Positions 1-64,000 of a stretch of 64,000 nucleotides of DNA are shown here, piece after piece. This DNA is from Lunularia cruciata. Lineage: Eukaryota; Streptophyta; Marchantiopsida; Lunulariales; Lunulariaceae. The notes below the pieces were generated by a model that saw only the letters and a program-made list of their open reading frames with translations, ran no database searches and was not told where the DNA came from. Positions within the stretch are counted from its first letter, which is position 1; each line of letters opens with the position of its first letter. The stretch is taken from assembly GCA_948567375.1 (NCBI GenBank), contig OX419762.1, positions 2,982,001 to 3,046,000 on the forward strand, given 5' to 3'. A program made the position numbers and the translations under genes.

Positions 1-246
1 GCTTGTGTGCCCAAGAGTTCACAACTCTTTACTCAAAGCCAAACACCTAAGAATAATATAAAGTCAATACACTAGAATCCAAAAAGGACATGCTCACTCT
101 TTCTATAATCTCTAAACCAGAGTTGTAACTTAGTTGTAACTAACTCTAGCTAATCAAGGCTAATGTAGAATTTTGGCTAAGCACTATATAGATAATAACT
201 CTCACTTACTTACAAAATCAAACTTAATATCCCCATAAAGCATACA
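1..246 (-). repeat. Dispersed repeat R, copy 1, left part
   Basis: This AT-rich non-coding stretch resembles 11481-11740: both share the 'agttc.caactctt' start, the 'taatatcaagtcaata' type core and the 'taactctagctaatca' motif. The same repeat resumes at 5855 on the far side of element A1, so A1 split it. The minus strand is given because the related copy at 31310-32050, which precedes a gag-like gene, reads the other way. It is probably part of an old LTR of family D, but its outer limit lies before the window. Confidence 0.6.
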
Positions 247-644
247 TGTAACAATATGGAGTTTAGCAATGAAGTTAGTCAGGCTTACAAAGTAGCACAT
301 AAGACAAATTAGCCTAGAATATTCCAAAAGTATCTAGGAAGCTTCTTGGGAAGCTTCCTGGCTAGCTTAGCTTGCACCTCAAGTAAGTAGCTTCTAGAAG
401 CTTCCAACTAGCTTAGCTTGCATGCCAAGTAGGAAGCTTCTTGAGAAGCTTCCTAGTTAACTTGGCTTGCACTCTAAGAAAGCGGCTTGAGGAAGCTTCT
501 TGAGAAGCTTCTCAAGGGCCTTGTATGCTACCTATAAATACCAAAGCCAAAGCTCATGCTAGGCATTTGGAGTTTTCCCTCATTCAAGTGTCCCAATATG
601 AATTTCCATTCTCTTATTTCTCTCCTTGGATTTGGTCTTTTACA
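247..644 (+). repeat. 5' LTR of A1
   Basis: A 398-bp LTR beginning TGTAACAATATGG and ending TTTTACA. It repeats at 5443-5854 and is directly followed by the primer binding site. It contains a U3 rich in GAAGCTTC palindromes and a TATA box at 533-540. Confidence 0.95.
337..540 (+). promoter_or_regulatory. LTR promoter: heat-shock-element-like array and TATA box
   Basis: The U3 holds repeated inverted GAA/TTC units. TTC-ta-GAA-gc-TTC at 392-404 is an exact three-unit match to the plant and animal heat-shock-factor consensus (alternating nGAAn and nTTCn every 5 bp). Paired GAA-gc-TTC units at 338-357, 433-452 and 492-511 form near-palindromes with a 4-bp gap between pairs. The TATA box 'tataaata' (533-540) lies just downstream, so the array is in the proximal promoter position. 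The same layout is in the other A LTRs, best preserved in A5. Known precedent: the copia element ONSEN of Arabidopsis is heat-activated through such sites. Heat response here is inference. Confidence 0.6.
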
Positions 645-645
645 T

Positions 646-657
646 TGGTATCAAAGC
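646..657 (+). other. Primer binding site of A1 (initiator tRNA-Met type)
   Basis: TGGTATCAAAGC one base after the 5' LTR. It differs by one base from the usual plant iMet site TGGTATCAGAGC. Confidence 0.9.
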
Positions 658-909
658 ATGAATGGGATGGATGGAATTTATGGACCACCAAATCCACTTC
701 CACCAAACCATTAGGATTTTTGTGTCCAAATACTACCCAAGCATCGTTTCACATAATTCATCACCTTGTACTTTGGACAAGATTTTCTGCATATGATCAT
801 CATATCTGAGGAACCCTTGGTGCTTCCGGTTGTAACTTATGGAGAACGGTGGACGTGCTGTTTCTATGTGTTAATAAATTAGATAGATTGGGAGTGGTGT
901 GATAGAGGA

Positions 910-1860
910 GCAACCATGGTGGCAATACCTGATGTTATCCTTGCTATGCAACAACAAATTGAGCACTTTACTCAATTGTTGGATGAACAAGATCTTTGAC
1001 GACAACAGTAGGTGGAGAAAGTACCAACTTGAGAAGAAGAAGATTGGATCAGATTCCCTAAACCCAAGGTATTTGAAGGCAAGAATCTCCTGAGTGCAAT
1101 GGAGAAATTTTTTCTTTGATTGTGAACATTATTTTGAAGCTACCAATCTACAAGATGAGCAAAAACAGATTCTCTTGGCTTTGAGCCAATTGGATGGAGT
1201 AGCAAAGCTATGGTGGAGATTCTGAGTGGAGCAAGCCAAACGACAAATGCTTGCTCCAATCTTGACATGGGAAAAATTCAAGAGAGCAATAATTAGTCGG
1301 TTCCAAGCTATAAATGCCACACAAGCTGCACAGGATAAGTTGGTAGAGTTGAAACAAATTGGCTCTATAAGAAGTTACATCATGCAATTCCAAAACACTA
1401 TCATGCAAATTCCATATATATTGGAAGGTGAAGCTCTGGATCAATTTGTGAGGGGCTTGAAGGTGAGAACCAAATTAGAGGTAACCATGCAAGAGCCACA
1501 ACACTTGGAGGAAGCCATGCGGTTGGCCAAACGTTTTGATTCCTTGGTGGCAACAACTTGGTCTCAACCTCGACCTCCACAAAGTCTACCAATACACAAC
1601 ACACAAGTGGAGGAACCAACACCAATGGAGATTGATGCAATTCAATGAAGACCACTTGGCATGGCAGATAGGGAGAAACTATGAACAAATGGTGGTTGTT
1701 TTTATTGTTGCCAATTGGGGCATCACATTGCTGAATGTCCACTCAAGAATGGAAAACCTCGACAAGTTGCCCAAGTGGAGGTTGTGGAGCAGAATGATCA
1801 AGGAAATGAGGAATCTCAGTAGGAGATTTCAAGCCGCCTACTGGGAGCTTGATTAGTTCC
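910..1860 (+). pseudogene. gag of A1 (capsid and CCHC nucleocapsid)
   Basis: The best-preserved block, 1226-1648, encodes a retrotransposon gag (PF03732-like) capsid segment with FKRAIISRFQAINAT, an LVELKQIGSIRSYI helix and the LDQFVRGLK motif typical of plant gypsy gag. A CX2CX4HX4C zinc knuckle follows at 1697-1738 (C-F-Y-C..GHHIAEC). The protein would package element RNA in cytoplasmic particles. Broken; matching gag regions are in A3, A4 and A5. Confidence 0.85.
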
Positions 1861-1917
1861 AATGGGATTGAAGGCTCGACCTATGCAAGTTTGCTTCACT
1901 TGCAAGGTATGATATCT

Positions 1918-2222
1918 AATCGGGGTTGTAGGATTTTGGTTGATTCTGGAAGTTCAGAGAATTGCATGTCTATGCAAGTAGCAAAGGAATTGGGTATTCC
2001 CATCAAGCCAATGAAGTAGTTTGATGATGGCGGATGGTAGAAAGGGTTTTGCATTCTGTACCTTGCATCCTGTTACCTTCAAGATTGGGAAGGAAGTATT
2101 TGGAGTGTATGAGGTTTGTAGTGGCACCTCTACACTATGATATCATTCTGGTTCTACCTTGGCTTGAACATCATAAGGTTCAATTTGATTGGACCCGATA
2201 CCAAATTCAAGTACAACACTAA
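1918..2222 (+). pseudogene. Aspartic protease region of A1
   Basis: The retropepsin active-site motif D-S-G-S is read at 1942-1953 within ILVDSGSSENC, followed by VAKELGIP and by the C-terminal signature block with [13 protein letters not shown]. The enzyme would cut the gag-pol polyprotein. It lies between the gag zinc knuckle and RT, the normal chromovirus position. Broken. Confidence 0.85.
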
Positions 2223-2282
2223 GGTAGGAATTTTTGATTAGGTTGTTTTGCACCTTTGAGTAAGACACCTAAGAATAGTCAG

Positions 2283-2462
2283 TCCCAAGATGGGAAGTTT
2301 GTCGAGAAGGTAGCCATAGAGCAAACCTTGAAGGGAGTGGAGTCCCAAGATGGGAAGTTTGCCAAGAAGGCAACCATGGAGCAAGCTTGGAAGAAAGATG
2401 GGTCCCTAGAAGGGAAGTTTATTAGTAAAGCAGCCATAGAGCAAGCTTTGGAGGAAGATAAG
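2283..2462 (+). repeat. Three 60-bp coding repeats in the protease-RT linker of A1
   Basis: Three head-to-tail units of 60 bp (20 residues) with the pattern S-x-(D/E)GKF-x-x-K-A-x-x-EQ-x-x-(K/E) occupy the linker before RT. Equivalent units occur in A4 (about 27535-27720) and, reversed, in A5 (about 51295-51480). The unit is polar and lysine-rich. No function is known to me; it may be a flexible spacer. Confidence 0.75.
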
Positions 2463-2519
2463 TCTGTATTTGCGGTGTGGATCAAGCCGATTGCACAAGA
2501 CCAATCTATAGAGGACCAA

Positions 2520-3898
2520 GAGCCTCATCAAGCAATGGTTGATCAGATAGTTAAGGAGTTTGTGGACATGTTTCCGGATGATTTGCTAAAGGGATTACCC
2601 TCCGATCAAAGTATGCCCTTCAAGATCGAGTTATTGCCAAGGAGTACTCCAATGAGTAAACCGATCTATTGGCTCTCACCAAAGGAGTTGGAGGAGTTGC
2701 AAACAACACTTACAGAGTTGTTGGAGAAGGATTTCATACAACATAGTACCTCTCCTTGGGGAGCACCGGTACTATTTGTTCCAAAGAAGGATGGAGGACT
2801 TTGTTTCTGTATGGATTATCGTGGGCTTAATAAGCAAACAGTGAAGAATGCATATCTCTTGCCTCGGATTGATGACTTGCTTGATCAACTAAGTGGAGCA
2901 CGCTACTTTTCCAAGTTGGATCTTTGCAACGGCTACTGGAAAATTCCTATTGAGAGAGAGGATGTGCAAAAGACTGCCTTTCGTACAAGGTATGGGCATT
3001 TTGAGTGGACAGTTCTACCTTTTGGACTCACTAATGCTCCTACAGTCTTCATGGATCAGATGCATTGGGTGTTGGATGGACTATTGGATTGATCGGTGGT
3101 GGTGTTCTTAGATGATATCTTAATTTATAGTAAGACAGAGGCAGAACATGTGAGCCATGTGTGAGAAGTCCTAAGACAACTACAACAATGGAAATTTTAC
3201 TACAAGAAGTCAAAGTGCACCTTTTGGCAGAAGGAGGTTACCTTCTTGGGTCATAAGATCTCATAAGAGGGGATCAAGATGGAAGAAGAGAAGATCAAGG
3301 CCATTACTGATTGGCCTACCCCAAAAGATGCTACAAAAGTATGAGCATTCAATGGATTGGCTAGTTTTTACCAACGATTCATCCATTATTATGCTCATGT
3401 GGCTGCACCATTGACTGACCCTTGGGAAAGAACTCAAGCTTTCAGTGGAAAACCCAACATGAAGAAGCATTCCAGAAGTTAAAGCATATGGTGTCTTCAA
3501 GACCCATTCTTCAACCATATGATCCTCAACTACCCTGTGTGGTTGATTTTGATGCTTCTAACTTTGCAATTGGAGCCATTTTGCAACAAGAATTCCCAAA
3601 TGGACTCCATCTCATTGCCTTTATGTCTTGCCAACTCACTACGGCTGAACAAAACTACTCTGCTCAAGATCAAGAACAACTTGCAATGGTATATGCTACC
3701 AAGGTATGGAAGCATTACCTCTTGGGGAAACAAGTGATCATGCGAACTGATCACAAACCATTGTTGCAGACCTTACACTTGGAACACATGAAGAGTCGAC
3801 ATCATTGATGGGAGGAACAACTCCAACTATCTGACATCAAACTTGAGTACAAACCAAGTTGGTTCTATGTCATCCCTGATGCTTTATCACGATGACTT
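2520..3898 (+). pseudogene. Reverse transcriptase and RNase H of A1
   Basis: The RT fingers and palm are clear: [46 protein letters not shown] and [13 protein letters not shown]. The catalytic box F-L-D-D lies at about 3104-3115. The RNase H block (3422-3898) shows VVDFDASNFAIGAIL, NYSAQDQEQLAMVYA and MRTDHKPLLQTL. RT copies element RNA and RNase H degrades the RNA strand. Sequence type is chromoviral Ty3/gypsy. Broken. Confidence 0.92.
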
Positions 3899-4006
3899 GA
3901 TTTGAAATCTCTTCCTCTCATCACAACGGCAATTTCAACAGTGTCAGTTGACTCCAAGGTCCAAAACTAGTTTCAGTCAGCTCTACACCAAGATCCCTTC
4001 TTCCAA

Positions 4007-5415
4007 ATGGTACATGGTTGCCTTATGACATGCGATAAGGAGTACAACACCTTCTCCATCGAGGAGTGCCTTTTATTCCATGAGGACCGGATCTGTGTTC
4101 TAGCTAAAGGTGACATTCAATTTGTGCACCTTCAAGAAGCCCATGATTTACCCATCGCTGGTCACATGGGTGTGGACAAGACCTTGGGTACCCTCCAACG
4201 TCAATGGTGGTGGCCCAACATGACACAAGATGTTCAAGAATTTGTTTGATCGTGTGAGAGCTGCCAATGTAACAAGGCCAGCAACCAGAAGCTGAGTGGA
4301 CTCCTTCAACCACTCATCGTTCCATCCGCTCACAGGGAGCATGTGAACTTGGATCTCATCACATCCTTGCCAAAGACAAAACAAGGACACACCGCAATCA
4401 TGGTGTTTGTGGATAAGCTTAGTAAGCAAATTCATTTGGCACCACCTTGTGATACCGTGGATGCTCCAACCTTAGTGCAAATCTACTTCGACAATGTCTT
4501 CAAGCATCATGGGATGCCATGTGTACTCATCTCCTACTATGATCCTTGATTTACCGGGAAGTTTTGGCAGGCAATCTTCCAGACACTCGGCACCAAGCTT
4601 GCTTTGTCCACGGCCTATCATCCTCAAATTGATGGACAAACCAAACATGCAAATCATACATTGGAGGATATGTTGCATGCCTTTGTCAATGTCCACCATA
4701 CCAACTGGGACGAATGCTTGGCAGCTGCAGAATTTGCCTACAACAATTCCAAACAAGCAAGCACAAGATTTTCTCCTTTCTTTCTCAATTTTGGCCAAGA
4801 TCCACTTGTTCTAGATTCTCTTCTTGCTCCACCTCCATCTCAGGTTCCTCATACTTCCACATTCTTGACCACTATATCCAAATCTCTCCAACAAACCAAG
4901 TCTCACCTCCTTGTTGCTTAGAATTGCCAAAAACAATATGTGGACCACCATTGTCGTGATCTCACCTTTGAAGTCGGTGATAAATTCATGCTATCCTCTA
5001 GTAACCTCCCTCTCCCACTTGATACCCAAGTTTTAAACTTGCCCCTAATTGGATAGGACCCTTTGATATCACCCAAATTGTCTCTCATGTTGCTTATCAA
5101 CATGCCTTGCCTTGTCACATGCATATCTATCCTGTCTTTCATATTTTTGAGTTGAAACCCTTTGTTCCTAACCCCTCTTCCTTTTCCTCTCAATTCCAAC
5201 CTCCCCCTCTTCCTATCCCTATCAATGATCATGAGCAGTACGAAGTTGATCGTATCCTTGTGCGTCGCCATATTCAACGAGGTCATCGCTAACATATGGA
5301 GTATAAGGTCCTTTGAAAAGGGTATCCCCTTCATGATGCTACATGGGAACCTCTTTCTGACCTCTAGAATGCACAGATGGCCATCCATGACTTTGAAGCT
5401 TCACTGGCAATGAGG
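4007..5415 (+). pseudogene. Integrase with C-terminal chromodomain of A1
   Basis: An HHCC zinc-binding domain is seen at about 4140-4290 (HDLPIAGHMGVDK...CESCQCNK). The catalytic core follows (LDLITSLPKTKQGHTAIMVF, then YFDNVFKHHGMP, then STAYHPQIDGQT). A chromodomain-like tail (about 5215-5415) has YEVDRILVRRHIQRGH. Chromodomains of chromoviruses bind histone marks and steer insertion into heterochromatin; that fits this TE-rich setting. Broken. Confidence 0.9.
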
Positions 5416-5429
5416 ACGTCACCAACTAG

Positions 5430-5442
5430 CAGCGGGGGAATA
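5430..5442 (+). other. Polypurine tract of A1
   Basis: The purine-rich stretch 'agcgggggaata' lies directly before the 3' LTR, where plus-strand DNA synthesis starts. The same 'agcggtgggagaata' type tract precedes the 3' LTR of A4. Confidence 0.85.
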
Positions 5443-5854
5443 TGTAACATTATGGAGTTTAGCGACAAAGTTAGTCAAGCTTACAAAGTAGCACATAAGA
5501 CAAATTAGCCTAGAATATTCCAAAAGTATCTAGGAAGCTTCTTGGGAAGCTTCATGGCTAGCTTAGCTTGCACTTCAAGTAAGTAGCTTCTAGAAGCTTC
5601 TAACTAGCTTAGCTTGGGCGCCAAGTAAGCAGATTCTAGAAGGAAGCTTCTTGAGAAGCTTCCTAGTTAACTTGGCTTGCACTCTAAGAAAGCGGATTGA
5701 GTAAGCTTCTTGAGAAGCTAGTCAAGGGCCTTGTATGCTACCTATAAATACCAAAGCTAAAGCTCATGCTAGGCATTCAAAGTTTTCCCTCATTCAAGTG
5801 TCCCAATGTGAGTTTCCATTCTCCTATTTCTTTCCTCGGATTTGGTCTTTTACA
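5443..5854 (+). repeat. 3' LTR of A1
   Basis: A 412-bp LTR, TGTAACATTATGG to TTTTACA, aligned throughout with 247-644. It keeps the exact heat-shock-like triplet TTC-ta-GAA-gc-TTC at 5588-5600. The target duplication 'ataca' follows at 5855-5859. Confidence 0.95.
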
Positions 5855-6480
5855 ATACATGCACCAATGGGTGTTGTAGGTTTGGGTTGCGGGGTATAAA
5901 AGAAGCACCCCAAAAGAAAACTTTAGAAGTTGGGAAAACCTTAACTTGTGCAACCTTCAAATCAGGTGAATCCTCTAAAAATCTGGCAGATCTCTAATTC
6001 TTTTGCCAAATGTGGACCTCCAAATCAAGCTAGTCTTTCCAATTCAAGGAATGGAATTCAAAGAAACACCAAATCCTTAATTCAAGGAGGTGGGTCCCAA
6101 ATCCAACCCAATTTGCACCTTGGCTCAATTTTTGAGCTCCAACCACCAATTCAGCTCCTCACTCTCAAATAGACCTTTCCAATCAGCAAAATTTAACATC
6201 CATTATCTCTTATCTAACCTCAATTCTAAGAAACTTTAGTAGTGCAAATTGTCACAACTCAACTCAATAAACTTCCAACAATATGTTTTGATTACAAACT
6301 CAAGCCACACCTACTCTAGGCAATTCTCACGGACCTCTGTCCACAAAAGTCAGGAGCTTGAAGGCTCAACCTCAAAGAAGTGAGCTCTTTAGAGCCACAC
6401 TTTGAAAGCATACTCCCTTGGAGTGGCCAAGAATCTAGCCCTAATAGCATATCTTATGTTCCAATTGATGGTGCAAAGCA
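5855..6480 (-). repeat. Dispersed repeat R, copy 1, right part
   Basis: Continues the repeat cut by A1. It matches 11740-12361 on the same strand (for example 'cttgtgcaac.ttcaaatca') and the reverse complement of 31310-32050. The block around 6330-6410 ('gcttgaaggctcaac', 'caaagaagtgagctct') is the clearest shared stretch with 31400-31440. Non-coding. Probably an LTR fragment of family D. Confidence 0.7.
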
Positions 6481-7777
6481 ACTATTTAGTATAGCTATCA
6501 TTATCAAGACTATATGTCCACATCTGAGCAAACTAGCTTTGGCATTTCAAAGATCGTGACATAAATGAACTTCTATCATGGCCTATTCACGATTGGGTTT
6601 CAATAAATGATTTATACAACTAAGGATATTCATATAAAGGCATAGTGATATGATAGAAGAGCTTGCTAGTATAGTCATCAACCCAAAAGATGGCATTCTA
6701 AGTACTTATGATGACCCAAAATATGATAGTGAAACTACTTATGTGGATGCACCATGTACTAAAGAATATTATAATAATCTATGAGAGGTAAAAAGATCTA
6801 TTTTTATATACAATGAGACTTCATTTCAATCTTCTTTTAAATTTTTTTTGTAAATCTCTTGTACAACGCAACCACTCCATGCTTTTCATTTGGAGTACAA
6901 AAGAACAAGTGCAAGATTATGTCTCTATGGTTCATTTGGGTCTATGTAAACTAAAAATTTTACACAATTCTCTACTCCCATGTTCAAGTTATTTTCTTAT
7001 CATGAGATTTTTGGTAATTATTTTCCAAAAAATATAAAGTTGTAAACATGTTCCAAGATTTTCTTTCTAGAACTTTCACTTTCCTACTTGGTCCACAGAG
7101 ATGAAAGTTGAACTCAAAGTACACTTTTGTCTTTATTTATGTTTGTTGACTTATCTAAATCTTAAATTCATTTTGGGATCAAAGTGATTGTACATTTCCA
7201 ACTATTCAAGACTATAGACCATAAGGAATTATTCTAGTATGAATATTTTCATAAAAATATTCAACAAGTTTTGAATATGTGTCTTTCTTTTAATGTCTTT
7301 AATACTAATTAAGTAATTGATTACAAGAAACAAAAATGAGTTATGAATCCTCTTCCATACACATACATTCCTTGTCTTTCATAGGTGACATGTCAAATCC
7401 TCTCTAATTACTCATTCTTAATCTTACCTATTATTCCTTGATTTATTTTACAATTTTTAATTTTTGTGAATTTATTTCTTCTACCCTCTAATCAACCTTT
7501 GATCTCGAGACAACTACAAAAATCATCCAGGTTTGGATAAGGTTTGGCCAAGGTTTTGGATATTTTATATATATATATAATCCAATACCTTTGCCAAATA
7601 GAGTTTTTGATTCGGTTATTGCATATAGAGAAAATGGAAAAGGTAGACAAAAAAATCCAATATAGACCTGGGCTTTGAGAATGCAAGGTCATGATCATCC
7701 ATAAGAATACCATGATTACAGTAGAGTATTACTTGTCTACAAGTTTTATTACATAAGATTATCTAGATGGTGGATAG
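6481..7777. other. AT-rich intergenic DNA, nothing recognised
   Basis: I see no coding region with recognisable motifs, no LTR and no tandem array. Short open frames here are AT-driven. A small (TA)n run lies near 7568-7580. Confidence 0.6.
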
Positions 7778-8059
7778 ATGATGGTTTCAGCTTCTAAAGT
7801 GGTTAAGTCTATTATTTATTTATTGTACTTTGAAAATCCATTGTGTGGCGAGTGGCTTCTCTTTAGCAGCGATATACACAAAGTAATACGGGAACGGTTG
7901 ATCCCTAAATTCTGCTCTACACTTCTACATTATGGTTGCTCTAAAGTATTATGGATGAATTCAAGACCTTGTTTTGTGGTTAGGACAATGGAGGAATTCA
8001 GTGGTCTTGGTTTCAAATATGTGGACATTGTCTTGTGGTCAGGCTGGCCGCAACTTTGA
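7778..8059 (+). other. Open frame of 93 codons, unrecognised
   Basis: The frame encodes a hydrophobic, cysteine-containing 93-residue sequence that I do not recognise. No motif, no good start context and no neighbour in a shared arrangement support it. Its end overlaps a 68-bp repeat array, so it is likely a chance frame. Confidence 0.15.
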
Positions 8060-8249
8060 GTCAAATTCTTTGTATGCTTGAAAATCTAATCCTTCCATAT
8101 TGAATTCCAGTCCGGCCGCAGTTTTAAATTGAATTTTTTTATTTCTCTTGGAAATCTAGTTTCTTTAGGTTTAATTCCAGTACTACTTTGGGTTGAATTC
8201 TTCGTTCAACTCGAAGTTCTAACTAAAACTGAACACTATTTAGACATTA
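8046..8249. repeat. Three imperfect 68-bp tandem units
   Basis: Units start near 8046, 8114 and 8181. The first two begin 'ggccgca', and all share a ttgaattc-type segment and 'gaaatct'. The units are well diverged, so the array is old. Confidence 0.6.
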
Positions 8250-8699
8250 GGAGGTTTCACTTTAGCAATATCAACGTCAGTAAACTTTGTTTATGGGATA
8301 TTTACAGGATGTCCCATAGATTAGGGCATTTCAATAATGGCTTTTCCATTCTCCATAAATATTATGTAAAGTTTGTTTTTAATATCCATAGATTATTTTA
8401 CAAGTAGTGGGCAATGGAGTATTCAAGAATTTTATGGGTCTTCATCCATAATTGTAAAATATCTATGGGCCTTGCAAATCATGACCCATAGATTTTAACG
8501 GGTTAGAGGTGCTCCCAAAAATTTTAATTCAGGTGCATTAGGATTAATGAGTGATCCAAGATAGCATTTAGTCCCATTTACAAGATTTTAAAATGAGAAT
8601 ATAGATTGGCGCAAACATATTGGGAATTGAGTGTTGAACCCCAATGAAACCAAACCAATAAAAGAGTCGTGCAAAAACAACCTGCAAAGGAATTGGGAT

Positions 8700-8790
8700 T
8701 TAAAAGTTGAGTTGAATAGTGAAAGTATTTGAAAGTTGAGTTGAATAGTGAAAGTATTTGAAAGTTGAGTTGAATAGTGAATTGTTGAGA
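8700..8790. repeat. 29-bp tandem repeat, nearly three units
   Basis: The unit 'aaagttgagttgaatagtga' plus 'aagtatttg' repeats almost without change, so this is a recent slippage-type expansion in otherwise unrecognised DNA. Confidence 0.9.
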
Positions 8791-8879
8791 AGCCGAGAGG
8801 ACCAAAGTGTTAAAGGGTTGTGAAAGAATTAGTTTGTGAAATTGTAGAAAAGACGACCAAGAGAACCAAAAGGGTATGT

Positions 8880-9260
8880 GTTTGGAAGGACTGGGTCCCG
8901 TGAAAAAATGCATGGATTAGGTCTATGGAGGAAACTAAGCAAGAATAGAAATAGAAAGAATCTCCTTTAGTTTAAGTTGCTTTTAGAGTCTCTAGTTCAG
9001 TTTAGAGAAAAATTGTGGAGAAGTAGAGGAAACTTCAAGTGTGCTTTGTATTTGAGCTTTTTGAAGGGATTCGGTCTTGGGAAGAAACTACACAAGAATA
9101 ATGTAGAGTTCACTTTAGAGACTCTAGTTAAGTTTAGAGAGTGAAATTGTAGAGAATCCAAAGAGAGATTGAAAAAGCTTTGCGGCTGAAGGGATTGGGT
9201 CTTGTTAAAAGGCTGATTGGGGTTTTGAACTCCTCATAATAAATGTTCATAAAATTATTC
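8880..9260. repeat. Diverged long-unit repeats
   Basis: A phrase of the type 'gaagggattgggtcttg' recurs near 8885, 9063 and 9188. Between them 'gactctagttaagtttagag' type stretches recur (about 8990 and 9120). The units are irregular, 125-180 bp. Non-coding. Confidence 0.5.
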
Positions 9261-9436
9261 ATTTGGAAAAAGTTTGAGGTGGGTTATCTTCAATGAAGTT
9301 TTTGTTTGGGAAAAGACTCTTGGGATAGGTCTTTTGTTGTATTTGTATGTGTGTGCATTTTGTGGCCCTAGTGTTTTGAATTTCTAAATTTTGCTTGTTG
9401 TGTGGCATGGTGTGTCGTTCAATCTTTCTATCATAG

Positions 9437-9900
9437 AGTAAGTCTAATATTTCAAGATTAAAAGTCATGTTAGTGTGCATGGTGTGTCTCTCAAGTTTTA
9501 TTATGACAGGGTAAGTCTAATATTTCAAGATTTAAAGTCATATTAGTGTGCATGGTGTGTCTTTCAAGTTTTGTTGCGACAGGCTAAGTCTAATATTTCA
9601 AGATTCAATGTCATGTTAGTGGGTATGGTGGTTTGCTCAGGTTTCACCGTGACAGTTTAATCTAAGCTTTCAAGATTTAAAATCATGTTCGTGGGTACAG
9701 TGTGTCACTTAGGTTTTGCTGTGACATGTGATAGGCTAAGTCTAATATTTCAAGATTTAAAGTCATGTTAGCAGGTATGGTGTATTACGTTGTGACAAGC
9801 TAAGTCTAACATTTCAAGATTTAAAGTCAAGCTAAGTTGAAATGTTAGTGGGTATTGTGTATTGTTCAGGTTTTGCTCTGAAAGGCGAAGTCAAATAATT
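9437..9900. repeat. 74-bp minisatellite, about six units
   Basis: Units beginning 'taagtctaatatttcaagat' start near 9437, 9511, 9585, 9658, 9735 and 9801. Each continues with a variant of 'aaagtcatgttagtg', then a 'ggtgtgtc' block and a 'gttttgttgtgaca' end. Spacing is 66-77 bp. Units differ by 10-25 percent by eye. No coding capacity is evident. Confidence 0.85.
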
Positions 9901-10711
9901 AAAATCAAGCTAAATTGAAATGTTGAAGTGAGAATTGAAATTATTACTATTAGCTCTAAATGTATCCATATTAGCATTCATCGAAGTTAGTTTTATCACC
10001 TAAAAATATTTCAAACTTGAATGTAACACATCGAAGTTAGATTTTATTAGCTAAAGTATTTGAAATGAGAATGTAACATAAGTTAGATTTTATCAACTAA
10101 AAGTATTAGAATTGAAACCTGGAAGTCAGTTCCAGACATATTTGAGACGAGAATGTGGATTTGAATGGAAGTATTAATCTTGTTCATGAAAATAACCATA
10201 TTGCGTGAAACTATTCACCTTGTTCACGGGAAATGAATATATTGTAGTCACCTTTTAAAGATAAGTTCAGGTATGAAAGTGTATATGTGAGATGTCGTTG
10301 TAAAGAGAGGTGTTAGCACTATATTGAGAGGTGGTTGTTGTAGGGAGTAAGGGGGGTGTCAGCGCTATATGAAAGGTCGGTGGGTGTACGAAGGGTGGAA
10401 AGTCATCCTTCGGATCGACTCTCCTCTTTCCTTCTCCATATGTAAGATCCTCACAATTCTGGGACCGTTTAAGATTTTGGGAGAGAGAAGACTTCGTATT
10501 TTCGAAAGGAGGAGTCTAACATTCGGGAGGGGCTTTAGAGAGTTCACATTCGAAGGAAAATAAATCTAACGGAACCTCAACGAAACCCCCCCAATGCAAC
10601 AGAAGTAAAATCGAACATTAAATTTTGATGGAAATAATTTGTGTAAACTTTCCAATAGAAGAACTGACTCATAAGAAAAGTCATCTACTTTTATACATAC
10701 CTACAAGCCAT
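9901..10711. other. Non-coding DNA, nothing firmly recognised
   Basis: A partial duplication lies at about 10290-10375 ('gaggtgttagcactatat' and 'ggggtgtcagcgctatat'). Both strands are open for 60-64 codons around 10365-10563; I see no protein family in either frame. A stretch 'tcctcacaattctgggaccg' is more GC-rich than its surroundings. Confidence 0.4.
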
Positions 10712-10817
10712 CTCATAAGTGTCCAACTTTAAACCTCATTTTGTAGCATGGGTATGTTTGTTATCTCATAAGTGTCCAACTTTAAACCTCATTTTGTAGC
10801 ATGTGTATGTTTGTTAT
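10712..10817. repeat. Exact-length 53-bp tandem duplication
   Basis: 10712-10764 and 10765-10817 are copies of one 53-bp sequence starting 'ctcataagtgtccaacttta', with about one mismatch. The near identity points to a very recent duplication. Confidence 0.95.
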
Positions 10818-11480
10818 GGGAATGTATCTTGCTTGTAGTTCCTCCCAAGCCCAAAGAAGAGCCGACCATGTAAGCTACCTAACAATTCCTGTTTCCCATA
10901 GTGTCTCATACCCAAACTATGTGATTGGTTGAGCATACCCAAGCTCCCTTAATGTTCTCTCTAGGTGAGGTCTCATAGGCTCTTTTTGAACTAATACAAA
11001 ATCGTATACAAAACATTATCTTGCCTTCTAGAGAGCTCCTAACAATAGAACCAAAATGTAAGTCGGCATCTCTTTCACTCAAGATGAACCTATGATAGCT
11101 ATTAGCCATGGACCAAGATGATAAAGAACTCAAACTCCATCACTCTCTTCCAAGGCTAAAACTCCAAGGCACCTCCAAGACTCAAGGTATCGCTCAATGG
11201 GGAACTCAATGAGAGAGAGAGATAGTTACAAATGAAAAGGTGACAAGTACCTCATCACTTTTAGCTTATATACTTGTGAAATAATTACACATTAATATTA
11301 TAAATTACCATAGTAACTCAAGGTATTAAGAAAAATTCATATAAAGTCTAAAGTCTAAAAGAATATCCAAACCATGGGAATAATACTCTAAGCACTTGGT
11401 CTTATCTTGATTCAACTACTAAGTAAAGAATTCTTTCACATAGGCTATCCTTTGACTATAAAAGAATTCAAACCAAAAAG
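10818..11480. other. Non-coding DNA, possible LTR-like remnant
   Basis: No coding match. A (GA)n run lies at about 11211-11223, followed by 'ttttagcttatata', which on the minus strand would read as a TATA-type stretch. It directly precedes repeat R copy 2, so it may be an unresolved part of the same old element. Confidence 0.35.
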
Positions 11481-12361
11481 GCTTGTGGGTCTAAGAGTTC
11501 TCAACTCTTTCTTCAAAGCAAAACAAACTAGGAATAATATCAAGTCAATATAGTAGAATTCAAAATAGTGATGCCCACTCTTTCATTTTCTTCTAAGTTG
11601 AGTTACTTCTACCTTAGCTATGACTAACTCTAGCTAATCATTGCTAATGTAGAAGCTTGCTTTAAATTTTTATAAATCATATTTCTCAATTATTTGGAAT
11701 ATCAAACTAAATATCATAATAAAGAATATATATATCAATGGGTGCTATAACCTTAATGCTAAATGAGATCTCTCTTCTTGCCATTCAAACCTTTTCTAAT
11801 TTGGCTAACATCTATCAACTTGGGCACTAACTCACCTCTAAGTCTCTAGAAACCTCTCCAAATATAGTCAACTCTACCAAATGTTCTCTAGCTTGTGCAA
11901 CTTTCAAATCAATTCAGTCTTCCACCAATCTAGTAAATAACTAATTCTTTCACCAAATTTAGATTTTCAACTTATGATTATCTATATAATTTAGGAGATG
12001 GAGAACTCTAAATTCCTAATTCAAGGGAATGGTTCACAAATCCAATCTCAATTTTGCATTTAGTTTCAATTTGCAACATCCAACCTCCAATTTGATCTCT
12101 CACTTTCAAATTAGTATCTCCAATCATCAAAATTGGACACTTTCCTCAAATCAACCTCAATTTTAGAAAATTTTGCCAATGTTTCTACACATTGTCCGTC
12201 CAATGGTCAAATCTATAATAAATTTCATAGAGCTTTTGTGTATAATTCACTCAATTGAAAATAAAAATAGAAATTGAGCAACCATGATCAAATATACCAA
12301 CAATCTCACCAAACTTGGAGATACAAGTAGTGCCCATAATTCTTGCATCCAATTTCCCCAC
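11481..12361 (-). repeat. Dispersed repeat R, copy 2
   Basis: It matches 1-246 and 5855-6200 on the same strand and the reverse complement of 31640-32050. Near 11735-11750 it reads straight across the A1 target site ('aaagaatatatatatcaatg'), so it serves as a paralogous empty site. It ends at the A2 LTR ('catccaatttcccca'), at the point matching 'cgatttccccctgac' of the inverted copy near 31636. It is non-coding and clearly older than A1 and A2. Confidence 0.7.
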
Positions 12362-12872
12362 TGCAATAGGAGAGAAATAGGAGAATAGAAGATTACAATG
12401 GGACTCTTGAATGAAGGAAAATCCAAATGTCTAGCATGAGCTTGTGCTTTGGTATTATATGGAATATACAAGGTTCTTCAGAAGTTTATCAAGAAACTTT
12501 CTAAAAGTTGTCTTCTTAGAGTGTAGGCTAAGCTAACCGGGAAGTTTCTCAAGAACCTTCCTTTTAGAAGCCACCTACTTGCCATGCAAGCCAAGTTAAT
12601 TGGGAAGCTTTTTAAGAAGCTTCTTTCTAAAAGCCAACTATTTGGCATGCAAGCTAAGTTAACTAGAAGCATCCCAAGAAGCTTCCTTCTAGAAATCACC
12701 ACTTGACATACATATTACTTGATACTTAGAGGGTACCAAGTACCTTCTAAGTATCAAGTACCAAGTAGCTTGCTAGATGCTTCTAGAATATTCTTATAAT
12801 TCTTGGCTAATTTTGCCTATTTGCAACTTTATTAGTCTTCACTAATTCATCTATAAACTCTGTATTGTTATA
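12362..12872 (-). repeat. 3' LTR of A2
   Basis: Family A LTR in reverse orientation: 'ggagagaaataggagaat' near its start, TATA-type 'ggtattatatgg' near 12450, and GAAGCTTC-like units, ending 'attgttata'. Outer boundaries are approximate because the ends have drifted. Confidence 0.8.
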
Positions 12873-13113
12873 TATTCTCCCAACACTAGTTGGTGACATA
12901 CTTGTCACCATGGAAACTCAAACATACCCTCTAAGTATAAAGTACCAAGTAGCTTGCTAGATGCTTCTAGAATATTATTATAATTCTTGGCTAATTTTAC
13001 CTATTTGCAACTTTATTAGTATTGACTAATTCATCTATAAACTCCATATTGTTACATATTCTCCCAACACTAGTTGGTGACATACTTGTCATCATGGAAA
13101 CTCCAAACTCCTA
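12744..13113. repeat. 185-bp tandem duplication across the A2 LTR/internal border
   Basis: 12744-12928 and 12929-13113 are copies of one segment running from the inner LTR ('ctaagtat.aagtaccaagt') through the LTR end and polypurine side ('ttctcccaacactagttggt') to 'catggaaactc'. They differ at only a few sites, so the duplication is much younger than A2 itself. Confidence 0.9.
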
Positions 13114-13523
13114 AATGGCCGCTTGTGCATTGTGGAGATGAAAAAGAGGCTCCCAAGTGGCATTATGAAGGGGACTTTCCAAAGGCCTTTGTACTCAATA
13201 TGTTGTTGGTGGCCACGTTGAATGTGACAATATGCAAGGATAAAATCAACTTCATACTCCTCATGATCATTCATAAGGATGGGAGGAGGAGGGACACAAG
13301 AGGAAAAGGAAGACAGATTAGATACAAAGAACTCAAACTTGGAAAGTTGAAAATATGAGAGACAAGGTGGATTTTCATATGACAAGGCAAGGCAAGTTGA
13401 TAAACAATAAGAGATATAATTTGGGTGACATCAAATAGACCTATCTAATAGGGGCTAGTTTTTATGAACTTGGGTATCAAGTGGGAGGGGTGGGTTACTA
13501 GAAGAATGCATGACCTTATCACA
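12873..13523 (-). pseudogene. Integrase end and chromodomain of A2
   Basis: On the minus strand, 13092-13385 shows the chromodomain-linked segment NDHEEYEVDFILAYCHIQRG, matching the A1 tail. The sequence stops at the A3 insertion (13524) and resumes at 19206. Broken. Confidence 0.8.
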
Positions 13524-14000
13524 TGTAAAAGACTGAGACCGAGGAGAGAAATAGGAGAATGGAAGATCACATTGGGATACTTGAGTATTAGAAACTCCAA
13601 ATTCCTAACATGAGTTTTGGCTTTGGTATTTATAAGGAGTATATAAGGCTCTTGAGAAGCTTCTCAAGAAGCTCCCTTATGCCACTTTCTTGGAGTGCAA
13701 ACCAAGTTAACCGAGAAGCTTCTCAAGAAGCTTCCTTCTAGAAGTTGTGTACTTGGTGTGCAAGTTAAGCTAGTTAGAAGCTTCTAGAAGTTTCTTTTCT
13801 AGAAGCTACCTACTTGGGAGTGCAAGCTAAGCTAGCTAAGAAGCTCCCTCTTAGAACTCACCACTTGGCATGCATATTACTTAATACTTGGAAGGTACCA
13901 AGTAGCTTCTTAGATACTTATAGAATATTCTAGGCTAATTTGGCCTATTTTCTACTTCATTAGCATTGACTAACTCGTTGATAAGCTCCATATTTTTACA
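13524..14000 (-). repeat. 3' LTR of A3
   Basis: A 477-bp LTR, TGTAAAAGAC to TTTTTACA on the plus strand. It has GAAGCTTCT/AGAAGCTTC palindromes and the TATA box 'tatttataa' read in reverse near 13630. It pairs with 18717-19205. Confidence 0.92.
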
Positions 14001-17000
14001 TATTCCCCCACAGCTAGTTGGTGATATCCTCGTCACCATTGAAGCTTCAAACTCCTAGATAGCCATTTGTGCATTCTAGAGATGAGAAAGAGGCTCCCAA
14101 GTGGCATCATGAAAGAGATACCCTTTCTAGAGGACTTTGTACTCTATATATTGTTGACAGCCTTGTTGAATGTGGCAACATGCAAGGATACAATCAACTT
14201 CATACTCCTCATGATGATTGATAGGGATGGGAGGAAGAGGAGGTTGGACACAAGATGAAAAGAAGATGGATCAGATAAAAGGCTTCAACTTGGAAATGTG
14301 AAAGATAGGGTGGATGCGCATATGACAAGGCAAGGCAAGTTGATAAGCAATAGTAGAAATGATTTGGGTAACATCAAAGTGTCCTATCTAATTAGGAGCA
14401 AGTTTACAAACTTGGGGTTCAAGTGGAAAGGGTAGGTTACTAGACAAGACCATGACCTTATTACCAACTTGAAAGGTGAGATCATGATGATGGTGGTCTA
14501 CATATTGTTTTTGACAATTCTGAGCAACAAGGAGATGAGATTTGGCTTGTAGGAGGGATTAGGATATGGTGGTCAAGAAGGTGGATGTATGAAGGACATG
14601 AGATGGAAGAGGAGCATGAAGGAATCTGGAACAAGTGGATCTTGGCCAAAATTAAGGAAGAAGTGAGAGAATTTGGTGCTTCCTTGTTTGGAATCATTGT
14701 ATGCAAATTCAACAACTACAAGACAATCATCCCAATTAGTATGATGAACATTGATAAAGGCACAAAGCATATCCTCCAAGGTGCAATTTGCATTTTTAGT
14801 TTGTCTATTAGTTTGAGGATGATAGGTAGTGAACAAAGCAAGCTTGGTGCCTAGTATCTAGAAGAGCAATTGCCAAAATTTTCTAATGAATTGAGGATCA
14901 TGGCTGGAGATGAGTACATGAGGCATCCCATGATGCTTGAAGACATTGTCAAAGTAGATCTATGGCAATGTTAGAGTATCTATAGTATCAAAGGTTGAGG
15001 CCCAATAGATTTTCTTATTAAGATTATCCACAAATACCACAATTGTTGTTGGACCTTGTTTTGTCTTGGGCAAGGATGTGATGAGATCTAAGCTCATGTG
15101 TTCTTAACGAGTATATGGAATGGGGAGTGGTTGAAGGAGTCCACTCAGTTTCAGGATGTTGGCCTTGTTGCACTGGTAGCTCTCACAAGATCAAACAAAC
15201 TCTTGAACATCTTGTGTGATGTTGGGCCACCACCATTGGCATTGGAGGGTACCCAAGGTCTTATTTACATCTATGTGACTAACAATTGGTAAGTCATGGG
15301 CTTCTTGGAGGTGCACAAGTAGGAGATAACCCTAGGCTAGAATATAGATTTGGTTCTAACAAAATAGAAGGCCCACCTTGAAGGAGAAGGTGTTTTATTC
15401 CTTATTGCATGCTACAAGATGACCTTTTTCCATCTAAAAGAAAGATCTTGTTGCAAAACTGTCCTAAAATCAATTTGGAATTTGGAGTCAACTGATACCA
15501 TCATTATTGCCACCGTGATGAGAGGAAGAGATTTCAAATCAGGCTGCTGTGATAGGGCATCAAGGATGACATAGAACCAACCAGGTTTGTACTTAAGTTT
15601 GATGTCAAACAATTGTAGTTGTTCCTCTCATTGATGATGTCAACTCTTCATGTGTTCCAAATGTAATATCTGCAACAAGGGCTTGTGATCAATTTGCATG
15701 ATCTCTTGTTTTCCCAAGAGATAATGCCTCCATACCTTGGTTGCATATACCATTGCTACTTGTTCCAATCTTAAGTAGAGTAGTTCTTTTTTGCTATATT
15801 TAGTTGGCAAGAAATAAAGGCAATGAGATGTCCCACTTTTGGGAATTCTTGCTACAATATGGCTCCAATTGCAAAGTTAGAAGCATAAAACTCAACTATA
15901 AAAGGTAGTTGAGGATCATATGGTTGAAGAATGGGTTTGAAGACACCATATGTTTTAGATTTTAGAATGCTCCTTTGTACTTGGTTGTCCATTGAAAGCT
16001 CAAGTTCTTCCCCAAGAGGTTGGTCAATGGTGCGGCCACATGAGCATAGTAATGGATGGACCATTGGTGAAAGTTTACCAAACCATTAAATGCTTGTACT
16101 TCTATAATATCCTTTGGAGTAGGTCAATTAGTAATGGCCTTGATTTTCTCATCTTCCATCTTGATCCCTTCCAATAAAATCTTGTGACCCAAAAAGGTAA
16201 CTTCCTTTTGCCAAAAGGCACACTTTGACTTCTTGTAGTAAAACTTGCACTAATGTAGTTGTCTTAGGACTTCTCGCACATGATTTGCATATTTTTCCTT
16301 TGCCTTGCTATAGATTAAAATATCATCTAAGAACACTACCATCTATTGATCTAATAGCTCATCCAACACCCAGTGCATTTGATCTATGAAGATTATTACA
16401 ACATTAGTGAGCCTAAAAGGCAGAATTCTCCACTCAAAATGCCCATACCTTGTGCAAGAGGTAATCTTTTGTACACCTTCTCTATCAATGGAAATCTACC
16501 AATAGCTACTTTAGAGATCCAACTTGGAGTATCATCCACCACTCAATTGATCAAGAAATTCATCAATTCAAGGCAAGAGATATGTATTCTTCAATATTTT
16601 TTTATTGAGGCCTTGATAATCAATATAGAAGGAAAGTCCTCCATCCTTTTTTAGAACAAATAGTACGGGTGCTCTCCAAGGAGATGTACTATGTCATATG
16701 AATCCTTATCCAACAACTTTGTCAGTGTTGTTTAGAGCTCATCCAACTCCTTTGGTGAGAGCCAATAGATTGGTCTACTCATTGAAGTAATTCTTGGCAA
16801 TAGCTCAATCTTGAAGAGCATACCACAATTAGAGGGTAATCCCTTTGGAAGATCACCTAGAAACAAATCTGAAAGCTCTTAGGTTATTTGATCAACCATT
16901 GTTTGATGAAGCTTTTGATCCTCCTCAAATCTTCAATGCACAATCTACTTGATCCACATCACAAAAGTAAACTTACTTCCTCCAAAGCTTGCTCTATGGC

Positions 17001-17540
17001 GGCTTCATTGACAAACTCCCCATCTTGGGACTTATCTTTCTTCAAAGCTTGCTTTATAGCTACTTTCCCAACAAACTTCCACTATTAGGACTAATTATTC
17101 TTAAGTGTCTTACTCAAAGACTTTAGACAACCTAATGTGAAATTCCTACCTTGGTGTTGTACTTGATTTTGTCATCGGTTCCAATCAAATGAAACCATAT
17201 GAATTCAAGCTGAGATAGACCTAGAATGATATCATAGTGTAGAGGTGCCTCTACAAACTCACACACTCCAAATACTCCTTCCCAATCTTGAATGTAACAA
17301 GATGCAAGGTTCGAGATGCAAAACCATTTCTACCATCTACCATCCACCATCAATCAATCTACTTCTAATTATTGGCTTGATAGGAATAATTAATTCCTTT
17401 GCTAATTGCATACACATGCAATTCTTTAAACTTCTAAAATCAACCAAAATCCTACAACCACAATCAAGTATTGTACCTTGCAAGTGAAGCAAACTTGCAT
17501 AGGTTGAGTCTTCAATCCCTTTGGAACTAATCAAGTTCTC
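14001..17540 (-). pseudogene. pol region of A3 (protease, RT, RNase H, integrase, chromodomain)
   Basis: Reading leftward on the minus strand: protease (about 17540-17220, near a VDFRSLKNCMCMQLAKELII block), RT (about 16830-15990), RNase H (about 15960-15380, with YDPQLPFIVEFYASNFAIGA), integrase (about 15330-14310, with TYHPQTNRQTKNANCTLED) and the chromodomain tail (about 14280-14001). Order and sequence match A1 and A5. Heavily broken. Confidence 0.85.
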
Positions 17541-17559
17541 AATAGGTGGCTCAAAATCT

Positions 17560-18460
17560 CCTATTGAGATTCCTTGTTTCCTTGATCATTACACTCCACA
17601 AACTCCAATTGGGAAATTTATCAAGATTGTCTATTCTTGAGTGGACATTCAATAATGCAATGTCCAATCTGGTGACAATAAAAACAATTGTTATTTTGCG
17701 ATAATCTTCTTGATTTGTTGTGCCAAGTGGTCTCTATTGGATGGCATCAATCTCCATTGGTGTGGACTCTTCCTCTTGTGTGTAATGTGTTGGTGGGTTT
17801 TGTGAGAGTCAAGGTCAAGATCAAGTTGTTGCAACCAACAATCAAAATGCTCAACCAACTGCATGGTTTTTCCAGGTGTTTTGGCTCTTTCATAGTCACT
17901 TCCAAAAAGGTTCATGACTTCAAGCCTCCCACAAATTGACATAGAGATTCACCATACAATATATTTGGAATTTTCATAATTTGCATGTGATGTAGCTTCT
18001 TATAAAACCAATTTGCTTCAACTTTGCAAACTTATCTTGTGTAGCTGTGTGGCATTTATCACTTGGAATCACCTAATTATTGCACCCTTGAATTCTTCTT
18101 ATGTCAAGATTGGCACAAAAAATTGCCATGTAGCTTGCTCCAACTAAAATTGCCACCATAGTTTTGCCACTCCATCCAAATGGCTTGAAGCTAAGAGAAT
18201 CTATTTCTGTTCATCTTGAATATTTATAACCTTGAAATAACATTCACAGTCAAATACAAAATTCTCCATGCACCCAAGAGATTCTTGCCATCAAATACCT
18301 TAGGTTTTTGGAATCAGATTTGCTCTTCTCCTTCTTGAAATGGCATTCTCTCCATGTGCTCTTGTTGTTGATGGTCTTGTTTGTCCAACAATTGAGTAAG
18401 GTGCTCATTTATTTGCCACATAGCCATGATAACCTTAGAAATTACCGCCATGGCTACTAC
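17560..18460 (-). pseudogene. gag of A3
   Basis: The minus strand of 17691-17942 gives the gag C-terminal part (WLQQLDLDLDSHKTHQHITHK). A zinc-knuckle remnant lies near 17650-17695, and capsid-like sequence continues to about 18460. Heavily broken. Confidence 0.75.
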
Positions 18461-18703
18461 TCTATCATACTACCTCATTTTATCAAAATTAATACAAAGA
18501 TGCAACATGTCCACCGTTCTCCATAAGTTACAATCGAAGTACAAAGGGTTCCTTGGACAAGGTGATCACATTTAGAAATTTTACCCAAAGCGTGAGGTGA
18601 TAACCTACATGAAATGATGCTTGGACAATACACAAACATACAAATCCCAATGGTTTGGCAAAAATGGATTTGGTGGTCCATAAATTCTATCTATCCCATT
18701 CTT

Positions 18704-18715
18704 GCTTTGATACCA
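18704..18715 (-). other. Primer binding site of A3 (initiator tRNA-Met type)
   Basis: The minus strand reads TGGTATCAAAGC one base outside the 5' LTR, identical to the A1 site. Confidence 0.9.
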
Positions 18716-18716
18716 A

Positions 18717-19205
18717 TGTAAAAGATAGAGACATTAAGGAGAAAAATAAAAGAATGGAAGATCACATTAGGACACTTGAGTGTACAAAATCCAAATGCAT
18801 GGTATGAGCTTTGGCTTTGGTACTTATAGGGAGCATAAAAGGCTCTTAAAAATCTTCTCAAGAAGCTTCCTTAAGTCTCTTTCTTGGAGTACAAGCCATG
18901 TTAACCAAGAAGCTTCTCAAGAAGGAAGTTTCTCAAAAAGCTTCCTTCTAGAAGTTGCTTACTTTGTATGCAAGCTAAACTAGTTGGAAATTTATTGAAG
19001 TTTCCTTATAGAAACTACCTACTTGGGGTGTAAGTTAAGCTAGCCTAGAAGCTTCCCAAGAAGTTACCACTTGGCATGCATGTTACTCAATACTTGGAAG
19101 GTACCACATAGCTTCCTATATACTTCTAGAATATTCTTGTCTAATTTGGCCCATTTGCTACTTTCTTAGCTTTGATTAACTTGTCATAAACTCCATATTG
19201 TTACA
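18717..19205 (-). repeat. 5' LTR of A3
   Basis: A 489-bp LTR running TGTAAAAGATAGAG to ATTGTTACA on the plus strand. It carries the usual GAAGCTTC units (about 18850-18950) upstream of a TATA region at about 18820-18835 on the minus strand. Confidence 0.92.
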
Positions 19206-19696
19206 TCATCAAGTTGTAAGGTGAGATCGTGACAATGTTGGTCCACATATTGTTTTTGATGATTTTGAGCAACAAGGAGATGAGATTTGGCTTGTTGTGG
19301 GGATTGAGATATTGTGGTCAAGAAGGTGGAAGTATGAAGGACATGAGATGGAGGAGGAGGAGCAAGAAAGAAATCTAGAACAAGTGGGCCTTTGCCAAAA
19401 TTAAGAAAGAAGGGAGAAAATCCGGTGCTTGCCTACTTGGAGTTGCTATGGGCAAACTCAATAGCTACAAGACATTCATCCCAATTGGTATGGTGAACAT
19501 TGACAAATGTACAAAGCATATCCTTCAAGGTGCAATTTTCACATTTGGTTTGTCCATCAATTTAAGGATGATAGGCTATGGACAAAGCAAGCTTGGTGTT
19601 GAGTAGTTAGAAGAGTGTTTGCCAAAAGAATTGGTGAATCAAGAATCATGATCAGAGATGAATACACAAGGCATCCCATAATGCTTAAAGAAATTG
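19206..19696 (-). pseudogene. Integrase core fragment of A2
   Basis: The minus strand encodes the piece ending in the 'HHGMPRVLI' region; 19557-19748 gives SIMGCLVYSSLIMILDSP in a shadow frame. It continues the integrase broken off at 13523, with A3 between, and stops at the B1 LTR. Broken. Confidence 0.8.
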
Positions 19697-20416
19697 TGTA
19701 ATCTTCTAAGGATAGGAGACCTGAAGAGAAACACAAAAGAAGAAACACATAGTTTCACACTCAACCTCCGATGCCCCAAAGGAGCACCTTGACCGTTTTA
19801 TATAGCAAAGTGGACTTCCTTGAAGTAAGCTCCACCCTTGGATCAGATATACGGATTGGTGACATGGCAGCAATTTCTACCCTTTGATTAGTTGCATGCA
19901 TGGGTGACATGTTGGTTTTGATCCTATCTGGTTGGTTAGAGGGAATATTTATGGAATCTTTTTATAAGGATCTCCAAATTGTGTGGGTGAGGTACTATTG
20001 AAAAGCTCTCAATAAGACAAACTTGGGAGTAAGAAAGGTAAGCTTTTCTTCCATTAGGGGAAGAAAGTGCACATTTTTTAGGTCTAATTCATCCATTTAG
20101 GCCTCTAAAATTAGCTCTAAAGTTTCTAGGCTATTTTTGACTCCTTCTCTATACTAAATGTCCTCTTTTGGTGACACCTCTATTTGATCTACATATCCCA
20201 TCATATATAACATCCATTTAGATATTTCTAAGCCAATTTTCTCCTTTGGATGATATGTCTAGCTTTTTGTATTACAAGTTCAAGCTATTTTTGGCTCTTG
20301 CCTTATTAGTAGATACCTCTATTTGATTTACCTAGCCCATCCTACCTAACATCCTTCCAGATGTTACCAAGCCAATTTTCTTCTCTAGCTAATATGTCTA
20401 GCTATTGGTATTACAA
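19697..20416 (-). repeat. 3' LTR of B1
   Basis: About 720 bp, TGTAATCTTC to GGTATTACA on the plus strand. It matches the reverse complement of 22821-23607: the 'ccgatgccccaaaggagcac' end and the 'ccaattttcttctctagc' repeats near the start. Two related sub-blocks with 'aagccaattttct' and 'atatgtctagct' lie at about 20230 and 20370. Confidence 0.88.
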
Positions 20417-21288
20417 ACCTCCTCCTTTTCAAGGCGCAATGTCCTCATTGCAAAGTTGTTGCTCAAAAGATTTCATTAACAATGATGCATTGGTCAAATT
20501 GGCTGCTAGCTCCTATGTTGCCTCATATAGTAGGTACCCTTTCTGATGTACTAGATATTCCAAACTTGGATGGTGAGTACCATGGATGTGTTGGTGGAGA
20601 ATGCATTTGATCTCATATTCCCTTGCCTCATCAACAAGTGTTGGAGAAGGTCAACTTTCTTGTTTGGACAAGAAGTGGGGCGGTTGGGAGCATATTGGTG
20701 TAGTAAGGAAACATGAAATACCAGGTGGATCTTCATATGTGGCAAAATCTCAAGGTGATAGGCCATTGCACTAATGTAAGGAAGGATAGGAAAAAGCCCA
20801 ATAAAACAAGGTCTAAGCTTGCAAGGGCCAACTGATGTGGGTTTGGTCCTTGACAACCAGACTTGATCCCAACATTGAATTCCATGTGCTGGCAATGTGC
20901 ATCTACATACCTTTTTTGTCAATTTTGGGCAATCTACAACCTGTGTTTAGCGTTCTCCACTCCTTGTTGGATTCTAAAAACAAAAGTGTTCATAACATCC
21001 ACCTTGGTATCCATTGAGTAGATCTTCATCAAGCTCAAAGATATGAAAGAATGCTCCTTATACATGAGCAAGAACGGTGTGGCTTGTATGGATGCATTCA
21101 TTGAATTGTTGTATGTAAATTCCACCAATGAGAGTAAGGTGTCCCACCTTTCTTGCTTCTCTAGGGCAAAGTCACGGAGCAGGTCCAATAGTGCAATTAG
21201 TCCACTCTATTTTTCCATCTGTCAATGGATGGTAAGTAATAAACATGGCTAATTATTATTTTGATAAAACCAAAGAGTGTTGAAGCAT
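20417..21288 (-). pseudogene. Integrase C-terminal half and chromodomain of B1
   Basis: The minus strand starts at the LTR with the tract 'aaaaggaggaggttt', then an EYEIKCIL-type chromodomain start (about 20650-20560), GPCKLRPCFIGLFPILPYI and HMKIHLVFHVSLLHQY (20551-20922), and the integrase piece EKQERWDTLLSLVEFTYNNS (20934-21188). This differs from family A and matches B2. Broken. Confidence 0.82.
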
Positions 21289-22820
21289 CCACTATATCAA
21301 AGATTGATGCCAAATGGATTTTCTTACTAAGTCTACCAACAAACACCACAATTTTTATGTGACTTTGCTTTGTCTTGCGTAAGGATGTGATGAGATTTGA
21401 GCTCATGTGTTTCCTTCTAGCAGATGGGATAGGAAGAGCTTGAAGGAGTCCACTCAATTTTTGTTATTGCTCTTGTTGTATTGGTAGCTCTCACAAGATT
21501 CAACAAACTCTCAAACCTCTTGTCCCATGTTGGGCCACCACCATTAGCATTATAGGGTATCCAAGGTCTTATCCACGTCCATGTGACCAATGATGGTAAG
21601 TCATGGGTTTCTTGAAGGTGCACAAGTTGTAGATCACACTTGGTTGGAACATAGATCTATTTCTCATAAAATAGAAGGCCTTCCTTAAAGCAAAAGTTGT
21701 TGTATTCCTTGTTTTGTGCTACAATATTACCTTGTACCACCTGAAAGAAGGTATAAGTTTTGGTTGTAAAGTGCTAAAGTGTTGTAAAGTTGTCCTAATA
21801 GATTTGGACTTTCAAGTCAATTGATATTGTTTTAATTGCCACCGTGATGAGAAGAAGAGTTTTCAAATCAAGTCATAGTGATAGTGCATTAGGGATGGTA
21901 TGGAACCTACTAGGTTTCTACTCAAGTTTGATGATAAAAAAGTATAATTGTTCCTCCCATTGATGATGTTGACTCTTCATGTGCTCCAACATAATGTTTG
22001 CAACAAGGATTTATGATTGGTTTGCATGATCACTTGTTTCTCCAAAAGATAATGCTTCCATACCTTGGTAGTATACATTAATGCTACTTGTTCTTGATCT
22101 TGAGCAGAAAATTTTGTTTCTATAGTATTTAGTTGGTTAGACACAAAGGAAATGGGATGAAACCTATCTGGAAATTCCTATTGCAATATAACTCCAATGG
22201 CAAATTTAGAAGCATCAAAATCAACCAACAAGGTAGTTGAGTATCATATATTTAAAGAATGTGTCTTTAAGACACTATATGTTTCAGCTTATGGAATGCT
22301 TCTTTCTGCTTGGTGGTCCATTGAAAACTTGAGGTCTTCTCCAAGAGATCGCTCAATGGTGCAGCTACATGACCATAATAGCGGATGAACTATCGATTTA
22401 AAACTTGCCAATCCATTAAATACTTGTACTTTTATGGTATCTTTTGGAGTAGGCCAATCAGTAATGGCCTTGATTTTCTCCTCTTCCATCTTGATACTCT
22501 CCAATGAGATCTTATGACCCAGAAAGGTAATTTTCTTTTGCCAAAAGGTACAATTTGACTTCTTGTAGTAAAAATTCCATTGACTTAGTTTTCTTAGGAT
22601 TTCTTGCTTGTGATTCATGTGTTTTGCCTCCATTTAGCTATAGATTAATATATCATCCAAGAACATCACCACATATCAATCCAATAGCCCATCCAACACT
22701 TGATGCATTTGATTCATGAAGATTCTTGGAGTATTAGTGAGCCCAAAAGGTAGAACTCTCCATTCAAAATGCACACACCTCGTGCAAAAGGTAGTCTTTT
22801 GTACATCTTCTCTATCAATG
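21289..22820 (-). pseudogene. Integrase start, RNase H and RT of A2
   Basis: On the minus strand: RT (22820-22289, with [13 protein letters not shown]-type sequence and IKAITDWPTPKDTIK), RNase H (about 22250-21690) and the integrase zinc domain and core start (about 21660-21289, with NLITSLRKTKQSHIKIVVF). The sequence is family A type throughout, not B type. It is cut at 22820 by the B2 LTR. Broken. Confidence 0.8.
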
Positions 22821-23607
22821 TGTAATACCAAGAGCCAGCCATATGATCTAGATGTAAAATTTGGTTTGGTAACATCATGTTATACATGATGATCAAAATA
22901 GATCAGATAGAAGTATCACCAAAAGAGTACTTCTACTAATAGAGCAAAAACCAAAATAGACTTGAAAACGTTAGAACCAATAGCTAGACATATGATTTAA
23001 CAATGAGAATTGGTTTGGTAACATCTAGAATGATGTTACACATGATGGACTAAATAGATCAGAAAGAGGTATCACCAAAAAGGGACTTCTACTAATAGAG
23101 TAAGAACCAAAATATGCGTGAAATCTTTGAAGGCAATTTTGGAGCCCTAAACGGATGAATTAAGCCTCAAAAATGTCCACATTCTTCTCCTAATGGATCC
23201 AAGGTTGGCCTTTCCTTTGTTGGGAGGGGGGGTAAGATGAGACAAACCAGGGAGAAAGTCTGGCCTTCCCTCTCCCCCTGGTTTGTCTTGTTGAGAGCTT
23301 TCCAATAGTACCTCACCCACGTGATTTTGAGATTTCTATAGGAAGATTCTCTAAAAGATTCCCTCCAAACAAAGCTTGTTTGACCAACCAGATAGGACCA
23401 GGACCAACATGTCACCCATCCAAGTAAGTAATCCAAGGGTGGAGCTTGATGACATGTCACCTATTTGTGTGCCTAATCCTATGGTGGAGCTTCCTTGGAG
23501 GAGATCCTCTTTGTCTATATAATAAAGAGAAGGTGCTCCTTTGGGGCATCGGGTGATAAAGTGTGAAATCTGTGTTTTCTCTCTTCTCTTGTCCTTGGAG
23601 TATTACA
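22821..23607 (+). repeat. 5' LTR of B2
   Basis: 787 bp, TGTAATACCAAG to GTATTACA, in inverted orientation to the B1 LTR. A TATA-like 'ctatataataa' at about 23515-23525 precedes the 'gtgctcctttggggcatcgg' block shared with B1. The primer binding site follows after one base. Confidence 0.9.
22840..23120 (+). repeat. Internal duplication in the B2 LTR U3
   Basis: Two diverged copies of about 135 bp each carry 'ttggtttggtaacatc', 'atagatcaga', 'gtatcaccaaaa' and 'acttctactaatagag'. The B1 LTR has the matching pair read in reverse, so the duplication belongs to the family rather than to this copy. Confidence 0.8.
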
Positions 23608-23608
23608 A

Positions 23609-23620
23609 TGGTATCAGAGC
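23609..23620 (+). other. Primer binding site of B2 (initiator tRNA-Met)
   Basis: TGGTATCAGAGC one base after the LTR, the exact plant iMet site. Confidence 0.95.
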
Positions 23621-23639
23621 AAGTGTTTTAGTCCAAGAG

Positions 23640-24470
23640 AGTGGATCACACCTCTTGGAAGAACATAAACTACTAAAATTGAGTAATTTGAGGTGGAGAT
23701 CATAGAGTAATTGCTAGACTTAGGAAGGATTTAGAGAGCGGATGGGATGGATGCATCGGGAGGACAATTTCTCACACCTAGCTTTCCATTCTTGAATCCA
23801 TTCCTCATCAAGGTTATGTAGATCTAGCATGAAAAAATGAGAGTATTGCTAATTTATCACTTTGGAGTAGAATTCATGGACAAGATAATGAACTCACCAA
23901 ACCCAGTGATTCTACCTATGGTGCTATATGACAAAGTGGGATTTGACAATCTATATTCTATTATGATGTATGGATGTGAATGTCCCAAATCCTCTCCCTT
24001 TCAACACTCAAGTAGAAATTTGTTATGTAGTGAGACCAAAAGTGATGTTTAGAGATTTTGTGGTTAGAATTTTGGTGAGGAGTATTATCAATGAGTGGTA
24101 GTTTCTAAGGTCCCAATGGTAGTTATGATAGTTTGTGCACCTTCCAAAGTGATCATATTGACTTTTTATTGAAGTAGACATTAACAACTGAGTGTTGTAG
24201 GAACCATGGATCCGCAATTGCAAGAGCTGGTGCAAAGAATGCAAGGGATGTTGAATGAATTTTGAGATATTAAGATAACCATGGAGACATTACAAAGTCA
24301 AGTGCATATCCTCAAGAATGATCAAGCAATGCAAGAAGAAGAGCCATCTCAAAACCCAGTACCTACAATTGAAGTACTTGGAGAGGCACCCATGACTCAC
24401 CTAAACTCACTTTTTATGATGGCAGATTATGGATCCCAAATGTCCCAAAATTCCGCACTACCATTCTAGC
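23640..24470 (+). pseudogene. Leader and gag start of B2
   Basis: After a leader, 24208-24460 encodes a heptad-like start (MDPQLQELVQRMQGML; METLQSQVHILKNDQAM), typical of the coiled N-terminus of chromovirus gag. No capsid or zinc knuckle was recognised. Broken. Confidence 0.5.
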
Positions 24471-25488
24471 AAAATGTCATGATTCGGCCATTGCAGGTCA
24501 TGTTGGAGTGGACAAGACCTTGGATACAGTCCAGCGCCATTACTATTGGCCCAAGATGAGCAACAAAGTGATGGACTACGTGCGCAGCTGCCTACTTTGT
24601 CAACAAAACAAAGCTTCTAATCAAGCTCCTGTAGGGCTTCTTCAACCTCTCCGCACTCTTGCCTAATGTTGGGAACAAGTGAGTATGGATCCCAAGACCA
24701 CCTCATGGTTTCACTCCATTGTGGTCTTTGTGGACCGGTTGAGCAAAATGATTTATGTACACCCTACCACCAAGGATGTGATCGTTCCACAACTAGCTCA
24801 ATTATACTTAGATGTAGTCTTCTCTCACCATGGCTTGTCTCGAGTACTCATCACCAATAGAGGCACTAAATTCAATAGTTTGTTTTGGCAAACACTCTTT
24901 GGTTTCTTCAAAACCAAGTTGGCCATGTCCACAACTTACCACCCACAAACAGATGGACAAACAAAGTGGGCTAATTGAAGACATGTTACTTGGTTTCACC
25001 TTAGAAAAGCAAGAGAGGTGGGACACCCTAATCCCATTGGTGGAATTTTCTTGCAACATTTTTGAATGAATGCATCCACCCAGATCACTATGTTCTTCCT
25101 CATGTTTGGTGAGCATTCCTTCACACCTTCTAGCTTGATGAAGATCCATCCGATGGCTCCCAAGGTTGACGTAGTCAACCTTGGGATAACATAATTGATA
25201 ACATAATTGTTTCTAGAATCCAACAAGGTGTGGAAAGCGCCAAGCACAGATTACAAATTGCATAAAATCAACAGAAGCGATATGATGATGCACATCGTAG
25301 GCACATGGAGTTCAATGTTGAGGATTAGGTGTAGCTATCGACAACCAATCTCACATTAGTTGGACCTTGTAAGCTCAAACCTTGTTTTATTGGGCCTTTC
25401 TCAATTCTTCATTGAGTCGGCGCTGTGGCCTATCACCTTGAGCTACCACCACACATGAAGATCCATCCAATGTTCCATGTTTCCCTAT
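24470..25488 (+). pseudogene. Integrase of B2
   Basis: The HHCC domain is clear (IAGHVGVDKTLDTVQRHYYW ... CLLCQQNKAS, about 24490-24615). The core follows: 24679-24978 has WFHSIVVFVDRLSKMIYVHP and LSRVLITNRGTKF, then STTYHPQTDGQTKW. The C-terminal part holds GPCKLKPCFIGPF and HMKIHPMFHVS up to the A4 insertion. Broken. Confidence 0.85.
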
Positions 25489-25899
25489 TGTAACAATATA
25501 GAGTTTAGTGACATAATTAGTAAGGCTAACAAAGTAAAGAATAAGCCAAATTAGCCTAGAATATTCTAGAAGCATCTAAGAAGCTTCTTGGAAAACTTCC
25601 CAACTAGTTAACTTGTGCCCTAAGTAGGTAGCTTCTAAAATCTTCTAACTAGCTTAGCTTGCATGCCAAGTAGGCGGCTTCTAGAAAGAAGCTTCTTGAG
25701 AAGTTTCCTAGTTAACTTGGCTTGCACTCTAAGAAAGCGGCTGAAGGAAGTTTCTTGAGAAGCTTCTCAAGGGCTTTGTATGCTACCTATAAATACCAAA
25801 GCCGAAGCTCATGCTAGGCATTTGGATTTTTCCCTCATTCAAGTGTCCCAATGTGAGTTTTGATTCTCCTATTTCTCTCCTCAATCTTGGTCTTTTATA
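25489..25899 (+). repeat. 5' LTR of A4
   Basis: 411 bp from TGTAACAATATAG to 'tcttttata'. It matches 30698-31109. TATA box 'ctataaata' lies at about 25788-25796. Confidence 0.93.
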
Positions 25900-25900
25900 T

Positions 25901-25912
25901 TGGTATTAGAGC
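25901..25912 (+). other. Primer binding site of A4 (initiator tRNA-Met type)
   Basis: TGGTATTAGAGC directly after the LTR; one base from the usual iMet site. Confidence 0.85.
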
Positions 25913-26159
25913 AGGAATGGGATGGGTGGAATTTATGGACCACTAAATCCACTTCCGCCAAACCATTGGGATTTTTATGTCCACATATTACCTAAGCATC
26001 ATTTCACACAATTCATCACCTTGCACTTTGGCCAGGATTTTCTATATAAGATCATCATGTTTGAGGAACCCTTGATACTTCCGGTTGTAACTTATGGAGA
26101 AAGGTGGACGTGTTGCATCTATGTGCTAATCAATTAGATAAATTAGGAGTAGTGGGATA

Positions 26160-27060
26160 GAGTAGTAGTTATGGCAGCAATACCAGACATTTTCCTTGCA
26201 ATGCAGCAACAAACTGAACACCTTACTTGATTGCTGGATGAGCGAGATCAGCAACGATGAGAACATATGGAGAGAGCGCCAATTTGAGATGGAGAAGATT
26301 GCATTTGATTTCCAAAACCAAAGGTGTTTGAAGGCAAGAATCTTTTGGGCACAATGGAGAATTTTATATTTGACTGCAAATATTACTTTGAAGTCACCAA
26401 TCTTCAAGATGAACGGAAACATATTCTCTTGGCTTCTAGCCAATTAGATGGTGTGGCAAAACTTTGGTGGAAATTTTGAGTAAAGCGAGCTAAAGGACAA
26501 ATTGTTGCACCAATTTTGACATGGGTAGAATTCTCAAGGATGCAATATTGGGTTGGGTTCAAACTATAAATGCCAACCAAGCTGTACAAGATAAATTGGT
26601 GGAGTTGAAGCAAGTTGGCTCAATAAGGAGCTACATCACAAAATTTCAGAATATCATCATGCAGATTCAAGACATACAAGAAGGTGAAATTCTAGATCAA
26701 TTTGTGCGGGGATTGAAGTCACAAACCAAATTGGAGGTGACCATGCATGAACCACAAAACGTAGAAGAAGCCATGCAATTGGTAGAGCGCTTTGATTCCT
26801 TGCTTGCAATGACTTGGTCTTGACCTTGACCTCCAAAAAGCCTACAAATACACTATGCACAGGTGGAAGAACCAACACTAATGGAGATTGATGCTATCCG
26901 ATGGAAACCACTTGGTATAACAAATAGAGAAAGATTGCAACAAAATGGAGGTTGTTTTTATTATTGCCAAGTTGGACATTGCATTGCTGAATGCTCACTT
27001 AGGAATGTGCGACCTTGACAAGTTGCCCAGATGGAGTTTGTGGAACAAAATGATAAGGGA
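26160..27060 (+). pseudogene. gag of A4
   Basis: 26521-26823 carries the capsid block QAVQDKLVELKQVGSIRSYI and LDQFVRGLKSQTKLEV. The zinc-knuckle region lies at about 26950-26995 (GHCIAEC). It matches A1 gag. Broken. Confidence 0.85.
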
Positions 27061-27109
27061 AATGAAGAATGTTAGTAGGAGATTTTGAGCCGCCTATTGG
27101 GAGCTTGAT

Positions 27110-27480
27110 TAGTTCCAATGGGATTGAAGGCTGACCTATACAAGTTTACTTCATTTGCAAGGTACAATATCTAATCATGTAGGATTTTGGTTGATTCTAG
27201 AAGTTTAGAAAATTGCATGTCTATACAAGTAGCAAAGGAATTGGGTATTCCTTTCAAGCCAATGATTGGAAGTAGTTTGATGATGGCGGATGGTAGAAAA
27301 GGGTCTCCATTCCGCAACTCATATCCTGTTACCTTCAAGATTGGGAAGGAGTATTTGGAGTGTATGAGGTTTGTAGTGGCAACTCTTCACTATGATTTCA
27401 TTCTGGGCCTACCTTGGCTTGAACATCATAAGGTTCAATTTGATTGGACCCGATGACAAATTCAAGTACAAAATCAAGGT
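27110..27480 (+). pseudogene. Protease region of A4
   Basis: 27187-27456 matches the protease of A1: SLENCMSIQVAKELGIPFKP, a short glycine-rich block and the final [15 protein letters not shown] signature. Broken. Confidence 0.8.
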
Positions 27481-27534
27481 AGGAATTTTTTTATTAGGTT
27501 GTCTGGCACCTCTGAGTAAGACATCTAAGAATAG

Positions 27535-29150
27535 TCAGTCCCAAGATGGAAAGTTTGTTGAGAAGGTAGCCATAGAGCAAGCCTTGAAGGGAGATGAGTC
27601 CCAAGATGGGAAGTTTGCAAGAAAGGCAACCATGGAGCAAGCTTGGAAGAGAGATGAGTCCTTGGAAAAGAAGTTGGTTAGTAAAGCAGCCATAGAGCAA
27701 GCTTTGGATGAAGATAGGTCTGTATTTGTGGTGTGGATCAAGCCAATTGCACAAGAACAATCTAAGGAGGGCCAAGAGCCTCATCAAGCAATGGTTGATT
27801 GGATAGTTCAAGAGTTAACGGATGTGTTTCTAGATGATCTGCCAAAGGGATTACCCTCCAATCAAGGTATGCCCTTCAAGATCAAGTTATTGCCAAGGAG
27901 TACTCTAGTCAGTGGACCAATCTATTGGCTCTCACCAAAGGATTTGGAAGAGTTGCAAACAACACTTACAGAGTTCTTGGAGAAGGACTTCATACAACAT
28001 AGTACCTCTGCTTGGGGAGCACCTGTTCTATTTGTTCCAAAGAAGGATGGACGACTTTGTTTTGTATTGATTACCGTGGGCTCAATAAGCAAACCATGAA
28101 GAATGCATATCCCTTGCCTCGGATCAATGAATTGCTTGATCAACTAAGTAGAGCAAGTTGCTTTTCCAAGTTGGATCTTTGTAGTAGCTATTGGCAAATT
28201 TCTATTGATAGAGAGGTTGTGCAAAAGACTACCTTCCGCACAAGGTATGGGCATTTTGAGTGGAGAGTTCTACCTTTCGGACTCACTAATGCTCCAGCGG
28301 TCTTCATGGATCAGATGCATTAGGTGTTGGATGGACTATTGGATCGGTCCATGGTTGTGTTCTTGGATGATATCTTAATCTATAGTAAGATAGAGGTAGA
28401 ACACATGAATCATATGCAAGAAGTCCTAAGACAACTACGACAATGGAAATTTTATTGTGAGAAGTTGGAGCGTACCTTTTGGCAAAAGAAGGTTACCTTC
28501 TTGGGTCATAAGATCTCATAAGAGGGAATCAAGATGGAAGAAGAGAAAATCAAGGCCATTACTGATTGGCCTACTCCGAAGGATGCTACAAAAGTACGGG
28601 CATCCAATAAATTGGGCAGTTTTTACTGATGGTTCATCTATTATTATGCTCATATGGCTGCACCATTGACTGACCTCTTGGGAAAGAACTCAAGCTTCTA
28701 GTGGTCACCAAGCATGAAGAAGCATTCCAAAAGTTAAAGCATATGGTGTCTTCAAGACCCATTCTTCAACCATATGATCCTCAACTACCTTATGTGGTTG
28801 ATTTTGATGCTTCTAACTTTGCAATTGGAGCTATGTTGCAATAAGAATTCCTAGATGGACTACATCCTATTGCCTTTGTATCTCACCAACTAATTATAGC
28901 TAAAAGAAATTACTCTACTTGAGATTGAGAACAACTTGCAATGGTATATGCCACCAAGGTATGGAGGCATTATCTCTTGGGAAACAAGTGATCATGCAAA
29001 TTGATCACAAGCCATTGTTGCAGACTTTACACTTGGAATACATGAAGAGTCAACATCATCGATGGGAAGAGCAACTCCAATTGTTTGACATCAAACTTGA
29101 GTACAAACCAGGTTGGTTCCATGTCATCCCTGATGCTCTATCATGATGAC
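27535..29150 (+). pseudogene. Linker repeats, RT and RNase H of A4
   Basis: The three 20-residue linker units (SQDGKF.. type) lie at about 27535-27720. RT follows: [45 protein letters not shown], then FLDDILIYSK at about 28360-28388. RNase H runs about 28740-29150 (IDHKPLLQTLHLEYMKSQHH, FDIKLEYKPGWFHVIPDALS). It matches A1 throughout. Broken. Confidence 0.9.
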
Positions 29151-29229
29151 CTGATTTGAAGTCTCTTCCTCTCATCACGGTGGCAATTACAATGGTGTCA
29201 ATTGACCCCAAGGTCCATAACAAGTTTTG

Positions 29230-30660
29230 GTCAACTCTACAACAAGATCCCTTCTTCCAAATAGTACATGGTCGTTTGACAGCAAGCGACAAGGAATACA
29301 CACCTTCTCATTCAAGGAAGGCCTTCTATTCCATGCGGACCAGATGCAGACCGGATCTATGTTCCAACCAAAGGTGATCTTTGACTGCGCCTTCAAGAAG
29401 CCCATGATCTACCAGTAGCTGGTCACATGGGAGTGGACAAGACCTTGGGTATCCTCCAACACCAATGGTGGTGGCCCAACATGACATAAGATGTTCGGGA
29501 GTTTGTCCAATCGTGTGAAAGTTGTCAATGCAACAAGGCCAATAACCAAAAGCCGAGTGGACTCTTTCAACCACTTCCCATTCCAAGTACTCATTGGGAA
29601 CATGTGAGCTTAGATCTCATCACCTCCTTGCCTAAGACACAACAAGATCACATAGTAATTGTGGTGTTTATGGATAAGCTAAGTAAGCAAATCCATTTGG
29701 CACCAACGGTTGATACTGTGGATGCTCCAACCTTACCACAACTCTACTTTGATAATGTATTCAAACATCATGGGATGCCACGTGTACTCATCTTCAACCA
29801 TGATCCTTGCTTCACCGGAAATTTTTGGCAAGCCCTCTCCAAATACTTGGCACCAAACTTGCTTTGTCCATAGCCTATCATGCTCAAACTGATGGACAAA
29901 CTGAATGTGAAAATTGCACCTTGGAAGATATACTTCAAGCCTTTGTCAACATTCACCAAACCAGTTGGGATGAATGTCTTGCAGCTACGGAGTTTGCATA
30001 CAACAATTCTAAATAGACAAGCACCAGATTCTCTCCTTTCTTTCTCAATTTTGGCCAAGATCTACTTGTCCCAAATTCTCTTCTTGCTCCTCCCCTGTCT
30101 CAAGTCCCTCATACTTCAACCTTCTTGACCACCATATCAAAATCTCTCCAACAAGCCAAATGTCAACTCCTTGTTGCTCAAAATCATCAAATACAATATG
30201 TGGACCACCATCATCGTGATCTCACCTTTGAAGTCAGTGATATAGTTATGCTATTCTCTAGTAATCTACCCTTCCCACTTAATACCCAAGTTTGTAAACT
30301 TGCCCCTAATTGGATAGGACCTTTTGATGTCACCCAAATTGTCTCTCTTGTTGCTTATTGACTTGCCTTGCCTTGTCACTTGCACATCCATCTTGTCTTT
30401 CATGTTTCCAAGTTGAAACCTTTTGTTCCTAACCCCTCTTCTTTTTCCTCTCGCGTCCAACCTCTTCCTCCCCCTATCCCTATGAATGATCATGAGGAGT
30501 ATAGAGTTGATCGTATCCTTGCGCGTTGCCACATCCAACGTAAATGCCGACAAGAGTACAAGGTCCTTTGGAAAGGGTATCCCCTTCATGATGCCATGTA
30601 GGAACCTCCTTCTCACTTCCTGAATGCACAAACGGCCATCCGAGAGTTTGAAGCTTCAAT
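29230..30660 (+). pseudogene. Integrase and chromodomain of A4
   Basis: Zinc domain about 29400-29545, core from 29604 (LDLITSLPKTQQDHIVIVVF; FDNVFKHHGMPRVLI), C-terminal region about 30180-30360, and chromodomain from about 30480 (NDHEEYRVDRILARCHIQ ... YKVLWKGYPLHDA, an aromatic-cage-type arrangement). Broken. Confidence 0.88.
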
Positions 30661-30697
30661 GGCGACAAGGACATCACCAACTAGCGGTGGGAGAATA

Positions 30698-31109
30698 TGT
30701 AACAATATGGAGTTTAGCGACATAGTTAGTAAGGCCAACAAAGTAAAGAATAATCTAACTTAACCTAGAATATTCTAGAAGCATCTAGGAAGCTTCCCAA
30801 CTAGTTAACTTGCGCCCCAAGCAGGTAGCTTCTAAAAGGAAGCTTCTAAAAGCTTCTAACTAGCTTAGCTTGCATGCCAAGTAGGCGGCTTCTAGAAGAA
30901 GCTTCTTGAGAAGCTTCCTAGTTAACTTGACTTGCACTCTAAGAAAGCAGCTCAAGGAAGCTTCTTGAGAAGCTGCTCAAGGGCTTTGTATGCTACCTAT
31001 AAATACCAAAGCCAAAGCTCATGCTAGGCATTTGGAGTTTTCCCTCATTCAAGTGTCCCAATGTGAGTTTTCATTCTCTTATTTCTCTCTATGGTCTTGG
31101 TCTTTTACA
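30698..31109 (+). repeat. 3' LTR of A4
   Basis: 412 bp, TGTAACAATATGG to TCTTTTACA, preceded by the purine tract 'agcggtgggagaata'. Confidence 0.93.
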
Positions 31110-31309
31110 TCTACTATGCATATATGCTCCCCAATCATGCCAGTGTCATTCCACACAAGTGTCACACCATTTGTAGTGTTGCATCTAGATTGCTCTAACA
31201 CAAGAGTTACAGTGATAGAAGTTAGAGTTATTTCAGTAGTTTCTCAAAGACTACTTTTAGACGATCAGATTTTGTGTTTGGGGTATTGACTTCATGGTGG
31301 GGCCCACCG
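31110..31309 (+). other. Unassigned DNA between A4 and repeat R copy 3
   Basis: The first ~30 bases ('ctactatgcatatatgctcc') resemble family B just after its HVSLL motif, so they probably belong to B2. The rest shows no recognisable motif. Confidence 0.45.
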
Positions 31310-32050
31310 TCACTTTGCACCGTTTGCACCATCAAGTGTGCCATCAGCGGGACCGTTAGGGTTCAGACCTAGCTCAAGTCCAAGGGGTATACTTTTGAAG
31401 TGTAGCTCCAGAGAGCTCACTTCTTTGATGTTGAGCCTTCAAGTTCCTGGCTATGGTGGACAGAGGCCGGCGAGCGTCACCTGGATTCTTTATGCTTGAG
31501 TGGGTGTGGCTTGACTGTATTCAGTGCCCAATTGTTGGTAGTTTATAGAGTGACAGATCAAGTCTTGATCTGAGTTGAGTTGAGTTGAGAGTGGCGAACA
31601 ATCTGATTACATCAGAGAAGTGAAGTCAGGGGGAAATCGGGTGCATGAACTTTGAGTGTTGGTGGTATCTCCAAGCTTGGTGGATCGTTGGTAGCTCAAT
31701 TCAAGTTCAGCTTTTCCCTAGTGTGCAAAAGCTCATTCAATTGATGCAAATTTGGTAGTAAGGCAGACGGTGTGCGGAAGCGCTGGCCAAATTTCAAGCA
31801 AAGAAGGAGCAAATTTTGAGCAGTGGTGGTGATTTTGAGCTCAAAAGGTGAAGGCAGGACCAATTTGTTGCAAGTTGGGCTCAAAAAGTCAAATTGAAGG
31901 TGGAGTTGGGAAGATTTTCTCATGAATTTGTGATTTGGAGAAACCTGTGTTTTCAGTTTGGCTTGAGTGGAAAGTTAGCGGGGGATTTGGCAGATAGCCA
32001 ACTTTAGGGTTTAAGTCAGATTTTACGTCAGATTTTGGCCACATTTGGAG
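31310..32050 (+). repeat. Dispersed repeat R, copy 3 (inverted relative to copies 1 and 2)
   Basis: The reverse complement matches 5900-6480 and 11950-12361. Shared landmarks on this strand are 'agagctcacttctttgatgt', 'gttgagccttcaagttcctg' and 'gagtgggtgtggcttga'. It is less AT-mutated than copies 1 and 2, so it may be the youngest of the three. Confidence 0.7.
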
Positions 32051-32831
32051 GAGTTTTGCTATTTGGCCAGATTTTGAGGACTTTTGCTAGTTTGGAGGAC
32101 TTTTGCAAGTTTGGAGGAGGTTTGAAGTGGCAAGAAGAAAGGCCTCATTTGGCTTTTAGAGGCTTCAAGGCATAGGGTTGTGGGCTATAAGAGGCTACAA
32201 AGGCCTACAAGGGCCAGCTTGTTGGTGTGAGGCTAGCTAGTTTAGAGTAGATCTTGGTCATTGGTTGTCAAAATTTGCCTTTCTTGCTAGATTGTGCGCA
32301 ATAGGGTTTGACCCCTAGATCTCTTATTCCTAGATTGGTGCCCTAGCCAACTGGTCCACCCTCACTTGTTGTCCTAATGAATGTGCCACTATTATCTATA
32401 CACATGTAGCTTTGGCTAGGAGAGGCAATTTGATCCCATTCTTGGTGATCTTGGTAGCTTAGGACTTAGATACAAACTTCTCTTATATCAAATGCCAAAT
32501 GGTGGCAGAGTCAGTCCCGTGTTGTGTTATGAGATGGAGGGTTTTTGTTTAGATTTCTTGTGATTGGACCCCATCCATTCTCTGCTTCCTGTTTGTGCAC
32601 CATGTTTGTGTGAGGTGCCCTGACTTTTGAGCGTTGGTGCTCTAGTATGCTCTTAATAGTGAGGCTGGAGTGATGACCAGTCAGACTATCTTTGTTTCTC
32701 TTTGGTGAGGCAGGAAGTGATGACCTGCAGACCGTGAGAGTGCATGTTATGATGGTAGGTTACAGGTTGCCCTTTCCCCTAGTGTAGTTATCTCGGTTAG
32801 AGTTACATTAGTAGGTGGTACTTAGGTGGTA

Positions 32832-32879
32832 TTGGCACTTGGTGGTGTTGGCACATGGTGGTGTTGGCACTTGGTGGGG
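32832..32879 (+). repeat. 16-bp tandem repeat, three units
   Basis: Units 'ttggcacttggtggtg' start at 32832, 32848 and 32864 with single differences. They lie in the leader before the gag-like gene; 'ggtgg' runs flank them. Confidence 0.85.
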
Positions 32880-33200
32880 TACTTGCGGTTGCGACTTGCA
32901 GTTGTAGTTGGTGGTTCTGGTTTGCTATTGCGGTTACTTTGTCTTGACAGAGTTTGCTGGGGATTCCAAAGGAGATAGCCTTGCAATATGCAATGGGTTT
33001 ACTCGGAGTGGTACTCAATATCACCCTATATCTCATGTCCCAGTGAGGGAGGAGATTGACTCTAAGTTGGAGTTCAACATAGGAGCTGATTCAGTTGAGA
33101 GTGCACTTGGTATGTCCACACTGTTGTTGTGGGACATGGATAAGATTTATGGGGCCTCCAAAGGCCCTAGGCGTTACTCTGGTAGAGGGGTACCATTGAG

Positions 33201-33932
33201 TTGGATGAATTCATCCAAGAGTTTGATAGTTGGTGTGATCTACAGCAGATGTGGAACCCGACCTTGTTCACACCCTTTATGGCATGGAAGGAGTTGTTTC
33301 AGCATCTAGAGGGTCCACCGATGGATGACTATCATGAGTTCAAGAGAGCTCATTTAGAGGAGATTGAGTTATGGAGACAATATTGGTCTCCAAACTATGT
33401 CTCTATCACTTCAGGTTTGGTGGCCAGGAGTAGATTGGCTATACCTCCGAGTTCTAGCTTGAGTAGTGTTGGTGGAGCTAGTGGAGGTGCACTAGCTGGA
33501 GATAGTGCTACTATGAGTGGAGGTACCGCTATAAGAGGTGGTGTGGTACCGGGGTTTAACCCCATGGTGGAGTTCTTCTTGTGTTTGAGGCAAGAGGTGG
33601 TGCAGACTGACAAGCTGAGGAGCTTGCAGGAGATCCAACAGGAGGCTGGAGAGAGCCTACGTGAGACATACACTCTCATGAGGCGGCTGATCAGTTTCAC
33701 TCAGGGAGTTATTGAGGCCCAGGCAGTCCAGTTTTGGTATAGGATATTGGACAAGGAGTTACGACATAGAGCTCATGATGCTAAGTTGTTGCATGCTACT
33801 TCGCCTACTTTGGCAATGGTTTTTGGTTTGGCTGAGCGTATTGAGCTCAACATGGTGGAGGAGAGAGTGGTGACATCTGGATTTGGTAGGGAGACCTCAT
33901 CCACGGCTGTGACTTCTTCTAGAGTGCAGTAG
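33201..33932 (+). CDS. gag-like protein of family D (243 codons open)
   Basis: The frame shows a gypsy gag-like layout. The N-terminal segment FIQEFDSWCDLQQMWNP / FMAWKELFQHLEGPP is followed by a glycine-serine-rich linker (about residues 85-115) and then a helical block QEIQQEAGESLRETYTLMRR ... VIEAQAVQFWYRILDKEL resembling the capsid C-terminal domain of retrotransposon gag (PF03732 type). No zinc knuckle follows. An overlapping frame at 32908-33309 may hold gag N-terminal sequence (GFTRSGTQYHPIS). It is a fossil fragment; the family call rests on motif impression only. Confidence 0.5.
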   Translation: MDEFIQEFDSWCDLQQMWNPTLFTPFMAWKELFQHLEGPPMDDYHEFKRAHLEEIELWRQYWSPNYVSITSGLVARSRLAIPPSSSLSSVGGASGGALAGDSATMSGGTAIRGGVVPGFNPMVEFFLCLRQEVVQTDKLRSLQEIQQEAGESLRETYTLMRRLISFTQGVIEAQAVQFWYRILDKELRHRAHDAKLLHATSPTLAMVFGLAERIELNMVEERVVTSGFGRETSSTAVTSSRVQ

Positions 33933-34059
33933 AGTGCACCATGCCCAGTTGGTTTTTGAGGTCATGATGTTTTTGAAGACCAAAGGGAGCTAGAATCATA
34001 TGTCCAAGAGAGGGATAATGTTCCAATAACCTAGAGTTTGTGAGCGTATGATAGCAAAG

Positions 34060-37000
34060 AAGTGTTGTAAGAAGAGCTCCTCACTTGCAGTGAGGAGTAT
34101 AGCTATTTGGAGATTAGATGTAGTTGCACAAATTGAAGTTTTGAGTAGAATTTGGATTACATTTCTAGCCTAGAACAAGAACTTGAGTTTTCCAAGGTTC
34201 ATGGCAAAGATAGTTGCAAACAATTGTGAGGATGGCTCCAAAGAAGTAGGGAAGAGAAGGAATCTAGCTTGATGGACAAAGTCGGATTGGAGGTTAGTCA
34301 TGGGAAAGGAAGCAAGGGATGTGGCCAGGGTCACCTTCTATTGGAAGGGTGAGGCTTTGAAAGAAACCATAGAAGTAAGAAATTCCTTTAGCGTTCCCCC
34401 TACCAACAATAGTTTCAAGGTGGATACCTATTAGGGCGGCCCAATAAGGCAAAGTATTAGTAAGGCTCTAATGGTGATGTTCAAACCTAAGAAAACCATG
34501 TACATGACAATGAATCAAGTAGTGTTCTTTCATCAAATGTTTGCAAGAAAAAAGGTGAATTGAGCATAGTGCTTTCACCCATGAACTAGAAAAAATGATT
34601 GTCAACTAGAAGATGGATATGCCGCCCCACTACTTTGTACCATTTGCAACACACATTTATTAGAGGTTAAACTTGCTTATGTTAGAGGAGAAATATAGAA
34701 TGGCTTTGAATTTCCATCCAGATCTACATTAGGAGGCGGATGCAAATGAACAATATTATATCCTATAAATTCAAGCAAGCAATGAACACTTTGCCAAGAT
34801 GGGCAAAAGAAGAATGTGGTAGTGATCCTTCCAAAAATGAAGAAGCAAATAGATTCAAAGAAGTGGTGTCACATGTTCAGCTACGGAAGACAAGAAGATT
34901 GAACCCAAGAGGCAAGGTAGCGGTGATGGACATATCTTTGGGAGCAGAATCTGAAGGTGAGATTGAGTCCAAGGGAGACAACTTAGAAGGGAAGAAGAAG
35001 AACTCACTTTGCAAACCAGAGAGTCAACCAAAAGTGAAGGTGAGCCTGAAGTCTAGCTGTTAATGGATGAAGTGGTTGCAAAAGAGGATGAGGAGTTCCA
35101 TGCAACAATTGATTGTTTGGAAGGAGGAAATGTCTCCTATTTGGAATTATCTATGGTGGAGATGGAAGAAGAGAGAGAAGAAGAACCAAAGGTGGTGGTC
35201 CAAAAGGGAGTAAGTTTGAGGAGAGGGATGCAGACTACAATTGTAGGTCCAAGTTGAGCCAAGGAAGAAGAAGAAAGCTCAGAAGAAATGACTTTGAAGG
35301 TGAGAAGATCATGACTTTGAGGTAAGGCACTAAAGGAGGATATGCTTATCAAAGCTGAGTATGAAGACCATGAGGATGAGAAGAAAGTGTTTGCTGAGGG
35401 AGGGTTTTTGTTGGTGATCATTTATCTTTTGTTATTGCAGCTGAAGAAGAAGAAAAAGGACAAGATATACAAAGATCATCCAAAGGTGATGAATGAGTTG
35501 CAGTTGATGAAGTATCTCAACAAAGAAGCTTGGAATTTGAAGGAGAAGTTAACCCAAAGAGAAGAAGAATTCAAAGAACTTTGGGTGGATGTAGTACTTT
35601 GGAAGAAGACTCTCAAGAACTTGCAAGAAATTTTTGAAAAGCGTGGGAAAGATCTTGACTATCAAGCCAAAGAATTGAAGAATCAGAAGGTAGCATTCAA
35701 GAAATTGAAAGAACAAAGTGGGTGAAGTGTGCATTGAAGTGATACACTCAAAATCCATTGTAGTAGTAATGGAGCAAGAGTTGGAAAGTTTAAGATTGAG
35801 TGCAGCGTAGAAAGATCAAGCATAGTAACATGAGTTAACAAGTAGAAATAGAGAGGAGGAAAGATTATGAGGTTTGGTAAGAAGTGTAGAAGGTCAGATT
35901 GCTCAATACGCAAAGGAGAAGAAGATGCTAATGGTTGAGTACAAAGATGAATTGGAGATGTATCATGAAGAGTTGAAGGTGGAAAGAACTCATAGGTATA
36001 CATTGAAATTGGTAGGAGAGATCATTGGGAGGCTGAAGGCAATGTTGAGTACAGAAGTTAAAGTGAAGTTTGAGGAATCCAGACTGCCCGAGTTAAACTT
36101 GTTGGTGCAAGAGACAAGGAACAGAAAGGTGAAGGACACTAAATTGAATGATATTTTGATTTGCTTGAGAGAGAGAGTAGAAAGAAAGATGTTAGAAGTA
36201 GGAGACAATGTGAGACTCAAATTAGATTTAGTTAGATCAGATTAAGATAAACTTTGGAGAAGTGAGGGTGGGAGTGCAAGTTTCTTTGTGTGAGTTACCT
36301 TAAGTCACTAAAGAAGTTAGATTAGAGAAGGAGAAGGTAGATAGTATAGTGATGATTTTGATTTCAGTTCAAACGGAAGAGGTGACAATAGAAGAAGTTG
36401 TAGTTGAACCCAAAGTAGAGGAAGCAATTGAAGGTAATTAGGTTTAGAAGCCAAAGTTAAGGTAGACATTGGATTGGATAAGTAACAATTTTGAGATCTA
36501 AAGTAGTAGATATGAACAAATGGAATGTCATTTTGGATCTACAAATTAGTAAAGTAGCTATTGAAATGGTATATAGTTAGATACTATCAAGTACTATGCC
36601 TTTTTAAAGGTATCATTTCTAGTGTTGTATTTTATTTAGTATTGTAATTCTGAAGTTGAGTAAAGCAAAGTGTTGTAACTCAATGCTCATCATTTTAGCT
36701 TAATTCCAAGTATAAATCATGTGTGTGTTTGTGATTGTTTGGAGAAGTTCAAAGTGCAAGTCTCAGTGTGTTAGATGTTGGATTCTATAGCTTTGATTTC
36801 CATTCTATGTGTTTAATCCTAAGTAGGGTACAATTGAGGCAATGCCTTGAAAAATCTGTGAGGAACCATAGTGTTGGTAGTATTCAACATTGGTGAGTGC
36901 AACCTTGGATTGATGCAAAGCAACTTTGATCAAGGAAGTTGTGCCTTTGAGTGGAAGGATGGAAGAAATTTTGAAGCAAAGTTGTTTTATGGTGAAGTAG

Positions 37001-37275
37001 CCTTCTTTAAGAAGAATTGTACCATCATAATCAATGTCAATTTGGAAAAGGATTTGAACAGTTATGATTATAAGCATTGTTAATTAGTAATGAGATTGTG
37101 ATCTAGTGCTTGTTACTCTCTTTATAGTGTGGTTACTACCCAAGAGACTAAAGACGCAATGAAGAAGAATTGTTTGTGACATTTTACTTTATATTTGACC
37201 ATTTTGACATGCATCTCTATGGGAACAAATGATTACTTACTGATTACCACAAAAGTGATACTTGTTTGTTGGCAC
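34060..37275 (+). repeat. 5' LTR of L1 (long, protein-coding LTR)
   Basis: About 3.2 kb collinear with the reverse complement of 41263-44465 in solo copy L2. The last kilobase aligns clearly: 'aagcaaagtgttgt', 'gtagtgttggtagtattcaa', 'gaggaaccatagtgttgg', ending 'gattaccacaaaagtgatac ... ttggcaca'. The first ~590 bp of the family LTR are not recognised here; family D sequence adjoins. A leader and gag follow directly, confirming the LTR role. Confidence 0.82.
34070..36245 (+). pseudogene. LTR-encoded coiled-coil protein region, L1 copy
   Basis: Blocks match the LTR-coded region of L2 and L3: an N-terminal globular piece (about 34100-34560, IWRLDVVAQIEVLSRIWITF; ALMVMFKPKKTMYMTMNQVV), an acidic middle (34740-35257) and lysine/glutamate-rich coiled-coil blocks (35342-35725, NKEAWNLKEKLTQREEEFKE; 35874-36245, KEKKMLMVEYKDELEMYHEE). 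I do not recognise the protein. It is more diverged than the L2 and L3 copies. Broken. Confidence 0.7.
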
Positions 37276-37817
37276 ATGATTTTTGGTGCTACCATGGATA
37301 CAAATCTTGGGAGTGGAAGAATACAAACCTGAATCTTAAGCTGATTTTCCAACCAATATGAATGTTTGCATCAAGAGAACAATGAGAAGAGAGGGCTTGT
37401 AGATAAAATTTGCACCATGAAGAAGAAGAATGCTAAAAGATCCAACTCACACAATGAAGAAGCTTCAAAGGAGTCATTTGATCTACAACTGATCATGAAG
37501 TTCAAGAAGCTTTGAAAGACCTTAAACAAGAGAAATGAAAAATCAGGTGGCAAGGTTACTTTACATCTCCTTATTCCAAGAAATAGAAAGACTCAAGCGG
37601 GCAGACATATTCATTATGACATAGTGCACAGACTTCCTCCAAAGTTTTGAAGGGAGCAAATTACTTAAAGACATTTATTCATGAGAAGACAATATGAGTT
37701 TTGACTGAAGAAGAGTGTCAATACATCTTACATATGATTCTTCAACTAGTTCAAAGGGATCTTAACACACAATTTGAAGATATTGGTTCTCTCTCCACCT
37801 TGGGTTGGAGTTGACAT
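37276..37817 (+). other. Leader of L1
   Basis: The region just after the LTR holds 'tggtgctaccatgg' (about 37284-37297), a possible but unassigned primer binding site. A short asparagine/lysine-rich open stretch follows, but no known domain. Confidence 0.4.
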
Positions 37818-39870
37818 ATGCTCGGAAGAAGAACCTATCAAAGAAGACCCATTGTCAAATTTGGTACCTTAGAAACGGACCCATGGGCAAAAATTGACAT
37901 ACAATCACCAACTAGTACCTCGGGTCAAACTAATTTGGCACCACCACAGCCTATTCATTACACTTACAACATGACTTTATTACCTATTACCAAATACACA
38001 TATTGGAAGTACAAGGGGATGGAATGTGATGAAGACCTTAATGAATTTATCAATGAGTTTAAAGTAATTTCCTTTGCCAACAAGGAACATGAGTCCACTA
38101 ATTGGCTGTGCATTTTTCCAAGTCTACTTTGAAAGAAAGCAAGGAGCTGATACATCCATGTAACCCAAAAGGGGTTCAAACCAGCCAATTGGATAGACTT
38201 GCAAGACAACTTCTTGGAATGATTCTGGGAGGTTGATTATGTTACAAGTTTGTTTGTGGCACTAAATAATTTGGACTAGGGCAAGAATGACAAGTTGAGA
38301 GACTACTCTAAGTGGTGCATGGCTATACTGAATTGAGTGCCAAAGCAATCTGGTATGGTGGAGCTCCAATGCCCAAGCCATTACTTGGTTCCTTGGTGGA
38401 TTATCACCATAGATTTGTATATTTTGTTAGGGAGAGGAATGTAACTTCCTTGGACAAGGTACTCAAACATGTCACCCAATACAAGGTGGTCCATTCTTAT
38501 TTCTTTGATAACAAAAGAAACCAAGATAATAAAGGCAAGAAGCCTATACAAAGAGCTCCTTCCAACACCTTCCCTTCTTTGAAAGAATCCTCAATCTCAT
38601 TTAGTTCTTCTTAAGAATATAAACAAGATGTAAAGCCAAGAACAACCTAAAGGTGAGGAGGCAAGAAAGTATTGACCCTCTAGCAAAAATTGTAAATAAA
38701 ATGGACACTAAGCTAGAGACTCTCATTAAAGAGTTTGCAGATTTTAAAATCCAAATGATTGGGGTTAAGGACAAAAGAAAACCTCCTTCATTTGGAAGAC
38801 CAAATGTATAGTGTACTGCGTGTTGCAAGTTAGGTCATGCCAATACAAAGTGCTTGACCAAAACTATGTTTCTAGTGCAACAACTTGATTGGGTTCCAAG
38901 TTGGGACCAAAATGAGGATGAAGAGGGTGTACCAAACACAAAAGGTACAACCTTAGGCAAGCTCATCATACCAAAGTCCAAGGTATGGACCAAGGGAGTA
39001 TAACAATAATGCTCCTCAATGAAGAATGTTGATGGGCAGCCTAAACCAGGCCTCAAAATGTTGCATTGGGTGCTTATTACAATTGTGGCTCTATGGGCCA
39101 TTGGTCTCTAAATTGTCTTGAGCCAAGGTGTCAAATTAGGTATGTTCTCCTTTGTAGTAATTGTAAAGATTTGGGGCATGTTGGAAACTAGTGTCCTTAG
39201 CCACCCAACCCAAAGACTCCGGTAAAGTATGTACAAACTTTGGCTGAGAAAGTTGCACTATAGTCAAAAGGAGATGCTTCTTTGAATTATATAACTCTTG
39301 AGGAGGAGAGACCTCAAGAAGGAAGTTTAGCTCTAGAAGATGAATAGCCGGATCTTGAAGTGTTGCAAGTTGAAACACACTAGGGAATGAAGAAATGTGA
39401 TCCCAAAGAAGTAAGCATTGCTTCTTTGTCTTCAAGAAAGGTGAAGCAATTGCATCCTAAAGCAATCCTATTTGCTAAAGAAGAGAAAATCTTGGCAAAA
39501 GCCAAAGCTAAAGCCTTGTAGAAGGAAATTCAAGAGGCAGTGCAAAGAATTCAAGAGATGACTTTGGAGGAGGACCCAAAGGTGAACCTCCTATTTTTAC
39601 AGCTGACATCAGATCCAAAGTAGAGGATCTAATCCAAGTTAAGGTGGGTAACCCTAAATTAGCTTGGGTCTACACCATGGGTACTCTAGTCACCATTCTA
39701 AAGTGACCCAAAGTAAGGTAAGAGAAGGAGGAAACCTTGAACTCAAAAACCAAGGTCAAACTTGAAGGAGTATCACTCATATGTGGCAGATTTAGCATAT
39801 ACCCAAGCCAATGTTACATTTAAGCAATTGTGGGAGGACAATAAGCTATACAAGAAGAAGTTGAGTTTGG
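37818..39870 (+). pseudogene. gag region of L1 (capsid, zinc knuckles, basic tail)
   Basis: 37818-38132 has a capsid-like segment (MECDEDLNEFINEFKVISF). 38312-38614 continues it (LLGSLVDYHHRFVYFVRERN). Zinc-knuckle remnants follow at about 38812-38853 (C-T-A-C..GHANTKC) and about 39060-39200. A lysine-rich region ends at TFKQLWEDNKLYKKK (39762-39860). It matches 62535-63984 of L3. Broken. Confidence 0.8.
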
Positions 39871-39959
39871 AGCTCAAGAAAGTAAGAGCAATGACAAAGA
39901 AAGATTTGCCAACCATCTATCATATTGAGCAAGAAGATTTGGGATCTCTTGAAGTAGAT

Positions 39960-40400
39960 GCAAAGGTTGTAGGTTGCATGATTACATTGGTACCCATTGA
40001 TTTACGTTTTGGTGTGAATGTCATGACAAAAGATACCGCACATTGATTAGGATATCACATGTTTTAGCCTACAACTTGAATTTTGAAGTTTGTGGATCAG
40101 ACTAGAAGATGACCTTTGGGGATATTGTCTAATATAACTACAATCATCAAACGAATGCCCTTAAAATTCTACTACATGATGTTGAGACCAATGACCAGAA
40201 CTAATTATCCAATGTTGATTGGAAAACCTTGCTTGTATAGTGCTCAAGTTGTTGTGGATTGGCACCAGCAAAAGTTAAGGTTCAAGGACATCTTGTCCAA
40301 AGATCAGAAGCTAGTAAAAATGAGTTGGACAAAGGTTCCTCACCTAGGGGAAACAACTTCATTAAAAGATGAAGATGAATCCAAAGATTTTTTTGTCTTT
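39960..40400 (+). pseudogene. Protease region of L1
   Basis: A retropepsin-like block: VPIDLRFGVNVMTKDTAH, then LSNITTIIKRMPLKFYYMML, then NYPMLIGKPCLYSAQVVVDW. It matches 61990-62400 of L3. Broken. Confidence 0.75.
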
Positions 40401-40779
40401 GTCTTTCAAAGACTCAAATGAAGAAATCCAAGTCAATTACTTGGAATGCTATGAGGTAGAGATCAAAGACAAAGACCCATATGACATCATCTCAATTAAA
40501 AGTGATTTGGAGGGAGGAGGTCTAAACTCCATCTAACTTGGGTTAAGCCATGTCAATCATATTGAAGGAGTCATCAACTTTGATGATTGTCAAGATGTAG
40601 TCTTATTTGAAGGAAAAAATTTGAAAATATCAAAGATAGTTACTTTGGATGAGTTGGCAAGATACAGTGCCTTGTTTATTGAGTACTAAGATGTATTTGC
40701 ATGGTCTATTGATCAAATGCTAGGAATCCCCAAAAAATTTAGGGAACATTAGATTTATCTTGTTGGAGGTGCAATTCCG

Positions 40780-41262
40780 ATTTGGCAACAAATATTGCTT
40801 GTACCCAAATTACTCACTCTTAGTGAAAGATGAAATTGACAAGTACTTGGGGACTGGGAAAACTTTTCCAATCTTGAGCAATGAATGGGTTTCTCTCATT
40901 GCCATTTTTTAGAGAAAGAAGATTGGAAAGATTTGAGTGTGCTAAGATTTCCATAAATTAAATGTAGTGACAAGAAAGGATCATCATCCTTTGCACTTCA
41001 TGGATGCTATTTTGGATCAAGTAGCTAGTCATCCTTGCTACAGTCCTTGTCATCTCAATGGATTTTTAGGCTATAATCAAGTGTCCATTTGAGAAGAGGA
41101 CAAGGACAAGACCACATTCACTATTGATTAAGGCACATTCACTTACAATCAAATGCCCTTCGGGTTGTGTAATGCTCTTGCTACTTGCCAATGGATGATG
41201 AATGCAGTTTTTAAAGATTTTTTGTGAAAGTTTGTGGAAGTTTTTATTGATACCTTTTATGT
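40780..41262 (+). pseudogene. Reverse transcriptase, first part, of L1
   Basis: Fingers and palm: KYSLLVKDEIDKYLGTG type, a KLNVVTRKDHHPLHFMDAIL-type block, GTFTYNQMPFGLCNALAT and VEVFID, where the solo LTR L2 is inserted. Motif set as in L3. Broken. Confidence 0.82.
41258..41262 (+). other. Target-site duplication of solo LTR L2, left
   Basis: 'tatgt' here and at 45050-45054 flank the solo LTR exactly. The uninterrupted RT sequence of L3 (reverse complement of 61135-61160) shows a single 'gtgt' at this point. Confidence 0.9.
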
Positions 41263-41933
41263 TGTGACAACCCGGCAAATATCACTTTTGCGGTAATCGG
41301 GTAAGTAAAGTTAGTTCCCGCAGAGATACAAGTCAGAAATATCCAAATACAAAGTCAAACAGTAACAGTTTAGTTCTTCTTGAGTTCTTCTTTAGTCTCT
41401 CAGGTAGAAACCACACCCAGAAGAGAGTAACAAGCACTGACTCGCAGTCTTGTCATAAATTAACACTCCATAATCACAACTCCATCAAATCTTTCCAAAC
41501 AATCTTGATTGTGATGATTCAGGCTCTCTCAAAAATGGCACTTCACTGCAAAACAACTTCGCCTCAGAATTGTGTTCCACCCCTCCGCTGAAGGCACAAC
41601 TTCCTCAATCAAAATTGCTTCACATCAACTTTGCACTGCACTCACAAATGCAAAATACTACCAACACTACAATTCCTCTCAGATCTGTCAAGATATTGTT
41701 TCGATTGCACTTCACTCAGGATCAAACACACAGAATGAAGATCAAGGCTGTGGAATCCAACATCCAACAAGCACACTGACTTGCACTTCAAATTTCTCCA
41801 CACACTCACAAACACAATTGTAAAGTTGATACTCGGAATCAAGCTCAAGCAACAAGCACTGCTTCACAACACTTTGCTTTATCTATTCTCAGAAATTATG
41901 AGCACTGAACAACAATTCTCTGTGAATGCCACT

Positions 41934-41941
41934 CTTAAATA
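41934..41941 (-). promoter_or_regulatory. TATA-like box 2, putative genomic-RNA promoter of family L
   Basis: The minus strand reads TATTTAAG about 680 bp before the LTR end, after the LTR-coded region. The same box is kept in L3 at 47613-47620 within 'cactatttaagagtg'. Its position suits an LTR promoter whose R-U5 would be about 640 bp. Inference from position and conservation only. Confidence 0.5.
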
Positions 41942-42057
41942 GTGAACAAATTGACAATTCTAACAACTATACCGTTCTACAACAACTCTTCTAACCTGCA
42001 GATCTGAAATGACAATGCACCTCTTCATATCCGCCTCTTCATGTCTCAAAACTATTA

Positions 42058-44629
42058 CTACTCCGATCCGATGTCTACTTCTTCTTTGGCTTTCAAACCT
42101 AAACCCAAAGTAAATTTACTTCCTAATGTTCTATCCTCGGGTTTCATATCTTCTATCTCTTCTACCAATTCTAGCAATTCTCTTTCCTGATCTGAAATTG
42201 CACTAGTGGGTAACCCTTCTAAATCTTCATCTCTCAACCCACTCTTATCTAAAGTCTCCATCGGTAATTCCAAAGACATTTGTACTCCTATGTTATCTAC
42301 TTCGGGTTTTGCTTTAACATCTTTCCAAAGTTTTTCTATCTCTATTTTCACTAAGTCTAATCTAATCGAAATGTTGTCTTCTACCTCTAAGATCTTCCTA
42401 TCTACACGAGTCCTGAGACTAATTAACAAGGCATTCATATCTGTTTCTTTTGCCTATCTTTGCCTTGTCTCCTGCACCAATAGCTTCAACTCGTGCAGCC
42501 TCGTCTCTTCAATCCAAATGTTGGCCTCTATACTTAGCATTGTGTTCATCCGGAGTACTATCTCCTTCAAAGGCTCCAATCTCATCTTATGCTCTTGTTC
42601 TCAAATTGCAAGCCAGTCCTCCTTGTACATTGCCAATTCCGCTTCAAACTCGGCTTTCACTGTCTCCTTCTCCTTCTCCTTCTCCTTCTGTACAACTCTC
42701 TCCTCCTGATTACGAAGTAACTCTTGTAATCTTTCTTCTTCCCTATACCGTGCTGCCAACTCTCTTTGCCAAAGTTGCTTCTTCTCCTCAACACTCTCCA
42801 TCACTCTATTGAGCTCTTGATCCTTTGCTGCTACTCTCACCATAGCATGGATAACCTCTACTCTTGAATCAACAAACTGCAGCTTCAAGATCTCGTACTC
42901 AGCTACTTGTCTCTCCCTTGCTATGTCACTCTTCTTCACAAGATCCTCTCGATAATGCACTTCTCTCTTCAGGTCTTCAATTACCTGACTTCTCACTATT
43001 GCCTCCGCTTGCAATACTTCTCTTTCCTCCTCACCTCGGGTTATACTCTTCTTCAACTCTGAGTTTTCTTCTTTGAGTCTTGCTAATACCTGCAACACAG
43101 TCTTCACCTCTGGACAAGTCGACTGCATCTCCTTTTTCCTATACTCTAGCTTTACCAACAGAGGACACACAACTTCTCGCAGGTACTCCACTCCATCACT
43201 CTCAACTACTTCAACCTGTGGAGTGATCTCCTTCTTTACCTCTTCTTCTCCCGATACTTGCCTTCTTCTCTGCAATCATTGTATTGGAATAGACGCCTTA
43301 CTTCCCGAGCTTTCATGTGCTTCTTCCTTCACCGTACTTGGACCTGCTCTGTACTTTTCCTTACGTCTCAAGCGAACTCCTCTCTACACTGCAATCTTTT
43401 TCTCTTCTACCTCAATTACTTTGTCTTCCAACTATGTGTTGTCCTCGGCTTCAATTTCTGCCTGCACTTCTTCTTCTGCAGTAGCTAGTGCCAATGTCAT
43501 TTCTCCTCCTTCATTGCTGTCGCTACTTGTATCTCCACTCTGTAGCGTTAGCTTGGGCTCCTCTTTGTGTTCCGAGTCTTTGGTCTTAAGCTTGGCATCA
43601 CCTTTAGAGTCTTCATCCTCCGACTCGATCACCACCATACCTCGCCTCGGGTTGCCTTTCCTGGTCTTCCGAGGTTTCTTTGTGTCTTTGACTTCACCCT
43701 ACCGACTTCTCTTCTTTGAGTTCGGAGTACTCACTTTGATCTCCACGTTCTTCCCTGTCTTCGTATAGTAGTCATCGGTGCTCCTGATTTGCAAACTGTA
43801 TTGCTGCTCCTCGACATTGACTTCCTTTCTCAAATCAGGATGGAAGTGCAACACCGTCCGAGTTTGCTCCACCGAGTTCAGCAAATTCAACCCGAGGTAG
43901 AAATGTGCTGCAAATGGCACAATGTAGTGTGGAGGTAATTTATCCTGCAGATTCCACACCATTTGTCTTGTTCTACCATGGAAACACCTCGCTCAATTAA
44001 TTGGTTCTCCTGCAAATAACTTGTGAAAGAACACCGCTTGGTGTTTCATCACATACATAGTTCTCTTTGGCTTTAGGATGGCCATCAATGCACTCACAAT
44101 TCCTCTCTTCATAGGGTCTTTGTAGCTCTCAACTTTGTACCCATTCTTCGTCTGCTTTGACGAGAATGCATCTCTCACCTCTTGAGTTTCTTGAGCTATC
44201 TCTCCCTTCCCCAAGAACATGGCCCCTTGCTCCGAGCCTGCTTCCTTCCCCAATACAAGTCTCCAATATGACTCTATCCAGCGAGCTAGATTTCCTCTCT
44301 TCCCTGCTTCCTTGGGTCCATCAAGACACTTGCTCTCGATGATTTTTGTCATGAAACCTGGAAAGCTCACATTCTAGTTCCATGCCAAGAAAGTGATCCA
44401 AAGTTGGCTCAAGACTTCAATCCTAGCGATCACATCTAACCTCCAAATCGCATGATTTCTCACTATGAATTTAGAGTTCTTCTTTCCTCCTCCCATCTCT
44501 TCAGCCTTCTCACTATCTCTCGATTTCACTCTTGAAACTTTTCCCTTACACACTAATGCGTTTCCGACTCTATTTCCCTTCCCACGATCACCTGCAAGAC
44601 GACTTCTCAACGGCAAAGGAAAATTGCTC
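42058..44629 (-). pseudogene. LTR-encoded globular plus coiled-coil protein region, L2 copy
   Basis: Blocks on the minus strand, in reading order: 44629-44374 (basic start MLSNFPLPLRSRLAGDRGKG, then IWRLDVIARIEVLSQLWITF); 44370-43993 (SALMAILKPKRTMYVMKHQA, FFHKLFAGEPIN); 43962-43699 (LPPHYIVPFAAHFYLGLNLL); 43638-43432 (acidic, serine-rich); 43275-42601 (long coiled coil, EEEVKKEITPQVEV to KEKETVKAEFEAELAMYKED); 42438-42058 (helical, acidic end). Similar blocks recur in L1 and L3, so the region belongs to the family LTR. I do not recognise it. The first third distantly recalls the 'putative plant transposon protein' domains of some gypsy elements. Broken. Confidence 0.75.
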
Positions 44630-44650
44630 AACATTTCTTTGTCGTGAGCT

Positions 44651-44664
44651 CGATTTTTATAGAG
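44651..44664 (-). promoter_or_regulatory. TATA-like box 1, ahead of the LTR-encoded gene
   Basis: The minus strand reads 'ctctataaaaatcg', about 25 bp before the conserved ATG near 44629. L3 keeps 'actataaaaattgg' at 55972-55985, the same distance from its ATG at 55955. The box lies about 390 bp into the LTR. Confidence 0.55.
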
Positions 44665-45049
44665 TTTCACTTTCTTCATCTTTCTTCACTTTGAGTTTCT
44701 ACCAAGAAATCACACCTCCCGCATGCACCTGTCACTGTCAATTAACCTTTGCGCGTATGGGCCGCCAGTTTTTGAACGGTCCCTTCTTGAATTTCTTGCC
44801 CCAACAAAAGGTTGTTAGACTGTCTTTGCCTTGGGTTGAGCTTCCCCCGATACAAAGACACCTTACTTTAGGTTGTATGCTGACAGGGCATTTCCGAGTA
44901 CTTTGCCTTATGACCCGAAGTCACTTCACTTCGGGTTTCATCCCAAAGACTCTTTTCTTCACCTTCTTCGGCCATACAGGCGCAATCCAACTTCTCTATA
45001 CACTTCTTCTTCTTTATTTTGAAAAAAACAAAAAAATGTGGGCACCACA

Positions 45050-45054
45050 TATGT
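45050..45054 (+). other. Target-site duplication of solo LTR L2, right
   Basis: 'tatgt', identical to 41258-41262; RT sequence of L1 resumes here (gtgtttggccaaagag). Confidence 0.9.
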
Positions 45055-45890
45055 GTTTGGCCAAAGAGAAGTATATTTGGATTACCTTCACCAAACTTTT
45101 GAAAGGTATCATTTTGACAACTTCTCATTACACTTGGAGAAATGCTTCTTTGCAATGAAGGAAGGAATTCTTCTAGGGCATTGGGTCTCAAGATAAGGTA
45201 TTGAGGTTGATGTAAGGTGAAAATTATCTCATCTTTGGAATCTTTGAAAAATATTGGGGAGCTAAGAGCCTTCTTGGACATGTTGGATACTACAAACACT
45301 TTGTGTCTAACTAAATGGTGCTAACTGCACCTTTTATAAAGCTACTGAAGAAGTCCAAAGACTATTTGTGGAAGTTGAACAAGAAGAAGCTTTCCAAGTG
45401 CTGAAGAAAAAATTGGTGGAAGCAAAAGTTATGAGGGCTCTAAATTGGGATGTCCCTTTCATGTGTATGTGGACACCTTGTCCATGACAATTGGAGTAGT
45501 CTTGAGTTAGAAGGATGAGAAGAAGGACTATCCAATTTATTATGCCAATCCACAACTTTCAATTATCGAAAAGAACTACACTAATATTGAAAGAGAAGCA
45601 CTCACAATGGTATATGCATGAAAGAATTTCCCACTACCTATTGTGATATGAGTTTGTCTTCCATATGGACCATTATGCACTACAATATTTGGTGAAGAAG
45701 GCAGACCTATTTGGGCAAATTGCAAGATGGATCTTGTTATTACAAGAATTGACATACACTATACAAGTAAGGAAGTGAGCTTTGCATTCAAATGCGGACT
45801 TCCTATCTAGGTTGGAGACTCAAGACCAGGATTTGGAAGTCAATGATCAATTTCCTGATGAAGAACTATATCATTTGATGGCAATGTGAA
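45055..45890 (+). pseudogene. RT end and RNase H of L1
   Basis: RT thumb and RNase H: 'HYTWRNASLQ'-region start, then about 45230-45330 ELRAFLGH-type sequence. RNase H is from about 45460 (KNYTNIEREALTMVYA type, VKKADLFGQIARWILLLQEL). It matches 57644-58476 of L3. Broken. Confidence 0.78.
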
Positions 45891-45929
45891 GTATGAGGTA
45901 TGTAGCTTTATATCATTATTTGCATACTT

Positions 45930-46945
45930 GCTAGTGCCTTGAGGGACTGGACTTGGAGCAAAGGGCAGTTTTCCTCAAGAAAGTATAACCATACCAACTA
46001 AAGCACAACAGTTTACTTAAAATAGGTGAAGATGAAGTACTTCAAAGATGCTTGGAAGCATACAAAGTCAAAGGAGTATATTGAGTCCTTACACTCGAAA
46101 GCATTGGGAGGACACTATGCACTAAAGAATACAATAAAGAAAATTCTTGCAGCGGTGTATTAGTGGCCTATGATGTACAAGGATATGTAAGCCCATATTC
46201 AAAGTTGTAATGCATGTCAAAGAACAAGAAAGCATATAGCCACTTCCCATTGGTCTTTGAGACCAATTTTGCCCTTTGCCTCATTTGAGAAGTGGGGAAT
46301 TTTGATTTTGTGGGTCCAATTCAATTGGTGACCTGATTCACAAAGAAGAGATACATCTTAGTCAACATTGATCATGCTACCAAGATGGTTGAAGCAGAGG
46401 GAACTTGGCAAGATGATGCAAAATTTGTTGCAAAATTCTTCTTCCAAAACATCATTTCATGTTACAAATTTCCTTTGGAATTGGTCAAACCAAGGAACTC
46501 ATTTTTTGAACTCACTTGTGGAGTACATTAACCAAGTACTTCCAAATCCAACATTAAAAGATGGTGCCTTACAACCCAAAAATGAATGGAAAGACTGAAA
46601 AGCCAATGGATTGTTATGCAAGATGTTGAATAAGGTGATTGTTAATTATGCCTACAATTGGGACACAAAGCTACCTACAACTTTGTGGGCATATAGAACC
46701 ACCAAAAAGATTACAACCAAGCAAACTCCATATTTCTTGACATATAGATTGCATCCCATACTACCAATTGAATTTGAAGTATTGTCATATTGGATCCTTT
46801 GTGAGGAATGATTGTCGGAGGAACAAATTAGGATCTTTGGATCCATCAATTGATATAGTTAGAAGAGAAAAGAGATGGTGTAATGAAAATCACAAAGGAG
46901 ATACAGGATCAGTGGAAAGTCAAGCATGATAAGCAAATAAAGCCT
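45930..46945 (+). pseudogene. Integrase of L1, cut by L3
   Basis: Zinc domain about 46100-46230 (a CNACQRTRK-type end). The core includes VNYAYNWDTKLPTTLWAYRT and ITTKQTPYFLTYRLHPILP (46611-46811). The C-terminal segment reaches KHDKQIKP, where L3's LTR begins at 46946. Broken. Confidence 0.82.
46941..46945 (+). other. Target site of L3, left copy of the expected duplication
   Basis: 'agcct' adjoins the L3 end. Uncut integrase in L3 itself reads 'atcaagcctatgg' at this spot, so the right copy followed by 'atgg' should lie beyond 64000. Confidence 0.6.
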
Positions 46946-47612
46946 TGTGACAACCGGGCAAATGTCACTTTTGCGGTAATCGGGTAAGTAAAGTTTGTTC
47001 CCGTAGAGATACAAATCAAAATTGGTCAAATATGAAGCAAAGTAACAGTTTAGTTCTTCTTGAGTTCTTCTTTATTCTCTCAGGTAGAAACCACACCCAG
47101 AAGAGAGCAACAAGCATTGATTCGTAGTCTTGTCATGAATTCACACTCCTTAATCACAACTCCTTCAATTCTTTCCAAACAATCTTGATTGTGATGATTC
47201 AGGCTCTCCCAAAAATGGCACTTCATTACAAAATTACTTTGCCTCAGAATTGTATTCCACCCCTCCACTAAAGGCACAACTTCCTTGATCAAAATTGCTT
47301 CACATCAACCTCGCACTGCACTCACAAATGCAGAATACTACCAACACTACAATTCCTCTCAGATCTGTCAAGGCATTGCTTCGATTGCACTTCACTTAGG
47401 ATCAAACACACAGAATGAAGATCAAGGCTGTGGAATCCAACATCCAACAAGCACATTGACTTGCACTTCAAATTTCTCCAAACACTCACAAACACAAACA
47501 CAAAGTTGATACTCAGAATCAAGCTCAAGCGATGAGCACTGCTTCATAGCACTTTGCTTTATCTATTCTCAGAATTATGAGCACTAAACAACATAATACT
47601 GCAAATGTCACT

Positions 47613-47620
47613 CTTAAATA
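47613..47620 (-). promoter_or_regulatory. TATA-like box 2 in L3 LTR
   Basis: TATTTAAG on the minus strand, the same position and context as 41934-41941 in L2. Confidence 0.5.
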
Positions 47621-47892
47621 GTGAAGCAATTGACAGTTCTAACAACTATACCATTCTACAACAATTCTTCTAACCTGTAGATCTGAAATGACAATGCACC
47701 TCTTCATATCTGCCCATTCAAATCTCAAAACTGTTACTAATCCGATCCGATGTCTACTTTGTCATCGGCTTTCAAACCCAAACCCGAAGTAAATTTACTT
47801 CCTACTACTCTGTCTTTGGGTTTCACAACTTCTAATTCTTCTATCAGATCCAGCAATTCTCTTTACTGATCCAAAATTCCACTAGTGGGTAA

Positions 47893-48318
47893 TGTAAAAG
47901 ACCAAATCTGAGGAGAGAAATAGGAGAGTGGAAACTCACATTGGGACACTTGAATGAGGGAAAACTCCAAATGCCTAGCATGAGCTTTGGCTTTGGTATT
48001 TATAGGTAGCATACAAGGCCCTTGAGAAGCTTCTCAAGAAGCTTCCTCAAGCCGCTTTCTTAGAGTGCAAGCCAAGTTAACTAGGAAGCTTCTCAACAAG
48101 CTTCCTTCTAGTAGCCGCCTACTTGGCATGCAAGCTAAGCTAGTTGGAAGCTTCTAGAAGCTTCCTTCTAGAAGCTACTTACTTGAGATGCAAGCTAAGC
48201 TAACCAGGAAGCTTCCCAAGAAGCTTCCTAGATGCTTCCGGAATATTCTAGACTACTTTGTCTTATGTGCTACTTCGTAAGCTCGACTAATTTTGTCGCT
48301 AAACTCCATATTGTTACA
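47893..48318 (-). repeat. 3' LTR of A5
   Basis: 426 bp, TGTAAAAGACC to ATTGTTACA on the plus strand. The heat-shock-like array 'ggaagcttctagaagcttcc' plus 'ttctagaagc' lies at 48146-48175. Confidence 0.95.
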
Positions 48319-49790
48319 TATTCCCCCACCGCTAGTTGGTGACGTCCTCGTTGCCAATGAAGCTTTGAATTCCTGGATGGCCGTCTGTGCATTCTGGAGG
48401 TAAGAAAGAGGCTCCTAGGTAGCATCATGAAGGGGATACCCTTTCCAAAGGACCTTGTACTCCGTATGTTGGCAACGGCCTCGTTGGATATGACGACGCG
48501 TAAGGATATGATCAACTTCGTACTCCTCATGATCATTGATAGGGACAGGAAGAGGGGGAGGTTGGACTCAAGAGGAAAAGGAAGAGGGATTAAGAACAAA
48601 GGGTTTCAACTTGGAAACATGAAAGACAGGATGGATTTGCATGTGACAAGGTAAGGCAAGTCGATAAGCAATAGGAAAGACAATTTGGGTGATATCAAAG
48701 GGTCCTATCCAGTTAGGGGCAAGTTTACGAACTTGGGTATCAAGTAGGAGAGGGAGGTAATTGGAGGATAGCATGACATTATCACCAACTTCAAAGGTGA
48801 GATCACGACAATGGTGGTCCGCATATTGTTTTTGGCAATTTTGAGCAACAAGGAGGTGAGACTTGGCTTGTTAGAGCGATTGGGATATAGTGGTCAAGAA
48901 TGTGGAAGTATGAGGAACTTGAGATGGAGGGGGAGCAAGAAGAGAATCTGGAACAAGCGGATCTTGGCCAAAATTGAGAAAGAAAGGAGAAAATCCGGTG
49001 CTTGCCTGTTCGGGATTGTTGTAGGCAAATTCTGCAACTGCAAGACATTCATCCCAATTGGTATGGTGGACATTGACAAAGGCCCGCAACATATCCTCCA
49101 ATGTACGATTTGCATGTTCGGTTTGTCCATCAATTTGAGGATGATAGGCCGTGGACAAAGCAAGCTTGGTGCCGAGTATCTGGAAGAGTGCTTGCTAAAA
49201 CTTCTTGGTAAATCAAGGATCACGGTCAGAGATGAGTACACGTGGCATCCCATGATGCTTGAAGACATTGTCGAAGTAGATTTGCGCTAAGGTTAGAGCA
49301 TCCACAATATCATAGGTTGGTGCCAAGTGGATTTGCTTACTAAGCTTATCCATAAACACCACGATTGCAGTGTATCCTTGTTTTATCTTTGGCAAGGATG
49401 TGATGAGATCCAAGCTCACATGCTCCCAGCGAGCGGATGGAACGGCGAGTGGTTGAAGGAGTCCACTTGGCTTCTAGTTACTGGCCTTGTTACATTGGCA
49501 GCTCTCACATGATGTGACAAATTCTTGAACATCTCGTGTCATGTTAGGCCACCACCATTGACGTTGGAGGGTACCCAAGGTCTTGTCCACACCCATGTGA
49601 CCAGCGATGGGTAAATCATGGGCTTCTTGAAGGCGCACAAGTCGAAGATCACCTTTGGCTGGAACATAGATCCGGTCCGCATGGAATAGAAGGCCTTCCT
49701 TGAAGGAGAAGGTGTTGTACTCCTTGTCACATGTTGTTAGACGACCATTTGGATGAAGGGATCTTGTTGTAGAGCTAACCAAAACTCTTT
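48319..49790 (-). pseudogene. Integrase and chromodomain of A5
   Basis: Reading order on the minus strand: HHCC domain (49782-49474, HDLPIAGHMGVDK ... CESCQCNKAS); core (49419-49213, LDLITSLPKIKQGYTAIVVF and FDNVFKHHGMPRVLISDRDP; 49158-48871, STAYHPQIDGQTEHANRTLE); C-terminal barrel (48774-48568, LAPNWIGPFDITQIV); chromodomain tail (about 48560-48330). This is the clearest integrase of family A in the window. Broken. Confidence 0.92.
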
Positions 49791-49799
49791 ATGGATCTT

Positions 49800-51180
49800 G
49801 GGGGCAATTGACACCATCATAATTGCTGCCGCAATGAGAGGAAAGGACTTCAAATCAGGTCGTCGTGATAGAGCATCGGGGATGACATGGAACCAACCTG
49901 GTTTGTACTCAAGTTTGATGTCAAACAATTGAAGTTGCTCTTCCCATCAATGATGTCGACTCTTCATGTGCTCCAAGTGTAAGGTCTACAACAATGGCTT
50001 GTGATCAGTTCGCATGATCACTTGTTTCCCCAAGAGATAATGCCTCCATACCTTGGTGGCATATACCATAGCAAGTTGTTCCCAATCTCTAGCAGAGTAA
50101 TTTCTTTCAGTTGTATTTAGGCAGCGAGACACAAAGGCAATGGGATATAGTCCATTTGGAAATTCTTGTTGCAACACAGCTCCAATTGCAAAGTTAGAAG
50201 CATCAAAATCAACCACACAAGGTAGTTGAGGATCATATGGTTGAATAATGGGTCTTGAAGACACCATATGTTTCAACTTCTGGAATGCTTCTTCATGTTT
50301 GGTGTTCCATTAGAAGCTTGAGTTCTTTCCCAAGAGGTCAGTCAATGGTGCAGCCACATGAGCATAATAGTGGATGAACCGCCGATAAAAACTGGCCAAT
50401 CCATTGAATGCCCGTACTTCTGTAGCATCCTTTGGGGTAGGCCAATCAGTTATGGCCTTGATCTTCTCTTCTTCCATCTTGATCTCCTCTGATGAGATCT
50501 TATGATCCAAGAAGGTAACCTCCTTTTGCCAAAAAGCACACTTTGACTTCTTGCAGTAAAATTTCCATTGTCGTAGTCGTCTTAGGACTTCTCGTATATG
50601 ATTCACGTGTTTTGCCTCTATCTTGCTATAGATTAAAATATCATCCAAGAACACCACCACTGACCAATCCAATAGTCAATCCAACACCCGATGCATTTGA
50701 TCCATGAAGACTATTGGAGCATTAGTGAGTCCGAAAGGTAAAACTCTCCACTCAAAATGTCTATACCTTGTGCGAAAGGCAGTTTTTTGCACATCCTCTC
50801 TATCAATTGGAATTTGCCAATAGCCACTACAAAGATCCAACTTGGAAAAGTAACGTGCTCCACTTAGTTGATCAAGTAAGTCATCGATCCAAGGCAAGGG
50901 ATATGCATTCTTCACAGTTTGCTTATTGAGCCCACGATAATCAATACAGAAATGAAGTCCTCCATCCTTCTTTGGAACAAATAGTACCGGTGCTCCCCAA
51001 GGAGAGGTACTATGTCATATGAAATCCCTCTCCAACAACTCTGTAAGTGTTGTTCGCAACTCCTCCAACTCCTTTGGTGAGAGCCAATAGATTAGTCTAC
51101 TCATTGGAGTACTCCCTGGCAATAACTCAATCTTGAAGGGCATACCTCGATCGGAGGGTAATCCCTTTGGCAGATCATCT
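49800..51180 (-). pseudogene. RT and RNase H of A5
   Basis: RT (about 51170-50310) has [44 protein letters not shown] and the catalytic VVVFLDDILIYSK (50672-50640). RNase H (50276-49800) has VVDFDASNFAIGAVLQQEF, NYSARDWEQLAMVYATKV and MRTDHKPLL. It matches A1. Broken. Confidence 0.92.
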
Positions 51181-51294
51181 GGAAACACATCTGCAAACTT
51201 CTAAACTATTCGATCAACCATTGCTTGATGCGGCACTTGGCCCTCCTCAGATTGTTCTTGTGCAATTGGCTTGATCCACACCACGAATACAGAC

Positions 51295-51906
51295 TTATCT
51301 TCCTCCAAAGCTTGCTCTATGATTGCTTCCTTTACAAACTTCTAGGGACTCATCTCTCTTCCAAGCTTGCTCCATGGTTGCCTTCCTGGCAAACTTCCCA
51401 TCTTGGGACTCATCTCCCTTCCAGATTTGCTCTATGGCTACCTTCTTGACAAACTTCCCATCTTGGGACTGACTATTCTTAGGTGTCTTACTCAAAGGTG
51501 CCAGACAACCTAATCAGAAATTCCTACCTTGGTGTTGTACTTGAATTTGGCGTCGGGTCCAATCAAATTGAACCTTATGACATTCAAGCCAAGGTAGACC
51601 TAGAATGATATCATAGTGTAGAGGTGCCACTACAAACCTCATACACTCCAAATACTCCTTCTCAATCTTGAAGGTAACAAGATGCAAGGTGCGGAATGCA
51701 AAACCCTTTCTACCATCTGCCAGCATCAAACTACTTCCAATCACTGGCTTGATAGGAATACCCAATTCCTTTGCTACTTGCATAAACATGCAATTCTTTG
51801 AACTTCCAGAATCAACCAAAATCCTACAACCCCTATCAGATATCATACCTTGCAAGTGAAGCAGACTTGCATAGGTCGAGCCTTCAATCTCATTGGAACT
51901 AATCAA
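51295..51906 (-). pseudogene. Protease and linker repeats of A5
   Basis: 51906-51514 encodes 130 open codons with ILVDSGSSKNCMF (retropepsin D-S-G-S near 51813-51803), VAKELGIPIKPVIG and [15 protein letters not shown]. 51495-51295 holds the SQDGKF-type linker units. The best-preserved protease of the family here. Confidence 0.9.
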
Positions 51907-51932
51907 GCTCCCAGCAGGCGGATTGAAATCTC

Positions 51933-52850
51933 CTATTGGGATTCCTTGCTTCCTTGATCATTCCGCTCCACAACCTCTACTTGGGCAACTTGTTGAGGTC
52001 GTCCATTCTTAAGTGGACATTCAGCAATGCGATGCCCCAACTGGCGACAATAAAAACAACCACCATTTTGTCGCAGTTTCTCCCTGTCTGCCATGCCCAG
52101 TGGTCTTTGTTGAATTGCATCAATCTCCATTGGTGTTGGCTCCTCCACTTGTGTGTAGTGTATTGGTAGGCTTTGTGGGGGTCGAGGTCAAGACCAAGTT
52201 GTTGCCACCAAGGAATCAAAACGTTTGGCCAACCGCATGGCTTCCTCCAAGTGTTGTGGCTCTTGCATGGTAACCTCTAATTTGGTTCTTGCCTTCAAGG
52301 CCTTCACAAATCGATCCAGAGCTTCACCTTCCAAAATATCTAGAATTTGCATGATAGGGTTTTGGAACTACGTGATGTAACTTCTTATAGAGCCAATCTG
52401 TTTCAACTCTGCCAACTTATCCCGTGCAGCTAATGTGGCATTTATAGCTTGGAACCGACTGATTATTGCGCTCTTGAATTCTGCCCATGTCAAGATTGGT
52501 GCAACCATTTGTTGTTTGGCTCGCTCCACTCGAAATCTCCACCATAGCTTTGCTACTCCATCCAATTGGCTAGAAGCCAAGAGAATCTATTTTCGCTCAT
52601 CTTGTAGATTGGTAACTTCAAAATAACGTTCACAATCAAACACAAAATTCTCCACTGCACATGGGAGATTCTTGCCTTCAAATACCTTGGGTTTAGGGAA
52701 TTTGATCCGATCTTCTCCTTCTCAAATTAGTACTCTCTCCACCTGCTCTTGTCGTTGAAGATCTTGTTCATCCAACAATTGAGTAAGGTGCTCGATTTGT
52801 TGTTGCATAGCAAGGATAACATCAGGTATTGCCTCCATGGTTGCTCCTCT
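51933..52850 (-). pseudogene. gag of A5
   Basis: Capsid blocks at 52580-52368 (VAPILTWAEFKSAIISRFQA, LAELKQIGSIRSYI) and a zinc knuckle C-F-Y-C-R-Q-L-G-H-R-I-A-E-C within 52148-51933 (about 52063-52019). The gag start lies near 52850. Broken. Confidence 0.88.
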
Positions 52851-53096
52851 ATCACACCACTCCCAATCTATCTGATTTATTAACACATAGAAATAGCACG
52901 TCCACCGTTCTCCATAAGTTACAACCAAAAGCACCAAGGGTTCCTTAGATATGGTAATCATATGCAGAAAATCTTGTCCAAAGTGCAAGGTGATGAACTG
53001 TGTGAAATGATGCTTGGGTAGTATTTGGACGTGAAAATCCCAATGGTTCGGTGGAAGTGGATTTGGTGGTCCATAAATTCCATCCATCCCATTCCT

Positions 53097-53108
53097 ACTC
53101 TGATACCA
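53097..53108 (-). other. Primer binding site of A5 (initiator tRNA-Met)
   Basis: The minus strand reads TGGTATCAGAG(T), one base outside the 5' LTR. Confidence 0.9.
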
Positions 53109-53109
53109 A

Positions 53110-53535
53110 TGTGAAAGACCGAATCCGAGGAGAGAAATAGGAGAATGGAAACTCACATTGGGACACTTGAATGAGGGAAAACTCTGAATGCCTAGCATGA
53201 GCTTTGGCTTTGGTATTTATAGGTAGCATACAAGGCCCTTGAGAAGCTTCTCAACAAGCTTCCTCAAGCCGCTTTCTTAGAGTGCAAGCCAAGTTAACTA
53301 GGAAGCTTCTCAACAAGCTTCCTTCTAGAAGCCGCCTACTTGGCGTGCAGGATAAGCTAGTTGGAAGCTTCTAGAAGCTTCCTTCTAGAAGCTACTTACT
53401 TAAGGTGCAAGCTAAGCTAACCGGGAAGCTTCCCAAGAAGCTTCCTAGATACTTCCGGAATATTCTAGGCTACTTTGTCTTATGTGCTACTTCGTAAGCT
53501 CGACTAACTTTGTCGCTACACTCCATATTGTTACA
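53110..53535 (-). repeat. 5' LTR of A5
   Basis: 426 bp, TGTGAAAGACC to ATTGTTACA on the plus strand, same length as the partner LTR. Confidence 0.95.
53213..53420 (-). promoter_or_regulatory. A5 LTR promoter: four-unit heat-shock-like element and TATA box
   Basis: 53364-53381 reads GAA-gc-TTC-ta-GAA-gc-TTC, four uninterrupted 5-bp alternating units, followed by a further TTC-ta-GAA at about 53384-53391. More GAAGCTTC pairs lie at about 53240-53320. TATA 'tatttata' read in reverse is at 53213-53220, so the array is upstream of it on the transcribed strand. This is the most complete array in the window. Confidence 0.65.
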
Positions 53536-55955
53536 AGTAATCTATCTAACTCCTTATCTCACAACCCACTCTTCTCTAATGTCTCTATTGCTAACTCCAA
53601 AGTCATTTGTACTCCTACTTTGTCTACTTTGGGTTTGGCTCTAACATCCTTCCAAATTTTGTCTATCTCCAACTTTACTAAGTCTAATCTAATTGCAATA
53701 TTATCTTCTACCTCTAATATCTTCCTATCTACACAAGTTCTTAGACTGATCAATCAAGCATTCAAATCTGTGTCTTTTTCCTTTCTTCGCCTTGTCTCCT
53801 GCACCAACAACGATCTGTGCAGCCTCGTCTCTTCAATCCGAACGCTGGCCTCTGTACTTAACATTGCGTTCATCCTGAGGACAATCTCCTTCAATGGCTC
53901 CTATTGCATCTTTCTTTCTTGCTCCCAATCTGCAAGCCAATCCTCTCTGTACATTGCCAACTCCGCTTCGAACTTGGCTTTCACTGTTTCTTTCTCCTTC
54001 TCCTTTTGTTCAATCTTCTCCTCTTGATTACAAAGTAACTCTTGTAATCTCTCTTCTTCCTTATATCTTACTGCCAACTCCCTTTGCCTTTGCTTCTTCT
54101 CTTCTACGCTCTCCATCACTCTATCAAGCTCTTGTTCCTTTGCTGCTACCTTCGCCATAGCATGGATAAGTTCAACTCTTGAATCAGCAAACTGCTGCTT
54201 CAAGATCTCATACTCTATTACTTGTCTCTCCCTCGCTATGTCACTCTTCTTAACAAGCTCCTCTCGATACATCACTTCTCTCTTCAAGTCTTTGATTACT
54301 TGAGTCTTCACTATTGCCTCTGCTCGCAGTACTTCACTTTCCTCCTCACCTCGGGTTATAATCTTCTTCAACTCCGAGTTCTCTTCTTCTAATCTCGATA
54401 ACACCGGCAAGACAATCTTCACTTTTGGACAAGTCGACTGCATTTCCTTCTTCCTATGCTCCAACTTCATCAGCAATGGGCACACAATCTCCCGCAGGTA
54501 GTCCACTCCATTACTCGCAACTATCTTCTCCTACGTTGCAATCTCCCTTCTTACTTCTTGTTTGCCCAATACTCACCTTCGTCTCTACCGTCTTTGTATC
54601 GGAATTGACGCCTCACTTCCTGAGCTTTCATTCACTTCTTCTTCCACCTTACTTGGCCCCACCTCACACTTCACCTTACATCTTGAACGGACTCCCCTCT
54701 GAATTGCAATCTTCTTCTCTTCGGGCTCAGGTATCTCATCCTCCAACTTTGTGTTATCTTTTGGCTTGAGCTCTACCTAGACTTCTTCTTCCTCCTCCGC
54801 AGCAGCTGGAACTGACATCATTCCTCCACCTTCATTGTTGTCGCTACTCGTATCTCCACTTTGTAGTGTTAGCTCTGGTTCCTCCTCACGTTCTGAGTCT
54901 TTGGACTTGCACTCGGCTTCACCTTCCGAGTCTTTGTCTTCTGACTTGATCACCACCATGCCTCACCTCGGGTTTCCTCTCCTGCTCTTTCAAGGTTTTG
55001 TCTTGTCTTCAGCTTCACCCTACTGACTTCACTTCTTTGACTTTGGAGCACTCGCTTCTATCTCTGCATTCTTCCCCATCTTCTTGTAGTACTAGTCCGT
55101 GCTTCGGATTTGAAGGATATATTGCTGCTCCTCTACATCGACTTCTCTTCTCAAGTCGGGATGGAAATGCGACACCATTCGATTTTGCTCCGCCGAGTTG
55201 AGCAAATTCAACCTGAGGTAAAAGTGTGCTACAAACGGCATGATGTAATGTGGAGGCGACTTATCCCACAGATTCCACACCATTTGTCACGTCCTTCCAT
55301 AGAAGCACCTCACCCAATTGATTGGTTCTCCTGCAAACAGTTTGTGAAAGAACACTGCTTGGTGTTTCATCACATATGTTGTTCTCTCCGGCTTGAGGAT
55401 GGCCATGAGAGCACTCATGATCCCTCTCTTCATTAGATCCTTGTAACTCTCAACCTTGTATTCATTCTTTGTCCGCTTTGAAGAGAATGCATCCCTCACT
55501 TCTTGATTTTCTTCTGCTACTTCTCCCTTACCCAAGAATGTGGCACCCTACTCTATGCATGCCTCTCTTCCGAGTACTAATCTCCAATCCGACTCTGTTC
55601 AGCAAGCCGGATTTCCTCTCTTCCCCTCTTCCTTGGGAGCATCGAGACACTTGATCTTGATGATCTCAGTCATGAAACCTGGAAAACTAACATTCTAGTT
55701 CCATGCCAAGAACGTAATCCAAAGTTGGCTCAAGACTTTGATTCTTGCGATTACGTCTAACCTCCAAATTGCATGATTCCTCACTGCAAATTTGGAGTTC
55801 TTCTTTCCTCCTCCCATCTCTCCTACTTTCTCATTGTCTCTCGGTCTTACTCTCTCAACTTCTCCCTTACACACTAGTGCATCTTCAATTCTATTTCCCT
55901 TCCCACAATCACGTGCAGGATGACTTCTCAATGGCAAAGGAAAATTACTTGACAT
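53536..55955 (-). pseudogene. LTR-encoded globular plus coiled-coil protein region, L3 copy
   Basis: Minus-strand blocks parallel to L2: 55955-55695 (start MSSNFPLPLRSHPARDCGKG, IWRLDVIARIKVLSQLWITF), 55535-55287 (SALMAILKPERTTYVMKHQA), 55283-55092 (MPFVAHFYLRLNLLNSAEQN), 54959-54777 (acidic), 54506-53901 (201 open codons of coiled coil, YREELVKKSDIARERQVIEY), 53753-53559 (ISLRTCVDRKILEVEDNIAI). The last part continues at 47892-47760 beyond A5. Similarity to L2 extends over every block, including the start codon. Broken. Confidence 0.75.
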
Positions 55956-55971
55956 TGCTTTGTTGTGAGCC

Positions 55972-55985
55972 CAATTTTTATAGTC
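55972..55985 (-). promoter_or_regulatory. TATA-like box 1 in L3 LTR
   Basis: The minus strand reads 'actataaaaattgg', just upstream of the ATG at 55955; conserved with 44651-44664. Confidence 0.55.
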
Positions 55986-56364
55986 GTGCTTTCTTTGTCT
56001 CTCTTCAATTCAAGTTTCTATTGAGAAATCACACCTCTTGCATGCGCCTGTCACTATCAATCGTACTTCATGCATATGGGCCGCCGGTTTTGAATGGTCC
56101 TTTCTTGAATTTCTCGCCCCAATGAAAGGTTGTTAGACTGACTTTGCCTTGGGTTGAGCTCCCCCCAATACAAAGACTCCTTACTTTGGGTAGTATGTTG
56201 ATAGGGCATTTCCGAGTTCTTCGCCTTATGACCCAAAGTCACTTTACTTCCGGTTTCATCCCGAAGACTCTTTTCTTTGCCTTCTTTGGCCATACAAGCG
56301 CAATCCAACTTCTCTATACACTTCTTCTTCTCTATTTTGAAAAAAACCAAAAATGTGGGCAACA

Positions 56365-56380
56365 TATACCCCCTTCCTCA
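56365..56380 (-). other. Polypurine tract of L3
   Basis: The minus strand reads 'gaggaagggggtata' directly before the LTR start TGTTGCCC. This places the unit at 46946-56364 as a true 3' LTR. Confidence 0.85.
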
Positions 56381-56470
56381 AATGTGAGCGTCCCCACAAA
56401 CATAGACCTAGGGTGTCTTAGAGACTTCCGAGTCTATGGTCCTGTATCTCCAAACTCTCGACCCGTTTAC

Positions 56471-57634
56471 TCAAGTGGCAAAAGGATTACCCTCCAGGTC
56501 TACAAGCTGCATGGACCCATTTTCATAAAGATGAAGAACTAGATAGGGACCCATCCACCTCAAATGCAGCTTGCCTAGAAAAAATATTTGGCGATTGTCA
56601 TATAACAAAACCAAATCTCCTTCACGTACAGCCATAGGCTTGATATGCTTATCATGCCTGACTTTCCTCTGTGCTTGTACTTCCTTTCTGGTTTGCATTG
56701 CATCGTCTCTTTTCTCTTCTAACCACATCAGTTGATGAATCCAAAGATCTTGACTTTCTTCCTCCGACAATCATTCTTTGCAAAGAATCCGATATGTTGG
56801 TACTTCAAATTCAACTGGCAGTATGGGATGCAAGCCATATGTCAAGAAGTATGGAGTTTGTTTGGTTGTAATCCTTTTTGTCATTTGATATGCCCACAAC
56901 GTGGCTGGTAATTTTGTATCCCATTCATAGGCATAATTGACAGTCACCTTATTCAAAATTTTGCAAAGTAACCCATTCGCCTTTTCCGTTAAGCCATTTG
57001 CTTTTGGGTTATAAGGAGTCATCTTCTGATGTTTAATCTGAGAGTACTTGGTTAACGCCTCCATTATAGAGTTCAAAAAGTGTGTTCCTTGGTCACTGAC
57101 CAATTCTAGAGGACACCCATATTGGGAGATGATGTTTTGAAAGAAAATTTCCGCCACAGTTTCAACATCATCTCTATGAGTTGCTTCAGCTTTGACCATC
57201 TTGGTAGCATAGTCAGTGCAAACCAAAATGTATCGCTTTCTTGTGACTCGGGTCACTGGTTGAATGGGACCCACAAAATAAATCCCCCATTTCATAAATT
57301 GGGCCAAAGGCAAAATTGGTCTCAAAGGCCATTGAGAAGTAGCTATCGGCTTCCCCGTTCTTTGACAAGCATCACAGCTTTGGATATGAGCATGCACGTC
57401 TTTATACATTGTAGGCCACCAATACCCTACTGATAGAATTTTCTTTACAATATTCTTCAGAGCATAGTGTCCTCCCGATGCTTTGGAGTGTAAAGATTCA
57501 ATCACTCCTCCTACTTCGTATGACTCCAAGCATTGCCAAAGTACTTCGTCTTTGCCCATCTTGAATAAAATGTTGTGTTTGAGCTGGTACGGCCCCATTT
57601 TCCTGAGAAAGACTGCCCTCTGCTCCGGGTTCAT
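56471..57634 (-). pseudogene. Integrase of L3
   Basis: 57634-56771 (287 open codons) has the HHCC region (GGHYALKNIVKKILSVGYWW ... CDACQRTGKP), the core (VCTDYATKMVKAEA, LVSDQGTHFLNS, TPYNPKANGLTEKANGLL) and TTKQTPYFLTYGLHPILPVE. 56770-56471 holds the C-terminal SH3-like segment (VREGDLVLLYDNR, LHLRWMGPYLV). No chromodomain follows before the polypurine tract. The sequence is non-chromoviral gypsy. Confidence 0.9.
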
Positions 57635-57643
57635 CCCTTTTGG

Positions 57644-58476
57644 TCAATGGAGAGTATGCAGATAGTGATATTCTGCTGCATACCTTGTACTTGGCATTGC
57701 TGATAATTGATACAACTCTTCATCAGGGAACAGATTGTCAATTTCCCACTCTTGGTCTTGAGTTTCTAACCTAGACAGGAAGTCCGCATTCAAATGCAAA
57801 GCTCCCTTCCTTACTTGTATAGTATATGTGAATTCTTGTAACAACAAGATCCATCTTGCAATTTGCCCGAACAAATCTGCCTTCTTGACCAAATGTTGCA
57901 ATGCGTAATTGTCAACATAGAAGACAAACTCGTATCCCAATAGATAGTGGCGAAATTTCTTGCAAGCATACACCATTCCGAGTGCTTCTCTTTCAATCGT
58001 TGAATAATTCTTTTCAGAAACTGAAAGTTGTTGGTTGGCATAATACACCTGGTAGTCCTTCGTCTTTTTGTCCTTCTGACTTAAGACAACTCTGATGGCC
58101 ATGGACAAAGTGTCCACATATACATGAAAAGGGAAGTCCTAGTTTGGGGCCCTCATAATTGGTGCTTCAACCAGTTTCTTCTTCAACACTTGGAAAGCTT
58201 CTTCTTGATTTGCTTCCCACAAATAGTCTTTGGATTTCTTTAGAAGCTTTGTAAGTGGTGCAGCAAGCACCGCATAATTTGACACAAAGCGTCTATAGTA
58301 TCCGACATGTCCCAAGAAGGCTCTCAGCTCCCGGATGTTCTTCGGGGATTCCAAAGCTACTATTATCTTAACCTTCTCAACATCAACTTCAATACCTTGA
58401 CTTGACACCCAATGCCCCAGAAGAATTCCCTCCTTCATTGCGAAGAAGCATTTCTCCGGGTGTAATGACAAGCCGG
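57644..58476 (-). pseudogene. RT thumb and RNase H of L3
   Basis: 58476-58139: LHPEKCFFAMKEGILLGHWV, then ELRAFLGHVGYYRRFVSNYA and APLTKLLKKSKDYLW. 58117-57644: RNase H with NYSTIEREALGMVYACKKFR, FYVDNYALQHLV and GALHLNADFLSRLE. The RT is interrupted by G at 58477-61072. Confidence 0.9.
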
Positions 58477-58920
58477 TGTCGACGGGAAAATAGCCCACGT
58501 GTACCCTTGAGGCTTTTGGTGTGATGAATTTTCTTTTCTCTTTTATTTGTTGTAAGGAACAAGGATTTATGATAATATATCTTGGGTGTGGTTTTGCTAT
58601 CTTGTTTTGGGAGAAAGTGAGGAGACAGAGAAGGGCTGAGGGTTTTCACAAAATGCCAAAAGATTTCGAGAGGGTTTGGTAGAGGATTTCGAGAGGAGTG
58701 GCAGAAATTTTTGGGAGAAGAAAGGAGTAGGGTTTTTTTTGAAAAGGGACAGAGGAGTTTCGGGAGAGAAAGGGTTTTTTTTTTCGGGAATGACAGGAGG
58801 AGTTTGGGGGCAGAGGACAGAAGGTGGGCAGAAGGAAGTGAATCGAAAGGGACTGGAATGATCAGGAAGGAGTAGTCATGAAGGCTTTTTAGGGACAGAG
58901 GAAAAATCAGGAGAGGAAAT

Positions 58921-59200
58921 TTCGAGTTGGACAGGAGAGGGTTTGGCAGGAGGAGAAATTCTCGAGAAGCTAGAGGGTTTGGACAGAGGAACACACACAG
59001 GAAAAAAAATTTTGAGTTGGACAGGAGAGGGTTTGGCAGGAGGAGAAATTCTCGAGAAGCTGGAGGGTTTGGACAGAGGAACACACACAGGAAAAAAAAT
59101 TTCGAGTTGGACAGGAGAGGGTTTGGCAGGAGGAGAAATTCTCGAGAAGCTGGAGGGTTTGGACAGAGGAACACACATAGGAGAGGATTTTCGAGTTGGA
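58921..59200. repeat. G array 1: 90-bp tandem units, three copies
   Basis: Units start at 58921, 59011 and 59101 ('ttcgagttggacaggagagg'), exactly 90 bp apart, with only a few differences; a partial unit follows at about 59189. Confidence 0.95.
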
Positions 59201-59289
59201 CAGGAGGGCTTGAGAGTGCAGGGGAGAAAATTTCTCGAGAACTGAAGGGTGGAAGAGGAACAATCAGGGCCAGGATTTTCGAGTTGGAC

Positions 59290-59862
59290 AGGAGAGGAAT
59301 TTCGAAATGTGAGAGTGCAGGGCTGTGCTTGGACCAGGAGAGCAATTTCGAAATGTGAGAGTGCAAGGCTGTGCTTGGACCAGGAGAGCAATTTCGAAAT
59401 GTGAGAGTGCAGGGCTGTGCTTGGACCAGGAGAGGAATTCTGAAATGTGAGAGTGCAGGGCTGTGCTTGGACCAGGAGAGGAATTTTCGAAAGGTGAGAG
59501 TGCAGGGCTGTGCTTGGACCAGGAGAGGAATGTTCGAAAGGTGAGAGTGCAGGCTGTGCTTGGACCAGGAGAGGAATTTTCGAAATGTGAGAGTGCAGGG
59601 CTGTGCTTGGACCAGGAGAGCAATTTTGAAATGTGAGAGTGCAGGGCTGTGCTTGGACCAGGAGAGCAATTTCAAAATGTGAGAGTGCAGGCTGTGTTTG
59701 GACCAGGAGAGGAATTCTGAAATGTGAGAGTGCAGGGCTGTGCTTGGACCAGGAGAGGAATTTTTGAAAGGTGAGAGTGCAGGGCGTGCTTGGACCAAGA
59801 GAGGAATTTCAAAATGTGAGAGTGCAGGGCTGTGCTTGGACCAGGATAGGAATTTTCAAAAT
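59290..59862. repeat. G array 2: 46-bp tandem units, about twelve copies
   Basis: Units 'gtgagagtgcagggctgtgc' + 'ttggaccaggagagcaattt' + 'cgaaat' start at 59309, 59355, 59401 and so on every 45-47 bp. Differences are mostly single-base. The length is not a multiple of three, and the minus strand is open in several frames. Confidence 0.95.
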
Positions 59863-60670
59863 GTGAAAGGAGTCTTGAAGGGCTGAAGGCTTTTGGAGAT
59901 GCTTGAGGGCTGTGTTTTGGACCAGGAGAGAACTTTCCAAAATGTGAGAGGAGTTTTGAAGGGCTGAAGGCTTTTGAAGATGCATGAGGGCTGTGTTTTG
60001 GACCAGGACAGAAATTTCAAAATGTGAAGGGAGTTTTGAAGGGCTGAAGGCTTTTGGAGATGCCTTAGGACTGTGTTTTGGACCAGGATAGGAATTTTGA
60101 AATGTGAAAGGAGTCTTGAAGGCTGAAGGTTTTGGAGATGCTTTAGGACTGTGTTTTGGACCAGGACAGAAATTTCAAAATGTGAAGGGAGTCTTGAAGG
60201 GCTGAAGGCTTTTGGAGATGCCTTAGGACTGTGTTTTGGACCAGGATAGGAATTTTCGAAATGTGAAAGGAGTCTTGAAGGCTGAAGGTTTTGGAGATGC
60301 TTTGGGACTGTGTTTTGGACCAGGATAGGAATTTTTGAAATGTGAAAGGAGTCTTGAAGGGCTGAAGGCTTTTGGAGATGCCTTAGGACTGTGTTTTGGA
60401 CCAGGATAGGAATTTTCAAAATGTGAAAGGAGTCTTGAAGGGCTGAAGGCTTTTGGAGATGCATGAGGGCTGTGTTTTGGACCAGGACAGAAATTTCGAA
60501 ATGTGGAGGGAGTTTTGAAGGGCTGAAAGCTTTTGGAGATGCCTTAGGACTGTGTTTGGACCAGGATAGGAATTTTTGAAATGTGAAAGGAGTCTTGAAG
60601 GGCTGAAGGCTTTTGGAGATGCCTTAGGACTGTGTTTTGGACCAGGATAGGAAATTTCAAAATGTGAAAT
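59863..60670. repeat. G array 3: 80-bp tandem units, ten copies
   Basis: Units start at 59863, 59944, 60024, 60104, 60182, 60263, 60342, 60423, 60503 and 60583. They contain the array 2 core ('ttggaccagga.aggaattt', 'gaaatgtga') plus an extra ~34-bp block 'gtcttgaagggctgaaggct' + 'tttggagatgc'. Array 3 thus looks derived from array 2. Confidence 0.93.
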
Positions 60671-61072
60671 GAGTCTTGGAAGCAGATGTGTGTTATGAAT
60701 TGTGACTAGAGTTGAGGAAACTCCATTCTAGGATCTCTCAGTCTGGTCCAGGTGAAAAGCATAATTAAATGATCTGAGTGCTGGATTTATGTTCAGTTAG
60801 ATCACTCAGTTGTTATTTATTTTATTTTATCAAAGGGCCACCGGACCTAGGTCTATGAACTGCCAGATCCCGAACCATAGCTTGAACCTGACGAGAAAAT
60901 AGGATATGAGACCAAGCAGAGGTAGAAACCATAACACCAGCCTCGCATGACAAGATTGGTTTTACGAAATTCAAGGATAAAACAAAACCTTCAGGGTGAG
61001 TCAACCTCAAGAAACTAAGCACAAGCAGCCATGTGCTCGGCGCACTCTCAAGACCGAACGTTCCCCACGACA

Positions 61073-61660
61073 CCGGCAAAATGACACCTTTCAAAAGTTT
61101 GGCAAAGGTAATCTAAATGTACATCTCTTTGCCCGAACACACAAAAATCATCAATGAAAACTTCCACAAATCTGCGTAGGAAATCTTGGAAGATTGAATT
61201 CATCATCCGTTGGAAAGTAGCGGAAGCATTACACAACCCAAAGGGCATTTGATTGTAAGCAAAAGTGCCCCAATAGGTCGTGAATGTGGTTTTATCCTTG
61301 TCCTCTTTTCGAATGGATACTTGATTGTACCCTAAAAATCCATCAAGAAAGCTATACAAGGATGACCAATTACTTGATCTAAAATTGTATTCGTAAAAGG
61401 CAAGGGATGATGATCTTTCCTTGTGACTGCGTTCAACTTCCGGAAGTCTTGGCACACTTGGATCTTCCCTATTTTCTTCTTTGGGACAATGACAATGGGA
61501 GAGACCCATTCACTGCTTAAGACAGGGAAGATGATTCCGGCCCCTAAGTACTTGTTGATTTCATCTTTCACCAAAAGCGAGTACTTTGGGTTCAGGCGGT
61601 ATTGTCTTTGCCGCACCGGAACTGCACCTTCAACCAGATCAATCTGGTGTTCTCCAAATT
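61073..61660 (-). pseudogene. Reverse transcriptase of L3
   Basis: 61616-61332: RLNPKYSLLVKDEINKYLGA, WVSPIVIVPKKKIGKIQVCQ, DFRKLNAVTRKDHHPLPFTN. 61332-61090: YNQVSIRKEDKDKTTFTTYW, YNQMPFGLCNASATFQRMMN and the catalytic F-I-D-D within VEVFIDDFCVF. A canonical gypsy RT. It is interrupted by G at 61072. Confidence 0.9.
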
Positions 61661-61829
61661 CTCATGGAATACCTAGCATTTGATCAATAGACCAGGTGAA
61701 TACATCCTGGAATTCTATGAACAGGGTAGTGTATCCTGCCAACTCCTCCAAAATGATTGTCTTCAAAAATTTAAAAATTTTTCCTTCAGTCAATACAACA
61801 TCTTGACAGTCATCAAGGTTGATGACTCC

Positions 61830-62480
61830 TTAAACATGGCTTACTCGGCTTAACCCAAGGCGAGCTGCCATCAAACCCCCTTCCACCAAGTCAAGTTCAC
61901 CCAAGGCAAGGTCATATGGATCTTCGTCGTCGACACCCACCTTGTAGCATTCCAAATAGTTAACTTGGACTTTGTCTTCGGATTTGTCTGAGGATGAAGA
62001 CGATGAGTCTTCGGATTCATCCTCCTCTTCCGACAAACTTGTTTCCCCGAGGTGGGGAACTTTTGTCCAACTCATAGTCACTAGCTTCTGATCTTTGGAT
62101 GAAATGTCCTTAAATCTTAACTTCTGCTGATGCCAATCCACCACAACTTGGGCACTGTACAACCAAGGTCTTCCGATCAACAGAGGGTAACTAGTCTTTG
62201 TCACTGGCCGCAACACAATGTAGTTCAACTTGAAGGGCACCCCTCTAATGATTGTGGTTATGTTTGACAGCATGCCCAAAGGCCGTCTCTTGGTTTGGTC
62301 TGCAAACTTCAACACTCGGGATGTTGGCTCAAACGTATGATACCCGAGTCGATTTGTAGTATCTTTGGTCATGACGTTCACACCGGACCCCAAATCAATG
62401 GGTATCTATGTGATCATGCACCTTACAATCTCCGTGTCTACCTCGAGAGATCCCAAATCTTCTTGTTCAATACAATAGAT
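61830..62480 (-). pseudogene. Protease region of L3
   Basis: The minus strand from about 62480 gives IDLGSGVNVMTKDTTNRLGY (a D-L-G-S retropepsin-type motif), LSNITTIIRGVPFKLNYIVL and YPLLIGRPWLYSAQVVVDWH. An acidic serine-rich tail follows (about 62050-61960), then DPYDLALGELDLVEGG before RT. Confidence 0.82.
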
Positions 62481-62534
62481 AGCGGGCAGGTCCTTCTTTG
62501 ACATCGATCTCAACTTCTTGAGTGCCAAATTTAG

Positions 62535-64000
62535 CTACTTCTTGTATAGCTTGTTATCTTCCCACAATTGCTTAAATGTAACGTTGGCATTTGTGGCCGC
62601 CAGATCTGCTACAATATCGTATTGGGGTACTCCTCCCAATTTGACCGTCTTTGCCTTTGGCTTTGGGTTCAAAGTCTCTCCATGTTCCATCTTGACTTTG
62701 GGACGCTTCAAAATGGTGATGGGATTGCTAGTGGCCTTAACCCAAGGTTCCTTGGGTTGGCCCACCTTGGCTTGGATCAAACCCTTTACTTTGGATCGGA
62801 TGTCCGCCGGAAAAACTAGAGACTTCGTCTTCATCTCCTCTTCCAAACTCAGTTCTTGAGTCCTAAGTAGTGCCTCCTTTAGTTGTTTTTGCAAGGCTTT
62901 AGCTTTGGCTTTTGCAAGGATCTTCTCCTCCTTGGCAAAAAGAATTGCCTTTGGGCACAGTCTCTTCGCCTTTTTGGAAGAAGACAAGGTCGTACTCAGC
63001 TCTTTGGGATCACGCTTCTTCTTACAAGAGCATGTCTCAACCTTCAAAATTTCAAGGTGTGGTCATTCTCCTTCCGAGGCCGGACTCCCTTCTTGAGGTC
63101 TCTCCTCCTCAAGCATGATACAATTTACATTTGTATCCCCTTTGCCTGAATTGCTACACGCTCCGTGGGGGTCTGTACATATTTTACAGGCGGCTTTGGG
63201 TTCGGTGGGTGAGGACATTGGTTGCCCATATGCCCCAATCCTTTACAATTTCCACACAGTGGAACATACCCGATTTGCCTTCTTGGCTCCGGACAGTTTG
63301 GAGACCAATGTCCCATCAAGCCACAATTGTAATAGGCTCCGAGTGCAACATTCTGAGGACAATTTTGGTTGCTCATTGGTGGTCTTCGTGGAGGAGCATT
63401 GGGGTTATACTCCCTTGGTCCAAACCTCGGACCTTGGTACAATGTGCTAGCCTGAGGCTGTACCTCTTGCGTTTGGTACACCGCCTCTTCGTCCTCGTCT
63501 TGGCTCCATCTCGGAACCCAATCAATTTGCTGCACCGGGAATGCATTACTAGTGTTGCATTTTGTATTTTTGTGGCCTGATTTGCCACATGCGGTGCACC
63601 ATTCATTCGATCTCCCAAATGCTGGGACCTTCCTTCTGTCTTTGGCCCCAATCATCTGGATCTTGAAATCCGAAAACTCCTTGATGAGGGCATCCACCTT
63701 GGTATCCGCCTTATTTACACTCTTTGCTGGAGGAGTCACGGATTTCTTACCCCCTCATCTTCTTACTTGTCTTGGCTTTGATTCTTCTTTGGATTCCAAA
63801 GAAGAGCTCAAAGACGTGGAGGATTCTTCCAAAGAAGGGGATGTACTGCGTGAAGCTCTCCTTCTGGGCTTCTTGCCTTTCTTCTCCCAATTTCTCCGGT
63901 TGCTGGCAGAGTGAGAGTGGGCCACCTCATAATGAGCGACATGTTTGAGTGCTTTGTCAAGGGAAGTTACATTCCTCTTCCTTGCAAAGATTCAGATCTC
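62535..64000 (-). pseudogene. gag of L3 (three zinc-knuckle-like motifs, basic tail), runs off window
   Basis: 63739-63125 (204 open codons): a short helical start, then C-T-A-C-G-K-S-G-H-K-N-T-K-C, Y-N-C-G-L-M-G-H-W-S-P-N-C and C-G-N-C-K-G-L-G-H-M-G-N-Q-C, spread over about 110 residues with proline-rich spacers. 63047-62535: a lysine-rich, helical segment (AKAKAKALQKQLKEALLRTQ) ending in FKQLWEDNKLYKK. The capsid part continues to the window end. Multiple spaced knuckles recall RNA-binding gag of large plant gypsy elements. Confidence 0.82.

Follow-up and report, generated by a model that had tools for sequence, protein, structure and literature searches.

Can the long terminal repeat (LTR) of a plant retrotransposon carry a complete protein gene of its own? 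LTRs are commonly regarded as regulatory sequences, and age estimates from LTR divergence presume that they evolve neutrally. The question is raised by a 64,000-nucleotide stretch of the genome of the liverwort Lunularia cruciata (assembly GCA_948567375.1, contig OX419762.1), here called the window, which contains three copies of a long LTR-like unit. An earlier note proposed that this unit holds a gene in its U3 region, with a promoter for the gene and a separate promoter for the genomic RNA. As described below, a protein gene under selection does lie in the LTR; the two-promoter part of the proposal fits the anatomy of the unit, with boxes that occur singly and at aligned places in two copies.

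Anatomy of the LTR copies

The unit occurs as the 5' LTR of one element (L1), as the 3' LTR of another (L3) and as a solo copy (L2); none of the elements has both of its LTRs within the window. The coordinates of the copies and their features are collected in Table 1. In its own sense L2 starts with TGTGGTGCCCACA and finishes with GGGTTGTCACA, and it is inserted in pol of the older element L1, where the reverse transcriptase (RT) was judged by eye. The perfect 5-bp duplication previously claimed for L2 is present, with TATGT on both sides. The L3 LTR begins at 56364, immediately past the purine run of 56369-56379 and downstream of integrase, while the L1 LTR ends at 37276 and is followed by a leader and gag, with TTTTTGGTGCTACC, a candidate tRNA primer site, a few bases past the end. 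The duplication and the TG..CA ends in L2, the polypurine tract (PPT) and integrase before L3, and the leader and gag after L1 together identify the unit as an LTR, and each of these observations agrees with the earlier note. Two further features of L3, RNase H located before integrase and a PPT directly before the 3' LTR, are those of Ty3/gypsy elements, as are the TG..CA ends and the short target duplication of L2. The protease and RT of the family may resemble those of Athila (Athila/Tat, OTA clade).

Other repeats are also found in the window. By eye, at least four gypsy-like copies of ~5.6 kb with LTRs of ~0.4 kb were recognized (243-5858, 13523-19063, 25489-31110 and 47893-53536). Copies of this family are 76-90% alike, and one of them is nested in the L3 LTR, which it divides into two parts. 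Degenerate tandem repeats that are open in several minus-strand frames (58893-60678) interrupt L3 pol. Directly before the recognizable LTR of L1, an open frame on the plus strand (33186-33932), presumably gag-like, apparently belongs to another element.

Table 1. Features of the three LTR copies and of the reading frame in L2 (window positions)
Feature	Position	Strand	Remarks
Solo LTR, L2	41263..45049	-	3787 nt; TG..CA ends
Target-site duplication, one side of L2	41258..41262		TATGT
Target-site duplication, other side of L2	45050..45054		TATGT
L3 LTR, 5' part (sense of the LTR)	53537..56364	-	holds most of the reading frame (53537-55817)
L3 LTR, remaining part	46946..47892	-	
PPT preceding L3 LTR	56369..56379	-	
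L3 RNase H and integrase	56771..58138	-	Pfam RT_RNaseH 5.4e-27, Integrase_H2C2 1.2e-12, rve 2.5e-8
L1 5' LTR, recognizable part	34000..37276	+	frameshifted remains of the frame at 34063-36260
LTR-resident reading frame, L2	42058..44496	-	~812 codons and stop; 8 in-frame stops
N-terminal domain	43702..44496	-	best conserved part
Charged linker	43276..43701	-	partly acidic
Long helical part	42604..43275	-	coiled coil possible; AlphaFold2
C-terminal part	42061..42603	-	first ~290 nt conserved in L1
Box 1, TATAAAAAT	44653..44661	-	contains the sole TATAAA of L2; aligned one in L3
Box 2, TATTTAAG	41934..41941	-	identical in L3
Possible poly(A)-signal-like AATAGATAAA	41878..41887	-	common to L2 and L3; function inferred

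A reading frame inside the LTR

The sense strand of L2 contains a long reading frame that ends with a stop codon at 42060-42058 and makes up ~64% of the LTR (2439 of 3787 nt). Over 42058-44496 the 8 stops of this frame compare with 80 and 48 in the alternative sense frames and with 31, 15 and 28 in the antisense frames. In L3 the same frame has 16 stops in 752 aligned codons. Two stops, at sense positions 674 and 1349, are common to L2 and L3; the number expected by chance ranges from 0.4, if every codon a single change away from a stop is considered, to 2.8, if only transition-prone codons are. As two shared stops are thus near chance, neither stop read-through nor any other special reading is necessary. 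In L1 the frame is disrupted by stops and frameshifts, and an intact frame was found in none of the three copies in the window.

The earlier note held that coding blocks recur at the same positions in all three copies. Remains of the frame are indeed present in L1, L2 and L3, but L1 is recognizable only from ~34000, without box 1, and is frameshifted. Sense-strand coding within 42058-44496 is upheld by the scarcity of stops in the frame itself and by the codon-position and dN/dS tests that follow.

Purifying selection on the frame

L2 and L3 differ at 115, 87 and 228 first, second and third codon positions over 752 codon pairs. Nei-Gojobori estimates, from the 730 of these pairs that contain no stop (22 were left out), are dN 0.118 and dS 0.738, giving a dN/dS of 0.160 (bootstrap 0.129-0.202). 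None of 500 shuffles that kept the base changes gave a ratio this low, the minimum being 0.448. Over sense positions 422-2832 the other sense frames yield 0.835 and 1.15, and the antisense frames 0.331, 1.461 and 0.947; the value of 0.331 is accounted for by that frame facing the third positions of the coding frame. In the LTR flanks dN/dS ranges from 0.49 to 1.12. The power at period 3 is 29, 13 and 11 times the mean in the three thirds of the coding region, and 1.9 and 1.4 times in the flanks. Alignment gaps tell the same frame from its surroundings: of 11 gaps between L2 and L3, all four within 554-2832 are multiples of three, as against one of the six outside the frame. The remaining gap, 4 nt long and located at 2836, represents the target duplication of the nested element and coincides with its junction; it was therefore rejected as a break in the frame. 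Selection appears to fade at the 3' end, where the last ~50 codons show a dN/dS of 0.592 and a weak codon pattern. Conservation is also seen in the final 800 nt of the LTR, whose differences (19, 26 and 30 by position) show no codon pattern.

The ends of the L2 and L3 LTRs (sense 1-364 and 2990-3787) show ~0.09-0.12 differences per site, compared with the dS of 0.74 for the frame (554-2832). Strong constraint on these non-coding ends would be the simplest reading. Recombination was considered as a cause of flanks that diverge less than synonymous sites, and was rejected for lack of a sharp breakpoint in divergence.

L1 extends the comparison, which the earlier note had proposed for LTR-coded blocks, to all three copies in the window. 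Between L1 and L2 the N-terminal domain has a dN/dS of 0.126 (170 of 177 codons; 100 shuffles at or above 0.416), the C-terminal stretch 2447-2740 one of 0.220 (shuffles at or above 0.347) and the whole of 560-2740 one of 0.253 (shuffles at or above 0.56). For 1400-1560 the ratio, 0.344, lies at the low end of the shuffle range (minimum 0.305), and for the helical stretch 1850-2138 it lies within that range (0.715; shuffle mean 0.829, minimum 0.293), so that selection there is not clear; 1091-1340 is saturated. Gag and pol of the same family served as a yardstick. Between L1 and L3, dN/dS is 0.178 for gag/NC, 0.131 for RNase H and 0.165 for integrase, all labelled from Pfam, and 0.159 for the protease region, which was labelled by eye and for which Pfam gave nothing above cut-off. 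RT, likewise recognized by eye, was excluded from this range as a frameshifted fifth piece (0.267 in frame, 1.459 out of frame). Purifying selection on the LTR frame was as strong as that on the gag and pol of its family.

Start of the protein and putative promoter elements

The distribution of L2-L3 differences changes within the 5' region of the LTR: codons 416-556 differ by 8, 9 and 10 at the three positions, and codons 557-700 by 2, 1 and 13. This shift places the start of the protein most likely at the second ATG, at 44496, rather than at the ATG 27 nt past the start of box 1. The ATG at 44496 is also present in L3; in L1 an in-frame ATG lies roughly three codons upstream of this place. 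The previously proposed start, a shared ATG ~25 bp after box 1, is probably wrong, as codon selection begins at 44496. The distance from the start of box 1 to this second ATG, 165 nt, is also more fitting for a TATA box.

A single TATAAA is found in L2 (position 389) and a single one in L3 (383), at aligned places, and the same holds for TATTTAA (3109 in L2, 3101 in L3). The comparison of box 1 covers L2 and L3, as the recognizable part of L1 stops short of it. Box 2 lies after the coding part, as had been described, ~120 nt past the stop codon and aligned between L2 and L3, but L1 has TTTTTAAAG there and not TATTTAAG. Scans for sigma-70 promoters and terminators, models unsuited to plants, gave 1 and 2 matches, not above shuffles, and a tRNA scan found none.

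The predicted protein

The N-terminal part, of ~265 residues, is 80% identical between L2 and L3 and 54% identical between L2 and the aligned part of L1. By tblastn of L2 against L1, identity is 53% over 182 positions in the N-terminal region, 28% over 387 in the middle and 45% over 180 in the C-terminal region. The earlier note described a globular part followed by an acidic part and a long coiled coil. A model of the proposed globular N-terminal part reached a pLDDT of only 31, with no usable fold. A 223-residue piece of the helical part, modelled by AlphaFold2 from a two-sequence alignment, reached a mean pLDDT of 81, with helices at residues 54-131 and 137-222 (78 and 86 residues). A long helical part is thus predicted, but a crude heptad count does not back a regular coiled coil, its best windows being matched by 33 and 35 of 300 shuffles.

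Profile searches of the separate blocks, which had also been proposed, gave no Pfam family above cut-off for the whole frame or for its pieces. The whole frame, with stops as X, matched no family at E up to 5. The N-terminal piece gave one match far under cut-off (Alpha_adaptin_C, 0.049), and four shorter pieces, three from L2 and one from L3, gave only sub-cut-off matches (EXOSC1, 0.53; Exo_endo_phos_3, 0.13; Rab11-FIP3, 0.37). None of the Pfam models for extra ORFs (eORFs) of plant elements (plant mobile domain, Transposase_28, Athila ORF-1) matched the frame. Nor were matches to it found at E up to 1 in the prokaryote library NCBIfam or among PDB sequences. An alignment-based (A1) search of viral and prokaryote genome contigs returned 136 and 43 pattern matches, none of which was confirmed, and plasmids gave no match by tblastn.

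A probable gene in U3 and its possible expression

We consider it likely that this Ty3/gypsy family carries a complete, selected accessory gene inside the U3 of its LTR. The frame was under selection, lies after the PPT, and is seen in one 5' LTR, one 3' LTR and one solo LTR. On the genomic RNA the gene would occupy the env position, in sense orientation after pol. We propose that plus-strand priming takes place at the purine tract upstream of the gene; because the PPT precedes the gene, the latter would lie in U3, and reverse transcription would copy it into both LTRs. Recombination between LTRs would then leave the gene whole in solo LTRs. The anatomy and the two boxes tilt us somewhat toward two promoters, box 1 for the gene and box 2 for the genomic RNA. 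From box 1, an mRNA would start near 44630 with a leader of ~135 nt, terminate translation at 42060 and acquire its poly(A) in R; the genomic RNA would start from box 2. The protein, with its conserved N-terminal domain, charged linker and helical part, may act in trans as an accessory factor, and the helical part may oligomerize. Its role is a guess: a regulatory or anti-silencing function for the element is a tentative suggestion, and a particle or transport factor is less likely still.

The chief rival to two promoters is a U3 gene that lacks its own promoter and depends for its translation on the 3' end of the genomic RNA or on a spliced form, as do sag- and env-type genes. If R begins past box 2, the genomic RNA would have the frame once, after pol, and splicing of an env-like message has been described for the plant element Bagy2 in the available text of a review of such ORFs (PMC7264820). 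We nevertheless consider this rather unlikely, given that L2 and L3 each have a lone TATAAA, at aligned places, 165 nt ahead of the conserved ATG in L2 and correspondingly in L3. Less probable again is box 1 as the sole promoter, in which case R would start there and the frame, now in R-U5, would precede gag as the first one on the genomic RNA. In favour of this, box 1 matches a TATA box better than box 2, which reads TTTTTAAAG in L1; but R would then be ~2.8 kb, with a frame of 812 codons and a long leader ahead of gag, and the last 800 nt of the LTR, conserved without a codon pattern, are as expected of R-U5.

Two further explanations were weighed. A host gene captured by a few copies could be suspected from the absence of any match to a known family, and the earlier note had named such a capture as a case against its proposal. 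The frame is, however, in all three LTR copies of the window, the N-terminal domains of L1 and L2 differ by 46%, and selection is at the level of gag and pol; we regard capture as very improbable. The strand is also strongly purine-rich, and its composition might by itself produce an open frame where there is no gene. That is the least credible of the explanations considered here, in view of the excess of third-position differences, the gaps in multiples of three and a dN/dS far under the shuffles and the other sense frames.

Comparison with known systems

The sag gene of the betaretrovirus MMTV is a protein gene on the sense strand of U3 and hence present in both LTRs. The gene described here resembles it in this location, to which the likeness drawn in the earlier note is limited: the element is a plant gypsy element, and the protein, of ~812 codons, has no match in the libraries searched. 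Among plant elements, gene23 of Grande is an accessory gene beside gag-pol with its own promoter, kept in most copies, and additional ORFs of plant LTR retrotransposons lie internally, for the most part between pol and the 3' LTR, with env-like ORFs placed after pol, according to the available portion of the same review (PMC7264820). The present gene is likewise an accessory gene beside gag-pol. As far as that text goes, it differs from gene23, which is antisense and internal, in being sense and within the LTR (PMC7264820). In OTA and SIRE elements, which are large non-chromovirus elements with LTRs of up to ~5 kb, eORFs flank the polyprotein region, in many cases downstream of it; the accessible part of that study groups them according to whether they precede or follow that region and describes none within an LTR (PMC6317226). 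RetroSat2, a gypsy element with LTRs of over 3.2 kb, has an extra ORF0, but this is upstream of gag-pol and, in the portion available, is treated apart from the LTR (PMC3485330). No conserved sense gene in the LTR of a plant element was found in the available text of the open-access papers searched (PMC7264820, PMC6317226, PMC3485330, PMC2633040, PMC10508981, PMC11963269).

Implications

Use of a PPT upstream of the gene suggests a simple route by which a gene in the env position may enter the LTR, and a stray, leftover LTR can then carry an entire gene. It is conceivable, if rather improbable, that every solo LTR works as an independent unit expressing a multimeric trans-acting factor, for example an anti-silencing one, so that leftovers serve live copies. 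As ~64% of the LTR is coding and was under purifying selection, solo LTRs of this family are potential genes, and LTR-based comparisons in such families may be biased.
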